From Argopecten irradians (lineage: Eukaryota > Mollusca > Bivalvia > Pectinida > Pectinidae), in contig NC_091140.1 in assembly GCF_041381155.1 (NCBI RefSeq), forward strand, positions 21,604,864-21,668,863: a stretch of DNA of 64,000 bases. The letters are read 5' to 3'. Position numbers and translations under genes: made by a program. The notes beneath the pieces were generated by a model. That model saw only the letters and a list, made by a program, of their open reading frames with translations, was not told the DNA's origin and did no database searches. Positions 1-64,000 of the stretch are shown here, piece by piece (position 1 is the first letter of the stretch; each line of letters starts with the position of its first letter).

Positions 1-826
1 CACTGTAATGTTACATTTAAACATACTTCATTTTATCAAATAGAGTATAAAATTAATTATAAGTATTGATGTCACTATTTTTTAATTTTATCGGGTTATG
101 AAAAGAAAAATTGTTTGCAAACTTTTGTGAGAATCCGCTACGCGGATTCACACAGTTTGCAAACAATTTTTTTTTCATACCCCGATAAAATTAAAAAATA
201 GTGACATCAATGCTTAAATGAAAAAAAAATCCGAGAATGGCGCGAAACCCCGACGTTATCGTGACGTCACAATAGAGACATTGACGTTGCGTATTGATTC
301 GGAAAAAAGAGTCCCTTGAAAAACCACTGAGATGTTACATTTAAACATACTTCATTTTATCAAATAGAGTATAAAATTAATTAGAAGTATTGATGTCACT
401 ATTTTTTAATTTTATCGGGTCATGAAAAGAAAAATTGTTTGCAATCTTTTGTGAGAATCCGCGGATTCACACAGTTTGCAAACACTTTTTTTTCATACCC
501 CGATAAAATTAAAAAATAGTGACATCAATGCTTAAATGAAAAAGAAAAATCCGGGAACGGCGCGAAACCCCGACGTTATCGTGACGTCACAATAGAGACA
601 TTGACGTTGCGTATTGATTCGGAAAAAAGAGTCCCTTGAAAAACCACTGTAATGTTACATTTAAACATACTTCATTTTATCAAATAGAGTATAAAATTAA
701 TTATAAGTATTGATGTCACTATTTTTTATTTTATATTAAAAAATTGTTTGCACACTTTTGTGAGAATCCGCTACGCGGATTCACACAGTTTGCAAACAAT
801 TTTTTGACATCAATGCTTAAATAAAA
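1..826. repeat. Tandem array of about 320-bp units, each with a long internal palindrome
   Basis: Units begin with CACTG at 1, 325 and 645, so the period is about 320-324 bp. The third copy is shortened. Each unit holds a long inverted repeat whose arms run from GATGTCACTATTTTTTAATT to its complement and meet at a CCGCTACGCGGA-like centre near 130-150. The unit tail carries a GTGACGTCAC (CRE-like) palindrome. The window starts at a unit boundary, so the array may continue to the left. In copy 3 the palindrome arms are cut back. This looks like a foldback or MITE-type element that was multiplied in tandem. Confidence 0.9.
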
Positions 827-1426
827 AAAAATGACAATGCACGTTTTACGAATAAGATACGTCATTTATCTGAAATGCATGTTTGTAACTTCGCCTTGTC
901 AATTTCAAGCATGGATATCCTTTTATTTTGACAAAATGTAGTACTTATCTTGTCAATAATTTGGTAATCTCGAGGGTTGAAATCACTATTCTTCATATTC
1001 ACCTACATGTATGAATGCGTATTTTCTCTCGTTATCATTTAGATCTATCTGTCGTATATAAAGTCCATTAAAATATTTGTATTATTCCATATCTGAAGGT
1101 ATGTTTAGCTTTTGTTCATAATTTATTCTAGTGGCATCATCGACATCAGAATTTAATATCACTGTCGTTATAAGTCCGCTAAACCTGCCTATATCATTGG
1201 GCTTTTAATTCTTTTGACGAAAATATTAGGCAAAAAAAAATAAATAAAAAGGCACATAACAGGCAGGTTTAGCAGTGATAGTAACCCCTGGAATATCAAG
1301 GATGATCTAAGTGCGTCGATTGTTGCACAATATGCATATCATTGCTATTTATAGTTACACGCTCAGCCATTGGCTGTCGATTTAGCCAGCTAGGTTGTAT
1401 TAGATTATAGTCACCATGTATGTTGT
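827..1426. other. Non-coding AT-rich stretch with one dispersed inverted repeat
   Basis: No coding exon is recognised. At 1178-1275 the motif GCTAAACCTGCC recurs as its complement AGGCAGGTTTAGC. Next to it (about 1276-1310) is a 'CCCCTGGAATATCAAGGATG' segment. Its reverse complement resembles a segment at 30104-30145, and a related palindromic form sits at 48516-48595, which suggests one dispersed family. Confidence 0.55.
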
Positions 1427-1527
1427 GTTGGCGCAGTCATGTGGTTACTTCGTTTGATCTATTCAAAATTTGTGCGACATACAAACCCGTGGGGACCTCC
1501 CCATACTAACCACTGACGCAATCCAAC
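1427..1527. mobile_element. Small inverted-repeat element (MITE-like), copy 1
   Basis: The segment starts GTTGGCGCAGTCATGTGGTTA and ends with a near complement, TAACCACTGAC...CCAAC. A second copy with the same ends lies at 2794-2899. At about 100 bp with 20-bp terminal inverted repeats it fits a non-autonomous DNA transposon remnant. No transposase is visible. Confidence 0.6.
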
Positions 1528-2309
1528 CATTTTCATCATTTTTAGAAGATACCATCGTAAACAATTAAGCATCACTTAGAAAAGTAAACTTAATTAATAA
1601 GCTTATAGATTACACCAAGTGTCGACCCACAGATGTTTCAATGGAATGAGTTCGAATCACGCCAGTGCCTCTAAATATATTTTAATGTTTTGATATTTTT
1701 TTTTCATTTTAAATGGAGAAATTCAACCTAAAACTTATTACAATACCAAGTTATATTTCATCTTCCTAATTAAAATTGATATCTGTAATAATTATTATTC
1801 TGTTATATGATCCTTGGAATGGAACGTCGTTTTTTCTACTTTCTTAATGAAATCACATGTCATAAATTGAGATGAAATGGCGAGAAAATAAGGTAAAAAC
1901 ACATTATGTTTAGGATAGCGATAGGAAATTATGCCCCTCTCTGTATTCCAGAAGTTTTATTTTGATTAAGCAGGCGGATGTGAAAAAAGGAAAATGAATA
2001 AAATAAACAGCATCATAACTCAAACTGGAGAAGTTATAAATGTACGATAGGAAGCAAATGATATCGAAGAAGAAGAAAACTAGCATCGACATAAAGATAA
2101 AAAATGATCACGGTTTTTAAGTTCCCCGCTTAAAAAGGCTTTTGACAGTGGACTATGTGATTTTTCTGTCAACCATGTGTCTATGTCCATTCCCTTCGGC
2201 CAACACCTGCGCTTGTAGTTCTAACCACATTTCTAGGTCCAGTTGTATAAATTACATAGAGTAAGATGTATTTCATACAGAAAAATAAAGTTTTGAACAT
2301 TGCTTTACA

Positions 2310-2760
2310 ATTCAATTCAATTCAATTCAATTCATTTATTTGCATTTTTACATCCACAAACAAGGATCGATAGCAAATTACAAAGATAACATTACATGTA
2401 TAACACAATAACAATAAAACAAGAACAACTTATGCATTCAGCAAGCCCGCTTTCCTCAGTTCAAACGACTTTTTAATGAAGAGGCCCAAATCCTGCAGAA
2501 GTTGTGATTCATTAGATGACAATAACTTTATTAAATTTTCATAGTCTGTGAACATAGAATTAATGTTGTATTTAGATAGGAAACTTTTTCTTTCAGTAGA
2601 ATTTACTGTACACTGGAGGATGTGCTCTACAATATTGCAAAATTTGCATAACCGGTGCTGGCGAGGTATTCTAGGTTGTGAGTACATACATTTTATCCAG
2701 CCTGACATGCGTAATGGTGTACTACAAACAATCACTGCTATTTATAGCCCCGAAGCAATG
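2310..2760 (-). mobile_element. 5'-truncated LINE 3' end
   Basis: The minus strand encodes about 100 residues with RLCKFCN followed by spaced Cys and Arg residues (positions 2735-2433). This resembles the C-terminal tail after the reverse transcriptase in LINE-like non-LTR elements. It ends in a stop and is followed by a (GAATT)n microsatellite tail at 2309-2333, as is common at LINE 3' ends. The reverse transcriptase itself is absent. The assignment rests on this short motif and the tail only. Confidence 0.5.
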
Positions 2761-2793
2761 TTAAGTTAATGTATTTGTGCAAGCGGAAGATGT

Positions 2794-2899
2794 GTTGGCT
2801 CAGTCGTGTGGTTACTTCGTTTGAAACTTAATCAAAGTTTGTTCTCCCTACAAAACCGTGGGGACTAGTTCCCCATAATAACCACTGACGCTATCCAAC
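2794..2899. mobile_element. Small inverted-repeat element (MITE-like), copy 2
   Basis: Same family as 1427-1527. It begins GTTGGCTCAGTCGTGTGGTTA and ends TAACCACTGACGCTATCCAAC. The two copies share the 'CCGTGGGGAC' core. The terminal repeats are about 20 bp. Confidence 0.6.
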
Positions 2900-3237
2900 C
2901 ATTTTACTTTTAAATGGTTTGTGATAAGACTAGCAATTAAATAACATCATATTTAAGAGGTTTTCATTAAAAGCTATAACTCGGTTGCGCATAATATAGC
3001 TGGTAGAAAGAATACGTTCGATACCTACCAGACACACGCAAGCACTATTTTTGTTTAATTAATTATTTTTACTTACTTAAACAACTGTTTTAATCATACC
3101 ATGGTATAAAGACTTTATTCAGACTAATGTTTCATTGAATTTGTGACGTATTGTAACGAGACTGTTTTCCTAATATTCGTATAGCAACCCCTACCTCACG
3201 TACTGTATCTCTCTCTTTTCAATTCTTTAATTATTTT

Positions 3238-3599
3238 TTAAAGATGCTCCACCGCCGACAGAGCATAAATGATATTCATCATTTGAATAATAATTGGTGT
3301 TTAATCTTGTATTCATATGCCTAATTAACACAAAAATAATATAAAATAATTTATTTCGCCTTTGGTGCATGCGCAATCAGTACTTCATTCTATATAGGAT
3401 ATAGTGCCACGGATTTTTTTCGGGATGCAATTATCTTTTTTAATATCTTTAACTTGAAGTAAATTTAGAAGCTCAAACTTTTCAATGGTGGTAATGGTGA
3501 AAAGTAAGTAACTTTTGTAAATGAAAAAAAAATACTCATTCGTCTGCTCCTGTTTTTGATAGTGAAAAATAACATTTCTCAGCGGTGGGGCATCTTTAA
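3238..3599. mobile_element. MITE with TTAAAGATGC termini, copy 1
   Basis: The ends are TTAAAGATGCTCC and GGGGCATCTTTAA (terminal inverted repeats). The interior matches, in reverse orientation, the element at 28337-28693 (shared 'AATTGCATCCCGA', 'CACCAATTATT' and 'GGTGCATGCGCA/CCATGCACC' segments). A partial third copy lies at 58059-58305. No transposase is seen, so this is a non-autonomous element. Confidence 0.8.
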
Positions 3600-3922
3600 G
3601 CGTATATATGATTGAAAAAAATAACATTTCTCAGCGGTGGGGCATCTTTAAGCGTATATATGATTGAAAAAAAAAAACATTTCTCAGCGGTGGGGCATCT
3701 TTAAGCGTATATATGATTGAAAAAATAACATTTCTCAGCGGTGGGGCATCTTTAAGCGTATATTGAAAAAAAAAAACATTTCTCAGCGGTGGGGCATCTT
3801 TAAGCGTATATATGATTGAAAAAATAACATTTCTCAGCGGTGGGGCATCTTTAAGCGTATATATAATTGGAAAAATAACATTTCTCAGTGGTGGGGCATC
3901 TTTAAGCGTATATATGATTGTT
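3573..3922. repeat. 51-bp minisatellite grown from a MITE end, about 7 copies
   Basis: The motif CATTTCTCAGCGGTGGGGCA recurs at 3573, 3625, 3678, 3729, 3777, 3828 and 3879, a spacing of 48-53 bp. Each unit is the right terminus of the adjacent MITE plus an AT-rich spacer (GCGTATATATGATTG). The array therefore seems to have arisen by repeated duplication of the transposon end. Confidence 0.9.
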
Positions 3923-5975
3923 TCCCTTCAGTATGAAAGATTGCATAAAAGATCACTTTGATGAATGTCCCTGAGAAATTAGAATTTGAAAAAAATGTAA
4001 GATTTGATTGAATGTGTGTCTGATTGTTGTTATGTCTAAATACGTTTTGAAAATTATGGAAATATTTACTTCTAAGTCATTTACACCCCCACATCACATC
4101 CTCTCTCATTCCAAATCCCTAATTAATTACAATTATGTAAAACACACATATTTTCCCTTTAGTAACTTAAAAAAAAATATTTTTGATTGCTCCAGATCAC
4201 GTCCGTCACCTCAGTATTATTTTTCTTCTCTAATATTCCCTAACATTTCCAATACATTTCTATATCGACATGATCTTCAATACGATGATGTATTAGATGT
4301 AAATGTAGATATTAATGTAAAATTCGATTGTAAAATTGTAAGACAATTCATATCATAATCAAGTGTGGATTGAATAAATAATCGAGGATGCATTTACCTT
4401 TTAGATATTTGATATTTGATCTGATGAAACTACATATTAAGAGTAATAACATTAGATATACTACATTTGTATGTTGTACGCACTAGATTGATTTGTAATA
4501 TACGTATAAAGCTGTACATTATGTAGTACACTGTACATTTACATGTATGCATTGAAATGAAAAAAAGGAAATTGAAGTTTTGATAGTGGAAAACTCTTAT
4601 GACTTTTCTTTCACTATTTATCTTTAGAATTAAATAATAACTATTTCTGCACGAATAAAGATGCTGTGTTGATTTTTATCGACTGGGTTGCTCAGTCCAT
4701 CCATTCCACGGACATTTCAACCATCATAAATCATCCGCGAGAAGGTGGGTCTGGATACCAAGTGTTCACACGAAAATTCGCTATTGTTAACATTTGAGCT
4801 ACCAGTTTCTGGACAAACTAATTTGAATTTCAGGTAATTTTAGGTTAAAGTTTTAAACTAAACATTCTGGTAAATTTCAGGTGAAGATTTGGTTAATTTT
4901 AAGAAATTTGAGATTAGGAATATTTTCTTGGGAACTTATATTGTAGACGTAAAAGAGAGCAAATCTAATCTAATTAAAAATTATTAAAAGTATCATAGCA
5001 TGTTCATGGGCGGTTAGACTGGGGGAAATCAAGTTAGGTCCTTACCTTTTGCCGATACATTTGTCTTCTTCGCCAGATCTATATATATATGTGTGTATAC
5101 TTAGATGCATTCTACTCTCTGTTAAACGGCAATGTCATATCACCTGGACAACTTAGGACTGTACCATCAAGCGATGTGTCTTTAGTTCTAGGGTAACGTA
5201 CGCGTACAACCGATGTATTCAAGTTTATGGTTCTCCCCAAAATTCTAGTTGCTGTCCTACTGTTTACTGTTGTTGCTTTTGCTTCACCTTGATAAACAAA
5301 GATACATATGTCTGCATATTGATGTTTTCCGACCCATCTCTATGGTACAGCTGACTTCTTCTGTCACATTCTCTATTTTGAACTGCTACTTCTTGCTACC
5401 TGAGTGCTGCATGTACATGTATTTCCATGTGTTCGTTATTTCTCCATTGCGACTCATCTCCTGATGACAAGACTCCTCCGACAGGCAATAGCTCAGGCCT
5501 CTGATATAAATTATCTGTCCTGTTACATCCAGAAAGCATCGACTGCTAAAATCTCGTTTTCTTTTGATTTGAAAAAAATATGGGTGGTATCAAGTTTGAC
5601 ATCGCATGTTTCTTCAGTTCTAGTGTCATCAAAATAAATACATGTAAATAACTAGCATCGAGAGATTTTATAAGTGTTGTTAGAAACCCAAGTTAAACCA
5701 CGTAAATTAGTCCATGTATGAAATGGATAACTTTGACCCGCACGTACATGTGTAGGCCTAACCACGGGGACCTTGGTTTTTGGATTTCCAGTGAATCTTA
5801 ATTAATTAGTTACTAATATATCTGTATATCGTTTATGGGAATTTTCACTTTATTTGAATTAATAAAAAGTGTCGAGCTGTTACATATATGTACCTGTTTT
5901 TTTTTTTTTTTTTTAAATAAATCCGGATCCGGATATTAAATTACGTCCTTCGAGTCTTCTTTTATCAAATACAAG
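3923..5975. other. Non-coding stretch, nothing recognised
   Basis: This is an AT-rich region upstream of GUF1. Short open frames here show no recognisable domain and no splice-consistent extension. A perfect ATCCGGATCCGGAT palindrome lies near 5921-5934. Confidence 0.5.
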
Positions 5976-6011
5976 ATGTCTGCGCCCATCGCTGAAAATG
6001 CCGGTGGATAA
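5976..6011 (+). CDS. Possible upstream ORF of GUF1 (11 codons)
   Basis: An ATG at 5976 in the context ACAAGATGT opens an 11-codon frame (MSAPIAENAGG) that stops at 6009-6011. The GUF1 start chosen here is 50 bp downstream. If the transcript starts upstream of 5976, this uORF could damp translation of the main frame. The transcription start is not known, so this is inference. Confidence 0.35.
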   Translation: MSAPIAENAGG

Positions 6012-6061
6012 CTGTGTGACTGTACTTTCTTCTCATCTAGTCGTATCTAAGCTCTTTCGAT

Positions 6062-6153
6062 ATGTTTATCTGTAATAACTGTCTGCGATTTCTTCGAACA
6101 AGTAAAAACATCAGAGTTGTTTGGAAAACTACGTCGTTCAACCACTTCAGGCG
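6062..6153 (+). CDS. GUF1: GUF1 exon 1: predicted mitochondrial presequence
   Basis: The start [18 protein letters not shown] is rich in Arg/Lys and lacks acidic residues, as expected of a mitochondrial targeting peptide. The exon ends at GCG|GTAAGA in phase 2. It joins exon 2 (acceptor CTTCTTCAG at 7041-7049), which continues with SFSSSP and ends in phase 0 just before the conserved DEIDLSRF. N-terminal conservation cannot confirm this exon, because the region is variable in the family. Confidence 0.6.
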
Positions 6154-9100
6154 GTAAGAACTTTGCGTAATCGCCCTGAATGACATTGACTGCTTTGACT
6201 TATTGCACTTACTGTATCGGTTTGCACATGTATTCTGTATTGAAATACTGGTCTCTGTGTCTATGCGATGATAAAACGTCAAGTTCCTGTGCCTTTTGTC
6301 TACACCGGGAGCATACTGTCTGTAGTGTACAAGTACAGTAACAGGTTACATGTTACTCCTTCACTTGTAGTCCACCCTGATGACATTGGTTGGATATGCG
6401 ACGAGGTCACACGACGCAATGTAAAAAGTATCTCGTCGTGTAAATGTCTAGCATTGTTGGAGAAGTTACAGGTGTGACTCGACTCGCAAATGATCTGTAA
6501 ATAACAACCATGTCATATATGAATTCAAATCAAATGTCTTGTCAATGGAATATGATGTAAACAATTAGTCATGTAGCAGGTTTTAGTTGTATATATTGTA
6601 CACAATGGATACGGTCACCTTCTTGCTTTGTGCTAGGATGAATTTCTCTTTAGCTCAGTCGGTAGAGCAGTGGACCAGTTAGTCCTGGGTCGCGAATTCG
6701 AGCTCGGCTGGCGGCACTCCACTCTTGCCCTGTTAAATTTGGTGTTGTAGACCACTCCGAGTGAAAGCATTGTAAGGGTGAGAGGCTTCGTTGGAGATAG
6801 AACCTGAGTTGGTTTGTGTTCGGGGGTCAACACGTTTGAAATGGGGGAGTAGTGTAGTAGGTTTTAGTTGTTTTTGTTGTACATAGTGATACAGTCGCCT
6901 TCTAGCTTCATTCTAGGAGGAATTTCCCTTTAGCTTAGTCAGTAGAGGGGTGGACCAGTAAGTTGGGGGTTCGAGTCCAGCTAGCGGCACATACTGCTCT
7001 CACCCTGTTACAGTCAAACTAAATATGCACCATCAACTTTCTTCTTCAGATCTGAAAATTCCACCATTCAAGTAAGGCCTAACAGATCTTTTTCATCTTC
7101 TCCTACAGTGTTGGCAAAAAGTGGAGTAAGTATATATACTAATAGATAATGCATACAACATAGCTGATTATCTTCATATGTTTATTATCTTTGTAGTATT
7201 CTTGGTATGGTTGTGAAAATTTGATCTGTAAAAATTGAGATGTTGATGAATTATATACACATAGCCAAAGCATGTAAAAATGCATACTTGAAAAAAATAT
7301 TTCCATCTAGCTGGCAATCTTAATTTCTTATTATTACACTCACCGTCATACTTGGCCTTTTTTAACATAATTTATTATCATAATTAATAAATCATGTATC
7401 TATCTTTTTTTTTCAATTTTCAACCTATAAAATATATGACCAGTGATTTATTTTTAAATCAATTTTCAGGATGAGATCGACCTTTCTAGATTTTCTCCAG
7501 AGAATATTCGAAACTTCAGTATAATAGCTCATGTGGACCACGGCAAAAGTACCTTGGCCGACAGACTCCTGGAAGTAACTGGTAACTGTAGCGGGGTTAT
7601 ATCAGATGACTTGGATGGATTAAATAAACATGTATAAAGATAGTAAACAATGTACAGTTAAACCTGCCTTAGCAAACACATTTATATAAAGACCACTTTT
7701 CTACAGTCCTAAATGACCCAATTTCAACACAATTTAACCTGTGTATAAAGACCACCTGGATATTAAGATCAGTTTTATCCGCCGCTTTCACCGAAACTGG
7801 GGGTATTAATTTGGGTCTGTAACAATTGGTTTCTGTGCAATAACTGCCACAAATCTTAAGCAATTTTTTTGTAACTTGGTCACATGGTTAAATGTGCCAA
7901 GGGCTCAAAGAAGTTTGCTCTGCACTTTCATCTTACTCTATTTGGCGGAGTTATGGCTGTTTGATTAACGAAAAACAACATTTTCGGCTGTTTTCATTTA
8001 ATAACTCTCGCAAATATTACCGGATTTTCTCGAAAGTTGGTAACATGGTTAAATGTCTCAGGGCCTTAGGCAAGTTTGATCAGCACTTTCATCAGACCCT
8101 ATTTGGCAGAGTTATGGCCCTCTGGCCTATGTATGGCCTTTATCATACATACCATTGTTTCATCTTTTGATACCATAAAAACAAGGTAAAATATTATTAA
8201 TAGAAACTGATTATGTTTTCATGTAAACACTTTATTTCATGATTATCAGAAGATTGCCTTCAAAGATTTTACAATATAATTCTTTATACTAGTGTAAATT
8301 GTTTGTCCTATACTTTATAATTTTTAGCCTCATTTTCTGTTTCTGCCAGGCACCATACCCAAAAATGCGAAAAACCAGCAGGTCCTGGACACTCTACAAG
8401 TGGAGAAGGAGAGAGGGATTACAGTTAAGGCTCAGACTGCTTCACTGTTCCACACACACAAAGGCCAAACCTATCTTCTTAATCTTATAGACACACCGGT
8501 AACTATATTATATTATCTATAATTATTGTAACGCTAATATCTGATACAGTATTTGAAGTGTGTAACGTTCCTTCGAAACAAAAAACCAAACCCAAATGAA
8601 GGAAAACGCAAAAGAAAAACGAAGAATGAAAAACGCGTTTCTCTAAATGAAAAACGCAAGCAATTGAAAAAAAACGCAAACAAAAAATGCAAAACGAAAT
8701 ACACAAATGAAAAACGAAAGCCAAGTTACACACTTCAGAGGTTTGATACGATAACAGACTATCAATTAAACGTCCTTTTTCCCCCATGCTATTCAATCAA
8801 AAACAAACACCGACATTGTTCTCAACGTCAGTGTGTTTGATCATGAATGGGACTTTTAAATTCATGTACCATGTGAGACCTGACAAGGTGTGTGCGGGAC
8901 TACATTGTTTCTATTGGTGATGGAATGACGTCAAAAGAATGATATCCTTTGCTAACGTCACTTCAACACCATTATCGGGTATCACATGGTACATGAGTTA
9001 GTCCCATTGTCACTGACACTAGCAAAGGGAAGTGACTCTAAACAGACACTGCACCAGATGTACGACATGACTTCTGATTCAGACACTGCACTAGATGTAT

Positions 9101-12100
9101 GACATGACTTCCAATTCATAGACTGAATTTTATAGAATTCAGAATGCAATACTATTGCAATTGTAGTCTGCATAAGTTTAACTATCCCAATAGTGTTTCC
9201 CCCAATAGAAATAATATTGCAATGATAATCCTACCATTGAACGCCATTCAGGATTACCAGAAATGGACTGAACTGGACTAAATGAAGTACTCGCAGAGGC
9301 TTGATACAATAACAGACTATCAATTAAAAGTCACTTTTCCCTCATGCTATTCAATCAAAAACAAACACCGACATGTTCTCAATGTCAGTGTGTTTGATCA
9401 TGAATGGGACTTTTAAATTCATGTACCATGTGGTACCTGAAAAAGTGTGTGCGGGGACTATATTGTTTCTATTGGTGATGGAATGACGTCAAAAGAATGA
9501 TATCCTTTGCTAACGTCACTTCAACACCATTATCGGGTATCACTGGTACGTGAGTTAGTCCCATTGTCACTGACACTAGCAAAGGGAAGTGACTCTAAAC
9601 AGACACTGCACCACATGTACGACATGAGTCCAATCATAGACTGAATTAAAAATTCAGAATGCAATACTATTGCAATAGTAGTATTGCAATGTAGTTGCAT
9701 TATTAAACTATTCCAATAGTGTTTCCCCCAATAGAAATAGTATTGCAATGGTAATCCTACCATTGAACACCAGTCAGGGTTACAAGAGACAGACTAAACT
9801 GGACTAAAATGAAGTACTCGCAGAGGTTTGATATGATAACAGACTATCAATTAAAAGTCACTTTTCCCTCATGCTATTCAATCAAAAACAATACCGACAT
9901 CGTTCTCAATGTCAGTGTGTTTGATCATGAATGGGACTTTTAAATTCATGTACCATGTGGTACCTGAAAAAGTGTGTGCGTGGGACTATATTGTTTCTAT
10001 TGGTGATGGAATGACGTCAAAAGAATGATATCTTTTGCTAACGTCACTTCAACACCATTATCGGGTATCACATGGTACGTGAGTTAGTCCCATTGTCACT
10101 GACACTAGCAAAGGGAAGTGACTCTAAACAGACACTGCACCACATGTACGACATGACGTCCAATTCATAGACTGAATTAAATATAATTCAGAATGCAATA
10201 CTATTGCAATAGTAGTCTGCATTAGTTAAACTATTCCAATAGTGTTTCCCCCAATAGAAATAGTATTGCAATGGTAATCCTACCATTGAACACCAGTCAG
10301 GGTTACAAGAGACAGACTGAACTGGACTAAAATGAAGTACTCGCAGAGGTTTGATATGATAACAGACTATCAATTAAAAGTCACTTTTCCCTCATGCTAT
10401 TCAATCAAAAACAACACCGACATCGTTCTCAATGTCAGTGTGTTTGATCATGAATGGGACTTTTAAATTCATGTACCATGTGGTACCTGAAAAAGTGTTC
10501 GTGGGACTATATTGTTTCTATTGGTGATGGAATGACGTCAAAAGAATGATATCCTTTGCTAACGTCACTTCAACGCCATTATCGGGTATCACGTGGTACG
10601 TGAATTAGTCCCATTGTCACTGACACTAGCAAAGGGAAGTAACTCTAAACCAAAACTGCTCCAGATGTGTGACATGAAGTCCAATTCATAGACTGAATTT
10701 TATAGAATTCAGAATGCAATACTATTGCAATTGTAGTATGCATTAGTTAAACTATTCCAATAGTGTTTCCCCCAATAGAAATAGTATTGCAATGGTAATC
10801 CTACCATTGAACACCAGTCAAGGTTACAAGAGACAGACTGAACTGGACTAAAATGAAGTACTCGCAGAGGTTTGATATGATAACAGACTATCAATTAAAA
10901 GTCACTTTTCCCTCATGCTATTCAATCAAAAACAACACCGACATCGTTCTCAATGTCAGTGTGTTTGATCATGAATGGGACTTTTAAATTCATGTACCAT
11001 GTGGTACCTGAAAAAGTGTGCGTGGGACTATATTGTTTCTATTGGTGATGGAATGACGTCAAAAGAATGATATCCTTTGCTAACGTCACTTCAACGCCAT
11101 TATCGGGTATCACGTGGTACGTGAATTAGTCCCATTGTCACTGACACTAGCAAAGGGAAGTAACTCTAAACCAAAACTGCTCCAGATGTGTGACATGAAG
11201 TCCAATTCATAGACTGAATTTTATAGAATTCAGAATGCAATACTATTGCAATAGTAGTCTGCATTAGTTAAACTATTCCAATAGTGTTTCCCCCAATAGA
11301 AATAGTATTGCAATGATAATCCTACCATTGAACACCAGTCAGGGTTACAAGAGACAGACCAAACTGGCCTAAAATGAAGTACTCGCAGAGGTTTGATATG
11401 ATAACAGACTATCAATTAAAAGTCACTTTTCCCTCATGCTATTCAATCAAAAACAACACCGACATCGTTCTCAATGTCAGTGTGTTTGATCATGAATGGG
11501 ACTTTTAAATTCTTGTACCATATGATACCTGACAAAGTGTGCATGGGACTATATTGTTTCTATTGGTGATGGAATGACGTCAAAAGAATGATATCCTTTG
11601 CTAACGTCACTTCAACGCCATTATCGGGTATCACGTGGTACGTGAATTAGTCCCATTGTCACTGACACTAGCAAAGGGAAGTAACTCTAAACCAAAACTG
11701 CTCCAGATGTGTGACATGAAGTCCAATTCATAGACTGAATTTTATAGAATTCAGAATGCAATACTATTGCAATTGTAGTATGCATTACTTAAAATATTCC
11801 AATAGTGTTTCCCCCAATAGAAATAGTATTGCAATGGTAATCCTACCATTGAACACCAGTCAGGGTTACAAGAGACAGACTAAACTGGACTAAAATGAAG
11901 TACTCGCAGAGGTTTGATATGATAACAGACTATCAATTAAAAGTCACTTTTCCCTCATGCTATTCAATCAAAAACAATACCGACATCGTTCTCAATGTCA
12001 GTGTGTTTGATCATGAATGGGACTTTTAAATTCATGTACCATGTGGTACCTGAAAAAGTGTGCGTGGGACTATATTGTTTCTATTGGTGATGGAATGACG

Positions 12101-15100
12101 TCAAAAGAATGATATCTTTTGCTAACGTCACTTCAACACCATTATCGGGTATCACATGGTACGTGAGTTAGTCCCATTGTCACTGACACTAGCAAAGGGA
12201 AGTGACTCTAAACAGACACTGCACCACATGTACGACATGACGTCCAATTCATAGACTGAATTAATTCAGAATGCAATACTATTGCAATAGTAGTCTGCAT
12301 TAGTTAAACTATTCCAATAGTGTTTCCCCCAATAGAAATAGAATTGCAATGATAATCCTACCATTGAACACCAGTCAGGGTTACAAGAAACAGACCAAAC
12401 TGGACTAAAATGAAGTACTCGCAGAGGTTTGATATGATAACAGACTATCAATTAAAAGTCACTTTTCCCTCATGCTATTCAATCAAAAACAAACACCGAC
12501 ATCGTTCTCAATGTCAGTGTGTTTGATCATGAATGGGACTTTTAAATTCTTGTACCATATGATACCTGAAAAAGTGTGCATGGGACTATATTGTTTCTAT
12601 TGGTGATGGAATGACGTCAAAAGAATGATATCCTTTGCTAACGTCACTTCAACGCCATTATCGGGTATCACGTGGTACGTGAATTAGTCCCATTGTCACT
12701 GACACTAGCAAAGGGAAGTAACTCTAAACCAAAACTGCTCCAGATGTGTGACATGAAGTCCAATTCATAGACTGAATTTTATAGAATTCAGAATGCAATA
12801 CTATTGCAATTGTAGTATGCATTACTTAAAATATTCCAATAGTGTTTCCCCCAATAGAAATAGTATTGCAATGGTAATCCTACCATTGAACACCAGTCAG
12901 GGTTACAAGAGACAGACTAAACTGGACTAAAATGAAGTACTCGCAGAGGTTTGATATGATAACAGACTATCAATTAAAAGTCACTTTTCCCTCATGCTAT
13001 TCAATCAAAAACAATACCGACATCGTTCTCAATGTCAGTGTGTTTGATCATGAATGGGACTTTTAAATTCATGTACCATGTGGTACCTGAAAAAGTGTGT
13101 GCGTGGGACTATATTGTTTCTATTGGTGATGGAATGACATCAAAAGAATGATATCTTTTGCTAACGTCACTTCAACACCATTATCGGGTATCACATGGTA
13201 CGTGAGTTAGTCCCATTGTCACTGACACTAGCAAAGGGAAGTGACTCTAAACAGACACTGCACCACATGTACGACATGACGTCCAATTCATAGACTGAAT
13301 TAAATATAATTCAGAATGCAATACTATTGCAATAGTAGTCTGCATTAGTTAAACTATTCCAATAGTGTTTCCCCCAATAGAAATAGAATTGCAATGATAA
13401 TCCTACCATTGAACACCAGTCAGGGTTACAAGAAACAGACCAAACTGGACTAAAATGAAGTACTCGCAGAGGTTTGATATGATAACAGACTATCAATTAA
13501 AAGTCACTTTTCCCTCATGCTATTCAATCAAAAACAACACCGACATCGTTCTCAATGTCAGTGTGTTTGATCATGAATGGGACTTTTAAATTCATGTACC
13601 ATGTGGTACCTGAAAAAGTGTGTGGGACTATATTGTTTCTATTGGTGATGGAATGACGTCAAAAGAATGATGTCCTTTGCTAACGTCACTTCAACGCCAT
13701 TATCGGGTATCACGTGGTACGTGAATTAGTCCCATTGTCACTGACACTAGCAAAGGGAAGTAACTCTAAACCAAAACTGCTCCAGATGTGTGACATGAAG
13801 TCCAATTCATAGACTGAATTTTATAGAATTCAGAATGCAATACTATTGCAATTGTAGTCTGCATTACTTAAACTATCCCAATAGTGTTTCCCCCAATAGA
13901 AATAGTATTGCAATGGTAATCCTACCATTGAACACCAGTCAGGATAACAAGAGACAGACTGAACTGGACTAAAATGAAGTACTCGCAGAGGTTTGATATG
14001 ATAACAGACTATCAATTAAAAGTCACTTTTCCCTCATGCTATTCAATCAAAAACAATACCGACATCGTTCTCAATGTCAGTGTGTTTGATCATGAATGGG
14101 ACTTTTAAATTCATGTACCATGTGGTACCTGAAAAAGTGTTCGTGGGACTATATTGTTTCTATTGGTGATGGAATGACGTCAAAAGAATGATATCTTTTG
14201 CTAACGTCACTTCAACACCATTATCAGGTATCACATGGTACGTGAGTTAGTTCCATTGTCACTGACACTAGCAAAGGGAAGTGACTCTAAACAGACACTG
14301 CACCACATGTACGACATGACGTCCAATTCATAGACTGAATTAAATATAATTCAGAATGCAATACTATTGCAATAGTAGTATTCATTAGTTAAACTATTCC
14401 AATAGTGTTTCCCCCAATAGAAATAGTATTGCAATGGTAATCCTACCATTGAACGCCAGTCAGGATTACCAGAAACCGACTGAACTGGACTAAAATGAAG
14501 TACTCGCAGAGGTTTGATATGATAACAGACTATCAATTAAAAGTCATTTTTTTTCCTCCCATGCTATTCAATCAAAAACAAACACCGACATTGTTCTCAA
14601 CGTCAGTGTGTTTGATCATGAATGGGACTTTTAAATTCATGTACCATGTGGTACCTGAAAAAGTGTGTGTGGGACTATATTGTTTCTATTGGTGATGGAA
14701 TGACGTCAAAAGAATGATATCCTTTGCTAACGTCACTTCAACACCATTATAGGGTATCACGTGGTACGTGAATTAGTCCCATTGTCACTGACACTAGCAG
14801 AGGGAAGTGACTCTAATCAGACACTGCACCAGATGTACGGCATGACGTCCAATTCATAGACTGAATTTTATAGAATTCAGAATGCAATACTATTGCAATA
14901 GTAGTATTCATTAGTTAAACTATTCCAATAGTGTTTCCCCCAATAGAAATAGTATTGCAATGGTAATCCTACCATTGAACACCAGTCAAGGTTACAAGAG
15001 ACAGACTGAACTGGACTAAAATGAAGTACTCGCAGAGGTTTGATACGATAACAGACTATCAATTAAAAGTCACTTTTCCCCCATGCTATTCAATCAAAAA

Positions 15101-18100
15101 CAAACACCGACATTGTTCTCAACGTCAGTGTGTTTGATCATGAATGGGACTTTTAAATTCATGTACCATGTGGTACCTGAAAAAGTGTGTGCGTGGGACT
15201 ATATTGTTTCTATTGGTGATGGAATGACGTCAAAAGAATGATATCCTTTGCTAACGTCACTTCAACGCCATTATCGGGTATCACGTGGTACGTGAATTAG
15301 TCCCATTGTCACTGACACTAGCAAAGGGAAGTAACTCTAAACCAAAACTGCTCCAGATGTGTGACATGAAGTCCAATTCATAGACTGAATTTTATAGAAT
15401 TCAGAATGCAATACTATTGCAATTGTAGTATGCATTAGTTAAACTATTCCAATAGTGTTTCCCCCAATAGAAATAGTATTGCAATGGTAATCCTACCATT
15501 GAACACCAGTCAGGGTTACAAGAGACAGACTAAACTGGACTAAAATGAAGTACTCGCAGAGGTTTGATATGATAACAGACTATCAATTAAAAGTCACTTT
15601 TCCCTCATGCTATTCAATCAAAAACAATACCGACATCGTTCTCAATGTCAGTGTGTTTGATCATGAATGGGACTTTTAAATTCATGTACCATGTGGTACC
15701 TGAAAAAGTGTTCGTGGGACTATATTGTTTCTATTGGTGATGGAATGACGTCAAAAGAATGATATCTTTTGCTAACGTCACTTCAACACCATTATCAGGT
15801 ATCACATGGTACGTGAGTTAGTTCCATTGTCACTGACACTAGCAAAGGGAAGTGACTCTAAACAGACACTGCACCACATGTACGACATGACGTCCAATTC
15901 ATAGACTGAATTAAATATAATTCAGAATGCAATACTATTGCAATAGTAGTATTCATTAGTTAAACTATTCCAATAGTGTTTCCCCCAATAGAAATAGTAT
16001 TGCAATGGTAATCCTACCATTGAACACCAGTCAAGGTTACAAGAGACAGACTGAACTGGACTAAAATGAAGTACTCGCAGAGGTTTGATATGATAACAGA
16101 CTATCAATTTAAAGTCACTTTTCCCTCATGCTATTCAATCAAAAACAACACCGACATCGTTCTCAATGTCAGTGTGTTTGATCATGAATGGGACTTTTAA
16201 ATTCATGTACCATGTGGTACCTGACAAAGTGTGTGCGGGACTATTATCTTTTGGTGATGGAATGATGTCAAAAGAATGATATCCTTTGCTAACGTCACTT
16301 CAACGCCATTATCGGGTATCACCTGGTACGTGAATTAGTCCCATTGGCACAGACACTAGCAAAGGGAAGTAACTCTAAACCAAAACTGCTCCAGATGTGT
16401 GACATGAAGTCCAATTCATAGACTGAATTAAATAGAATTCAGAATGCGATGCAATAGAAGTCTGCATTAGTTAAAATATTCCAATAGTGGTTTTTTTCCC
16501 CTCGCAATAGCAGTTGTAACCCTGGTCAATACTAGCAACAATATACCACTCCGCTAGAGAGAACTTCTCTTTAGCTCGATCGGTTGAGCATCAGACTAGT
16601 AATCCAAAGGTCCCTAGTTCAATCCCTGGCAGAGGCAGTTATTGAATTTATTATAAATCCTGCATGCTGTTATACAATAGTATTGCAATAGATAAAATTG
16701 TAGGGAATAGTCCTCCTACCATTGAACAACAGTTAGAATTACCTGAAATGGACTGAACTGGACTGAAATAAAGTACACGCTGAGGTTTAATACGATAACA
16801 GACTTACAGTTGTTATCAAAAGTCACTTTTTCCCCCATGCTATTCAATCAAAAACAAACACTGACATTGTTCTTAATCAAAATTTTCAGTGTGTTTGATG
16901 ATGAATTTTCACGGACACAGCAACTCCAAATGAACACTGCACCAGATGTACTTACATGTAAGTTACACATATGTGTTATACATTGTTCAATGTTACACAT
17001 ATGTGTTATACATTGTTCAATGTTACACATATGTGTTATACAATGTTCAATGTGACACATTTCGATGATGTCACATTGTTTACGGGTTCTGTTGTGTCTG
17101 CACTTGTAGACTGGGATGGAGGGCTACCAAGTTTGTTGAAATGAATGACCTTGACCTTCATTCAACGTCAAAGGGGTCAAATTAGTTAAAATCTTTAATC
17201 AACTTCTTGTTTATCGTTAAGGCCCCCTGGACCTCATGTTTAAAAAAGGCAATGCAATAAAAAAAACTGCACTTGTATAAATGAACATCAAAAAGGTTCA
17301 TTAGTTAATGTTAATTTGATTAAAATATCATGTGATAGCTGAAGAGCAACTTAAAAGTACTGTAAGGAAAAGTTTTAATTCTTCAGGAATATATCAACAA
17401 ATGACAGTTGGAAATTAATGAAGTTTTGTAGACTGTCAACATAAAGTGAAACAAAACTCAATGCCACAGCCTCTACCCTAATCCATTACGGCCAGGAAGT
17501 TGTATGGAGTGTAATACTTATTGCTATAGAATGACTATGGGGGATGTTGATGCAGGGGAAGGAGGGTGGGGCAGTGGGTATGCTGGAGGAGGTGGGGCAG
17601 GGGATAGGATGGAGGCAATGAGGTGGAGTGGTGGTAATTAAGTTTCAGACAATTTCTTTGCATATTTGCTTACCCTCAGCTGACACTTCCAATCGTTGAA
17701 CAGAGCTTTATAATGGAACAATTGGGTCATACAGTCATATTATCTTTTCCCATAACAAAAATCCTTGTACTTCTTACGATGGGTAATGGCAGACTAGCAC
17801 AGAAAAGTACTCACAAGTATAGAGCTACAGGTAAGTCCTTTACTGGGCCTAGAACTCAGGTACTGAAAAGTCCTCACAGACACAATAGGTAGAGGGAGAA
17901 CAATGGGGAGTGGGGTGTATAAGGAAGGTGTTTATATCTATATAGGCAGTCAGCAACCTATTCTCATGTCCAGGATTTATTATGGAGGCATGACAAATTT
18001 GTCTTTAAGAAATGTATCAAAAATAGAAAAAAATAAATAAAAAATCAAAACCAATTAAAAAGAGGAAAAAATAATCACCAATTAACTCCCCAAACGCCAA

Positions 18101-21100
18101 GTGTGTTGTATATGATATGAGTAATCTGGAGAGAAAAAAAACCCTTAGGATCACTAAACAGACTGGTATTTATAGATTTACAGGTATTTATATCTTATGG
18201 ATCTGTTAATGATCACCAAAACCACATAGCCATCTGAATGTTAATGATTGGGTTACTGAATAAGGTACTGTGTGCTTAATGTGTCAGCAGTTCAGGGAAT
18301 ATTCACTAAAATGAGAAAAATAGAAAAAAAAAAAAACACCATTATATTTAGCATAATTACCCCACTTCTGATCTTTTCAGGGATCAAGTCTTGCGACCAT
18401 GTCAGTGTTGTGAGAAATATAGCGAATAATATGTTCTCTGAAAACAGCTGGCTATACTCGCTATAGCATTAACTTGTTTTGTGGTTTCTGTTAAACCACC
18501 AAATTATATAAAAAACAGTGAATTTTGGTGTCATTCTTATGGGGTGGGGTTCAAAATTGTAAAATTAGTTTAGAGAGGGTTCGGTTTGGAGAAGTGATCC
18601 GAATATCGGTGATTACGATCCAGATTTAATTGATGGAACTAGTTTTCTAAATCTGACTATAATCATACATGTGGCTAGAGCTTGTAATAACCGATCAATA
18701 TTATTGTTATGGTGAACATTATCACAAAAGTGAGAAGTATATGTTTAAAATGAATAAAAAACAACAGTCATGACTTGTTACCTCTCATAAACGTCATTAA
18801 TTGCGTGAATGTTCTTGGGGATGCTCGTCTGCACTGACCTGTATGAGAAGGATAGGTTTTGGGAAGTTACACTGTAAATAACTTCTCTGATCTAAGCATT
18901 CGATAGCACCTGTATTGGAATTGTAGCATTCTTATGAGGTGGGGATGCAAAATTGTACAATTTTTAGGGCTGACACCCCTAAGCCTGAGGGCAGGGCCAA
19001 AAGGCTAAAAAAACTTAGCATTTGAGTCCACTCATATTGCTTTGGTAGAACGAATATACGTACCAGGCTTACTATACATTTCACCTGGGTACAAAATTGT
19101 CCCTATGTGTCCTAGTGGAGCACTGCCTCCGAAAATCACTCGGGTACAATTTTCTATACTTTTTTGTAGGTTTCCAATTAGTTTATGCCTATACATGCAT
19201 TTATATATCATTTTTGTCTAAAACTAAACATAACGACCCTTCTTAATGTCTACCGTACCGCTCACAAGATGTCGAGTCCACAATTTGAAGACTTGTCGTA
19301 TAAATTCACTCCGGAAATAACTTTATTGTGTATATATAAAAAACTACTGTCGTGCTGTGAATTTGATATTTTATACGGTTTAATTTTATTGCCTTGTAGG
19401 TAAGCGATATAAAACAAGTACTATAAAATGCATTCAAACATTTTAATAATGATTTGCATGATCATTACTTTGCTCTATTAGCAGTAATAGGCACCAATTG
19501 TAGCTCTAAAGACAATACTGTTTTCTGTCTAAAAGTCTTTTGAGCTACAACATTGCAGCAAATTGCATTGGTAGCATCCTTATGGCGTGGGAATTCAAAA
19601 TTGTACAAATGATGGTGGCTATATAGCAACCTTCTTCTCTGAAACTGAGCATTAGATAGCATTCAAAATTGTACAAAATTGTACAAATGATGGTGGCTAT
19701 ATATCAACCTTCTTCTCTGAAACTGAGCATTGGATAGCATTCATTTTGTGTTTTTAATATCCTTATGGGGTGGGGATTCAAAATTGCACAAATTATAGGG
19801 TTGACCTCCACCTCTCTTTGGCATGAGGGGCGGGGCCAAAAGGGTCAATTTAGCTAGTTCCATATAAAAGACTTCTTCTCTGAAACTAAGCATTGGATAG
19901 CACTGATATTACATTGGTAACATCCTTATGGGGCGGGGATGCAAAATTGTAAAAATTGTGGTGCTGACCCCCAGGGGTCCTGAGTGGTCTGTGCTAAAGT
20001 GTCAATTTGGCTATTTCTATGTATTATACACGACATCTCCTCTGAAACTAAGAATTAGATTGCACTGGTATTACATTGTTAACATTCTTATGGGGCAGAG
20101 ATTTAAAATTGTGCAACGTGTGTGGCTGACACCCGGGAGCCTGAGGGGTGGGGCCAATTGAAAAGTGTCAATTTGGCTATTCCAATAAAATTGACTTCTT
20201 CTCAAAAACTTAGCATTTGATAGCACTGATATTGCATTGGTAGAATCCTTATGGCGGGGGATTCAAAATTGTACAAATGGTGGGGCCATTTTTCAAGTTT
20301 GCTATTTCAAATTGTTAGAGTTTTTTATGATAATTTCTAAATAAACCAGGTGAGCGATACAGGCCCTCTGGGCCTATGGTATAATAAATGCCACCTGAAC
20401 ACCACCAGCGGCAACAGCTAGACCCGAGCTCTGCAAATCACAAGTAACTTACTTTAGTTACGGTTCAGGTGTTACCTGATTCACTATACCGTAACAGGTT
20501 GTTGGTATTCTACATATGCCTGGCAAAATGAAATTGAGATAGTGATACCAAAGTAATATTTTATATGCTGAATTATCTGAAGTTATCTAAGGTACATGGT
20601 ACAATCAAAAGCAAAAGAAGGACATCTGTTTGAAGAAAAAACCACAAACGCACCAAAAACGAATTCAAATGAAAGCTTAAATGCAAATGAACAAACATGG
20701 ATCCGGATAAGCAAACGCAAAAAAAAAACGAAAGGAAACGCAAACAAAACAAACTGAACAAAATGAACGGAAACAAAACCAGAACACATTTGATGGATTG
20801 TCAGATGCTTCAAATTCTGTATAGGGCTTTTAGAATGCTTGGTTAAAGGACTACCAAGTAAAATACAGTACCTGGGTATATATGACATAATGTTATAAAC
20901 ATATTACATATATATATGCTTCATAAATATCTTTAAATACTTTTCCTTGATTACCATAAAATCAGACATCTGACATTAGGCCTATAGCATGAGGGGATAA
21001 AAAGCTACAATGTGTGTTAATACTGCTGACTTTGATCATGATCACTTACAGGGCTTAACCTTTTTCAATCTTGTATTGTCTTTTGCAGCAAATTTTCTGA

Positions 21101-24100
21101 TTTCTGTTGATTTCAGGGCCATGTTGATTTCAACTATGAGGTGTCAAGGTCACTTGAAGCCTGTCAGGGGGTTGTACTTTTGGTGGATGCTAACCAGGTA
21201 TGTGACCTCAAAGTTCAGGCTCATAACTTAAATGTCAAAATAATGACTCCCTGTTAGCTATTATTGGTTATGAAAGGGATAAGAGAGATCTTTCTGAAAC
21301 TTTCTGATTTGTTAGAAACAGTTTTTCGGGGTATATGATACGCTTTCTGGACTTGTTATCAAATTGCAAATGAGAAATAATAGAGAAGAATCAAATTAAT
21401 TTTTCTATAAATTTTGGCTCTGACCCCCCAAGGGCAGGAGGGGCGGGGCCAAATAGGGAAAATAGAGGTAAATCCTATAAATCGCTACTTGTCCTAGAGT
21501 TCTGCATGGATTGTAACCAAATTTGGCCAGAAACATCCTTGAGGTTAACAGAATTCGTATAAATTTTGGCTTTGATCCCCTGGAGCAGAAAGAGTGGGGC
21601 CCAATACAGGAATTAGAGGGAAATATTCAAATTCCTTCAGAAAAGAAACAATGAACTTATATTTAGAACATTACTTGGCATTACAAACCAGGTGAGTGAT
21701 ACAGGCCCTCTGGGCCTCTTGTTCTATAAAAGGCCAATAGAAATTAATTATTTGTGATCTGGTTAGTGCACTTAAAACTAACTACATCAGGATTTAAAAG
21801 TTTTCAGTTGGTAATTGAAAATATTGTTTCTTTATTTTCAGGGAGTTCAAGCCCAGACAATGGCTAATTTCTTCCTGGCGTTTGAAAGAAATTTAACTGT
21901 GATACCATGCCTAAATAAGATTGATCTCTACAACGCTAAACCTGAAATGGTCCTGGAACAGCTGAATAATGTGTTTGATATAGAACCTGATGATGTACTC
22001 AAGGCAAGTCTGAAGTATACTCAATATCTCCAGTCAACTTATCTCCCCTTTTAAAAAAAAGTTCTATTCTCAAAACATGCACAAAATTACTCTCTTTTTG
22101 CAAAAGTTTTTATTTTCAAAACATATATACACACAATTGTCTCCCCTTCCACGAAAAGTTATCAATCTTGAAACATGTACAAAGTTTTACAAACGTTTTC
22201 ATTCTCGAAATATAAATAAAGATATCTCCTCTTCGACAAAAAAGGTTTTCATTCTTAAAACTTACACATATATTGTTATCTCACAATTCTTCAAAAAAGT
22301 ACATACACAAAGTTATCTCCCTTTTGATAAAAGGTTCATATTCCAAATGTTTCAAATTTGTATGCCTCTGTCTGTCATTAAATTCAGGACAAAGGGAAGC
22401 ACTATTGTAATAGTGTTATGGATGTCAATGTTGAAAAAGCTTCTTTTGCGTACTCCATACTCATTTTTGATTTTAGCATATTGAAGAATCAGAGTTATTT
22501 CCCCTTAAAATTACACAGCATACTCTGTAGGACTATTCTACTGTTTCTTTTTATGTGTTAACTGTCTTAGACATATTTTGTTTCAGATATCTGCAAAGGT
22601 CGGCACGGGTGTTGAAGATTTATTAACAACTATTATAGAAAAGATTCCTCCGTAAGTCTGTAACTCGTATACAAAATGTTAACATTGTATCTTCCTTCAT
22701 TTTCTGAGACCAGATGGTTGATCGCGCTAGGCCCCTCTACAATTATTACTTCACATAATAAGTGTAGCCGAGCAATAGTACCATCATCCGTAGGTCTTCG
22801 ATGATGAATTTCCTTAACCCTTAAAGTTTAGATGGAATTCCAAAAAATTATGCTGGGGAAAATATGATAAGCTGTTTTTTAGATAGAATCTAAGACTTAA
22901 TAATTATCCTACAGTTACTGCAGAATACAGATGCTGTCAATAGCATACAGTATTTGCGATGTTTGTCCTGGTACTTTTTAAGTGCCTAAAAAGGATTTAT
23001 GTTGTGCCATTCTTTTTATATACCTAGTTTAATAATGATTTTGCATTTAAAAGTAAATATTGAATGATAAAAGCATTTCTCCACAAATTTTGATGTACTG
23101 ATGTTTTTGTTAATGCAGTCCCCAGGGAGACAGAGATAAACCACTCAAGTGTTTGATGTTTGACTCGCAGTATGACCAGTATAGGGGAGCTGTAGGGAAT
23201 GTATTGGTGATGGACGGCAGTGTCAAAAAAGGTTTGAGTCGTAACATTTGTTTTAAGGACTCGTTATTATTCTATGTTTTTTTTTTTAAAGATACCACTC
23301 TGACTAACAGACAAAACTTTCTACCCTATAATTTGAAAAGAAAAATTAGATTTAACATAATACAAATGTGGTATTTAACTGAATACTATTGCTAAAATCA
23401 TTATTGATAAGATATGTATTTGCTGCTACATGTGTAGATACCTGATGATTTGCTTTTCTTTATTAGGTGATAAAATCATGTCATTATTTTCGAGAAAGTC
23501 TTACGAAGTTCAGGGAACTGGAATCCTCCATCCTCACGAGAAATTGGTTAATGTTCTGTAAGTATTGATTTTGGGTACTCTAATCCCTTAAAATCTTTTT
23601 GACAATAGTTCTGGCATTATTTAAAAATTCAGCACTGAAAGCTGATAAATGGATGGCATAATAGGTACAAAACTTGAATGTGTTCTTTGTGCCAAAATAT
23701 ATGTTGTGCTTCTAATCATGGTGCTGATTGATTATCGATACATTAATCTTCAGCTGCATGGCTTTTTTCCTCCATGTTTACCTAAAATGTGCAATATTGA
23801 TAAATATATACCCAGTATTTGGAAATTTCCTTGTTTCTGAAAGATGCTCATTTTGAATTTTTTTCAATTAAAAACTTAAAGATTACCTAGCTTGACTTTC
23901 ACTAAACCTGTATTATGCTACTCCCTATAAAAACTTTATCTGATGTGGCTTTTTGAACTAATTTGTACAATATTACCTGGTATGTTCATTACAGATTTGC
24001 TGGACAAGTAGGCTTCATACATGCTAACATAAAAAGGATCTCAGACTTCCAAGTAGGTGACACATTCTGTCACCAGAAATCTCCTGTAGAACCGTTACCA

Positions 24101-27100
24101 GGGTTCAAACCTGCTGTACCAATGGTAAACACCTCACAGATCTATATCTATAATCGTACAAAGATAAGGATCAGCAATTCACAATGTCTTATTGGTCAAA
24201 CCATATTAATTTGATACATTATTTACAACATAATGAACATTCCAAAGCAACCAGAGTCTTTGTTGTGGCTGTTGGCTACCACACAGAAATGTTTATATAC
24301 CAGAATGGTGTGATTTAGTGAAGATAATATCACAGTGGGTATTTTGAATACAGAGTAATCATATCAATTTTATTGAGTTGTTATATGATTAAGGAAGAAT
24401 AATTTTCTTAATGGTATGTTTTTCAGGTATTTGCTGGAATATTTCCATCAGATCAGTCACAGCTACCAGTACTGAAGGCTGCCATTAACAAACTAACCCT
24501 CAATGATAGCAGTGTGTCCATTAACATAGAAAACAGGTAAGGAATAATAAATAAATGAACACAGTGTTACCTACCTACCTACTTGGTTAATTAACTGGCG
24601 GAGACAAAAGAAATGATTGATTTATTCATTTTTAGAGCTTTTCTTATAAAAAGATCCTTTGAACTTGGACACACATAATCTCTAAAATTGACCGAAATGA
24701 CCAGGTAGCAGATTTGTTTTTCATTCTGATAAATCGGAACTGATCAATTCCTATTGGATTGATATCAAACATAACTTGTATTCGCTCTGTTTTTCTGTTT
24801 GAAAGTATTGAGATTTTACGCTGTTGTTCTGAATTCCAGTGCTGCTATTGGACAAGGCTGGAGACTGGGCTTCCTGGGGATGTTACACATGGATGTGTTC
24901 TGTCAAAGACTGGAGCAGGAGTTTGGTGCCTCAGTTGTCATTACAGCTCCTAATGTACACTACAAAGGTAAGTAGGAATGGCTTATACATCTTCTGTCAA
25001 AGACTGGAGCTGGAGTTTGGTGCCTCAGTCGTCATTACAGCTCCTAATGTACACTACAAAGGTACATATAGGCAAGGCTTATACAATGTACATATTTCTT
25101 AGATTTCTTAGAGGGTTGTTGTTGATATAACCTTTGAATATATAAACTGATGCCTCAAAAAATTGGCTAAAAATTTAAATCGACCATTGGATGGAATAGA
25201 TTGACTTATCTGACCCGATAATTAGTTAAGTTCACCTGCCATTGTTTGATATATCATACAAAAGTGATGTATGGTCTCACTGCAGAGTACATGTATTTGA
25301 TTTTAGTACTTACACTCTATACCGTAGACAATGGTCATTTTATATTTACAGTATCAGATTTAAATGTCAATGTCACCCAAATTAATGATATCATACATGT
25401 ATATATACTCTACTGAAAATACTATTTTTTGAGTTCTGACTTTTTAGGTCACCTAACAATAGGTCATGATGACCTATTGCGATAGTGTTTTGTCCGTCAT
25501 CATGCGTCATTCGTCGTGCGACGTCTATTAACATTTTCTTGTGAACACAATAACTTTAGTAAATATAAACCAAGCTTAATGAAAGTTTGTATGTAGACTA
25601 ACATTGGGAAGATCTCGGACGAGTTCGAAATTCAACGGTAATTTACGGAGTTATTGCCCTTACACTAATAATTATTATTGGACCTTGTGGACATGATAAC
25701 TTGAGTAAATGTAAACAGAGCTTAATGAAACTTTATATGTAGAATAACATTGGAAAGATCTTGGAAGAGTTCAAAAATTGGCCTGATTCGACTCTAACTT
25801 ATTTACGGAGTTAATTCCCTTTGCAATAATAATTGTTGAACCTTGTGAACACAGTTATGTGAGTAAATATGTAGAGCTGTTAGATGTATGTTCGTATTTT
25901 GTGAACAAAAGATGTCCGTTGGCTAGTAAATGACATAACTAATTTTGTATCAAATATCAGGTGACCGTTAAAGCCCATCGGCCTCTTGTTTGTTATTCAG
26001 TTCGAATAAAAGGAAAAAAGAACATCAAGAGTTACGGAGACGAATTAGTAGATGTGCTGAATCCCTGTAAGGTAAGAATTACTTTTGGTAGTATGAGATT
26101 AATACCCATCAAGTATTAGTTCTCTGTATTTGCATAGTATAGAGTTGCAGATTTATTAGGTCACCTGAGACGAAGTCTCAAGTGACCTATTCTAATCGCC
26201 TTTTGTCCGTGCGTCGTGCGTCGTCTGTCGTCTGTCGTCCGTCATATGTCTGTAAATAATTTACATTTTTGACTTCTTCTCCAAAACTGCTGAAGCAATT
26301 TCAATGAAATTTTGCACAAACCTTCTGAGGCATAAGGCCAATCAAAATTGTGAATTATATGGTCCCCACCCCCCAGGGGGCTGTGGGAGGGGCCAAAAGG
26401 GGTAAAATTGAGTAAAATTTCAAAAATCTTCTCTACTCACAGATGTGGTAGAATCAAATACTCTTCATAGATAGAAAGGTCTTAAGGACCTTTACAAAAA
26501 TTGTGAATTATATGACCCTGGGGTCTAGGTTCCCCCTGGGGAGGAGGTTAAGTTTACATAGTTTATATAGAAAAAACACATTAATGAGCATTTTTTGCTC
26601 AATTATCATTGGAAATGAGTCCAACTTGGTAAGAATTATTAGCCTGAGATAGCATTGGGGCAGAGGGGCGGGGCTAAAAAAGGGTCAAATAGGCTAAAAC
26701 TTAAAAAATCTTCTAAAATTCTGGAAATAGTAGAATCAAATGATAATAGTTGGAAAGGTCTTCAGGTGTTTTATAAAAATTGTGAATTATATTGGGGTCT
26801 CACGTTATCCCCTGGGGAGGGGTCAAGTTTACTTTAGTTTATATAGGAAAAACATATTTGTGAACATTATTTGCCAAATTTTCATAGGAAATTAGTCAAA
26901 CTTGATTAGAATTATTAGCCTAAGATATAGCATTTTAAAATCCATATCAGTCCTTGATGACCCCCTGGGGGACCAGCCCCCTGGGGGACCAGAGGGGCAG
27001 GACCAAACAGGGTCAAAATGATTAAGATTTCAAAAAATACTTCTAAGTTCACAGGTTTGATGGAAGCAAATACTCTTCATAGTCTAAAAAGTCAAATTTA

Positions 27101-30100
27101 TAAATCACTGACCAACTTCAAGGCCCAGCATATAGTGTTTATATGTCTTTGATTTGTTTCATTATTTGTTTCATTATAAATTCTAACTCAGGTTAAGGCC
27201 CATGGGCCTCTCGTTAATATAATATTTTCTAATTAGAAAATATCAGGTGACAATGTTTGTTGTATTTGTGTCTTGATAAAAGGGTTTTAACATTTGACAA
27301 TATATTTTGCCCACAGTTAGAAATACTTCCTTGTCTCGTATATAATATCACTCAGGATCTATATATTTATTCATTATCTTATATATGTAGTACATGTAAA
27401 CACAATTTGTAATTATTAATTTGTCATTGTTATTAGGAGAGGGCTTTTATAAGTTGTGATAACTTGTGACCAATCCTGTTGTAATTGTTTTGCAATAAAA
27501 TATGTTTAAACTCAACTCAGAATCACATTACATCACATTGGATATGTAGGTACAGGGGGAGATAGCTCTGTTACATGTGCCACTAGAATCATCTGGTCTT
27601 GACAAAGATATCTTACATATCTTTATTTCATTAACTCTGAAAATGGTCCCAGAAATGATGAATTTTTGTAATATCATTTTATACAATGCCTGTATTTTTT
27701 TCTGTTGTTTATATACATGTATGTAGCAGAACAAGTTTCCATAACATTTAAAAAAATTAAAGGAATTAATTTACAGGTTTCATTAATAAGACTCTTCCAT
27801 TTAAAATGCTTACTTCAAGGTGAGGGAGATTTATTGTCATTAGAATGTGATTTATGCAACAAATGTGATAATTAATCTTGTTCTTTCCAGCTACCACCTA
27901 TGAGTATTATAGAGGAGTTTTTGGAACCAATGATAACAGCTACCATAGTCATCCCAGACCAGTACCTCATCTCTGTACTCTCACTGTGTCATGTAAGTTT
28001 ACTATCTCTCTTGATCACAGCTACCATAGTCATCCTTGACCAGTACCTCATCTCTGTACTCTCACTGTGTCATGTAAGTTTATTATCTCCCTTGATCACA
28101 GCTACCATAGCCATCCCAGACCAGTACCTCATCTCTGTACTCTCACTGTGTCATGTAAGTTTATTATCTCCCTTGATCACAGCTACCATAGTCATCCCTG
28201 ACCAGTGCCTCATCTCTGTACTCTCAGTGTGTCATGTATGTTTATTATCTCCCATGCCATGGTAAACACAGGGTATTTACCAGGTATGTTAATCTGTAAG
28301 TCATGGTTTGCTTTCATGCATTAATTGCAGCAAATATTAAAGATGCTCCAAAGCTGACAAATGGTATTTATTCACTATCAAAAACAGCAGCAGACAATTT
28401 AGAATTTTTCTTCAGTTACAAAAGTTACTTTCTTTACACCATAACCATCGTTGAAAAGTTGGAGCTTCTAATTTTATTTCAAGTTAAAAATATCAAAAAT
28501 AGTTAATTGCATCCCGAAAACAGTCTATATCATATATAGAATGATCTACTGATTGCCCATGCACCAAAGGTAAAATAATATATTTTATATTATTTGTTGC
28601 ATTAATTAGACATATATTTACACGAAAAAACACCAATTATTGTTCATAAAATGAATATCATTTATGCTCTGTCGGCGGTGGAGCATCTTTAATGGAAAAG
28701 ATATTTTGGTAATACACCAGTGTTCTGCTTACAGTATATCTTTTGCCATTTTTGTCGGACTTGAGTAATGGTTCACTGTTAAGCTTAAAAATATCCAATT
28801 AAATGATCCCTTGTTATTTTCTTACACAGAAAGGTGATAAGCTTAGATTATTCACTTCAAAACTATTTATAAGTATTTGTATAAAGCCATATCAGTAATA
28901 TTATCATCAGTTGATACTGTTTGGTTTTGGTTATTTTTGTGTCAGTCGCGGCGAGGTGAACCCCATGAACAGACCTATATAGACCAACAAAGAATGGTAA
29001 TTAGGTGTACATTTCCACTGAATGAGGTCCTTGTTGACTTCTACGACGAACTCAAGTCCATCACGTCTGGCTATGCAAGGTACAGTACAGAGAATATTGT
29101 GAATGTACTTGTTTTGATACAACGAAATTTTAGCAAAAACACGATCTTGAACAAGTTACTGCAACTATGATTTTTTTGCAATCACCATCATAGCCATATA
29201 AAAGATATATGGCAAATACAATAGACACAATCCTTTTTTGTGTGACATTCCTACCGTGAAAAAGAGCTAAAAATAAAATTATTGCTAAGATATGTACGTT
29301 TACAATACTGTTAACATTGATGCGAGTGGGAAATTTTTGCTAATTATGTGAATGTCGCTTGATCGTGAAAATTTTTCCCTCGCTAAGATTCTGTCCATGA
29401 ATAAATCTAAGTATGAAAGTGTATCCATCATAGTAATACCAACACTGTGGAAGTTTTTATACATGTAAATCACCATATTAGCACTTGTGAAAATACCCAC
29501 GTTTACAGTATTATCTGTACTATTGTACTTTTATGAATATGGCTTACAAGAAATTAACATATTTGTAATCTGCATGATATCAACGACCCGTTTGCTGTAA
29601 AAATTCTACAGCTTACGTCACAGCTCATGGAATCCTTACGTTTTCTGTTTCTACTTCAGATTATATTTATAATCTATTACTGCTGAATTGTTAGCAGCAA
29701 TAAATTCAGGTCTCCTTTTTGTTTCAGTTTTGATTATGAGGACAATGGTTATCGACCATCAGAACTTGTAAAAGTTGAATTCCTTATCAACAAGCTTCCA
29801 GTAGAAGAGATGACACTGATAAGCCATGTCAGTAGAGCAAGACTGCGTGGAAAGGAGATTTGTGTACGTCTGAAGGAACTCATCCCTCGCCAGATGACCT
29901 ACGTCACGATTCAGGCCATCATTGGGAACGACATCATAGCTAGGGAAGACATCAAACCAATCAAGAAGGATGTACTCGCTAAATGTGTAAGATTTCATTT
30001 CCAAGATCAAATTTTTTTCTTCTTTTCATGGGATCATTTCAATCTGTAGGTATTCAATAAGTTGTCAATGTATATATTTCTGAGCAGAATGGAAGTTATG

Positions 30101-30939
30101 TTATGCCATCCTTGATATTACAGGGGTTACTATCACTACTGTTGTATCTACACCTGGATTATGTAATAGCAAAACTGAAGGCTCTATATGTGACATTAGA
30201 TGAGACATCTAGTTTGGACCTTTGATGTTCATCAAATAAATTGAATAACTATACACTGTATAGCTATAAAGCTGGGTGTGACTCTCTTGTAATCTTCAAA
30301 GGATATGTCTGTACAAGTCTGTGATTGGTTTAGTCTTTCTCTCCTGAAATGCCTCCAGTTTCACTATGATATTTTGGTTTGATTAGTTTAGCGTCCTATT
30401 AATAGCCAGGGTCATGTAAGGACATGCCAGGTTTGTCGGTGGAGGAAAGCCGGAATACCCGGAGAAAACCACCGACAAGCGGTCAGTACCTGGCAACTGC
30501 CCCACATGGGATTCAAACTCGCGGCCCAGAGGTGGAGGGCTTGTGGTATATTGAGGGTGGGTTTGTATATAGCATGATGACATGTAGATGGTTGTTATAG
30601 ATGATGTGTCAGTATAGACAGGGTTTTAGATCAAATATGGTCACAAGGAAAAAGTTTGGTTTATAAGTCATCTGATCATAGTTATTGTGACCTATTGTGA
30701 TAGTCTTTAGTCCGTCGTCGTGTTATACATAGCTTTGTAAATCATTTACACTTTAAATCTAAAATTAGGATTAATAATTGTATTCTAAATTAATATATTT
30801 TTCTTTGCAGTACGGTGGTGATGTGACCAGGAAAAATAAGTTATTGAACAAGCAGGCAGAATACCTGAAAAAACTTAAACAAGTGGGAACAGTTAAAATT
30901 CCTAAGGATACATTTGTCAATGTATTAAGGAAAAAGTAA
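6062..30939 (+). CDS. GUF1: GUF1: mitochondrial elongation factor 4 (LepA-type GTPase), 17 exons
   Basis: This is a ribosome-dependent translation GTPase of the EF4/LepA family, expected to act on mitochondrial ribosomes. Exons: 6062-6153, 7050-7125, 7470-7581, 8350-8498, 21117-21197, 21842-22003, 22587-22651, 23119-23231, 23467-23557, 23995-24124, 24427-24536, 24840-24967, 26001-26071, 27891-27992, 28946-29079, 29728-29986 and 30811-30939. The phases agree throughout and give about 667 residues, close to human GUF1. Visible motifs are G1 AHVDHGKST (76-84), G2 RGIT (115-118), G3 DTPGH (141-145), G4 NKID (195-198) and SAK (226-228). The later exons match the GUF1/LepA domains, including [22 protein letters not shown] and the LepA C-terminal [12 protein letters not shown]. 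The first two exons (residues 1-56) rest on phase and presequence character only. Exon 6 uses a GC donor. Confidence 0.93.
6571..7019 (+). mobile_element. Two tandem tRNA-derived SINE copies in GUF1 intron 1
   Basis: Copies start at about 6571 and 6852 with a shared 'GTAGGTTTTAGTTG'-like leader. Each then carries a tRNA-like internal promoter (TTTAGCTCAGTCGGTAGAGC box A; GGGTTCGAGTCC box B, best kept in copy 2). The anticodon region is degenerate, so these are not working tRNA genes. Confidence 0.7.
7582..8349. repeat. GUF1 intron 3 with a diverged duplication
   Basis: Segments near 7890-7955 and 8050-8115 share 'GCACTTTCATC', 'CTATTTGGC(G/A)GAGTTATGG' and the 'GGTTAAATGT' lead-in. They form a diverged tandem pair about 160 bp apart. 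Nothing else is recognised in this intron. Confidence 0.6.
8560..8735 (+). repeat. A-rich AAACG-repeat tract
   Basis: The plus strand is very poor in T and built from AAAAACGCAAA/GAAAAACG-like words. It directly precedes the first 521-bp satellite copy. A similar tract lies at 20600-20785 in the same intron. Open frames across it are low complexity on both strands and are not taken as genes. Confidence 0.7.
8736..16920. repeat. 521-bp intronic satellite, 15 copies plus a degenerate end copy
   Basis: GATCATGAATGGGAC marks each unit (for example 8839, 9398, 9925, 10448, 10967, 11488 and on to 16180). The period is 519-526 bp. Units fall into two subtypes by their tails: CTAAACAGACACTGCACC and CTAAACCAAAACTGCTCC. 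The order is A A A B B B A B A B A A B A B. Each unit has internal inverted repeats: CAGTG...AATGGGAC pairs with GTCCCATTGTCACTGAC, and AAAAGTCACTTTTCCCT pairs with AAGGGAAGTGACTCT. Most copies carry ATGACGTCA (CRE). The last, degenerate copy is interrupted by a SINE. Confidence 0.95.
16500..16662 (+). mobile_element. tRNA-derived SINE inside the last satellite copy
   Basis: CTTTAGCTCGATCGGTTGAGC (box A-like) and AGTTCAATCCCTGGC (box B-like) flank a GACTAGTAATC anticodon-like segment. The satellite sequence stops at about 16495 and resumes at about 16663 ('AATAGTATTGCAAT'), so the SINE was probably inserted there. A related copy in reverse orientation lies at 35175-35370. It is not called as a working tRNA because the acceptor stem does not pair. 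Confidence 0.65.
16972..17059. repeat. Three tandem 30-bp units containing ACACATATGTGT
   Basis: GTTACACATATGTG followed by TTATACATTGTTCAAT recurs three times with a 30-bp spacing. Each unit holds the perfect palindrome ACACATATGTGT. The open frames on both strands here are products of the repeat. Confidence 0.9.
17530..17640 (+). other. G-rich block
   Basis: Runs such as GGGGGA, GGGTGGGGCAGTGGG and GGTGGGGCAGGGG are packed into about 110 bp of an otherwise AT-rich intron. They could form a G-quadruplex on the coding strand. No gene is seen here. Confidence 0.5.
18500..20375. repeat. Diverged repeat with about 163-bp internal period
   Basis: CTTATGGGGTGGGGATTCAA-like cores followed by AATTGTACAA recur near 18533, 18928, 19577, 19757, 19921, 20084 and 20247. 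The last four are 163-164 bp apart. The block ends with a 'CAGGCCCTCTGGGCC' tail typical of a dispersed family, also seen at 21410-21725. Confidence 0.75.
20600..20785 (+). repeat. Second A-rich AAACG tract in GUF1 intron 4
   Basis: It has the same strand bias and words (AAACGCAAA, AACGAAAGG) as 8560-8735, and T is scarce on the plus strand. The two tracts lie on opposite sides of the satellite. Confidence 0.6.
21410..21725. repeat. Dispersed 'gggcctcttgtt'-tailed repeat in GUF1 intron 5
   Basis: It contains GAGGGGCGGGGCCAAATAGG and ends CAGGCCCTCTGGGCCTCTTG. Related pieces lie in introns 4, 12 and 13. It probably belongs to a high-copy non-coding family in this genome. Confidence 0.6.
21842..22003 (+). 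CDS. GUF1: GUF1 exon 6, NKID motif, GC splice donor
   Basis: It encodes [14 protein letters not shown] to DDVLK, including NKID, which gives guanine specificity. The only donor that keeps the frame into ISAKVG (22587) is AAG|GCAAGT at 22003/22004. That is a consensus GC-AG intron. The frame stays open past this donor to 22054, but the extension is not conserved. Confidence 0.9.
24840..24967 (+). CDS. GUF1: GUF1 exon 12
   Basis: It encodes [18 protein letters not shown] and on to NVHYK, a highly conserved LepA block. It ends at CAAAG|GTAAGT. Its 3' half and the start of the intron are duplicated just downstream (see the repeat at 24898-25085). Confidence 0.92.
24898..25085. repeat. 94-bp tandem duplication over the end of GUF1 exon 12
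   Basis: TTCTGTCAAAGACTGGAGC at 24898 recurs at 24992. The 70 exon-derived bases differ at two positions. The copy has GTACAT where the real donor is GTAAGT. The 94-bp unit is not a multiple of three, so reading through would change frame. The copy is best seen as a decoy half-exon within intron 12. Confidence 0.92.
25447..25990. repeat. Dispersed 'aggtcacct...gcctcttgttt' repeat in GUF1 intron 12
   Basis: It starts AGGTCACCTAACAATAGGTC, contains a TCGTCGTGCG-rich head, and ends AGCCCATCGGCCTCTTGTTT only 10 bp before exon 13. Its interior (AGTTATTGCCCTT, GGACCTTGTGAACA) matches 34790-35170. Internal copies of about 190 bp are visible. Confidence 0.7.
26160..27215. repeat. Long dispersed repeat of the same class in GUF1 intron 13
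   Basis: It starts GGTCACCTGAGACGAAGTCT and has a CGTCGTCTGTCG-rich head. Diverged internal copies carry CCCCCTGGGG and GGGGCGGGGC motifs. It ends GGCCCATGGGCCTCTCGTTA. It is about 1 kb with no open frame of interest. Confidence 0.75.
27931..28263 (+). repeat. 81-bp tandem repeat over the end of GUF1 exon 14, four copies, frame kept open
   Basis: CTACCATAG starts copies at 27940, 28021, 28102 and 28183, spaced exactly 81 bp. Each unit contains the last 53 bases of exon 14 ([19 protein letters not shown]) plus the donor CAT|GTAAGT and 28 intron bases. Copy 4 has GTATGT. Because 81 is a multiple of three and no stop occurs, one frame runs through all four copies. The copies are nearly identical, so the expansion is recent. 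Confidence 0.95.
28337..28693. mobile_element. MITE with TTAAAGATGC termini, copy 2 (reverse orientation)
   Basis: It begins TTAAAGATGCTCCAAAGCTG and ends GGTGGAGCATCTTTAA. The interior is the reverse complement of 3238-3599. It lies in GUF1 intron 14. Confidence 0.8.
29728..30939 (+). CDS. GUF1: GUF1 exons 16-17: C-terminal LepA domain
   Basis: Exon 16 (29728-29986) encodes [15 protein letters not shown] to DVLAKC. Exon 17 (30811-30939) encodes [20 protein letters not shown] and ends FVNVLRKK with TAA at 30937-30939. This Lys-rich tail is the EF4-specific C-terminal domain that contacts tRNA on the ribosome in the bacterial protein. Confidence 0.93.
30370..30560. mobile_element. SINE-like dispersed repeat in GUF1 intron 16
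   Basis: It contains AGCCAGGGTCATGTAAGGAC, GGAGGAAAGCCGGAATACC, GGATTCAAACTCGCGGCCC and CAGAGGTGGAGGGC. A partial copy of the last portion lies at about 60643-60712. It is non-coding. Confidence 0.6.
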
Positions 30940-31159
30940 CAGCTCCAGAGACAAGGAAATACTGTAAAAATCGGGAAAAACGTGTGGGTGCTTACTGTGC
31001 TATGCCTCCTTTATTGGAAAACGTGGACAGTTTATATATCAACCAAAGTTCTGTACCATAAAGTATCATACAGGAACCAGCTAGTGCATAGTAACATGTA
31101 ACATGGATGTTACATCACATTGTGATTAAAGACAAACTTCTTTGTTTATTTATTTATGA

Positions 31160-31165
31160 AATAAA
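31160..31165 (+). terminator. Likely GUF1 poly(A) signal
   Basis: AATAAA lies about 220 bp after the GUF1 stop in a T-rich context. It is the first canonical signal downstream. Confidence 0.55.
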
Positions 31166-31589
31166 TTTATTTTTCATTGGCATTTTGAATCTACGTTGTA
31201 CATATTAAGTACTAAAGTACACATAGTATAATGGTGTTATCATATTTTGAGAGTTCCAGTTTTTGCACATTAGAGTTATCTGCCCTTGTATGGATTTTGA
31301 TGTCATTGAATTATGAGTGATGGTATTCTCTGAAATATATTATGTTACATCCACAACTACATCATGTAACAATCGATACCTATCCGAAGGACACATGACT
31401 CGGAAAAATGCAAATACAGAATAGTAGCTCCATAGCTGATTAATGCACGAATTCAATTCGTATTGGAATTCTTTCTGCACCAGATAACGATCATGTGTGC
31501 CGGTTACTTATGTAGAGAATATAAGATTCAAGACTTCTATGTACAATTTTAAGATGATAAAACATTTTGAAAGTTAACAAGGACATAGT

Positions 31590-32585
31590 CATTCAGATCC
31601 CCCGCCAATGGAGATATCAAAGCTGAAGTAAGTTTGATTGTGGAGACTTATGTGTATGAAAAAACCCCAGGAAAAAGGAAGTTGAGCTAAAGAAAAATGG
31701 AGTATAATTCAAGTAGAGCGGGGCTGCAATTGTTGAATCAGGTATACAGCCTTGACATTTATATTAGACTATATACACAAAGATGGGTGGAGTTTTGCAA
31801 AGTAACATTTACCATTTACCATGATATTTTCAGCAATATTTCCATGGTAACGGAAAAAGTGCAAAAAATGAAAACCTAAAAATAGCAAAAGGTACTACTA
31901 GACCATAAGAACAATGTGTCTATGAAGTTTCATGGAAATATCTCTGCTGGTTTTAGGGTTGTGCTCCGGAAACGATTCTTACACAAAAATCTGCCATTTT
32001 CAGCAATGTTTCCATGGTAACAGAAAAAAACACAAAAGGTGAAAACCTTAAAATAGCAAAAGGCACTACTAGACCATAAGACTAATGTGCCTATGGAGTT
32101 CCGTGCATATATTCCGTGCATATATCTCAACCGGTTATCCAGTTATGCTCCGGAAACGAACCTGGTACAAAAATATGATATTTTCAGCAATGTTTCCATG
32201 GTTACGGAAAAAGTGCAAAAAATGAAAACCTTAAAATAGCAAAAGGTACTACTAGACCATAAGAACAATGTGTCTATGAAGTTTTATGGAAATATCTCTG
32301 CTTGTTTTAGAGTTGTGCTCCGGAAACGATTCTTACACAAAAATCTGCCATTTTCAGCAAAGTTTCCATGGTTACAGAAAAAAGTACAAAAAGTAAAAAC
32401 CTTAAAATAGCAAAAGGCACTACTAGACCATAAGAACAATGTGTCTATGAAGTTTTGTGGAAATATATCTTCTGGTTTTAGAGTTATGCTCCGGAAACAA
32501 TTCGTACAGACGGACGGACGGACGGACGGACGGACGGAACCCATTTGTATATCCCCCGCCAACTTCGTTGGGCGGAGGATAATAA
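31590..32585. repeat. Dispersed repeat with about 180-bp internal copies and a (GGAC)n tract
   Basis: The ends read CCCCCGCCAATGG (about 31599) and CCCCCGCCAACTTCG (about 32554). TTTCAGCAATGTTTCCATGG-like cores recur near 31830, 31998, 32184 and 32356. A (GGAC)n microsatellite sits at 32510-32538 before the end. Minus-strand open frames here are repeat-derived and not taken as genes. Confidence 0.75.
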
Positions 32586-32803
32586 AATCAAGCCGTGATG
32601 GTTGATTTTGTGTTTTAAATAATTTAAATTTAAATCTAAAATGAACTCCCCATTTGTTGCTATTCTGATGACTCAAAACAATCATTTAAGTTGTCAATCT
32701 AAATAAGTAAACCCTGAAATGAGGACACAGACAGAAGGAATGTACTGTCAGCTCTGTGATAAATATTTATTTTAATTAATCCTTTAATAGGTTTTGAATA
32801 AAC

Positions 32804-33201
32804 CATATAAGGCCAAAAAAATTATATGTGTGTTTCAGGTTACATGACTGAAAAAAATAGGGTAGGTCGGTCGGGATTTTTTTTTAAATTTTATTTTTTT
32901 AGGAGGGGTGAGGGAGGGGTCAAGTGGCTTTATAACTACATTAAAAAGTAATTAAATAATACATGTAAGTTGTCTATCAGATTTTAGGCTACCTAGAAGT
33001 CTTTTATTTCTCATTACCATATTTGTAATTGAACTTTATCTGGATAAACTTAAAGCATACGTAAAAATCTAAGTTGAAAACTTCATACACAACATTTTGG
33101 TTTTGAAAAAGTGTGATAAAATAGCTAGGGTCGGAAGTAAAAACTAGGGTAGGTTGGAGTACCTGAAACATACATATTTTTTTTTAGGGCCTTATATAAG
33201 T
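32804..33201. mobile_element. MITE with about 40-bp inverted ends, TATAAGGCC type
   Basis: The left end CATATAAGGCC...GTGTGTTTCAGGT pairs with the right end ACCTGAAACATAC...GGGCCTTATATAAG. 'AGGGTAGGT(C/T)GG' motifs sit inside both ends. A partial relative lies at about 60990-61075. It ends about 200 bp from the 3' end of gene A. Confidence 0.75.
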
Positions 33202-33384
33202 ACACTGTACATCGATTCATGGTTTAAACTTTGCCCCTCACCCATCCTTTTCAAGGTCTTTGGTGATACAAGTATATTAAAAATTTCCAGGAAATTGGAA
33301 GTTTCCTTCTTTACTATTTCTGATAATCTACAGAAAGTTATCTTGTAAATTTTATATGGTGAGGTAGCTGATTGTATTAGCTAT

Positions 33385-33390
33385 TTTATT
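33385..33390 (-). terminator. Poly(A) signal of gene A
   Basis: AATAAA on the minus strand begins only 12 bp after the gene A stop codon, which would give an unusually short 3' UTR. Confidence 0.55.
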
Positions 33391-33402
33391 TGAATCCCAA
33401 TA

Positions 33403-34491
33403 TTAGTCTTTTGGTTCCTCCTTGATTAACACACATTTCCATTGATGCCTGGGATCTTTTTTCGGATGACTGGAAACATGGTGTTGGAGTGTGACATGTT
33501 CTGACTCCATTTCTGAATCATCTGGATCAGAATCCTGTGGTTCCTCCTTGATTGAAGTAACAGACATTTCCAGTGGAACCTCATGATTTTCCTCTGATGA
33601 ATAGACACACTGTGTCGGAGTGTTACCGACAAGTTGACAGTTTCCACCGTCCATTCCCGGGTTTTCTGACGGCCATTTTGATTGTGTCTCCCCCACATTG
33701 TCCCACGGCGGCTCCTCCTTGATCACTACACCTGTTAAATTTTCACCTGGTGTTTGATTACCATTACTTTCATCATTGTCATTAACACTAGAACCTTGAT
33801 GATAGGAGAATTGGTTTTCACTTTGGTCTCCTTCCTTCTTAAATTGGGCTTTAAGAAAAGTACATGGTTTTTCTTCCTGATCTAACATTCTCTTTCTGCA
33901 TATCAGAGTTTTTCTAGTTGAAGTAGATATGGGATAAATTAACATTGGAGATTTACCATACGGCAACATTAATCCTGATGGTACAAGACCTACTGGTGTA
34001 GGTTGTGTGTTAACTCCAGAGTTATCTTTCCTTGGTGTGTCAGTGTAGTTAGACATGTTGTCCTTGATGTCACCTGTCACTTTTTCAAATGCTACAGGTA
34101 CTACAGGTATGAGATGAATGGGTGATTTACATTTTTGGATCACAGCTGGTTTAGGCTGTGTGGACGAAGTAGACAGTAAACTGGACATACTGGTATTGAG
34201 CTGTTTGTTCTCATAGTTACTCAGAAACTGGCCTTGGTTATCAATTGGTGTAGCACAATTCATAACAATTTTTAAACCTGATTCAGTGGTAACAAATTGA
34301 AGTCCTGATGCTGGTTTTGAATTCTGTGTTTTGGAATTACTTTCAAATGTGTCACCACTTCCATAAATCCCTCTCTTGATCTCGTTGGCGTTTTTGTCGT
34401 GAACTTCGTCTTGGCTTGTAGCAGCATTCTCAGCTTCTTCTTTCTCAGTCTTCATTTGAGTCAAACGTCGTTTCTCATAATCAGCTATAAT
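33403..34491 (-). CDS. Gene A exon 2: IKEEP tail exon
   Basis: It encodes 362 residues starting IIADYEKRRLTQMK. It includes a PTPVGL...KSPMLIYPISTS segment shared with gene B, then three IKEEP sites, and ends VLIKEEPKD. No folded domain is recognised and most of it looks disordered. The first part (ADYEKRRLTQMKTEKEEAEN) may be a short coiled coil. Confidence 0.8.
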   Translation of the reverse strand: MIADYEKRRLTQMKTEKEEAENAATSQDEVHDKNANEIKRGIYGSGDTFESNSKTQNSKPASGLQFVTTESGLKIVMNCATPIDNQGQFLSNYENKQLNTSMSSLLSTSSTQPKPAVIQKCKSPIHLIPVVPVAFEKVTGDIKDNMSNYTDTPRKDNSGVNTQPTPVGLVPSGLMLPYGKSPMLIYPISTSTRKTLICRKRMLDQEEKPCTFLKAQFKKEGDQSENQFSYHQGSSVNDNDESNGNQTPGENLTGVVIKEEPPWDNVGETQSKWPSENPGMDGGNCQLVGNTPTQCVYSSEENHEVPLEMSVTSIKEEPQDSDPDDSEMESEHVTLQHHVSSHPKKDPRHQWKCVLIKEEPKD

Positions 34492-35846
34492 CTGGAAGGA
34501 AAGAAAAGATCTCATTAATGGACATAACAGTATTTTAACTAATACGCTGGTTTTGAGATTCCAAAACGACGTAGACAAAGAACGATTTACATACAGTCGC
34601 TTAGTCCACCTCTTGATGCATTGTTATGTCATATCTTGGAGTGTATTTTGTGATGTCATAATCACCATAGGTGGGACTAAATTGACCGTAAATAGTACTT
34701 TTACCCACATACTATAGATTTGGATATCAAAACCCCAATAATAATAGCACCTCCCTTTCTCAAAAACGTTTTGTATTTTACACATTTATTCTCATGGTGA
34801 CCTATTGCGTTAGTCTTTTGTCCGAGTTCGAAAATCAGCTTGATTCCACAGTAATTTACAGAGTTATTGCCCTTTGTACTAATGATTATTATTGGACCTT
34901 GTAAATATGATATCTTGAGTAGATATGCACTTAGCTTCATAAAACTTTGTATTTAGACTAAAATTGGAAAGATTTGATGAGTTCAAAGATTGGCCTGATT
35001 AGATCGTAACTTACTGAGAATAATAGTAATTATGATTGGACCTTGTGAACATGATAACTTAGTAAATATGCACCCAGCCTAATTTCAACTTTGTATGTAG
35101 ACTAACATTGGAAAGATCTCTGACGAGTTAAAAAATCAGCTTGATTTGACCCTTACTTAATTACAGAGTTATTGCCCTTTGCTAGGGATTGAACTAGTAC
35201 TCTGGACCTGTAGATTACTCAAGTTTGAAGCTCAGCTGATCGAGCTAAAGAGATTAGTTCTCTCTAGCCGAGTATATTGCAACTAGTATTCACCTAGCAA
35301 CTATTGTAGCCGAAAATATATCACCTTCTGACTGACATTTCAGCGCTAGAACAGTATAGCTAGTATTCACCAGGGTTACAGTACAGAAAGGCAGTTTCCC
35401 TGTTTACAACTTACTCTAGCATTTTCTCGTTTTATAAATGCTGTCCTGGGTTTTGGAGTGGACGATTTACTACCATACATTTCCCCCTGTGTATCTGTTC
35501 TCGTGGAGTCCTTATTAGTTGATAAAACTTTACAACAATGAATGGTCGGAATAGCGTCTCTGTTGACAGTTCTTCTTTTAGTTTGAGGATGTCCCATCGA
35601 CTCCATTATTGCATACCGCATCGGGAAACATTCCTTGGTAAAATGGCTCGAGCATAGTTTTGAGTTTGTAGTAGGGCCAGCCCATTTGGCTCTCGTTGTC
35701 TTCACAAAATTCGTCCATATCCTACAAAGTGCTGGATTATCCAATGGGAACTTGTGGAGGGACACATGCTCGTCACTAGGCCCGTTCCCGCAGCCAAATG
35801 CTACACATTTATGTCTTTTACCAGATCTAGATCTCGCAGTCGACAT
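33403..35846 (-). CDS. Gene A: THAP zinc-finger protein with IKEEP tail
   Basis: This is a candidate DNA-binding nuclear protein of about 506 residues in two exons, 35846-35415 and 34491-33403, joined in phase 0 (AGA|GTAAGT to TTCCAG|ATT). Residues 14-68 form a C2CH THAP finger (C14, C19, C65, H68; W44 and a DAIPTI box follow the family pattern). The tail is Ser/Thr/Asn-rich and acidic, with IKEEP motifs at about residues 401, 458 and 500. These fit the SUMO consensus (hydrophobic-K-x-E). The start is ATG 35846; no earlier in-frame ATG is visible. The tail is related to genes B and C, and 33507-33804 is nearly identical to gene B. The exact target and function are unknown. Confidence 0.8.
34790..35170. 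repeat. Dispersed repeat in gene A intron
   Basis: GGTGACCTATTGCGTTAGTC, GAGTTATTGCCCTTTG and GGACCTTGTGAACATGATAA match the element at 25447-25990. Two internal copies about 180 bp apart are seen. Confidence 0.7.
35175..35370 (-). mobile_element. tRNA-derived SINE in gene A intron
   Basis: On the minus strand TCTTTAGCTCGATCAGCTGAG is a box A-like motif, and AGTACTAGTTCAATCCCT resembles box B. It is the same family as 16500-16662. The anticodon arm is degenerate. Confidence 0.6.
35415..35846 (-). CDS. Gene A exon 1: THAP domain
   Basis: It encodes MSTARSRSGKRHKCVAFGC and on through KLCSSHF and DAIPTI, then a basic linker ending KRENAR. It contains the whole THAP finger. The donor AGA|GTAAGT lies at 35415/35414. 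The start is 254 bp from the start of gene B on the other strand. Confidence 0.85.
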
Positions 35847-36100
35847 AATTAGCAAATTAGCCTTTAATCATATCCAGTGAAAAGGAAAAATATCCGCCAG
35901 TCCTACCTACTGGGTACTCCCAAGTCGATATTCTACCAGGATCAGTAAGACGCTTGTAAACCTTTGACCTGTCATGCGACCCTTCTGAGCGTTGGTATGA
36001 CGTCGATCTGTTGGTTAGTTTCGTTTTCAGTTTGAGTATCAGCTTGGATTCTGAGTTGTTGTGATAATTAGGCTTGTCCTAACGTGGCTAGTCGTAGAAA
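35847..36100. promoter_or_regulatory. Bidirectional promoter between genes A and B
   Basis: Only 254 bp separate the two divergent start codons. The interval has no clear TATA box and is less AT-rich than its surroundings. It has a CRE-like TATGACGTCG near 35996. Shared control of both genes is inferred from the geometry. Confidence 0.65.
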
Positions 36101-36788
36101 ATGGCATTCGATAGATTTACAGAACTTGATGAAAGTGATCTGAAAAGACTCTTGGAAAAAAAGGATTCAGAAAGCACAAAGAAAATAGTGAAGGCGTCTG
36201 TTGCTGTGTTGCAGAATTATTTGGAGGCAAAAGGGAAACGGTTGCAAGAGATTGAAACTGCTTCTGACGAAGAATGTGACGATATACTGCGGAAATTTTA
36301 TGCGGAGACCAGAAAGGAAGACGGAACAAGATATGCAAAGAAATCTTTGGTTTCCCTTAGATATGGTATACAGAAGCATTTTATTAGAACAAGAGAACAA
36401 GATATCATAAACGACAAGGTATATTTTAAATCCAACGAAACGTTTAAAGCAGTTTTATTAAAGCTAAAAGAGGATGGTATAGGTGAGAGTGTTCATACAG
36501 AACCAGTTACCGTAGAGGACATGGCGAAACTTTATGGTGGGCCTGCATTTGACACCCGTACTCCAGAAGGACTTCAGAGGAAAGTTATGTTTGAATGCCT
36601 CTATTACTTTTGCAGTCGTGGACGAGAAAACATACGTGGACTGAAAAAGTCTAGTTTTGTGGAAGAAGTTAATTTATCAGGTCGAAAGTATATTGCCCTA
36701 GTTAGAACTATTAAGACAAAGAAAAATGATGGAGAAGATGAAGTCGATGACATCCTCAACGAACCTATTCGAATGTATGACAGGCCAG
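36101..36788 (+). CDS. Gene B exon 1: N-terminal part of Crypton-type domain
   Basis: It starts MAFDRFTELDESDLKRLLE and has the SAM-like core-binding region of Crypton-family recombinases (DILRKFYAETRKEDGTRYAK, SLVSLRYGIQKHF). The catalytic-domain start follows (GLQRKVMFE, CSRGRENIRGL). The donor is CCAG|GTAAAA at 36788. Confidence 0.85.
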
Positions 36789-39700
36789 GTAAAATATACT
36801 GTATAAGTGCTGTCTCAGTCATCATTCAATTCACCTCTTCTATTAAACAGTCTGGCATGCAATAATATTAAACTGCGCGGTATACCTGCCTTATTTCCTA
36901 TTCTCTCCATTTAAGGCTGCGCTCATGAATACTTAAGTATATCTGGGCTCACGTTACCCATTCACATTTTCGTTAATAACGAATCGATCTGGCTATTTGC
37001 TAAAATAAATTCATCCTAATTAGCAAAAAATGCTTAAGTTTTACTTCACACACCCGATATTCAATCACACGGACACGAGCTTCAAATATAGTTTTTTTCT
37101 ATCACATTAGTTTCATAGCAAGTCTAAAACAGTTGATAAATTAATCAGTTACTGTACCTGCATATATAATTTAATGTTGAAGGAATGTAAAGTAACATGC
37201 AATATGCACGACAGAGTATGGTTTAATGAATGATCAGGATCTTTTGTATGTGTGTACTTTTCACTTGATGCATAAAATACATTATTTGATGCCTCTTAGT
37301 AATTTAATGCTTTTCATTATGAAATGCTGTGAATGCACAATTTGCAAAATGGAATTCTTATTTACTAAAGAGAAAAAATCACTTTCGCAATTTTTGCTAA
37401 GTAAACTGGAAAATCAGTGTGAGCTCAGTATATGTACCGGTATATTGATAAGTCTCTTTTAAGGTCTAATATCATGTAAATGCCATATACCAGTAATAAA
37501 ACGGTTATCAACATGTTTTTAGGTGGATACAGTAATTTATCAACCCTTGAAAGTGATACAACCAGCCTAGTGGAGGGTAGAAAAACTATTGCAGGCAATC
37601 CAGTCTAGCAATAATATTAACATTGTGTAGCAATCAAATCACAAGATTGGTATTAAATCATGTACGGTAACCTACATTAATGTGTAGTGAACCCTTGACC
37701 TCTAGCTAGCACAGCCTTCAAATCAGACACTTGATCCCTTGAGTGGATATTTTTGACATTCCAAAATTAAACCTGACTCCTTGATATTGAAGCATGTGCA
37801 TCTATTTGTCACATGTTTTGATCCTTTAGATCTAAATTTCTTTTTAATGATGATTTGATTTCAGAAATTGCCAAAACCTAAAGGTCCACTCCAGATACCC
37901 TATCTAGTAGTTATATTGTATTATTAATTTTGCGGTGTTTTTATTTTCGCTATATTCGCAATTCCATCGAAATCTGAAAATTTTAAACACCAGCGAAATA
38001 TTTAGCACAGCGCTGAGAAGTATTGTTATCTACTAGGTGCCGTGGGTCACGTAATATCGGTGACAGTGGTGTCCATATCTCCTGTTTTTTCAATGTTTTA
38101 GCCATGTATCAAGAGACTTTATTACTGTGTATGTACATGTTTATACCTATAGACAATTGTCTGTCGACTGAGTATAAACAAGCTAAGACCGTGTAAAGCA
38201 AACAATTCATTGATAACAACTTACTACATGTATACATTAGTAGGATGTGTTTTGTTGTATCAGTTTTACTTCAGTGAATTCTTTCGAGTGAACTCACTGG
38301 CGCATGACAACAGTGTACACACAAGGCAAGATTAAAAACACATGTGTTGACAAGCGTAGTTCTGTTTCAAAGTTGATTTATCCCCTTATCAAATTATAAT
38401 GTACAATGTATATAAGGTTGAATAATACTGATAATGTCGATGTACAAGCTATCCTCGAAATATATGGAGCAGATGCACCATGAAAGTAAACCCCGACACC
38501 CGGGGCTAGTGAATTTCAGGTCAGGGGTAGTGGCTTCACAATCAGTACTACTTTACTAGCACATTTGGCGTGCCACTCATGCTTAGTGTTTACAGGCCCA
38601 ATTTAAGATGCTCAGAGTTCTTGGTTATTAAAAAAACAGTTAACAAAAAAAAAAATCATATTGACATTGGTAACCTTAAATGAAGTAAAAGTTCAACATA
38701 GTGTGTTATACTAGCATATCACAGTAAAACTGACTTATTTGGCTTCCTTAGAACTGTTTTTTTTTTTTTTGATATGTGAGCAAATTTTAATGGACTCTTA
38801 GACTTTTTTTGCCTTTGATCTATTTGACCTGTAACAGGAGAGGAGAAAATGTAGCGGCTAGACCGGGATTCGAACCCGGGACCCTCAGAACACTAGCTGA
38901 GTGCTCTACTGACTGAGCTACCTAGCCTGGTCACCGATGATCGACCCAGTCCAATCCCACTACACTCCTCCCTCCTTTCTCGAAGTCTTCGCCCTCAAAG
39001 ACACACGAGACCCTTCCAAACACCACCAATGTGAGTTATTTATTTGGGCGCCAATTCTGTAACAGGAGAGGAGAAAATGTAGCGGCCAGACCGGGATTCG
39101 AACCCGGGACCCTCCTAACACTAACTGAGTGCTCTATCGACTGAGCTACCTGGTCACCGATGATCAACTCAGTCCAATCCTGTTACAGACCTTTGTGATA
39201 TTGAGTGAAGATCTACTGTTAAACACATGTAATATGAGGTTAGAAACCCTTCATTGCATGATGCTACATGCCAGATATCATATCTCTGGACCCCTTAGTT
39301 ACATTCATTAAGTTCAGTAAGTTAGTTACATTCATTAAGTTCAGTAAGTTATATAAAATTTTGGCTTATTTGACCCCAGAAATATTAATTAAATTAATGG
39401 TAAGACATTTATTTGCACAAACTTGGTAGTCTTAAATATCTCAACATGACTCAGGCCTAATATCAGATCACTATTTAGATTCTAGAAAAAAAATAGGCGG
39501 CTTTGACTCATGGCTATCCTTGAATGAAGGTCAAGGTTATTCATTTGAACAAATTTTAAAGCACTTTCACTCAGCATGATATGCTACAAGCCTTATATCA
39601 GGTCTCTAGTCCTCTTATATTGAGAAGAAGTTGTTTATAGATTCCTGTTTGAACTTTAAGACCTTGAATGAACTTTGAAGGTCAAGGTCATTCATACAAA

Positions 39701-42700
39701 CAAGGTTTGTCACTTTTCCTGATAGCGTGCTATGCTTCTGACCTTGAAAGTGTATCAAGGATAGATTCATTGTCGGCGTCAGCGTCTGCGTCCAGGAAAC
39801 GGTTTCCATGCGATAACTTAAGTATTTATTGTCCGATTTCAAACAAATTTGGTATATTGCTTTATATCAATGAGGTTCCGATGAGTTTGATAAAGGTCAA
39901 ATTCTGTCAATATTTGCAAGAGTTACGTGACTTTAAAATCGTCAAAACAGATAAATCCCTCGTTTCCGCTCGATAACATAAATATTTATCGTCCAATTTC
40001 AACCAAATTTTATAAATTGTTATTAATATCAATGAGATCTAGGATGAGTTCAATAATCAAGAGTTACAGACTTGATAACTTCATATAATTATTAACAATA
40101 TCTTCAACTGAAGATAACTATTTTTTGTGATGCTGTGCAGGCGACACATCCACTTCCGTGGAATTCTTGTTATTTAGATACATGTATTTGTTATGGTGTA
40201 TATAAGGAGCAAATAAAAAGGCTTTCATCAAAATGATGAAATCATCACAGTTGTTGTATAAAAACATAACCAATCATTGATTTATCATTGTAAGCTATCA
40301 ACTGATCAATTTTAGATAAAACATTTTATAAAAAATTTCATGAAAAATCTTAACAAAAATAATTTTATATAAAATCATTATCTGTACAGATTTTTTTTTC
40401 AGGTAATCCTAACTGTCCTGTGGCATCCTTCAAAAAGTATGTGAGTAAACTTCATACAGGAATTGAAAGTTTCTGGCAGAGGCCAAGAAAGAATGTTTGT
40501 GAAGAGGACCCCACGTGGTACGAGGGTATTCCTGTGGGGAAAAATGCAATTTACTCTTACATGAAGAAACTTAGCCAAGACTTTCATCTGAGTAAAAGAT
40601 ACACAAACTTGTCTGTCAGGGCCACTAGTATCGCAAAACTGGATCATTATGGGGTGGAGACCCGTCACGTGTTGGGTGTATCAGGTCATCACAGGCCTGA
40701 ACCCACAACAAAGAACCACACCTTCTGGCTTAGTGACGAGGGGAGATGTTTAATGTCAGATATCCTCAGTGGACAGGTGGATCCAAAAGCAAAGTGTGTG
40801 AAAAGGTGTTCAGCAGCTGCAGCAGGTGGAACAAGTTCATATGAAACGATGGCAAATTCACATGTCGAGGAACAGAACAATATCCATATCAACAGACTAC
40901 CATTGCAAAGTGTGCCCGAGCTACCCTACTCTAATAGTACAAATGTAAGTTTGACATCCAACATGAAATTAAAAGTGAAAATTTAGAAATAGCTTGTAAT
41001 ATTATTTAATTAATTTAATTTATTGAATTAATATGTACAAAGTGCAAAGTATTTATTGAAGTTTAAGTTTTTTGATGACATTATAAAGATGAATTTACAA
41101 CAACAAACAAGTGAAAGACTCCGTGTGTAAATATATGTAACAATGAAAGTTCATCTCACTGTTTTGCCACTTGGTGTAGTGATACTCAACTACTGTACTG
41201 TAATTAAGATGGCACATGTTACAGGAATTATAACATTGATTTTTTTTTTATCTTTTTATAACTGTTCAGGGAGTGGTGATATGATATGTACCATATAGTA
41301 TCATTTAAATGTAAGTTGATAACGTTTGGGACTCTACAAAATTGCTTTATATTGTGTTTTCTTTCTTCAGGGTTTTGCTGAGAAACAGTTGCCCATGATG
41401 ACTGAAACAAAGATGGACAGAATGGAGGAAAGGGAGAATATTGAGGCGCTGTTAAAGAAGGCTGTACTGAGTCTTTGTCAGGAAAAATATCAAAATCCGA
41501 TCGAGGTTGATGCGTTAATCTGTGTAACTTTGACACCTACCAACAACCATGTGGTGAAAATTCATGAGAAAGTTGGGAATTGGAGTGACAAGACTTCAGG
41601 TATGTCATTTGAAGGTGAACATGGTGACATACCATCAGCTATGTACTCCACAGAGCAAAACCCTAAACCAAAATCGAATGGAAGAAATGAAAATGTACTG
41701 ATGACAAATGGCACTGGTGATTCAGAAACCATGGTACAGAAACAGAATACTGAAATCTTACCTTCAAGTAGTGCTGGTGTACTGGGTTCAGAAGCCATGG
41801 TACAGACTACTAAAAGCTTACCTTCAAGTAGCGCTGGTATACTGGGTTCAGAAGCCATTGTGCAGAATACTAAAAGCTTACCTTCAAGTAGCGCTGGTGT
41901 ACTGGGTTCAGAAACCATGGTACAGAATACTAAAATCTTACCTTTACATGTAAGTAGCGCTGGTGTACTAGGTTCAGAAACAGTCTCAAAAAGGACACCA
42001 CATCTTAGTTACCAAGACCTGGGACAGATTGTTCATGACAAAGACAGCATGTACTACAGTACTGATGCATCAAGAAAAGATAATTCTGTGGGTCACATAC
42101 AACCTACACCAGTAGGATTATTGGTACCATGCAATAAATCTCCAATGCTAGTTTATCCGATATCTACTTCAAATGGAAAAACTCTGATATGCAGAAAGAG
42201 AAAGTTAGATCAACCCGAGATACAACATCACGAGGAAGGATCTCAGAATTATCTATCGATCATAGAGCAACGGGAAAAGCATTTGTCATATCATCGAGGT
42301 TCTAGTGTTAATAACAATGATGAAAGTAATGGTAATCAAACACCAGGTGAAAATTTAACAGGTGTAGTGATCAAGGAGGAGCCGCCGTGGGACAGTGTGG
42401 GGGAGACACAATCAAAATGGCCGTCAGAAAACCCGGGAATGGACGGTGGAAACTGTGAACTTGTCGGTAACACTCCGACACAGTGTGTCTATTCATCAGA
42501 GGGAAATCATGAGGTTCCACTGGAAATGTCTGTTACTTCAATCAAGGAGGAACCACAGGATTCTGATCCAGATGATTCAGAAATGGCGATTGATAGAGAG
42601 TTGTCCAACAGTGACAGTGTTAGACATTCAGATAATATGTTCACAAATACAAGCCGAAACCTGTCTGAAATTACCAGTAATAGCAATAGAGCAGAACATT

Positions 42701-42786
42701 TTAGCAGTGAAAGTAAAGACATTCAATTAGGTATCAGAGCTGCTCTAGGTTATCCTGAACCAATATATCAGTTTCCATTTGTATGA
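36101..42786 (+). CDS. Gene B: Crypton-derived recombinase-fold protein with SLCQEKY module and IKEEP tail
   Basis: About 881 residues in three exons: 36101-36788, 40403-40944 and 41371-42786, all phases consistent (1, then 0). Exons 1-2 encode a DUF3504-like domain (KIAA1958/ZMYM kin) derived from Crypton tyrosine recombinases: GLQRKVMFECLYYFCSRGRE carries the first Arg region (R173-R179), NPNCPVASFKKYVSKLH follows, then NLSVRATS (R302) and SGHH (323-326). The His of the HxxR motif is Leu here and no Tyr sits at the usual place after SGHH, so recombinase activity is unlikely. Exon 3 adds a SLCQEKY module (about 425-480), four 20-residue repeats and IKEEP sites at about 744 and 801. It is probably a nuclear DNA- or chromatin-binding factor (inferred). 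Confidence 0.8.
36789..40402 (+). other. Gene B intron 1 (3.6 kb)
   Basis: It contains two tRNA-derived repeats (38829-39187) and dispersed repeats at about 39490-40165 with GGTCAAGGTCATTCAT words and a GACACATCCACTTCCGTGGA end. 36900-38800 is unique-looking AT-rich sequence with no recognised exon. Confidence 0.7.
38829..39187 (-). mobile_element. Two tRNA-derived repeat copies
   Basis: On the minus strand each copy carries GTAGCTCAGTCAGTAGAGC (box A) and GGTCCCGGGTTCGAATCCCG (box B). Copy 1 (about 38857-38940) even has a near-complete acceptor stem (GGCTAGG with TCTAGCC). The anticodon loop has eight bases and copy 2 has a broken anticodon stem, so neither looks like a working tRNA. Both begin AACAGGAGAGGAGAAAATGT. 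The pair is bounded by TGTAACAGGA and TCCTGTTACA, so the ends are inverted. Confidence 0.65.
40403..40944 (+). CDS. Gene B exon 2: C-terminal part of Crypton-type domain
   Basis: It encodes NPNCPVASFKKYVSKLH, VGKNAIYSYMKKLSQ, SVRATSIAKLDHYGV and VLGVSGHHRPE, the DUF3504 signature order. It then runs into a Ser/Asn-rich linker. The donor is AAT|GTAAGT at 40944. Confidence 0.85.
41371..42786 (+). CDS. Gene B exon 3: SLCQEKY module, repeats and IKEEP tail
   Basis: It encodes ALLKKAVLSLCQEKY and VDALICVTLTPT, matching the start of gene C. Next come the 20-residue repeats, then a PTPVGL...SPMLVYPISTS segment shared with gene A, the 298-bp tract shared with gene A, and the C terminus PIYQFPFV. Confidence 0.85.
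   Translation, partial: GFAEKQLPMMTETKMDRMEERENIEALLKKAVLSLCQEKYQNPIEVDALICVTLTPTNNHVVKIHEKVGNWSDKTSGMSFEGEHGDIPSAMYSTEQNPKPKSNGRNENVLMTNGTGDSETMVQKQNTEILPSSSAGVLGSEAMVQTTKSLPSSSAGILGSEAIVQNTKSLPSSSAGVLGSETMVQNTKILPLHVSSAGVLGSETVSKRTPHLSYQDLGQIVHDKDSMYYSTDASRKDNSVGHIQPTPVGLLVPCNKSPMLVYPISTSNGKTLICRKRKLDQPEIQHHEEGSQNYLSIIEQREKHLSYHRGSSVNNNDESNGNQTPGENLTGVVIKEEPPWDSVGETQSKWPSENPGMDGGNCELVGNTPTQCVYSSEGNHEVPLEMSVTSIKEEPQDSDPDDSEMAIDRELSNSDSVRHSDNMFTNTSRNLSEITSNSNRAEHFSSESKDIQLGIRAALGYPEPIYQFPFV
41722..41985 (+). repeat. In-frame 60-bp repeats in gene B
   Basis: Four copies of a unit like SSSAGVLGSEAMVQNTKSLP. The period is 60 bp, with the last copy slightly altered (LPLHVSSAGVLGSE). The repeats are Ser-rich and probably disordered. 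Length variation between individuals is likely. Confidence 0.9.
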
Positions 42787-43389
42787 TTTTGTGGAGAGAT
42801 GTTCAGTTTCTAATGATAGGAAAAGTCTTCAGACATCCAGATGACATTACATTTCTTATGGTGTCTTTTCCAAAACTGCAAGTTTCTGTAGAATATCTAT
42901 GACTGTACATGTTTCAGGATACTTTGATCCGTCCACACCTTTGATAATACCATGAATTCTAACTTTACTATAAATACATATTGTTATTACTGCATGTATT
43001 CGCTGTAATTAGTGCCCCTCCTCCCCCCCATAAGCTCCCCTCCACTCATATGGAGAAGGAGTTGAAGTTATGTACATGCCACCCCAACCCCATGAATTTA
43101 AAAAGGTTTTACGACTTGTGATATAAATGCGTCTCAAAGCAAGGAAGGCATATACATGTTTACTAAGCCATGACAACACAGAGTGTTAAAACGTAGGAAA
43201 TTATTCTTAGAATTAATTATAACGTCCACAATGTAAGTTTTGGTTCCCTATTATGCGCCCTCTCCCTTTGTTACAATATAGGTGCCCTGGGTGCTAACAA
43301 TGGCGAATGCAGTATTATTATGTTGATTATTTTTTGTTGATTTTAAAAATTTTAAAATACAGTTGTATACATACAGTATTATTATCTTT
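42787..43389 (+). other. Gene B 3' flank
   Basis: Likely 3' UTR followed by AT-rich sequence. A C-rich stretch (CCCCTCCTCCCCCCCATAAG) lies near 43014. No coding signal is seen. Confidence 0.45.
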
Positions 43390-44215
43390 TCTTCTCATAA
43401 GCTCACCTGGTCCAGGGGAACAAGGTGAGCATATGCCATACCATGGTGTCTGCCATCCATCCATATGTCATCAATCAACGACTTCTTTGTAACTGTTGGT
43501 TGGAGTTTAACCAAATTTAACTGGTAGAACAAGATGGCGGACAGGCCGCCATCTTGGATTTTGATAGTTAAAGTTAGTTACTGCTATTTCTCAGAAAGTG
43601 TTGAAGGGATTCTTCTCAAATTTAACATGTAGGTTCCCAAAGGGTCCTTATTATGCATATTGCATTTTTGGACCGATCGATCAACAAGATGGCCGACAAG
43701 TCGCCATCTTGGATTTTGACAAGTGAAGTTTGTTACCGCTATTTCTCAAGAAGTACTGAAGGGAGCTATCTCTAATTTTATGTGCATGGTCCCCTAGGTC
43801 CCTGGTTATGCATATTGCATTTTGGTACCGATCGGTGAACAAGATGGCCGACAGGACACCATCTTGGATTTTGACAATTTTGTTACCGCTATTTCTCAGA
43901 AAGTACTGAAGGCATCTGTGTCAAATTGCATGTGCAGGTTCCCCTATGGGTTTAGTTGTGCATATTGTATTTTGGGACTGACTGATCGATCATAAAGATT
44001 GCCGACAGGTAGCCATCTTGGATTTTGATAATTGAAGTTTGTTACTATTATATATCTCAGAAAGTACTCAAAGGATCTTTCTCAAATTTCATATGTTGCT
44101 ATACGTAGTAAAAGTTTGTAAAGCAGAGAAGAGATCCCTCTTTCGTTTGTTTGACATAGATCATTCTTTGGTGGGCGCCAAGATCCCTCTGGGATCTCTT
44201 GTTTAGGTTGGTCTG
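43390..44215. repeat. Dispersed repeat with four 156-bp copies bearing an AAGATGGC palindrome
   Basis: It starts near AGCTCACCTGGTCC. AACAAGATGGC...GCCATCTTGGATTTTGA occurs near 43528, 43684, 43838 and (decayed) 43993, spaced about 155 bp. The first copy reads as a near-perfect hairpin. The element ends CCCTCTGGGATCTCTTGTTT. Confidence 0.8.
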
Positions 44216-45061
44216 AAAAACCAAGATGGCTGCCACAAATGCCATCTTGAAAAACACACTCAGGCCAGTTTTAGCGTTGCAATTTAACTGAAAATGTCAA
44301 AGATGTGAACAAAAGACAGCTCATTAAATGTTATTTGCATGCTAGCTGTCATGACCACTTTATACGACTCCCATTTTGAAAAATAATTTTTTCAGTACAG
44401 AACCTATTCCAAGATCAGGACCTATAGTCATCATGCTTTATTTGTAATCGTGTGCTGTCTGCTGTTTATAAACTTTTCATTCAACCGACTTCTCCTCAAT
44501 AAACAAAAGGTCTAGGGTACTGATGTTTGATTTTTAGCAAGCTGGAATGAAAGGCTACCAAGATGCCTGACACCTAAAAATAAAGGCATTGCACGTGGCA
44601 TGCTGGGATATCAAATTAACTTAAAATAAAGGTCAAGCTCATAACAAAGTTGATTTGATTATTTTTAAAGAATGGAAAAATATCAAATTTATTATCTTGC
44701 GACTACTACCATTCTCTATACATTCATTATATGATCACCAGGTTGCAAGTGAGCAATTTAGGTCCATTGAGCTCTTGTTGAGAAGTCATTTAATGAAAAG
44801 TTTATGCACAGCCAACAATGAAGTGCAGAGAAAGGCGACTATACGTGAAGGTTATATCAACCTTTCAGGTCAAATGACCCAATAAACTACCACTACATGC
44901 TGAAGGATTGAAACAGAGAGATAACTCAGATAGATCATTCATTGACCATGTAAGAATAAGATTCTGTTGATTGAATAAAGATGGCTGGCACTGCACCATG
45001 GGATATTAGCTTATCTGCTTTGGCAAGGCAGAGAAATAATAAAGAAATATTTCAATTACTG
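44216..45061. other. Non-coding stretch
   Basis: Nothing is recognised apart from another AAGATGGC(T/C)G hairpin-like pair (44222-44250) and a 'GAGATAACTCAGATAGATCA' fragment of the gagttatctccctt class near 44920. Confidence 0.4.
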
Positions 45062-46553
45062 GAATGACGAAACGCTTTATTGTACATTAACAGTTATAAC
45101 ACAATACATAGAAAAGCCGTAACTTATGGATAAGCAGATGTAGACTTACAGTTTTGGTATGTGATATTTAAGGAACAAAGTAGATTCTAGGGGTTGCTGC
45201 TTTTATTGAAGTTTCATTTAAGGATTAAATTACAATTTTGAAATTAATGTAATGACAGTTTGGCGACATCAGATGATATCAATATATTTATCATTACTAC
45301 ACTATGAGCACTTTCCTGTGTTGTGATTATAGCTTTAATACCAGATTCTTTAATCCAAGTAACAAATACCAGGTAGGAGAAAACAAATCTGTCCTGAAAG
45401 CAATTTTTCAATATGATTTTGTAATATGCAAATGTGATAACAAACATACCATTTTAAAATCAAAAGTCTCAACATATTAAGAAATAAATGATTTCCAAAT
45501 GTTTGAATTCTGCAAACATTTTTGGTGAGAAAAATATGCTCTTTGTATATTTACAATGGTAAGTTTTAAGTACATGTTCATGTATCTAACAAAAAATACC
45601 ACAAATAATATTTACTACTGTTGTAACTTTGAATTGATAAAAATAAATTACATTGTAAATAACAGCATAATAACTCCATGTAAATCAAAACATAAGTAAT
45701 ATTAAAATAAAAATGTTTTTAAAAAATAGTTCAAAATAGAGAAAATAAGGAGCTTATACATATAGATAATTGACATTTCCAATGCCATTATGATATTCAC
45801 ATACTTTTACAAGTACTAAAATCAACATTCTAGGAAACCTTTCAATTAAACTATTATTATCACTATTAAACTTTGGTAAGTGGTTTGAAGAAGCTGGCAA
45901 ATTATATGGCATAGATATATTTTACAAGTGGAAGGAAGTAGAATTTTGAATATTTTCAAATGAAACATTTCATAAACTTTGCAGATTAAACTTCAAACAT
46001 TACTACATAGCTGAAACACAGTTTTATCCAACAAATGCAAACATGATGCGTTTAAAATGAATCATTCAAAACCGAAATTGTACAAATCTTGGTATTTTAT
46101 GAATATATACATGTATATATATAAATCAATACAAGAATCATTGCAACAACTTTTACAGTAAAAAGAAGGGAATGGCAAAGTTGCAAAGACACTGTCAAAT
46201 AACATTTTATCATATAAGCACAAAGGCACAGCAAAAGTAGTTTTAAAATTGAATGACGATATATGTCATGGTACATCGATTCCATCTACAAATGTAGCGG
46301 TAACTAAGAGAACCAAGGCATGTCCTCTCAACTTCCAAGATTGTTTATATTTGTCAACTAGGATTTAAAAAAGATTCTGGCAAGCAAGAGCATATAGCCT
46401 CCTTTTCAGTATTGAGTGTGTACGGGAAATAATCAACCCTTTTTATCATCTTTTTCATCATCCATTCTGATCGTATTTTTCAGGAAAAAAAAACATCCAT
46501 AAGACAATTAAACACATCACTACTTCTGTCATTCCATATAGGTATCAATCCGA

Positions 46554-46944
46554 TCTATCAGAGTTCATTCCCTTTGTTTCACTCTGTCCAATCAGAACTC
46601 CTCTGATGTAAAACATGACCTCAGATGTATTAGGTGTAAGAATATGAAAGAAATTGTTTTCTTCGCTTGAAAACTTAATTATGCCAGAAAATGAACAGCT
46701 ATTAAAATGTTGAACTTAAAGCCTTATTTCAAGAAATTAAATGTAATTTTTCTCCTTGGAGATGTACAACACACAGCATCCATGAACAAACGCTTTTCAA
46801 GGGGTAGTGTCCTCAATGGCAACCTTGTATCACATCTGAGCTTCATGTACAACCAATTGAGTTACAATCGATGAGCTCCCATAGTGCACTATAGATCTAG
46901 CTGTCAGCTAATGGAGTGAAACGAAGGGAAGTAACTCTGATAGA
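46554..46944. mobile_element. MITE of the gagttatctccctt class, 391 bp
   Basis: The left end TCTATCAGAGTTCATTCCC and the right end GGGAAGTAACTCTGATAGA are complementary. The pairing extends to GTTTCACTC/GAGTGAAAC, giving about 30-bp terminal repeats. The interior shows no open frame of interest. Confidence 0.8.
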
Positions 46945-48515
46945 TAAAAATAGTATCCATGTAAATCTTAAAACTACTATTGCCAATGCCTTTTGAGGGC
47001 AACTAAGCTTGCTATAAATGTTCCCAAAAATAAACTTTAAAGACCATACCATAGTTGGTCTTACAACAATATCAGTATTACTGTACTGATATCTATATAG
47101 ATATATTCATCAATATATAGCAGTCAAAATAAAAACAATGTAATATATAATAAAAAAAAAATGGATTGCCTTTCATAATGTCCATGATGATGCTCAGGAT
47201 GATCTCTTGTAAAGAAAACAAGTCAAATATTCAACTTTCCAATATAATTGTTTGTTGGCTAGAAGTCCACGTTTGGAACAGAATTTGTATCCAGAATTAT
47301 GAAAAAGTTCTACATATTATTAAAGCAAAATTTGTACACAGTTTGAATCAGTGGGTGTGTTTTTTCCAGTAAATGCAATACCGGTAATTGTCTAGTTCAA
47401 AATATGACACAAATTTTTTTTATTTTTAATGATCCTTTTTAGTTCTACCATGTCAATTCAAGAATATATTGACAATTAAGAAACATTAACACTTTAATTA
47501 AGAACTTCAGATTGAAGCGGTATCCCTTGCCAGTGTCTCAAATTATTTGTCTTATGTTAATATCATAAATTAAAGTAAATAGAACTTTACAAGAGTACTT
47601 CTAAAATTATTGAAATCCATCAAAGATATATTTATATATATATCAAAATGCATGGTACTCTGAGCTTTTAGTCCTGAAATGTATACAAAGACAAAATATG
47701 TTTTTTTCATTCGTATAAGAAAGAACCTAGTTGAGCCTTACTGCCGTTCTATCATAAGATTGCACGATTGTGCTACAGTACTAGTGTATCGACTCACTGT
47801 AGCTATATATATATATTATAGTAGATTACATGGCTTCATGTTACAGGTGAAGTGTCTATATAACACGCATTGTGATTGGCCGAGTTGATCTAAAATAGTA
47901 AATAGAGGATATTTATCAAGGTAATATATTATAACTACCTTTGCAGCCTTTCATCTTATTTAATAATACTATCAAGTGAAAAGTTCATACATAATCAAAG
48001 ATCTGTACATTTAAGAATATATGTTGAAAGATTCACAGAGAGACAGAAATCTTTTAGGATACAGTGGACACTTGTTAAAATATCACTGTATAACATTTTT
48101 TAAGTAAATAAAAAATTCATCAAATACATACATATTTTTGAAGTAATCATATTTAGCATATTTCGCACTGGATAATTTGCACTAAAATATTATTGTGCTT
48201 TATCGTGTTTTCTACATAATGCTAGTTTACCTACATGTATCATTACATGTGAATTCATCACTGTGCTAATCTGCGCAAAATTAAAACTTGGTTGCACAAA
48301 AAAATAAGAATGTTAACAGAATTACAGTACACATTTACATGTAATTAACAATAAACAGATACACCCAACGTTAACAGATGACTCAAATTTTCAGCTTGTA
48401 AACATTCAAATTGTATCGATTAGTAACAATCTTAACTTATCAGACAAAGACTATTTGCTTTCTACACCAAATTTACATTTGAAAGTTTCTGTATATAATG
48501 TGTGATCCGCCATTT

Positions 48516-48595
48516 TGTCATCCTCGATACTTCAGGGGTTCCTATCACTTACAATCTCTTAATTGGAACTCATGGAGTATCAAGGATGCCATTTT
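48516..48595. repeat. Small palindromic dispersed repeat
   Basis: CATCCTCGATACTTCAGGGG...GGAGTATCAAGGATG folds on itself. Related 'CATCCTTGATATTACAGGGG' sequence occurs at 30104 and, inverted, near 1276-1310. Confidence 0.6.
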
Positions 48596-48990
48596 GTAGG
48601 AGATATATAATAATAAGGCTAATTCAATGCCTGGATAAATTTGGAGTGGTAAACCATACTACATGTACTGTATAGCTGCTTCCATCATGAAAATTTGATC
48701 CACAAAATATTGAGAAGTGATTGAATTATTATCATATATACCTGAAAGCCTGATCGAAAATTTTGAACTCAAAATTTTTTTTTTTTTAAATGTGAAAATT
48801 TTGACCCACAAAAATATGCAGCTATACTATACAGTATGTAAAAGTAACTGATTTTTATGAACAGTTTCACTTTTAGATGAGTGATGCAGGTGATCTATTA
48901 TATGTATGAGCTAGCTAGGACACAATATCTTGTTTACTCCGACTAAAGTTTAACAAGTATATGAGACTACGGTGTTGCTACACTGTACCA

Positions 48991-49392
48991 TCACTGTGTG
49001 ACAGGAGTCACATTGTGTTCCTTGTTCAAATGTTCATCTCTCTCTGCTTCGCTGTAGAAGAAATTGTAACAGACTGGACATTGTGTAGTATGATAGGTGA
49101 GCATTCCTTCAGAGAACTTGGGTACCTCTAGAGTTCGTAGTTCTCCAGTGGTCCCTGAACCAGTAGGTGTGAACAATTCTTTCTCACATACCTTGTGTCG
49201 TTCACGCATGTGCTTTCGTTTGGACATTTCATCACCGAAATATCCATTACAGAGTGGGCATTTAACGAATTCACTGTACTGTTCTTCCTCTTCATGGCGG
49301 TCACGCTCGGCACGTGATGAGAATTCGCTTCCACAAATGCTACAAGCAAACAACAGAAGATTTGATGACGATGATGAAGAGGACTTGGTAGG
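48991..49392 (-). CDS. Gene C exon 2: C2H2 zinc fingers
   Basis: It encodes a poly-Ser stretch, then FACSICGSEFSSRAERDRH, CPLCNGYF...HMRERH and CPVCYNFF...HLNKEH, ending NVTPVTQ. The frame is open upstream to 49629, so the true acceptor could be earlier. Confidence 0.75.
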   Translation of the reverse strand, partial: PTKSSSSSSSNLLLFACSICGSEFSSRAERDRHEEEEQYSEFVKCPLCNGYFGDEMSKRKHMRERHKVCEKELFTPTGSGTTGELRTLEVPKFSEGMLTYHTTQCPVCYNFFYSEAERDEHLNKEHNVTPVTQ

Positions 49393-51301
49393 CTGGCATG
49401 TAGATGTTGACTTTTGACTATCTGTTTCATATCTTGAATCCAAACCATGTCTGCATGTCAAATTTTGCATTTGGAATTTTTTGTTTAAATGTAGGTAAGT
49501 CTGAAAGTGGACGATTGTATACCTTTTTTCTTGGGCGTCTACTCTTATCTTCCACATTGTCAAGCAGTCCTCGTAATCTAGGTGAGTAAGAATCATCCTG
49601 CTCACTTCTGGGAGATTCAGAGTCATCACTTAACACATCAAAGTCAGACCCTACGTCTGCCATTTCAGTATAATTCACTGGATTTTTTCTCCCTGAAGAC
49701 AGTCTAGTTGAATATGGTCCCTTGCCTCGGTTCCTTTTTTCCAGTAAGGATCGTGTGAGCAAATCAAACTTTCGATTAGCTTTTTCTGTAGGCGTCATTG
49801 ACGTTCCTACTCTCATTGCAATTGATGTTTCTATTGGACTAGTGACTGAAACATTTTCTCCCTGCTGGCTTTTGTCTCCAGAAACATCTCCAGGAAACAG
49901 ATCTTGGAATGATACGAATGGAAGTCTGTAGACCAGGGAGTTATCCTGATCCTCTCCCATATTGGACTGATTCATCGAACTCGGTGTACCATTTTTATTT
50001 CCAATACTGACCTTCTCTGTCGGCACACTACTTTTGTAAGCTTCAGCTAAGCTTTTTCCTTTCAGAATCTTTAAAAGGATGGAATTTTTGGTTGTTTCTG
50101 ATATCGGCCCTGAATCAGAATTTTGTCTCTGGTCATATTGTGATGTATCTATATCGGTGTCAATCTCCATCTCTGGTTCCCCAACATCAGAGTCCTGTGG
50201 CTCTTCTTTGATTGATGTGACCGACATCTCCATGGGATCATCGTTACTTTCTGCTTGTGACGGATAAAACTGAGCTGGAGTATTACATCCACTGGAACTT
50301 TGACTATTCTCAGCCTCACTGTTGTTTCCCTCTTCGTTTTCTGTCGGCCATTTTGGCTGCGAGTCCTCGTCATTATTATTCCACACTGGTTCCTCTTTGA
50401 TTACAATTCCACCGGGTAACGTCTCACTGATTATTTGATTACTATTGCTTTCATCATTATTTACACTAGATTCCTTCTCCTTGTCGGAATCTTTCTGTTT
50501 ATATATTCTATCTTCACTTTGCTCTTTTATGGCGGTATACTCCTGTGACGACTCATCATTCTGAGTTACTGGAGTGGATCTGTCTACCTCACTAGAATCC
50601 ATTTTTATGTTCTGACCTACAATGGCATCAGAAACTTTTTGACTATTTGCTGTCAGTACTGGTGGAACATTCCGTGTTGACGCTGTGCTCATGGGGATCA
50701 TCAGTCCAGACAAAATGGATGCTACAGATGCTGGTTCCTTGGGTTGTGTTGGTGGGGCTGGGTTCTCCTCCTCCTTTGACCTCAATGCTTCCTTACTGAC
50801 AGGGCTGAGATACATGTTGTCCTCCCCACATAAGGTCTGCACCAGATAGGGGTATTTTTTAACTGACGTGTCACTTGTCAAACCTTCTGACCCTGAAGCA
50901 TTTATGCTGATATCCGACAACTTTTCAGCACTATCCTCTGCCTGCCAGCCTCCCTCATGAGCTGGTATCATCTTATTTGCATAAGATAAGTCCGGTGTCA
51001 TCTTTCTTTTTCGTTTTGATTTTGGACCCATAGACCAGATGTTTGATACCTTACAGATGTTTTGGTCCCCATTCGTATTGTGAGGCGAAATAAATCCTGT
51101 ATTTCTTTGTCTAAAGTTCCCAAGCGTCTCATGAATTTTCACCACATGGTTGTCTGTAGGCGTCAGTGCTACACAAATCAACGCATCCACTTCTATAGGA
51201 TTCTTGTACTTCTCCTGACAGAGGCTCAGGACAGCTGCTCTAAGCACTGATGCAATTCTTTCCCTTTCCTTCATTCTGGCTACTTTTGTCTTGTTCACCA
51301 T
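48991..51301 (-). CDS. Gene C: SLCQEKY/IKEEP protein with C2H2 zinc fingers
   Basis: Model: exon 51301-49523 and exon 49392-48991, joined in phase 0 (AAAAAG|GTATAC to TGCCAG|CCT), about 726 residues. It starts MVNKTKVARMKERERI and shares VLSLCQEKY and VDALICVALTPT with gene B (residues about 15-55). IKEEP sites fall at about residues 301 and 364 within a tail related to genes A and B. The C-terminal exon has one degenerate finger (CSICGSEF...H without its last His) and two full C2H2 fingers (CPLC-x12-H-x4-H and CPVC-x12-H-x4-H). The 130-bp intron is a best guess: without a splice the two frames do not connect. It is probably a nuclear factor. Confidence 0.65.
49523..51301 (-). CDS. Gene C main coding exon
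   Basis: 593 codons from ATG 51301. It carries the SLCQEKY module, the Ser/Asp-rich tail with IKEEP sites, a KNSILLKILKGKSLAEAYK segment, and an acidic-then-basic end (SDDSESPRSEQ, SRRPRKK). The acceptor TTTTGCAG at 51330 lies 29 bp before the ATG, and the 28 bases between have stops in all frames, so upstream exons must be non-coding. Confidence 0.8.
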
Positions 51302-51329
51302 AATAAACCCTTTCTCAGCTAGCTAATTC
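51302..51329 (-). other. 5' UTR portion of gene C exon and its splice acceptor
   Basis: TTTTGTTTTGCAG ends at 51330 on the minus strand. The following GCTGAGAAA is like the start of gene B exon 3 (GCTGAGAAACAG), but here it has in-frame stops. Confidence 0.55.
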
Positions 51330-51417
51330 CTGCAAAACAAAATAGAATAAATTAAATATATAATAATAATAATATATACAAGTAAGTAATATTCATTGTC
51401 ATGACAAACTTTTAAAG

Positions 51418-54400
51418 AACCAGTTGGTACAAGTCCAAAGTGACCCTTGGTCCACATTTTAACTACCAGCTGGTACTAGTCCACAATGGCTTCTGGTTCC
51501 CATCTTACTTCCAGCTCGTACTAGTCCACAGTGACCCCTGGTCCCCATCTTAACTACCAGCTGGTACAAGTCCACAATGACCCCTGGTCCCCATCTTAAC
51601 TACCAGCTGGTACTAGTCCACAATGACCCCTGGTCCCCATCTTAACTACCAGCTGGTACTAGTCCACAGTGACCCCTGGTCACCATCTTAACTCCCAGCT
51701 GTTACTAGTCCACAATGACCTCTGGTCCCCATCTTAACAACCAGCTGGTACTTGTCCACAGTGACCCCTTGTCCTCATCTTAACTACCAGCTGGTACTAG
51801 ACCACAGTGACCCCTGGTCCACATCTTAACTTCCACCTGGTCCACATCTTACTACTAGCTGGTACTAGTCCACAATGACCCCTGGTCCACATCTTAACTA
51901 CCAGCTGGTACTAGTCCACAGTGACCCCTGCTCCCAATCTTACATGAAACTACCAGCTGGTACTAGTCCACAGTGACCCCTGGTTCACATCTTAGCTACC
52001 CACTGGTACTAGTCCACAGTGACCACTGGTCCACATCCTTAAACTACCAGTTGGTACAAGTCCACAATGTCACCTGGTCTACAATTTAACTACCAGCTGG
52101 TACTAGTCCACAGTGACCCCTGGTCCCCAACATAACTACCAGCTGGTACAAGTCCACAATGACCCCTGGTCCCCATCTTAACTACCAGCTGGTATAAGTC
52201 CACAATGACCCCTGGTCCCCTACTTAACTACCAGCTAATACAAGTCCACAATGACCTCTGTTCACCATCTTAACTACCAGCTGGTACAAGTCCACAATAA
52301 CCCCTGGTCACCATCGTAACTACCAGTTGGTACTAGTCCACAGTGACCCCTGGTCCCCATCTTAACTACCAGCTGGTACTAGTCCACAGTGACCCCTGGT
52401 CCCCATCTTAACTACCAGCTGGTACAAGTCCACAGTGACCCCTGGTCCCCATCTTAACTACCAGCTGGTACTAGTCCACAGTGACCCCTGGTCCCCATCT
52501 TAACTACCAGCTGGTACAAGTCCACAGTGACCTCTGTTCACCATCTTAACTACCAGCTGGTACAAGTCCACAGTGACCCCTGTTCACCATCTTAACTACC
52601 AGCTGGTACTAGTCCACAGTGACCCCTGGTCCCCATCTTAACTACCAGCTGGTACAAGTCCACAGTGACCCCTGGTCCCCATCTTAACTACCAGCTGGTA
52701 CAAGTCCACAATGACCCCTGGTCCCCATCTTAACTACCAGCTGGTACTAGTCCACAGTGACCCCTGGTCCCCATCTTAACTACCAGCTGGTACTAGTCCA
52801 CAGTGACCCCTGGTCCCCATCTTAACTACCAGCTGGTACAAGTCCACAGTGACCTCTGTTCACCATCTAAACTACCAGCTGGTACTAGCCTCCAAAGACC
52901 CTTGGTCCCCATCTTAACTTCCAGCTGGTACGTCCACAGACCCGTCACAGTACCCTGGTAACACCACTGGTACAAGTCCACAGTGACCCCTGGTCCCCAT
53001 CTTAACTACCAGCTGGTACTAGTCCACAGTGACCCCTGGTCCCCATCTTAACTACCAGCTGGTACAAGTCCACAATGACCCCTGGTTCACCATCTTAACT
53101 ACCAGCTGGTACAAGTCCACAGTGACCCCTGGTCCCCATCTTAACTACCAGCTGGTACAAGTCCACAATGACCCCTGGTCCCCATCTTAACTACCAGCTG
53201 GTACTAGTCCACAGTGACCCCTGGTCCCCATCTTAACTAACAGCTGGTACAAGTCCACAGTGACCCCTGTTCCCATCTTAACTACCAGCTGGTACAAGTC
53301 CACAATGACCCCTGGTCCCCTACTTAACTACCAGCTGGTACAAGTCCACAGTGACCCCTGGTTCCCATCTTAACTACCAGCTGGTACAAGTCCACAGTGA
53401 CCCCTGGTCCCCATCGTAACTACCAGCTGGTACTAGTCCAGTAATGACCCCTGGTCCCCATCTTAAACTACCAGCTGGTAACAAGTCCACAGTGACCCCT
53501 GGTCCCCATCTTAACTACCATGACCCCTGGCTGGTACAAGTCCACAATGACCCCTGGTTCCCATCTTAACTACCAGCTGGTACAAGTCCACAGTGACCCC
53601 TGGTCCCCATCTTAACTACCAGCTGGTACAAGTCCACAGTGACCCCTGGTCCCCATCTTAACTACCAGCTGGTACAAGTCCACAGTGACCCCTGTCCCCA
53701 TCTTTAACTACCAGCTGGTACTAGTCCACAGTGACCCCTGGTCCCCATCTTAACTACCAGCTGGTACTAGTCCACAATGACCCCTGGTCCCCATCTTAAC
53801 TACCAGCTGGTACTAGTCCACAATGACCCCTGGTCCCCATCTTAACTACCAGCTGGTACAAGTCCACAGTGACCCCTGGTCCCCATCTTAACTACCAGCT
53901 GGTACAAGTCCACAGTGACCCCTGGTCCCCATCTTAACTACCAGCTGGTACTAGTCCACAGTGACCCCTGGTCCCCATCTTAACTACCAGCTGGTACTAG
54001 TCCACAGTGACCCCTGGTCCCCATCTTAACTACCAGCTGGTACAAGTCCACAGTGACCCCTGGTCCCCATCTTAACTACCAGCTGGTACTAGTCCACAAT
54101 GACCCCTGGTCCCCATCTTAACTACCAGCTGGTACTAGTCCACAATGACCCCTGGTCCCCATCTTAACTACCAGTTGGTACAAGTCCACAGTGACCCCTG
54201 GTCCCCATTTAACTACCAGCTGGTACAAGTCCACAGTGACCCCTGGTCCCCATCTTAACTACCAGCTGGTACTAGTCCACAGTGACCCCTGGTCCCCATC
54301 TTAACTACCAGCTGGTACAAGTCCACAATGACCCCTGGTCCCCATCTTAACTACCAGTTGGTACAAGTCCACAATGACCCCTGTTCCCATCTTAACTACC

Positions 54401-57400
54401 AGCTGGTACAAGTCCACAGTGACCCCTGGTTCCCCATCTTAACTACCAGCTGGTACAAGTCCACAGTGACCCCTGGTCCCCATCTTAACTACCAGCTGGT
54501 ACAAGTCCACAATGACCCCTGGTCCCCATCTTAACTACCAGCTGGTACTAGTCCGCAATGACCCCTGGTCCCCATCTTAACTACCAGCTGGTACTAGTCC
54601 ACAGTGACCCCTGGTCCCCATCTTAACTACCAGCTGGTACAAGTCCACAGTGACCCCTGGTCCCCATCTTAACTACCAGCTGGTACTAGTCCACAGTGAC
54701 CCCTGGTCCCCATCTTAACTACCAGCTGGTACAAGTCCACAGTGACCCCTGTTCACCATCTTAACTACCAGCTGGTACTAGTCCACAGTGACCCCTGGTC
54801 CCCATCTTAACTACCAGCTGGTACAAGTCCACAGTGACCCCTGTTCACCATCTTAACTACCAGCTGGTACAAGTCCACCAGTGACCCCTGTTCACTACCT
54901 TAACTACCAGCAGGTACAAGGTCCACCAGCAGTGACCCCTGTTCACCATCTAACTACCAGCTGGTACTGGCCAATGCAACAGACTAGTACCTTTGACCCT
55001 GTTCACCATCTTAACTACCAGCTGGTACAAGTCCACAGTGACCCCTGTTCACCATCTTAACTACCAGCTGGTACTAGTCCACAGTGACCCCTGGTCCCCA
55101 TCTTAACTACCAGCTGGTACAAGTCCACAGTGACCCCTGGTCCCCATCTTAACTACCAGCTGGTACTAGTCCACAGTGACCCCTGGTCCCCAACTTAACT
55201 ACCAGCTGGTACAAGTCCACAGTGACCTCTGTTCACCATCTTAACTACCAGCTGGTACTAGTCCCACAATGACTCCCTGGTCCCCCATCTTAACTACCAG
55301 CTGGTACTAGTCCCACAATGACCCCTGGTCCCCATCTTAACTACCAGCTGGTACAAGTCCACAGTGACCCCTGGTCCCCATCTTAACTACCACATGGTAC
55401 AAGTCCACAATGACCTCTGTTTACCATCTTAACTACCAGTTGGTACTAGTCCACAGTGACCCCTGGTCCCCATCTTAACTACCAGCTGGTACAAGTCCAC
55501 AGTGACCCCTGGTCCCCATCTTAACTACCAGCTGGTACTAGTCCACAATGACCCCTGGTCCACCATCTTAACTACCAGCTGGTACAAGTCCACAGTGACC
55601 CCTGGTCCCAACTTAACTACCAGCTGGTACAAGTCCACAGTGACCCCTGTTCACCATCTTAACTACCAGCTGGTACTAGTCCACAGTGACCCTGGTCCCA
55701 TCTTAACTACCAGTTGCTACAAGTCCACAGACCCTTCCTCATTTAACTACCAGCTGGTACTAGTCCACAGTGACCCCTGGTCCCCATCTTAACTACCAGC
55801 TGGTACTAGTCCACAGTGACCCCTGGTCCCCATCTTAACTACCAGCTGGTACTAGTCCACAGTGACCCCTGGTCCCCATCTTAACTACCAGCTGGTACTA
55901 GTCCACAGTGACCCCTTGTCCTCATTTAACTACCAGCTGGTACAAGTCCACAGTGACCCTGCCTGGTCCCCATCTTAACTACCAGCTGGTACAAGTCCAC
56001 AGTGACCCCAGGTCCCCATCTTAACTACCAGCTGGTACAAGTCCACAATGACCCCTGGTCCCCATCTTAACTACCAGCTGGTACTAGTCCACAATGACCT
56101 CTGTTCACCATCTTAACTACCAGCTGGTACAAGTCCACAGTGACCCCTGGTCCCCATCTTAACTACCAGCTGGTACTAGTCCACAGTGACCCCTGGTCCC
56201 CATCTTAACTACCAGCTGGTACTAGTCCACAGTGACCCTGGTCCCCATCTTAACTACCAGCTGGTACAAGTCCACAGTGACCCTCTGGTTCCCCATCTTA
56301 ACTACCAGCTGGTACTAGTCCACAGTGACCCCTGGTCCCCATCTTAACTACCAGCTGGTACAAGTCCACAGTGACCCCTGTTCACCATCTTAACTACCAG
56401 TTGGTACTAGTCCACAGTGACCCCTGGTCCCCATCTTAACTACCAGCTGGTACAAGTCCACAGTGACCCCTGTCACCATCTTAACTACCAGTTGGTACTA
56501 GTCCCAATGACCCCTGGTCCCATCTTAACTACCAGCTGGTACTAGTCCACAATGACCCCTGGTCCCATCTTAACTACCAGCTGGTACTAGTCCACAATGA
56601 CCCCTGGTCCCCATCTTAACTACCAGCTGGTACTAGTCCACAGTGACCCCTGGTCCCCATCTTAACTACCAGTTGGTACTAGTCCACAGTGACCCCTGGT
56701 CCCCATCTTAACTACCAGCTGGTACAAGTCCACAGTGACCCCTGTTCACCATCTTAACTACCAGCTGGTACAAGTCCACAGTGACCCCTGTTCACCATCT
56801 TAACTACCAGTTGGTACTAGTCCACAGTGACCCCTGGTCCCCATCTTAACTACCAGCTGGTACTAGTCCACAGTGACCCCTGGTCCCCAACTTAACTACC
56901 AGCTGGTACAAGTCCACAGTGACCCCTGTTCCCCATCTTAACTACCAGCTGGTACTAGTCCACAATGACCCCTGTTCCCCATCTTAACTACCAGCTGGTA
57001 CTAGTCCACAATGACCCCTGGTCCCCATCTTAACTACCAGCTGGTACAAGTCCACAATGACCCCTGGTCCCCATCTTAACTACCAGCTGGTACTAGTCCA
57101 CAATGACCCTGGTCCCCATCTTAACTACCAGCTGGTACTAGTCCACAATGACCCCTGGTCCCCATCTTAACTACCAGCTGGTACAAGTCCACAGTGACCC
57201 CTGGTCCCCATCTTAACTACCAGCTGGTACAAGTCCACAATGACCCCTGGTCCCCATCTTAACTACCAGCTGGTACAAGTCCACAGTGACCCCTGGTCCC
57301 ATCTTAACTACCAGCTGGTACTAGTCCACAGTGACCCCTGGTCCCCATCTTAACTACCAGCTGGTACTAGTCCACAATGACCCCTGGTCCCCATCTTAAC

Positions 57401-57727
57401 TACCAGCTGGTACAGTCCACAATGACCTCCTGGTCACCACTTAACTACCAGCTGGTACTAGTCCCACATGACCCCTGGTCCCCATCTTAACTACCAGCTG
57501 GTACTAGTCCACTATTGAACCCCTGGTCCCCATCTTAACTACCAGCTGGTACAAGTCCACAGTGACCCCTGGTCCCCATCTTAACTACCAGTTGGTACTA
57601 GTCCACAATGACCCTGGTCCCCATGTTAACTACCAGCTGGTACAAGTCCACAATGACCTCTGTTCACCATGTTCTTAAACCAGTTGGTACTAGTCCACAT
57701 TGACCTCTGTGGTCACCATCTTAGGGT
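51418..57727. repeat. 46-bp minisatellite, about 137 copies, 6.3 kb
   Basis: The unit reads ACTACCAGCTGGTACTAGTC then CACAGTGACCCCTGGTCCCC then ATCTTA. It varies at a few fixed spots: CTAGTCC/CAAGTCC, CAGTGACC/CAATGACC, GGTCCCC/GTTCACC. Each unit holds the palindrome ACCAGCTGGT (E-box CAGCTG) and, on the other strand, GGGTCA. Edge copies are the most diverged. Long open frames inside are products of the repeat, since 46 is not a multiple of three. Confidence 0.97.
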
Positions 57728-58058
57728 CAGTTGGGTAATTGGGTCCTCAGTTGCACTAACTGGTCCCCTATGGACTAGTTGGATATTGGTTAGTTTGATT
57801 AGCTACTCATAAAAATATTTGACTATTCCCATAATATTTGATAATCATTACAAATATTTGCACACCCTTCTGATAATGCATAAAATATTCATGGTCCTGA
57901 ATGGATTTCTTCCGATTAATCAATAAAAAAACAGTTTTAAAAATGACGATTTGTCCGATTAAACGTGGAGGCTTAAAAGGGCTCAAAAACCATGACATAA
58001 TCACCCCCCCTTAATGTATTTTCCCACTGGGGTAAGACATGTAGAGAAAAATTGGCAT
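57728..58058. other. Non-coding flank of the minisatellite
   Basis: Nothing is recognised. The sequence is AT-rich with a C-run (CACCCCCCCTT) near 58002. Confidence 0.4.
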
Positions 58059-58305
58059 ATTGAACATAATTGGTGTTTAATCATAGTACCCATATAATTG
58101 TGCTACATTAATACAAAAATAAATATGAAATAATTTTATTTGTTCCTTTTGGTGGCACTGTAATCAATTACATCACTCCATATACATAAAGTACATAGTG
58201 CCATGGAATTTTTAATATTTTCATAATTATCTTGTATTAGATAAGAAGCTCTAACTTTTCAATGTGGTAATGGTTTAAAGTAAGTAACTTTTGTATCTGT
58301 TTACA
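58059..58305. mobile_element. MITE with TTAAAGATGC termini, partial copy 3
   Basis: AATTGGTGTTTAATC, TTTTGGTGGCACTGTAATCA, AGCTCTAACTTTTCAATG and AAAGTAAGTAACTTTTGT match the interior of 3238-3599 in the same order. Both termini are missing. Confidence 0.7.
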
Positions 58306-58328
58306 CAGTTAGTCAGGGAATTATTATA

Positions 58329-58528
58329 TATTCTGTATTTAATAGCATATTACAGAGTTATCTCCCTTTGAGGGTAGGTATTGATTGTTACTTCATGTGA
58401 TCACCGTTGTTACATCATACTTTTCGGAGAAAACAACGTGAATTGTGTTCACAAAAAAATTAGGTCACAAGTCGTACAGGTACCTACCCTCGAGGGAGCT
58501 AACACTGTAATCTGTAAAGACAGAATAT
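58329..58528. mobile_element. MITE of the gagttatctccctt class, 200 bp
   Basis: TATTCTGT...TTACAGAGTTATCTCCCTT...GGTAGGTA at the left is complementary to TACCTACC...GAGGGAGCTAACACTGTAA...ACAGAATA at the right. The terminal repeats are about 50 bp. Confidence 0.75.
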
Positions 58529-59218
58529 TCAATAACAGATCTAACAATTTTCTTTTTTGTTGATAAATCAAAGGCCAGATAAGCAAACAAATGCAAACAA
58601 AACATAAGCACACAAATGCTTTTTTGACAGATCAAATTCCTTAACTTCCAGCACCGCAGCCATAACCTAAATGGAATACAATGCCGGTGTTGGTTAAAAG
58701 CATCACACATTTGTATTGTTTCACTAAACTCCTTCTCAAGATGAGGGAAAGGGCACTGTAGTGGGAGGGGTGCTAAATTCGGCAAATATGGTAAGCGCTA
58801 TCATTTTTGCATTATGCTTGCTATTTTGTTTTATTTCATATTTTTTTTTTTTTTTTTTTGCTAAGAAATTATAATTCAAAATTTGATAAAAAATAAATAA
58901 ACATAAGACTTATTTCTCAAATTTACGTACACGTACTGAGATAAATTTTGCAGCCTTGTAGGCCTACCTGTAAAAATCAGATAAGATATTTGACAAAATT
59001 AGTTCCAGAAAATGACCTTGAAGTTATTAGATTTCAAAATACAACAAGTGATATCAGCGTCATGAACGTACTGTATAAACGGCTTGGCGTGAAATAAACA
59101 GGTTACGATATAAAATCATGGCCTGAACAGAAGGATTCAAAGAACAATAACACTTATCAATATAATGACTTGTCGTCACCACAAAGACCACGGTAAAATG
59201 GCGGAAGGTGAACTTACC

Positions 59219-59310
59219 GACTTGTCCCTTGTCAGAATCAAACACTAAAATTGACGGTTTTCATAGACGTAGTTGTCATGGAAACATTTCAACCGCTCCG
59301 TCTTATAGAC
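59219..59310 (-). promoter_or_regulatory. Possible 5' non-coding exon and promoter of gene C
   Basis: On the minus strand AAGTCG|GTAAGT gives a good donor at 59218/59217. The exon before it has no ATG frame running into the intron, as expected for 5' UTR. GTTGTCATGGAAAC (about 59272-59285) resembles an RFX X-box. If joined to 51329, the intron would span the whole 46-bp minisatellite. This is inference only. Confidence 0.3.
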
Positions 59311-60180
59311 GTTGTAAGGTTAAGAATAATGTTTAACGCGAAGAACTTGGGGAAGTATCCATCAACAGACAAAATTCAGACAAGACTTCGACCTCACCTT
59401 CCCTCTCCTGCTGACCTATAAACATGTTAAGTCATTGAACGACCTTGCCCTTTCACCTTTCGTTTCACGTTATGCTCTACTTCTTTGTCCTTATGCCCTT
59501 TGTTTTGGTTCTAGTTATTGCCTTCTTTCGCTGTAAATCAATAAATGCCTGCATGAGCAATGAAACAAAGGCCTTAATTAGATGATAACACAAGTTTATT
59601 ATTGGTTAACAAAGTAGAATGAGAGTTAGATCGGCTATGTACATTGACCCTTTCATCCGTGACATGTCAAGCCGCACTTACCGGAAGTGTATTGAAATCG
59701 ATTGACTGTTTTAATATTGCGAATTCTCACTTTACGAACATACGGAAATTAATAAATTTAATTGTTCACAAATAGTATTTTCACCTATCAAGAAATAGCA
59801 AATCCCAAGCATAGAAGAATAGCTAGAGTTTATTCATTTTCAATTTCGAAAAGAATAAATGTAATAATGATATAAATATCAATTTCTACTCTAGCCTTGC
59901 ACAAGTCCGTTTGTGAGTCATTTTCTTATCTTACTATGTTATTTATCAATCTAATTAAAATTAGACTTGTCATTCCGTTCTTCTACTATGCTCAATATTT
60001 GTAAATAACGAGTCAACTTTTATTATGTATACTTTAATGCCTTTAAGGGTCTCAATATTTCTATTGATTATGGATATTTCTTTTTCTTTAAAACATTTCA
60101 AAACCTATATAATTTTTAATATAAATTGTTTGGAAACACATTTTTATAGCCTGATCATAATAAAGAAAAGTTACATCAAT

Positions 60181-60408
60181 GTATATCATTATTCAGACTA
60201 TTTGATGAAATATTTTTTAAATATGTTTTAATGTATTATTTCATTGGCGTTTCGTTGATTATAAGGGATTCTTTTTCCAAATCAATACACAATAGTATAT
60301 CATTATTCAGACTATTTGATGAAATATTTTTTAAATACGTTTTAATGTATTATTTCATTGGCGTTTCGTTGATTATAAGGGATTCTTTTTCCAAATCAAT
60401 ACACAATA
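60181..60408. repeat. 114-bp tandem duplication
   Basis: GTATATCATTATTCAGACTA at 60181 recurs at 60295. The two copies are almost identical through CCAAATCAATACACAATA. It is AT-rich and non-coding. Confidence 0.9.
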
Positions 60409-60642
60409 TAAATGTGAATTTCTATTGTGATATCACATTAACGTTGGCTTTTCACATCAATCTAAGATTTTTTTTAATATTGTCAATTTAAAAAATACAG
60501 TAAAGCTGAGAAATAATAATTCTGTTCGATAATTGAATGTTCATTTTTTCTGAATGAAAAAAGTTTAACCAGAAAGATAAGATATGATTTAACTTCCAGG
60601 ACGATTAAAGATGTATCAGGTTTGGGAGATAGGAGGAATGCA

Positions 60643-61075
60643 GTAGTACTTGTGGGAGTTAATTCAGCCTCTGATATGGGATTCAAACTTGCAACTCAGA
60701 GGTGGAGGGCCTAAATTGTGGTAATTATGTATTAATTGACTGCATGCACCATGATCTGCACTAATGCATGTAATTGTGGTTCAATAATTTGTAGATCTAT
60801 GTCATTTTTGATTTGAAGCAGTATGAAAATAACTGTTGGACCAGAGTCCTTCAACAAAAGAGGTAATAACCTCAAATGAAGTATATTTTTTTTTCTTTCA
60901 CTCTAAAGTAATGGCAACCTCCGAGTCTGAGATCGAAATGGCAACCTCTGAGTCTAAGATTGAAATCCCGACTTCTAATTTTATTTCGCAGCAAAATGGG
61001 GAAAAAAATTAGGGTTGTGGTAAAAAATTAGGGTCGGTCAGGTAACCCTAAACAGACATTATTTTGGCCTAATAA
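60643..61075. repeat. Fragments of dispersed repeats
   Basis: 60660-60712 (GGGATTCAAACTTGC, CAGAGGTGGAGGGCC) matches the end of the SINE-like repeat at 30370-30560. 60990-61075 (AAATTAGGGTCGGTCAGGT, TTTTGGCCTAATA) resembles one end of the MITE at 32804-33201. Confidence 0.55.
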
Positions 61076-61547
61076 AGCAGTTCAACTTTCAAAACTCTTT
61101 CACATCCACCCTTAAATTGAATCTAAATTCATATTGACGCCAGACTAATTATAACCATAATTACTTATTTACACATATACCTGAATTAAAGATAAGTACC
61201 TTTTTTATTCCAGATTATTAAATTTGGATGCTTTTTAAATTTCATTCAGATGTTTGATTAAATGGTGTTCAGAATTAAAATTTAAAAAATGAACAACACT
61301 AAAATTTAAGCATTTATTTTATTAAAAAATGGAATTTGTTATGCAATAACATTTTCTTAATGTATATAATAATACAACAATAACAGCTGTACTGGTAAAA
61401 GAACCAACCATAATGTCCCTTTCCAATAAGTTTATTATAATTATTCATATAAGTTAATGTTCAGACACTCATCATTAAAGACCTACAGTTGATTGCACTT
61501 ATAGTTACTACACTACACTTGTGATAAGTACACAGTAGTGTAGTATA

Positions 61548-61654
61548 CAGGGAAATGGCACGAAAAATTGTAACCAACAGTATACATATATATATTATAG
61601 TTACTATAATATATATTTATACTGTTGGTTAAAAATTTTCGTGCCAGGTCCCTG
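61548..61654. repeat. About 107-bp hairpin
   Basis: CAGGGAAATGGCACGAAAAA...CCAACAGTATA pairs with TATACTGTTGG...TTTTCGTGCC...TCCCTG around an AT-only centre. The arms are about 37 bp. It may be a small foldback element. Confidence 0.75.
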
Positions 61655-63108
61655 TGGCGTAGTAGTCTCTAACCATCGTTGTGTGCAAGTTTCATGAAAA
61701 AAGTCAGATGGTCTTATCTCTTTATCTATATAATGTTTTATTACAGTACAGCATGATATTTTTGTGTGTACTTTCTTTCATTAATTTACTATTATATAAT
61801 TAATTCTCCATTGTGTGCTCTTTTTTGTTTGCTTATTTTTTTTTCTTTTCATTGCTGAACGAGAAGAAAAGTAAATAAATCTGTATGGTGAATTACTGAA
61901 GTATGATGTCACTACAGAGATATTAAAGAAGAATATCAATTGCTAAGAAAGCCTCCCATATCTAAAATCTGTTCCATATTAAATAAAAATATTTCATTTC
62001 CAGTGAATGTCTTAAATGTTCATGGATATCATTTCTATGGTTACCATGCAGGACCCAACTCACACCTGTAAATAAACACCAGGTGCAACTTTCAGTCCCG
62101 ACAGCAAAAATAAATTGCTCTAAGCTTAATATACTAAAATACTATGAAAGTTCAAAGTTCTAAACCAAACTGTTAAAATACCACGAGTCATTATAATGTA
62201 TTACATCATGGTCAATACAATAACATGATGACATATGAGTTTATGCAGTAAATTGTTTGTTATGTACAATAGGAATGAATGTGATTAAAATGAACAATTA
62301 ACATGTATGATGTCATGTTTACATATATATACATCTGTATAATGACATTTACATACAAGCAGCACCAGATTATTGCCACATTTGATGGCACATCATTATC
62401 AACTTGTAATACAATGCTTAAGTAATAAGGATAATTCCTCTTAGTACAAGTATAGAAGTATAACTAATGCTATGGTATATAACTTGGAAATACAACACTA
62501 TTAAGGTGTTTTAAACGAATTACCAATGTAATAATTTAAAGCAAGATATTTATACATTGCAATAGCAATGTGTACAATGGGGTGCAAAATCAAAATTCAC
62601 ATACATGTACCTTGTACATTGTACACCTACCTGTTAAATTTTCAGGTGCACAATTTAAGAATTTTTTAAGGATTTACATTTATCATTTTTATCAAAAGAT
62701 GAATATTTAGTATTGACTGATTCACATCAATACAGATTTAAGGCAGTTCATCTTCTTTTGGTCATCTATCATACAATGCTATTTGTCAACAATCTTTAGA
62801 ATTGACTGATTGCCAGGCAGTAATTGTAGCCACACTTGTACTCGCAAACATATATGTACCTATACAATGTCCGCACAAATGTTATAGCATACACAATACA
62901 AAAAGCAAAAGTGATGTGCGGTTTGATTGACAGCTGGCGATCCATCAAATGCAAATAATTGTCATATATTGCATTAAAGGTTTAATGGAGATGTTTATAC
63001 AAATAAGCTTTATATACAATATTCCAGCAGTGAAGTTTGAGCCGCTACAATATTATTAGGAAGACAAATTCATTTTGTGCTCTATTATAATAGCTCTTAC
63101 ACACCAAA
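61655..63108. other. Non-coding AT-rich stretch
   Basis: Nothing is recognised on either strand. Confidence 0.45.
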
Positions 63109-63282
63109 TTCTATCTTTTCATATCAAAAGAGTTATCTGCTCTTACAATTAGGTATTGATTGTCGAATCATGTGTTTGTGATTGTAACTTCATATTTTTT
63201 AGAGAAAACAAAAATAATGACGTCACAATTGATACCTTCTTGCAAGGGAGATAACTCTGAAATATGAAAAGACGAAATAGAA
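63109..63282. mobile_element. MITE of the gagttatctccctt class, 174 bp
   Basis: TTCTATCTTTTCATAT...AGAGTTATCTGCTCT is complementary to AGGGAGATAACTCT...ATATGAAAAGACGAAATAGAA. The interior shares TAGGTATTGATTGT and AGAGAAAACAA with 58329-58528. It also carries TGACGTCA. Confidence 0.75.
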
Positions 63283-64000
63283 ACAAGATCACTGTGCCAA
63301 TAACAAATAGAAACCTACAGAATTAACTACCTGCATGCTTATTAATCAACATGAATTAACATAAAATTAGAGCAAAATAAAATATCAAATTTAACACCAA
63401 CAAAGATGATGTATAATTCCTAACATTCTGGGACTAATAGTTCAACCAATATTTCAATAATTAATTTAAAGTATAAGCTAACCACTGTTTAATAATTAAT
63501 TTGAAACTGTACGTAATGTACAATAAATTTTACAAACTTTTATGACAGCCTATAGATGTTTTCAGAAATCTCAGATTGTAGAAACTTCATCTGCTCATAA
63601 ACAGGAATAAATGTACAGGATTTGAAAAGCGTAACAAGATTTTCACTATACATGTTTTCAAAAATTATCTATGCTGTGGATATCACTTTTTGTTGGAAAT
63701 GAAGCCTTACACAAGCTAATGTGGACCATATGTTTTCAACTTTCACTAAAACATTATTCATAAACTTTTTACTGCTATTGATAATAGCTCAATGCTTAAA
63801 CAAACTACAAATATACATTAATTAAGATCACTAGGCCAATTTTATGGCACATCAGTCCTTTTAACATCATTATCAGTACAATATAAAATAATCTCAGGCG
63901 GCATTCCTGGTACAGCAACCAGCTGTAATGGTGATAGGGATGATTTGTGATGATACAATACAATTGATTTCTCTGCCACTACCACTGTTATTAGTGGATC
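63283..64000. other. Non-coding AT-rich stretch at the window end
   Basis: Nothing is recognised. Confidence 0.4.

Follow-up and report, generated by a model that had tools for sequence, protein, structure and literature searches.

The 64-kb window, by which we mean the whole stretch of DNA analyzed, contains three neighboring genes, A, B, and C, that have in common a homologous tail marked by IKEEP motifs. Gene A (33403 to 35846, minus strand) is predicted to combine a THAP head with this tail; gene B (36101 to 42786, plus strand), a Crypton recombinase head with an SLCQEKY module and the tail; and gene C (49427 to 51301, minus strand) comprises the SLCQEKY module and the tail, with C2H2 fingers downstream. 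Genes A and B are divergent and lie head to head, with start codons separated by 254 bp (35847 to 36100) that presumably contain a shared promoter. The idea that this promoter is CpG rich was dropped, as 176 of 1275 same-size stretches of the window reach its CpG ratio.

The first exon of gene A (35415 to 35846, minus strand) runs from an ATG to the donor AGA/GTAAGT and encodes the THAP zinc finger (Pfam match at about 35538 to 35807). The original prediction of a THAP finger is borne out by a profile match to PF05485 (E=1.8e-15; 57.9 bits against a cutoff of 23.9) and by sequence comparison with the PDB, which retrieved the THAP1 structure 2jtg (E=2.3e-12). THAP domains bind zinc through a C-x(2-4)-C ... 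C-x2-H pattern, and inspection by eye indicates that the finger of gene A is intact, with its zinc ligands present. Exon 2 (33403 to 34491, minus strand) opens with 142 aa that have no match elsewhere in the genome at E values up to 1, followed by the tail with three IKEEP motifs, the third of which lies at the C terminus in an 84-bp stretch (33412 to 33495, minus strand) similar to the segment around the second IKEEP (72%, E=3e-6). Only one THAP exon in the genome is accompanied by the IKEEP tail, and no SLCQEKY module was found in gene A. Behind a related THAP exon, the match to PF20700 is weak (E=0.0017; 17.8 bits, cutoff 26.5); hence, we rejected a Mutator-type assignment and refer to this relative only as a THAP-bearing mobile element.

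In gene B, exon 1 (36101 to 36788, plus strand) encodes the N-terminal part of the Crypton recombinase, with a QRICH1 domain and the start of DUF3504, and exon 2 (40403 to 40944, plus strand) encodes its C-terminal part. With exons 1 and 2 joined to the start of exon 3 as the query, DUF3504 (E=1.2e-12) and the QRICH1 domain (E=7e-8) were both recovered, confirming the Crypton-derived recombinase fold claimed for this gene. The DUF3504 match spans the join between the first two exons, scoring 48.6 bits (cutoff 29.7) versus 29.5 bits for exon 2 alone, and one Crypton copy (L079) has an intron at the same place. A sequence search of the head against the PDB gave no match at E values up to 1. Gene B has LSVR and NHTFW where Crypton copies have HCIR and SYSER or HYSSK. 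Across 24 scanned Crypton loci (L022 to L044 and L078), the catalytic box is visible in 20, 19 of which have H where gene B has L and 17 of which have Y where gene B has H, the exceptions having broken frames. Thus, two of the four catalytic residues (the H and Y of R-H-R-Y) are replaced in exon 2 and both arginines are retained, including the one preceding AT. Judged by these residues, the head of gene B is an inactivated Crypton tyrosine recombinase in which the R-H-R-Y of active Cryptons is not intact; the genome still contains Crypton copies with all four. Exon 1 of gene B is open, and its two nearest relatives (on C4, 61% and 54%) carry stops. Further, pN is well below pS for the head against every relative compared, but synonymous sites are saturated against the Crypton relatives, so that the low dN also mirrors selection inside transposons. 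Both heads have repeated, mobile-looking relatives in the genome, in agreement with the transposon ancestry initially ascribed to them.

The joining of exon 1 to exon 2 in gene A and of exons 1, 2, and 3 in gene B is predicted from splice signals and phases, which are compatible throughout. The gene A donor is the only site in its exon to score at least 7 of 9, itself scoring 7; the first donor of gene B also scores 7 of 9, and its second (AAT/GTAAGT) scores 8 of 9, the best within its exon, against a background density of 2.5 sites with scores of at least 7 of 9 in each kb of either strand. Among the YAG sites of the window, the acceptors of gene A exon 2 (ranked by pyrimidine content) and gene B exon 3 fall in the top 0.3% and top 1.1%, respectively, and that of gene B exon 2, in the top 10%, is unremarkable. 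The main competing explanation, which we regard as rather unlikely, is that these are separate neighbors: a Crypton gene ending at 40986, a THAP exon belonging to another or a degraded gene, and module and tail exons that form ordinary genes, each with a separate 5' part. Left unspliced, the Crypton frame of gene B reads through to a stop at 40984 to 40986, which lies 13 codons beyond the donor. The resulting C terminus looks native (...NSTNVSL... versus ...NNCNVTI... in mobile copies, compared by eye), and the head could hence be a gene of its own. Likewise, splice-signal scoring places a candidate acceptor before the ATG of the homologous exon of gene C (first exon base 51329, minus strand, just upstream of the main frame), so exon 3 of gene B could also follow a noncoding exon, and exon 2 of gene A has ATG codons of its own. 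Against this stand the phase-matched donors and acceptors, two of the latter high ranking, and the bases preceding the ATG of gene B exon 3, which continue the frame of exon 2 without a stop and match the equivalent bases of gene C, where there is an in-frame stop. On the side of gene A, the zinc finger is intact, and no other THAP-element coding exon was recognized behind the THAP exon in the window. Neither AATAAA nor ATTAAA occurs between the read-through stop and exon 3 or in the 815 nt after exon 3; hence, polyadenylation signals do not decide where gene B ends.

Exon 3 of gene B (41371 to 42786, plus strand) encodes the SLCQEKY module, a coding minisatellite, and the IKEEP tail, the last of which is nearly identical to that of gene A over a 290-nt tract (42297 to 42586, plus strand, in gene B; 33507 to 33796, minus strand, in gene A). 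The two copies are identical at 286 of 290 nt, and none of the four differences is synonymous, giving 0 synonymous differences over 59.7 sites; the flanking sequence has 12 over 37.2 (Fisher p=2.6e-6). The A-B identity thus appears inflated over about 290 nt, for which gene conversion is the best explanation. Outside the tract, the tails of A and B are still nearer to one another, being identical at 38 of 55 aa versus 14 of 60 for A and C and 17 of 55 for B and C. The homogenized tract may instead derive from a recent local duplication, as its 3' edge abuts unrelated sequence. The same abrupt edge and near-identity could betray a collapsed or misjoined repeat in the assembly, but we consider this very improbable because the 5' flank is homologous yet diverged (134 of 165 nt identical) and each copy has features of its own, namely, the third IKEEP in gene A and the minisatellite in gene B.

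The tail of gene C (50165 to 50470, minus strand) is homologous to those of A and B, as had been proposed for all three genes: tblastn connects A with C (E=5.9e-20) and A with B (E=3.6e-85), and the comparison of tails that might have separated them instead favored the claim, with a Smith-Waterman score for A against C of 241 and a maximum of 108 in 500 shuffles. The tail is compositionally biased, and psiKxEP is widespread among transcription factors, but chance resemblance of acidic low-complexity tails through a common SUMO motif, without shared descent, is scarcely credible given these scores, the excess that persists when IKEEP, MSVTS, and QDSD are masked (128 versus a shuffle maximum of 72), and the nucleotide alignments of A with C (E=1.6e-16) and B with C (E=1.6e-14). 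Within 846 Mb there are three clear copies of the tail, all in the window, a count that leaves out a fourth match on C13 (E=0.57, with a stop). Below-cutoff matches of the tail exons to SPG4 and Zein were taken as composition. The psiKxEP motif occurs three times in A, twice in B exon 3, and twice in C, against a shuffle expectation of 0.04 to 0.06 each; the first description, of paired IKEEP motifs in every tail, needs correcting for A, which has a third. For plain psiKxE, B exon 3 and C show no enrichment (p of 0.11 and 0.24). The psiKxEP motifs suggest that the common tail is likely to be SUMO regulated.

The SLCQEKY/VDALICV module, which genes B (41395 to 41583, plus strand) and C (51113 to 51301, minus strand) were said to share, is indeed common to both (71%, E=4.5e-24). 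Two queries recovered six genomic copies, all on C7, the chromosome of the window, leaving out a C5 match at E=0.35. The module part of the B or C exon matched no Pfam family at E values up to 1, a single PDB match to the six-module profile (E=0.39) was taken as chance, and none of 37 pattern matches of the module profile in viral contigs was confirmed. AlphaFold2 models of the module from the two window sequences had a mean pLDDT of 61.6, too poor for a fold search. The main reading frame of gene C (624 aa) runs on at the point where exon 3 of gene B stops. Adjoining it are C2H2 fingers (48991 to 49344, minus strand; zf-C2H2_4, 29.5 bits against a cutoff of 27; zf-C2H2, 22.7 bits, below the cutoff of 25.2), which lie in a frame other than that of the tail, so that a putative join would require either that a short intron be removed or that the frame contain an error. 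Hence, the C2H2 head assigned to gene C is only partly confirmed, as fingers beside the tail. In the other four module genes, finger-like C-x2-C...H motifs are present in the frame of the module itself (four of four, by eye); Pfam C2H2 matches are above the cutoff in L014 and below it in L011 and L013, and L012 has no call at E values up to 0.1. No C2H2 fingers were found in the exons of gene A or gene B. The psiKxEP motif is present in five of the six module genes, with IKEEN in L014 (by eye). The score of 82 between the tails of gene C and L012 was reached by 3 of 500 shuffles and is not clearly above chance.

Among the matches listed, there is no THAP or Crypton match within 100 kb of these other four module genes, the nearest Crypton match being about 104 kb away. 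Given this and their finger-like motifs, the layout of gene C looks older and those of A and B derived, the order of events being deduced from the distribution of domains. Pfam support for the fingers is weak in three of the four. The common tail stands, but the exchange of DNA-binding exons envisaged in the original prediction is not a symmetric one. We favor, at somewhat better than even probability, transposase capture, in which two transposon DNA-binding heads came to reside on a module-family tail, with A and B derived from a C-like ancestor. The starting point would have been a small family on C7 whose members combined the SLCQEKY module with psiKxEP motifs and, at the C terminus, C2H2-type fingers. 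Duplication of C, or of its ancestor, would have yielded copies that then lost their zinc fingers and gained, by splicing, DNA-binding exons from two transposon lineages: in B, the inactivated Crypton tyrosine recombinase, and in A, a THAP finger akin to that of the THAP-bearing mobile element. This would have left A and B head to head and divergent, with tails partly homogenized by gene conversion. The products are likely to be nuclear DNA-binding regulators in which the target site is chosen by the head, and the acidic tail with its paired IKEEP sites serves as a SUMO-dependent effector, probably repressive.

The best descriptions of transposase capture come from vertebrates. The Crypton-derived DUF3504 genes WOC, ZMYM2/3/4, QRICH1, KCTD1, and KIAA1958 have, in the available text of the source, all lost the second arginine (PMC3212892). 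Gene B resembles them in its DUF3504 and QRICH1 domains, in the loss of the catalytic Y and H, and, by the gene model, in joining a Crypton head to another part, but it retains that arginine. As the nearest relatives found, in a comparison within this genome, are its Crypton copies, B looks like a separate capture. The host-transposase fusion gene KRABINER, as far as its description in PMC12062965 goes, likewise unites a transposon DNA-binding domain with a host regulatory part, here predicted from splice signals. In contrast to it, the locus is predicted to place the host part behind the transposon head and to unite two transposon lineages, unrelated to each other, with one tail; A and B are also without the fingers typical of their module family. 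THAP transcription factors are expanded in the oyster Crassostrea (PMC10027918), and gene A is similar to them in having a THAP finger well above the Pfam cutoff; the available text of that paper includes no THAP family with an IKEEP tail. A further parallel is afforded by multigene families. Nematodes have F-box genes that captured an HTH of Tc1/mariner origin. As proposed for the present family, these are a multigene family with an acquired transposon DNA-binding domain, but in the account available they have one transposon type, whereas here two are predicted on closely related tails (PMC12062965). A limited search of the literature found no description of the present arrangement, which is weak evidence of its absence.

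A more speculative extension, to which we attach a low probability, is that the locus is a plug-in site where transposon heads are spliced onto one SUMO-type tail kept uniform by gene conversion. The heads may still recognize their parents, with B silencing mobile Cryptons and A silencing THAP elements, in what would be this lineage's own version of control by KRAB zinc fingers or of the KRABINER type.

If the fusions are true, transposons would here have provided, at a single locus, building blocks of new gene regulators: within 10 kb, two unrelated transposon heads apparently came to be attached to a common tail, with a relative of the older layout nearby and in a genome with Cryptons that keep their four catalytic residues. 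The locus would allow testing of whether captured heads still bind the elements they came from and whether captures succeed because an effector tail is already at hand.

We found three clear genomic copies of the IKEEP tail, every one in the window, together with an additional match at E=0.57, on searching 846 Mb in 1508 contigs. The three genes with this tail would each carry a different DNA-binding domain. Gene A (minus strand, ATG at 35846 to 33403; two exons, 506 aa), with a THAP head, and gene B (plus strand, ATG at 36101 to 42786; three exons, 881 aa as a spliced model), with a Crypton head, are divergent, their start codons lying 254 bp apart. Gene C, on the minus strand, opens with an ATG at 51301 and runs in a single frame to 49427 (624 aa); a different frame encodes C2H2 fingers that extend to 48991. 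These fingers need either an intron, for example, one that begins at AAG|GTATAC (49522) and is 130 or 139 nt long, which is one among many candidates, or a frame error. Two of the three donors in the A and B models score 7/9, sites of at least 7 occurring 2.5 times per kb per strand, and the acceptor of B exon 2 has an ordinary score.

The tails of A and B share a homogenized tract: A 33507-33796 and B 42297-42586 differ at 4 of 290 bases, each of which changes an amino acid. Synonymous differences are absent from the 59.7 sites of the tract and number 12 of 37.2 in the homologous 5' segment (Fisher P = 2.6e-6), while on the 3' side the similarity stops abruptly at unrelated sequence. Conversion between these inverted copies explains the tract best, a recent local duplication being the weaker alternative. 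A and B look like sister copies, because outside the tract their residue agreement (38/55) exceeds that of A with C (14/60) and of B with C (17/55). The SLCQEKY/VDALICV module shared by B and C was not seen in A, and the first 142 residues of A exon 2 had no match elsewhere.

The module occurs in six genomic copies, retrieved by two queries and all on the chromosome of the window: B, C, and four further genes (L011 to L014). In these four, for which approximately 3.1 kb each was examined (at least L011, L012, and L014 continue past the end of that stretch), finger-like motifs were read by eye in frame with the module; the Pfam C2H2 model exceeds its cutoff in L014 only, L011 and L013 give scores short of it, and L012 has no placement. 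The SUMO-type motif psiKxEP, of which IKEEP is an instance, is present in five of the six module genes, L014 having IKEEN by eye, and the L012 tail is not clearly alignable with that of C. None of the THAP and Crypton matches listed lies less than 100 kb from the four genes. The module matched no Pfam family, no viral contig, and nothing among solved structures beyond one chance-level match. C retains the module with fingers adjoining, like the rest of the module family, and its alignment with B begins just 5' of the C ATG and lasts until B ends, the C frame continuing further. The in-frame B codons 5' of the B ATG match bases 5' of the C ATG that are interrupted by an in-frame stop, as if an upstream head had been spliced onto a C-like gene.

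The Crypton recombinase spans exons 1 and 2 of B, with DUF3504 scoring 48.6 bits across the exon join. For exon 1, scoring 150 of 307 candidates gave at least 144 genomic matches with E no higher than 0.001, several of which can come from one copy. Five pairs of Crypton copies, compared inside two groups, align at 97 to 98%, and the intron of one copy, L079, lies in the same place as in B. Some copies have stops elsewhere and others are open through exon 2. The HxxR box is visible in 20 of the 24 Crypton loci scanned; of these 20, histidine is kept in 19 and tyrosine in 17, the exceptions being frame broken. B retains both arginines and has leucine for the histidine and histidine for the tyrosine; DNA recombination by B is therefore unlikely, and its head may still bind DNA. 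Since synonymous sites are saturated, selection on this head is inseparable from selection in the transposons. Its closest relatives among the matches listed are two copies approximately 93% identical to each other (L076 and L077; contig C4, at position 13.87 Mb), both with stops and one adjoined on its 3' side by a retroelement; no exon 2 match was found in the 6 kb examined at each. Because unspliced B exon 2 ends after 13 further codons with a C terminus like those of Crypton copies, a Crypton gene of its own, either alone or alongside the fusion, is possible. A canonical polyadenylation signal is absent between this read-through stop and exon 3, and likewise from the 815 nt 3' of exon 3.

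The THAP finger in A exon 1 (PF05485, 57.9 bits) also matched the THAP1 and THAP2 structures. Of its 32 genomic matches, the top-scoring one elsewhere is 52% identical. The elements of two close relatives, on contigs C14 and C205, align at 87 to 93% in four blocks totaling approximately 4.7 kb, as expected for a mobile element. At C205:39500-48500 (L078), a THAP element faces a Crypton copy with a broken frame, the two lying within 8 kb; no further such close pair was found among the THAP and Crypton matches listed.

Several other features lie near these genes. The first intron of B holds two tRNA-like sequences with odd anticodons inside a repeated unit (38854-39155) that looks like a tRNA-derived SINE, and a dispersed repeat (40000-40187) with at least 61 matches (40 of 1086 candidates scored). 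B exon 3 contains a 60-bp coding minisatellite of 3.9 copies (41742-41979). Just upstream of the C module exon is a minisatellite of about 130 copies of 46-bp units (51419-57723; G+C of approximately 0.52, strong strand skew). A LepA/GUF1-type translation factor has exons at 28847-30049 on the plus strand (PF06421, E=3.9e-21; PF00679, E=1.5e-10).

PMC3212892 derives DUF3504 genes from Cryptons and describes loss of the tyrosine and second arginine in all of them and of the histidine in all but KCTD1. THAP gene expansion is described in Crassostrea and others (PMC10027918), and PMC12062965 describes host-transposase fusions. The arrangement of A, B, and C was not found named in the literature searched.

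Domain homology, motif counts, and the general role of psiKxE, which marks SUMO-type sites, together make it likely that these proteins combine DNA-binding heads with a transcription-modulating tail. The heads of A and B would bind DNA, and the acidic tail with its SUMO-type sites would modulate transcription, probably through repression.
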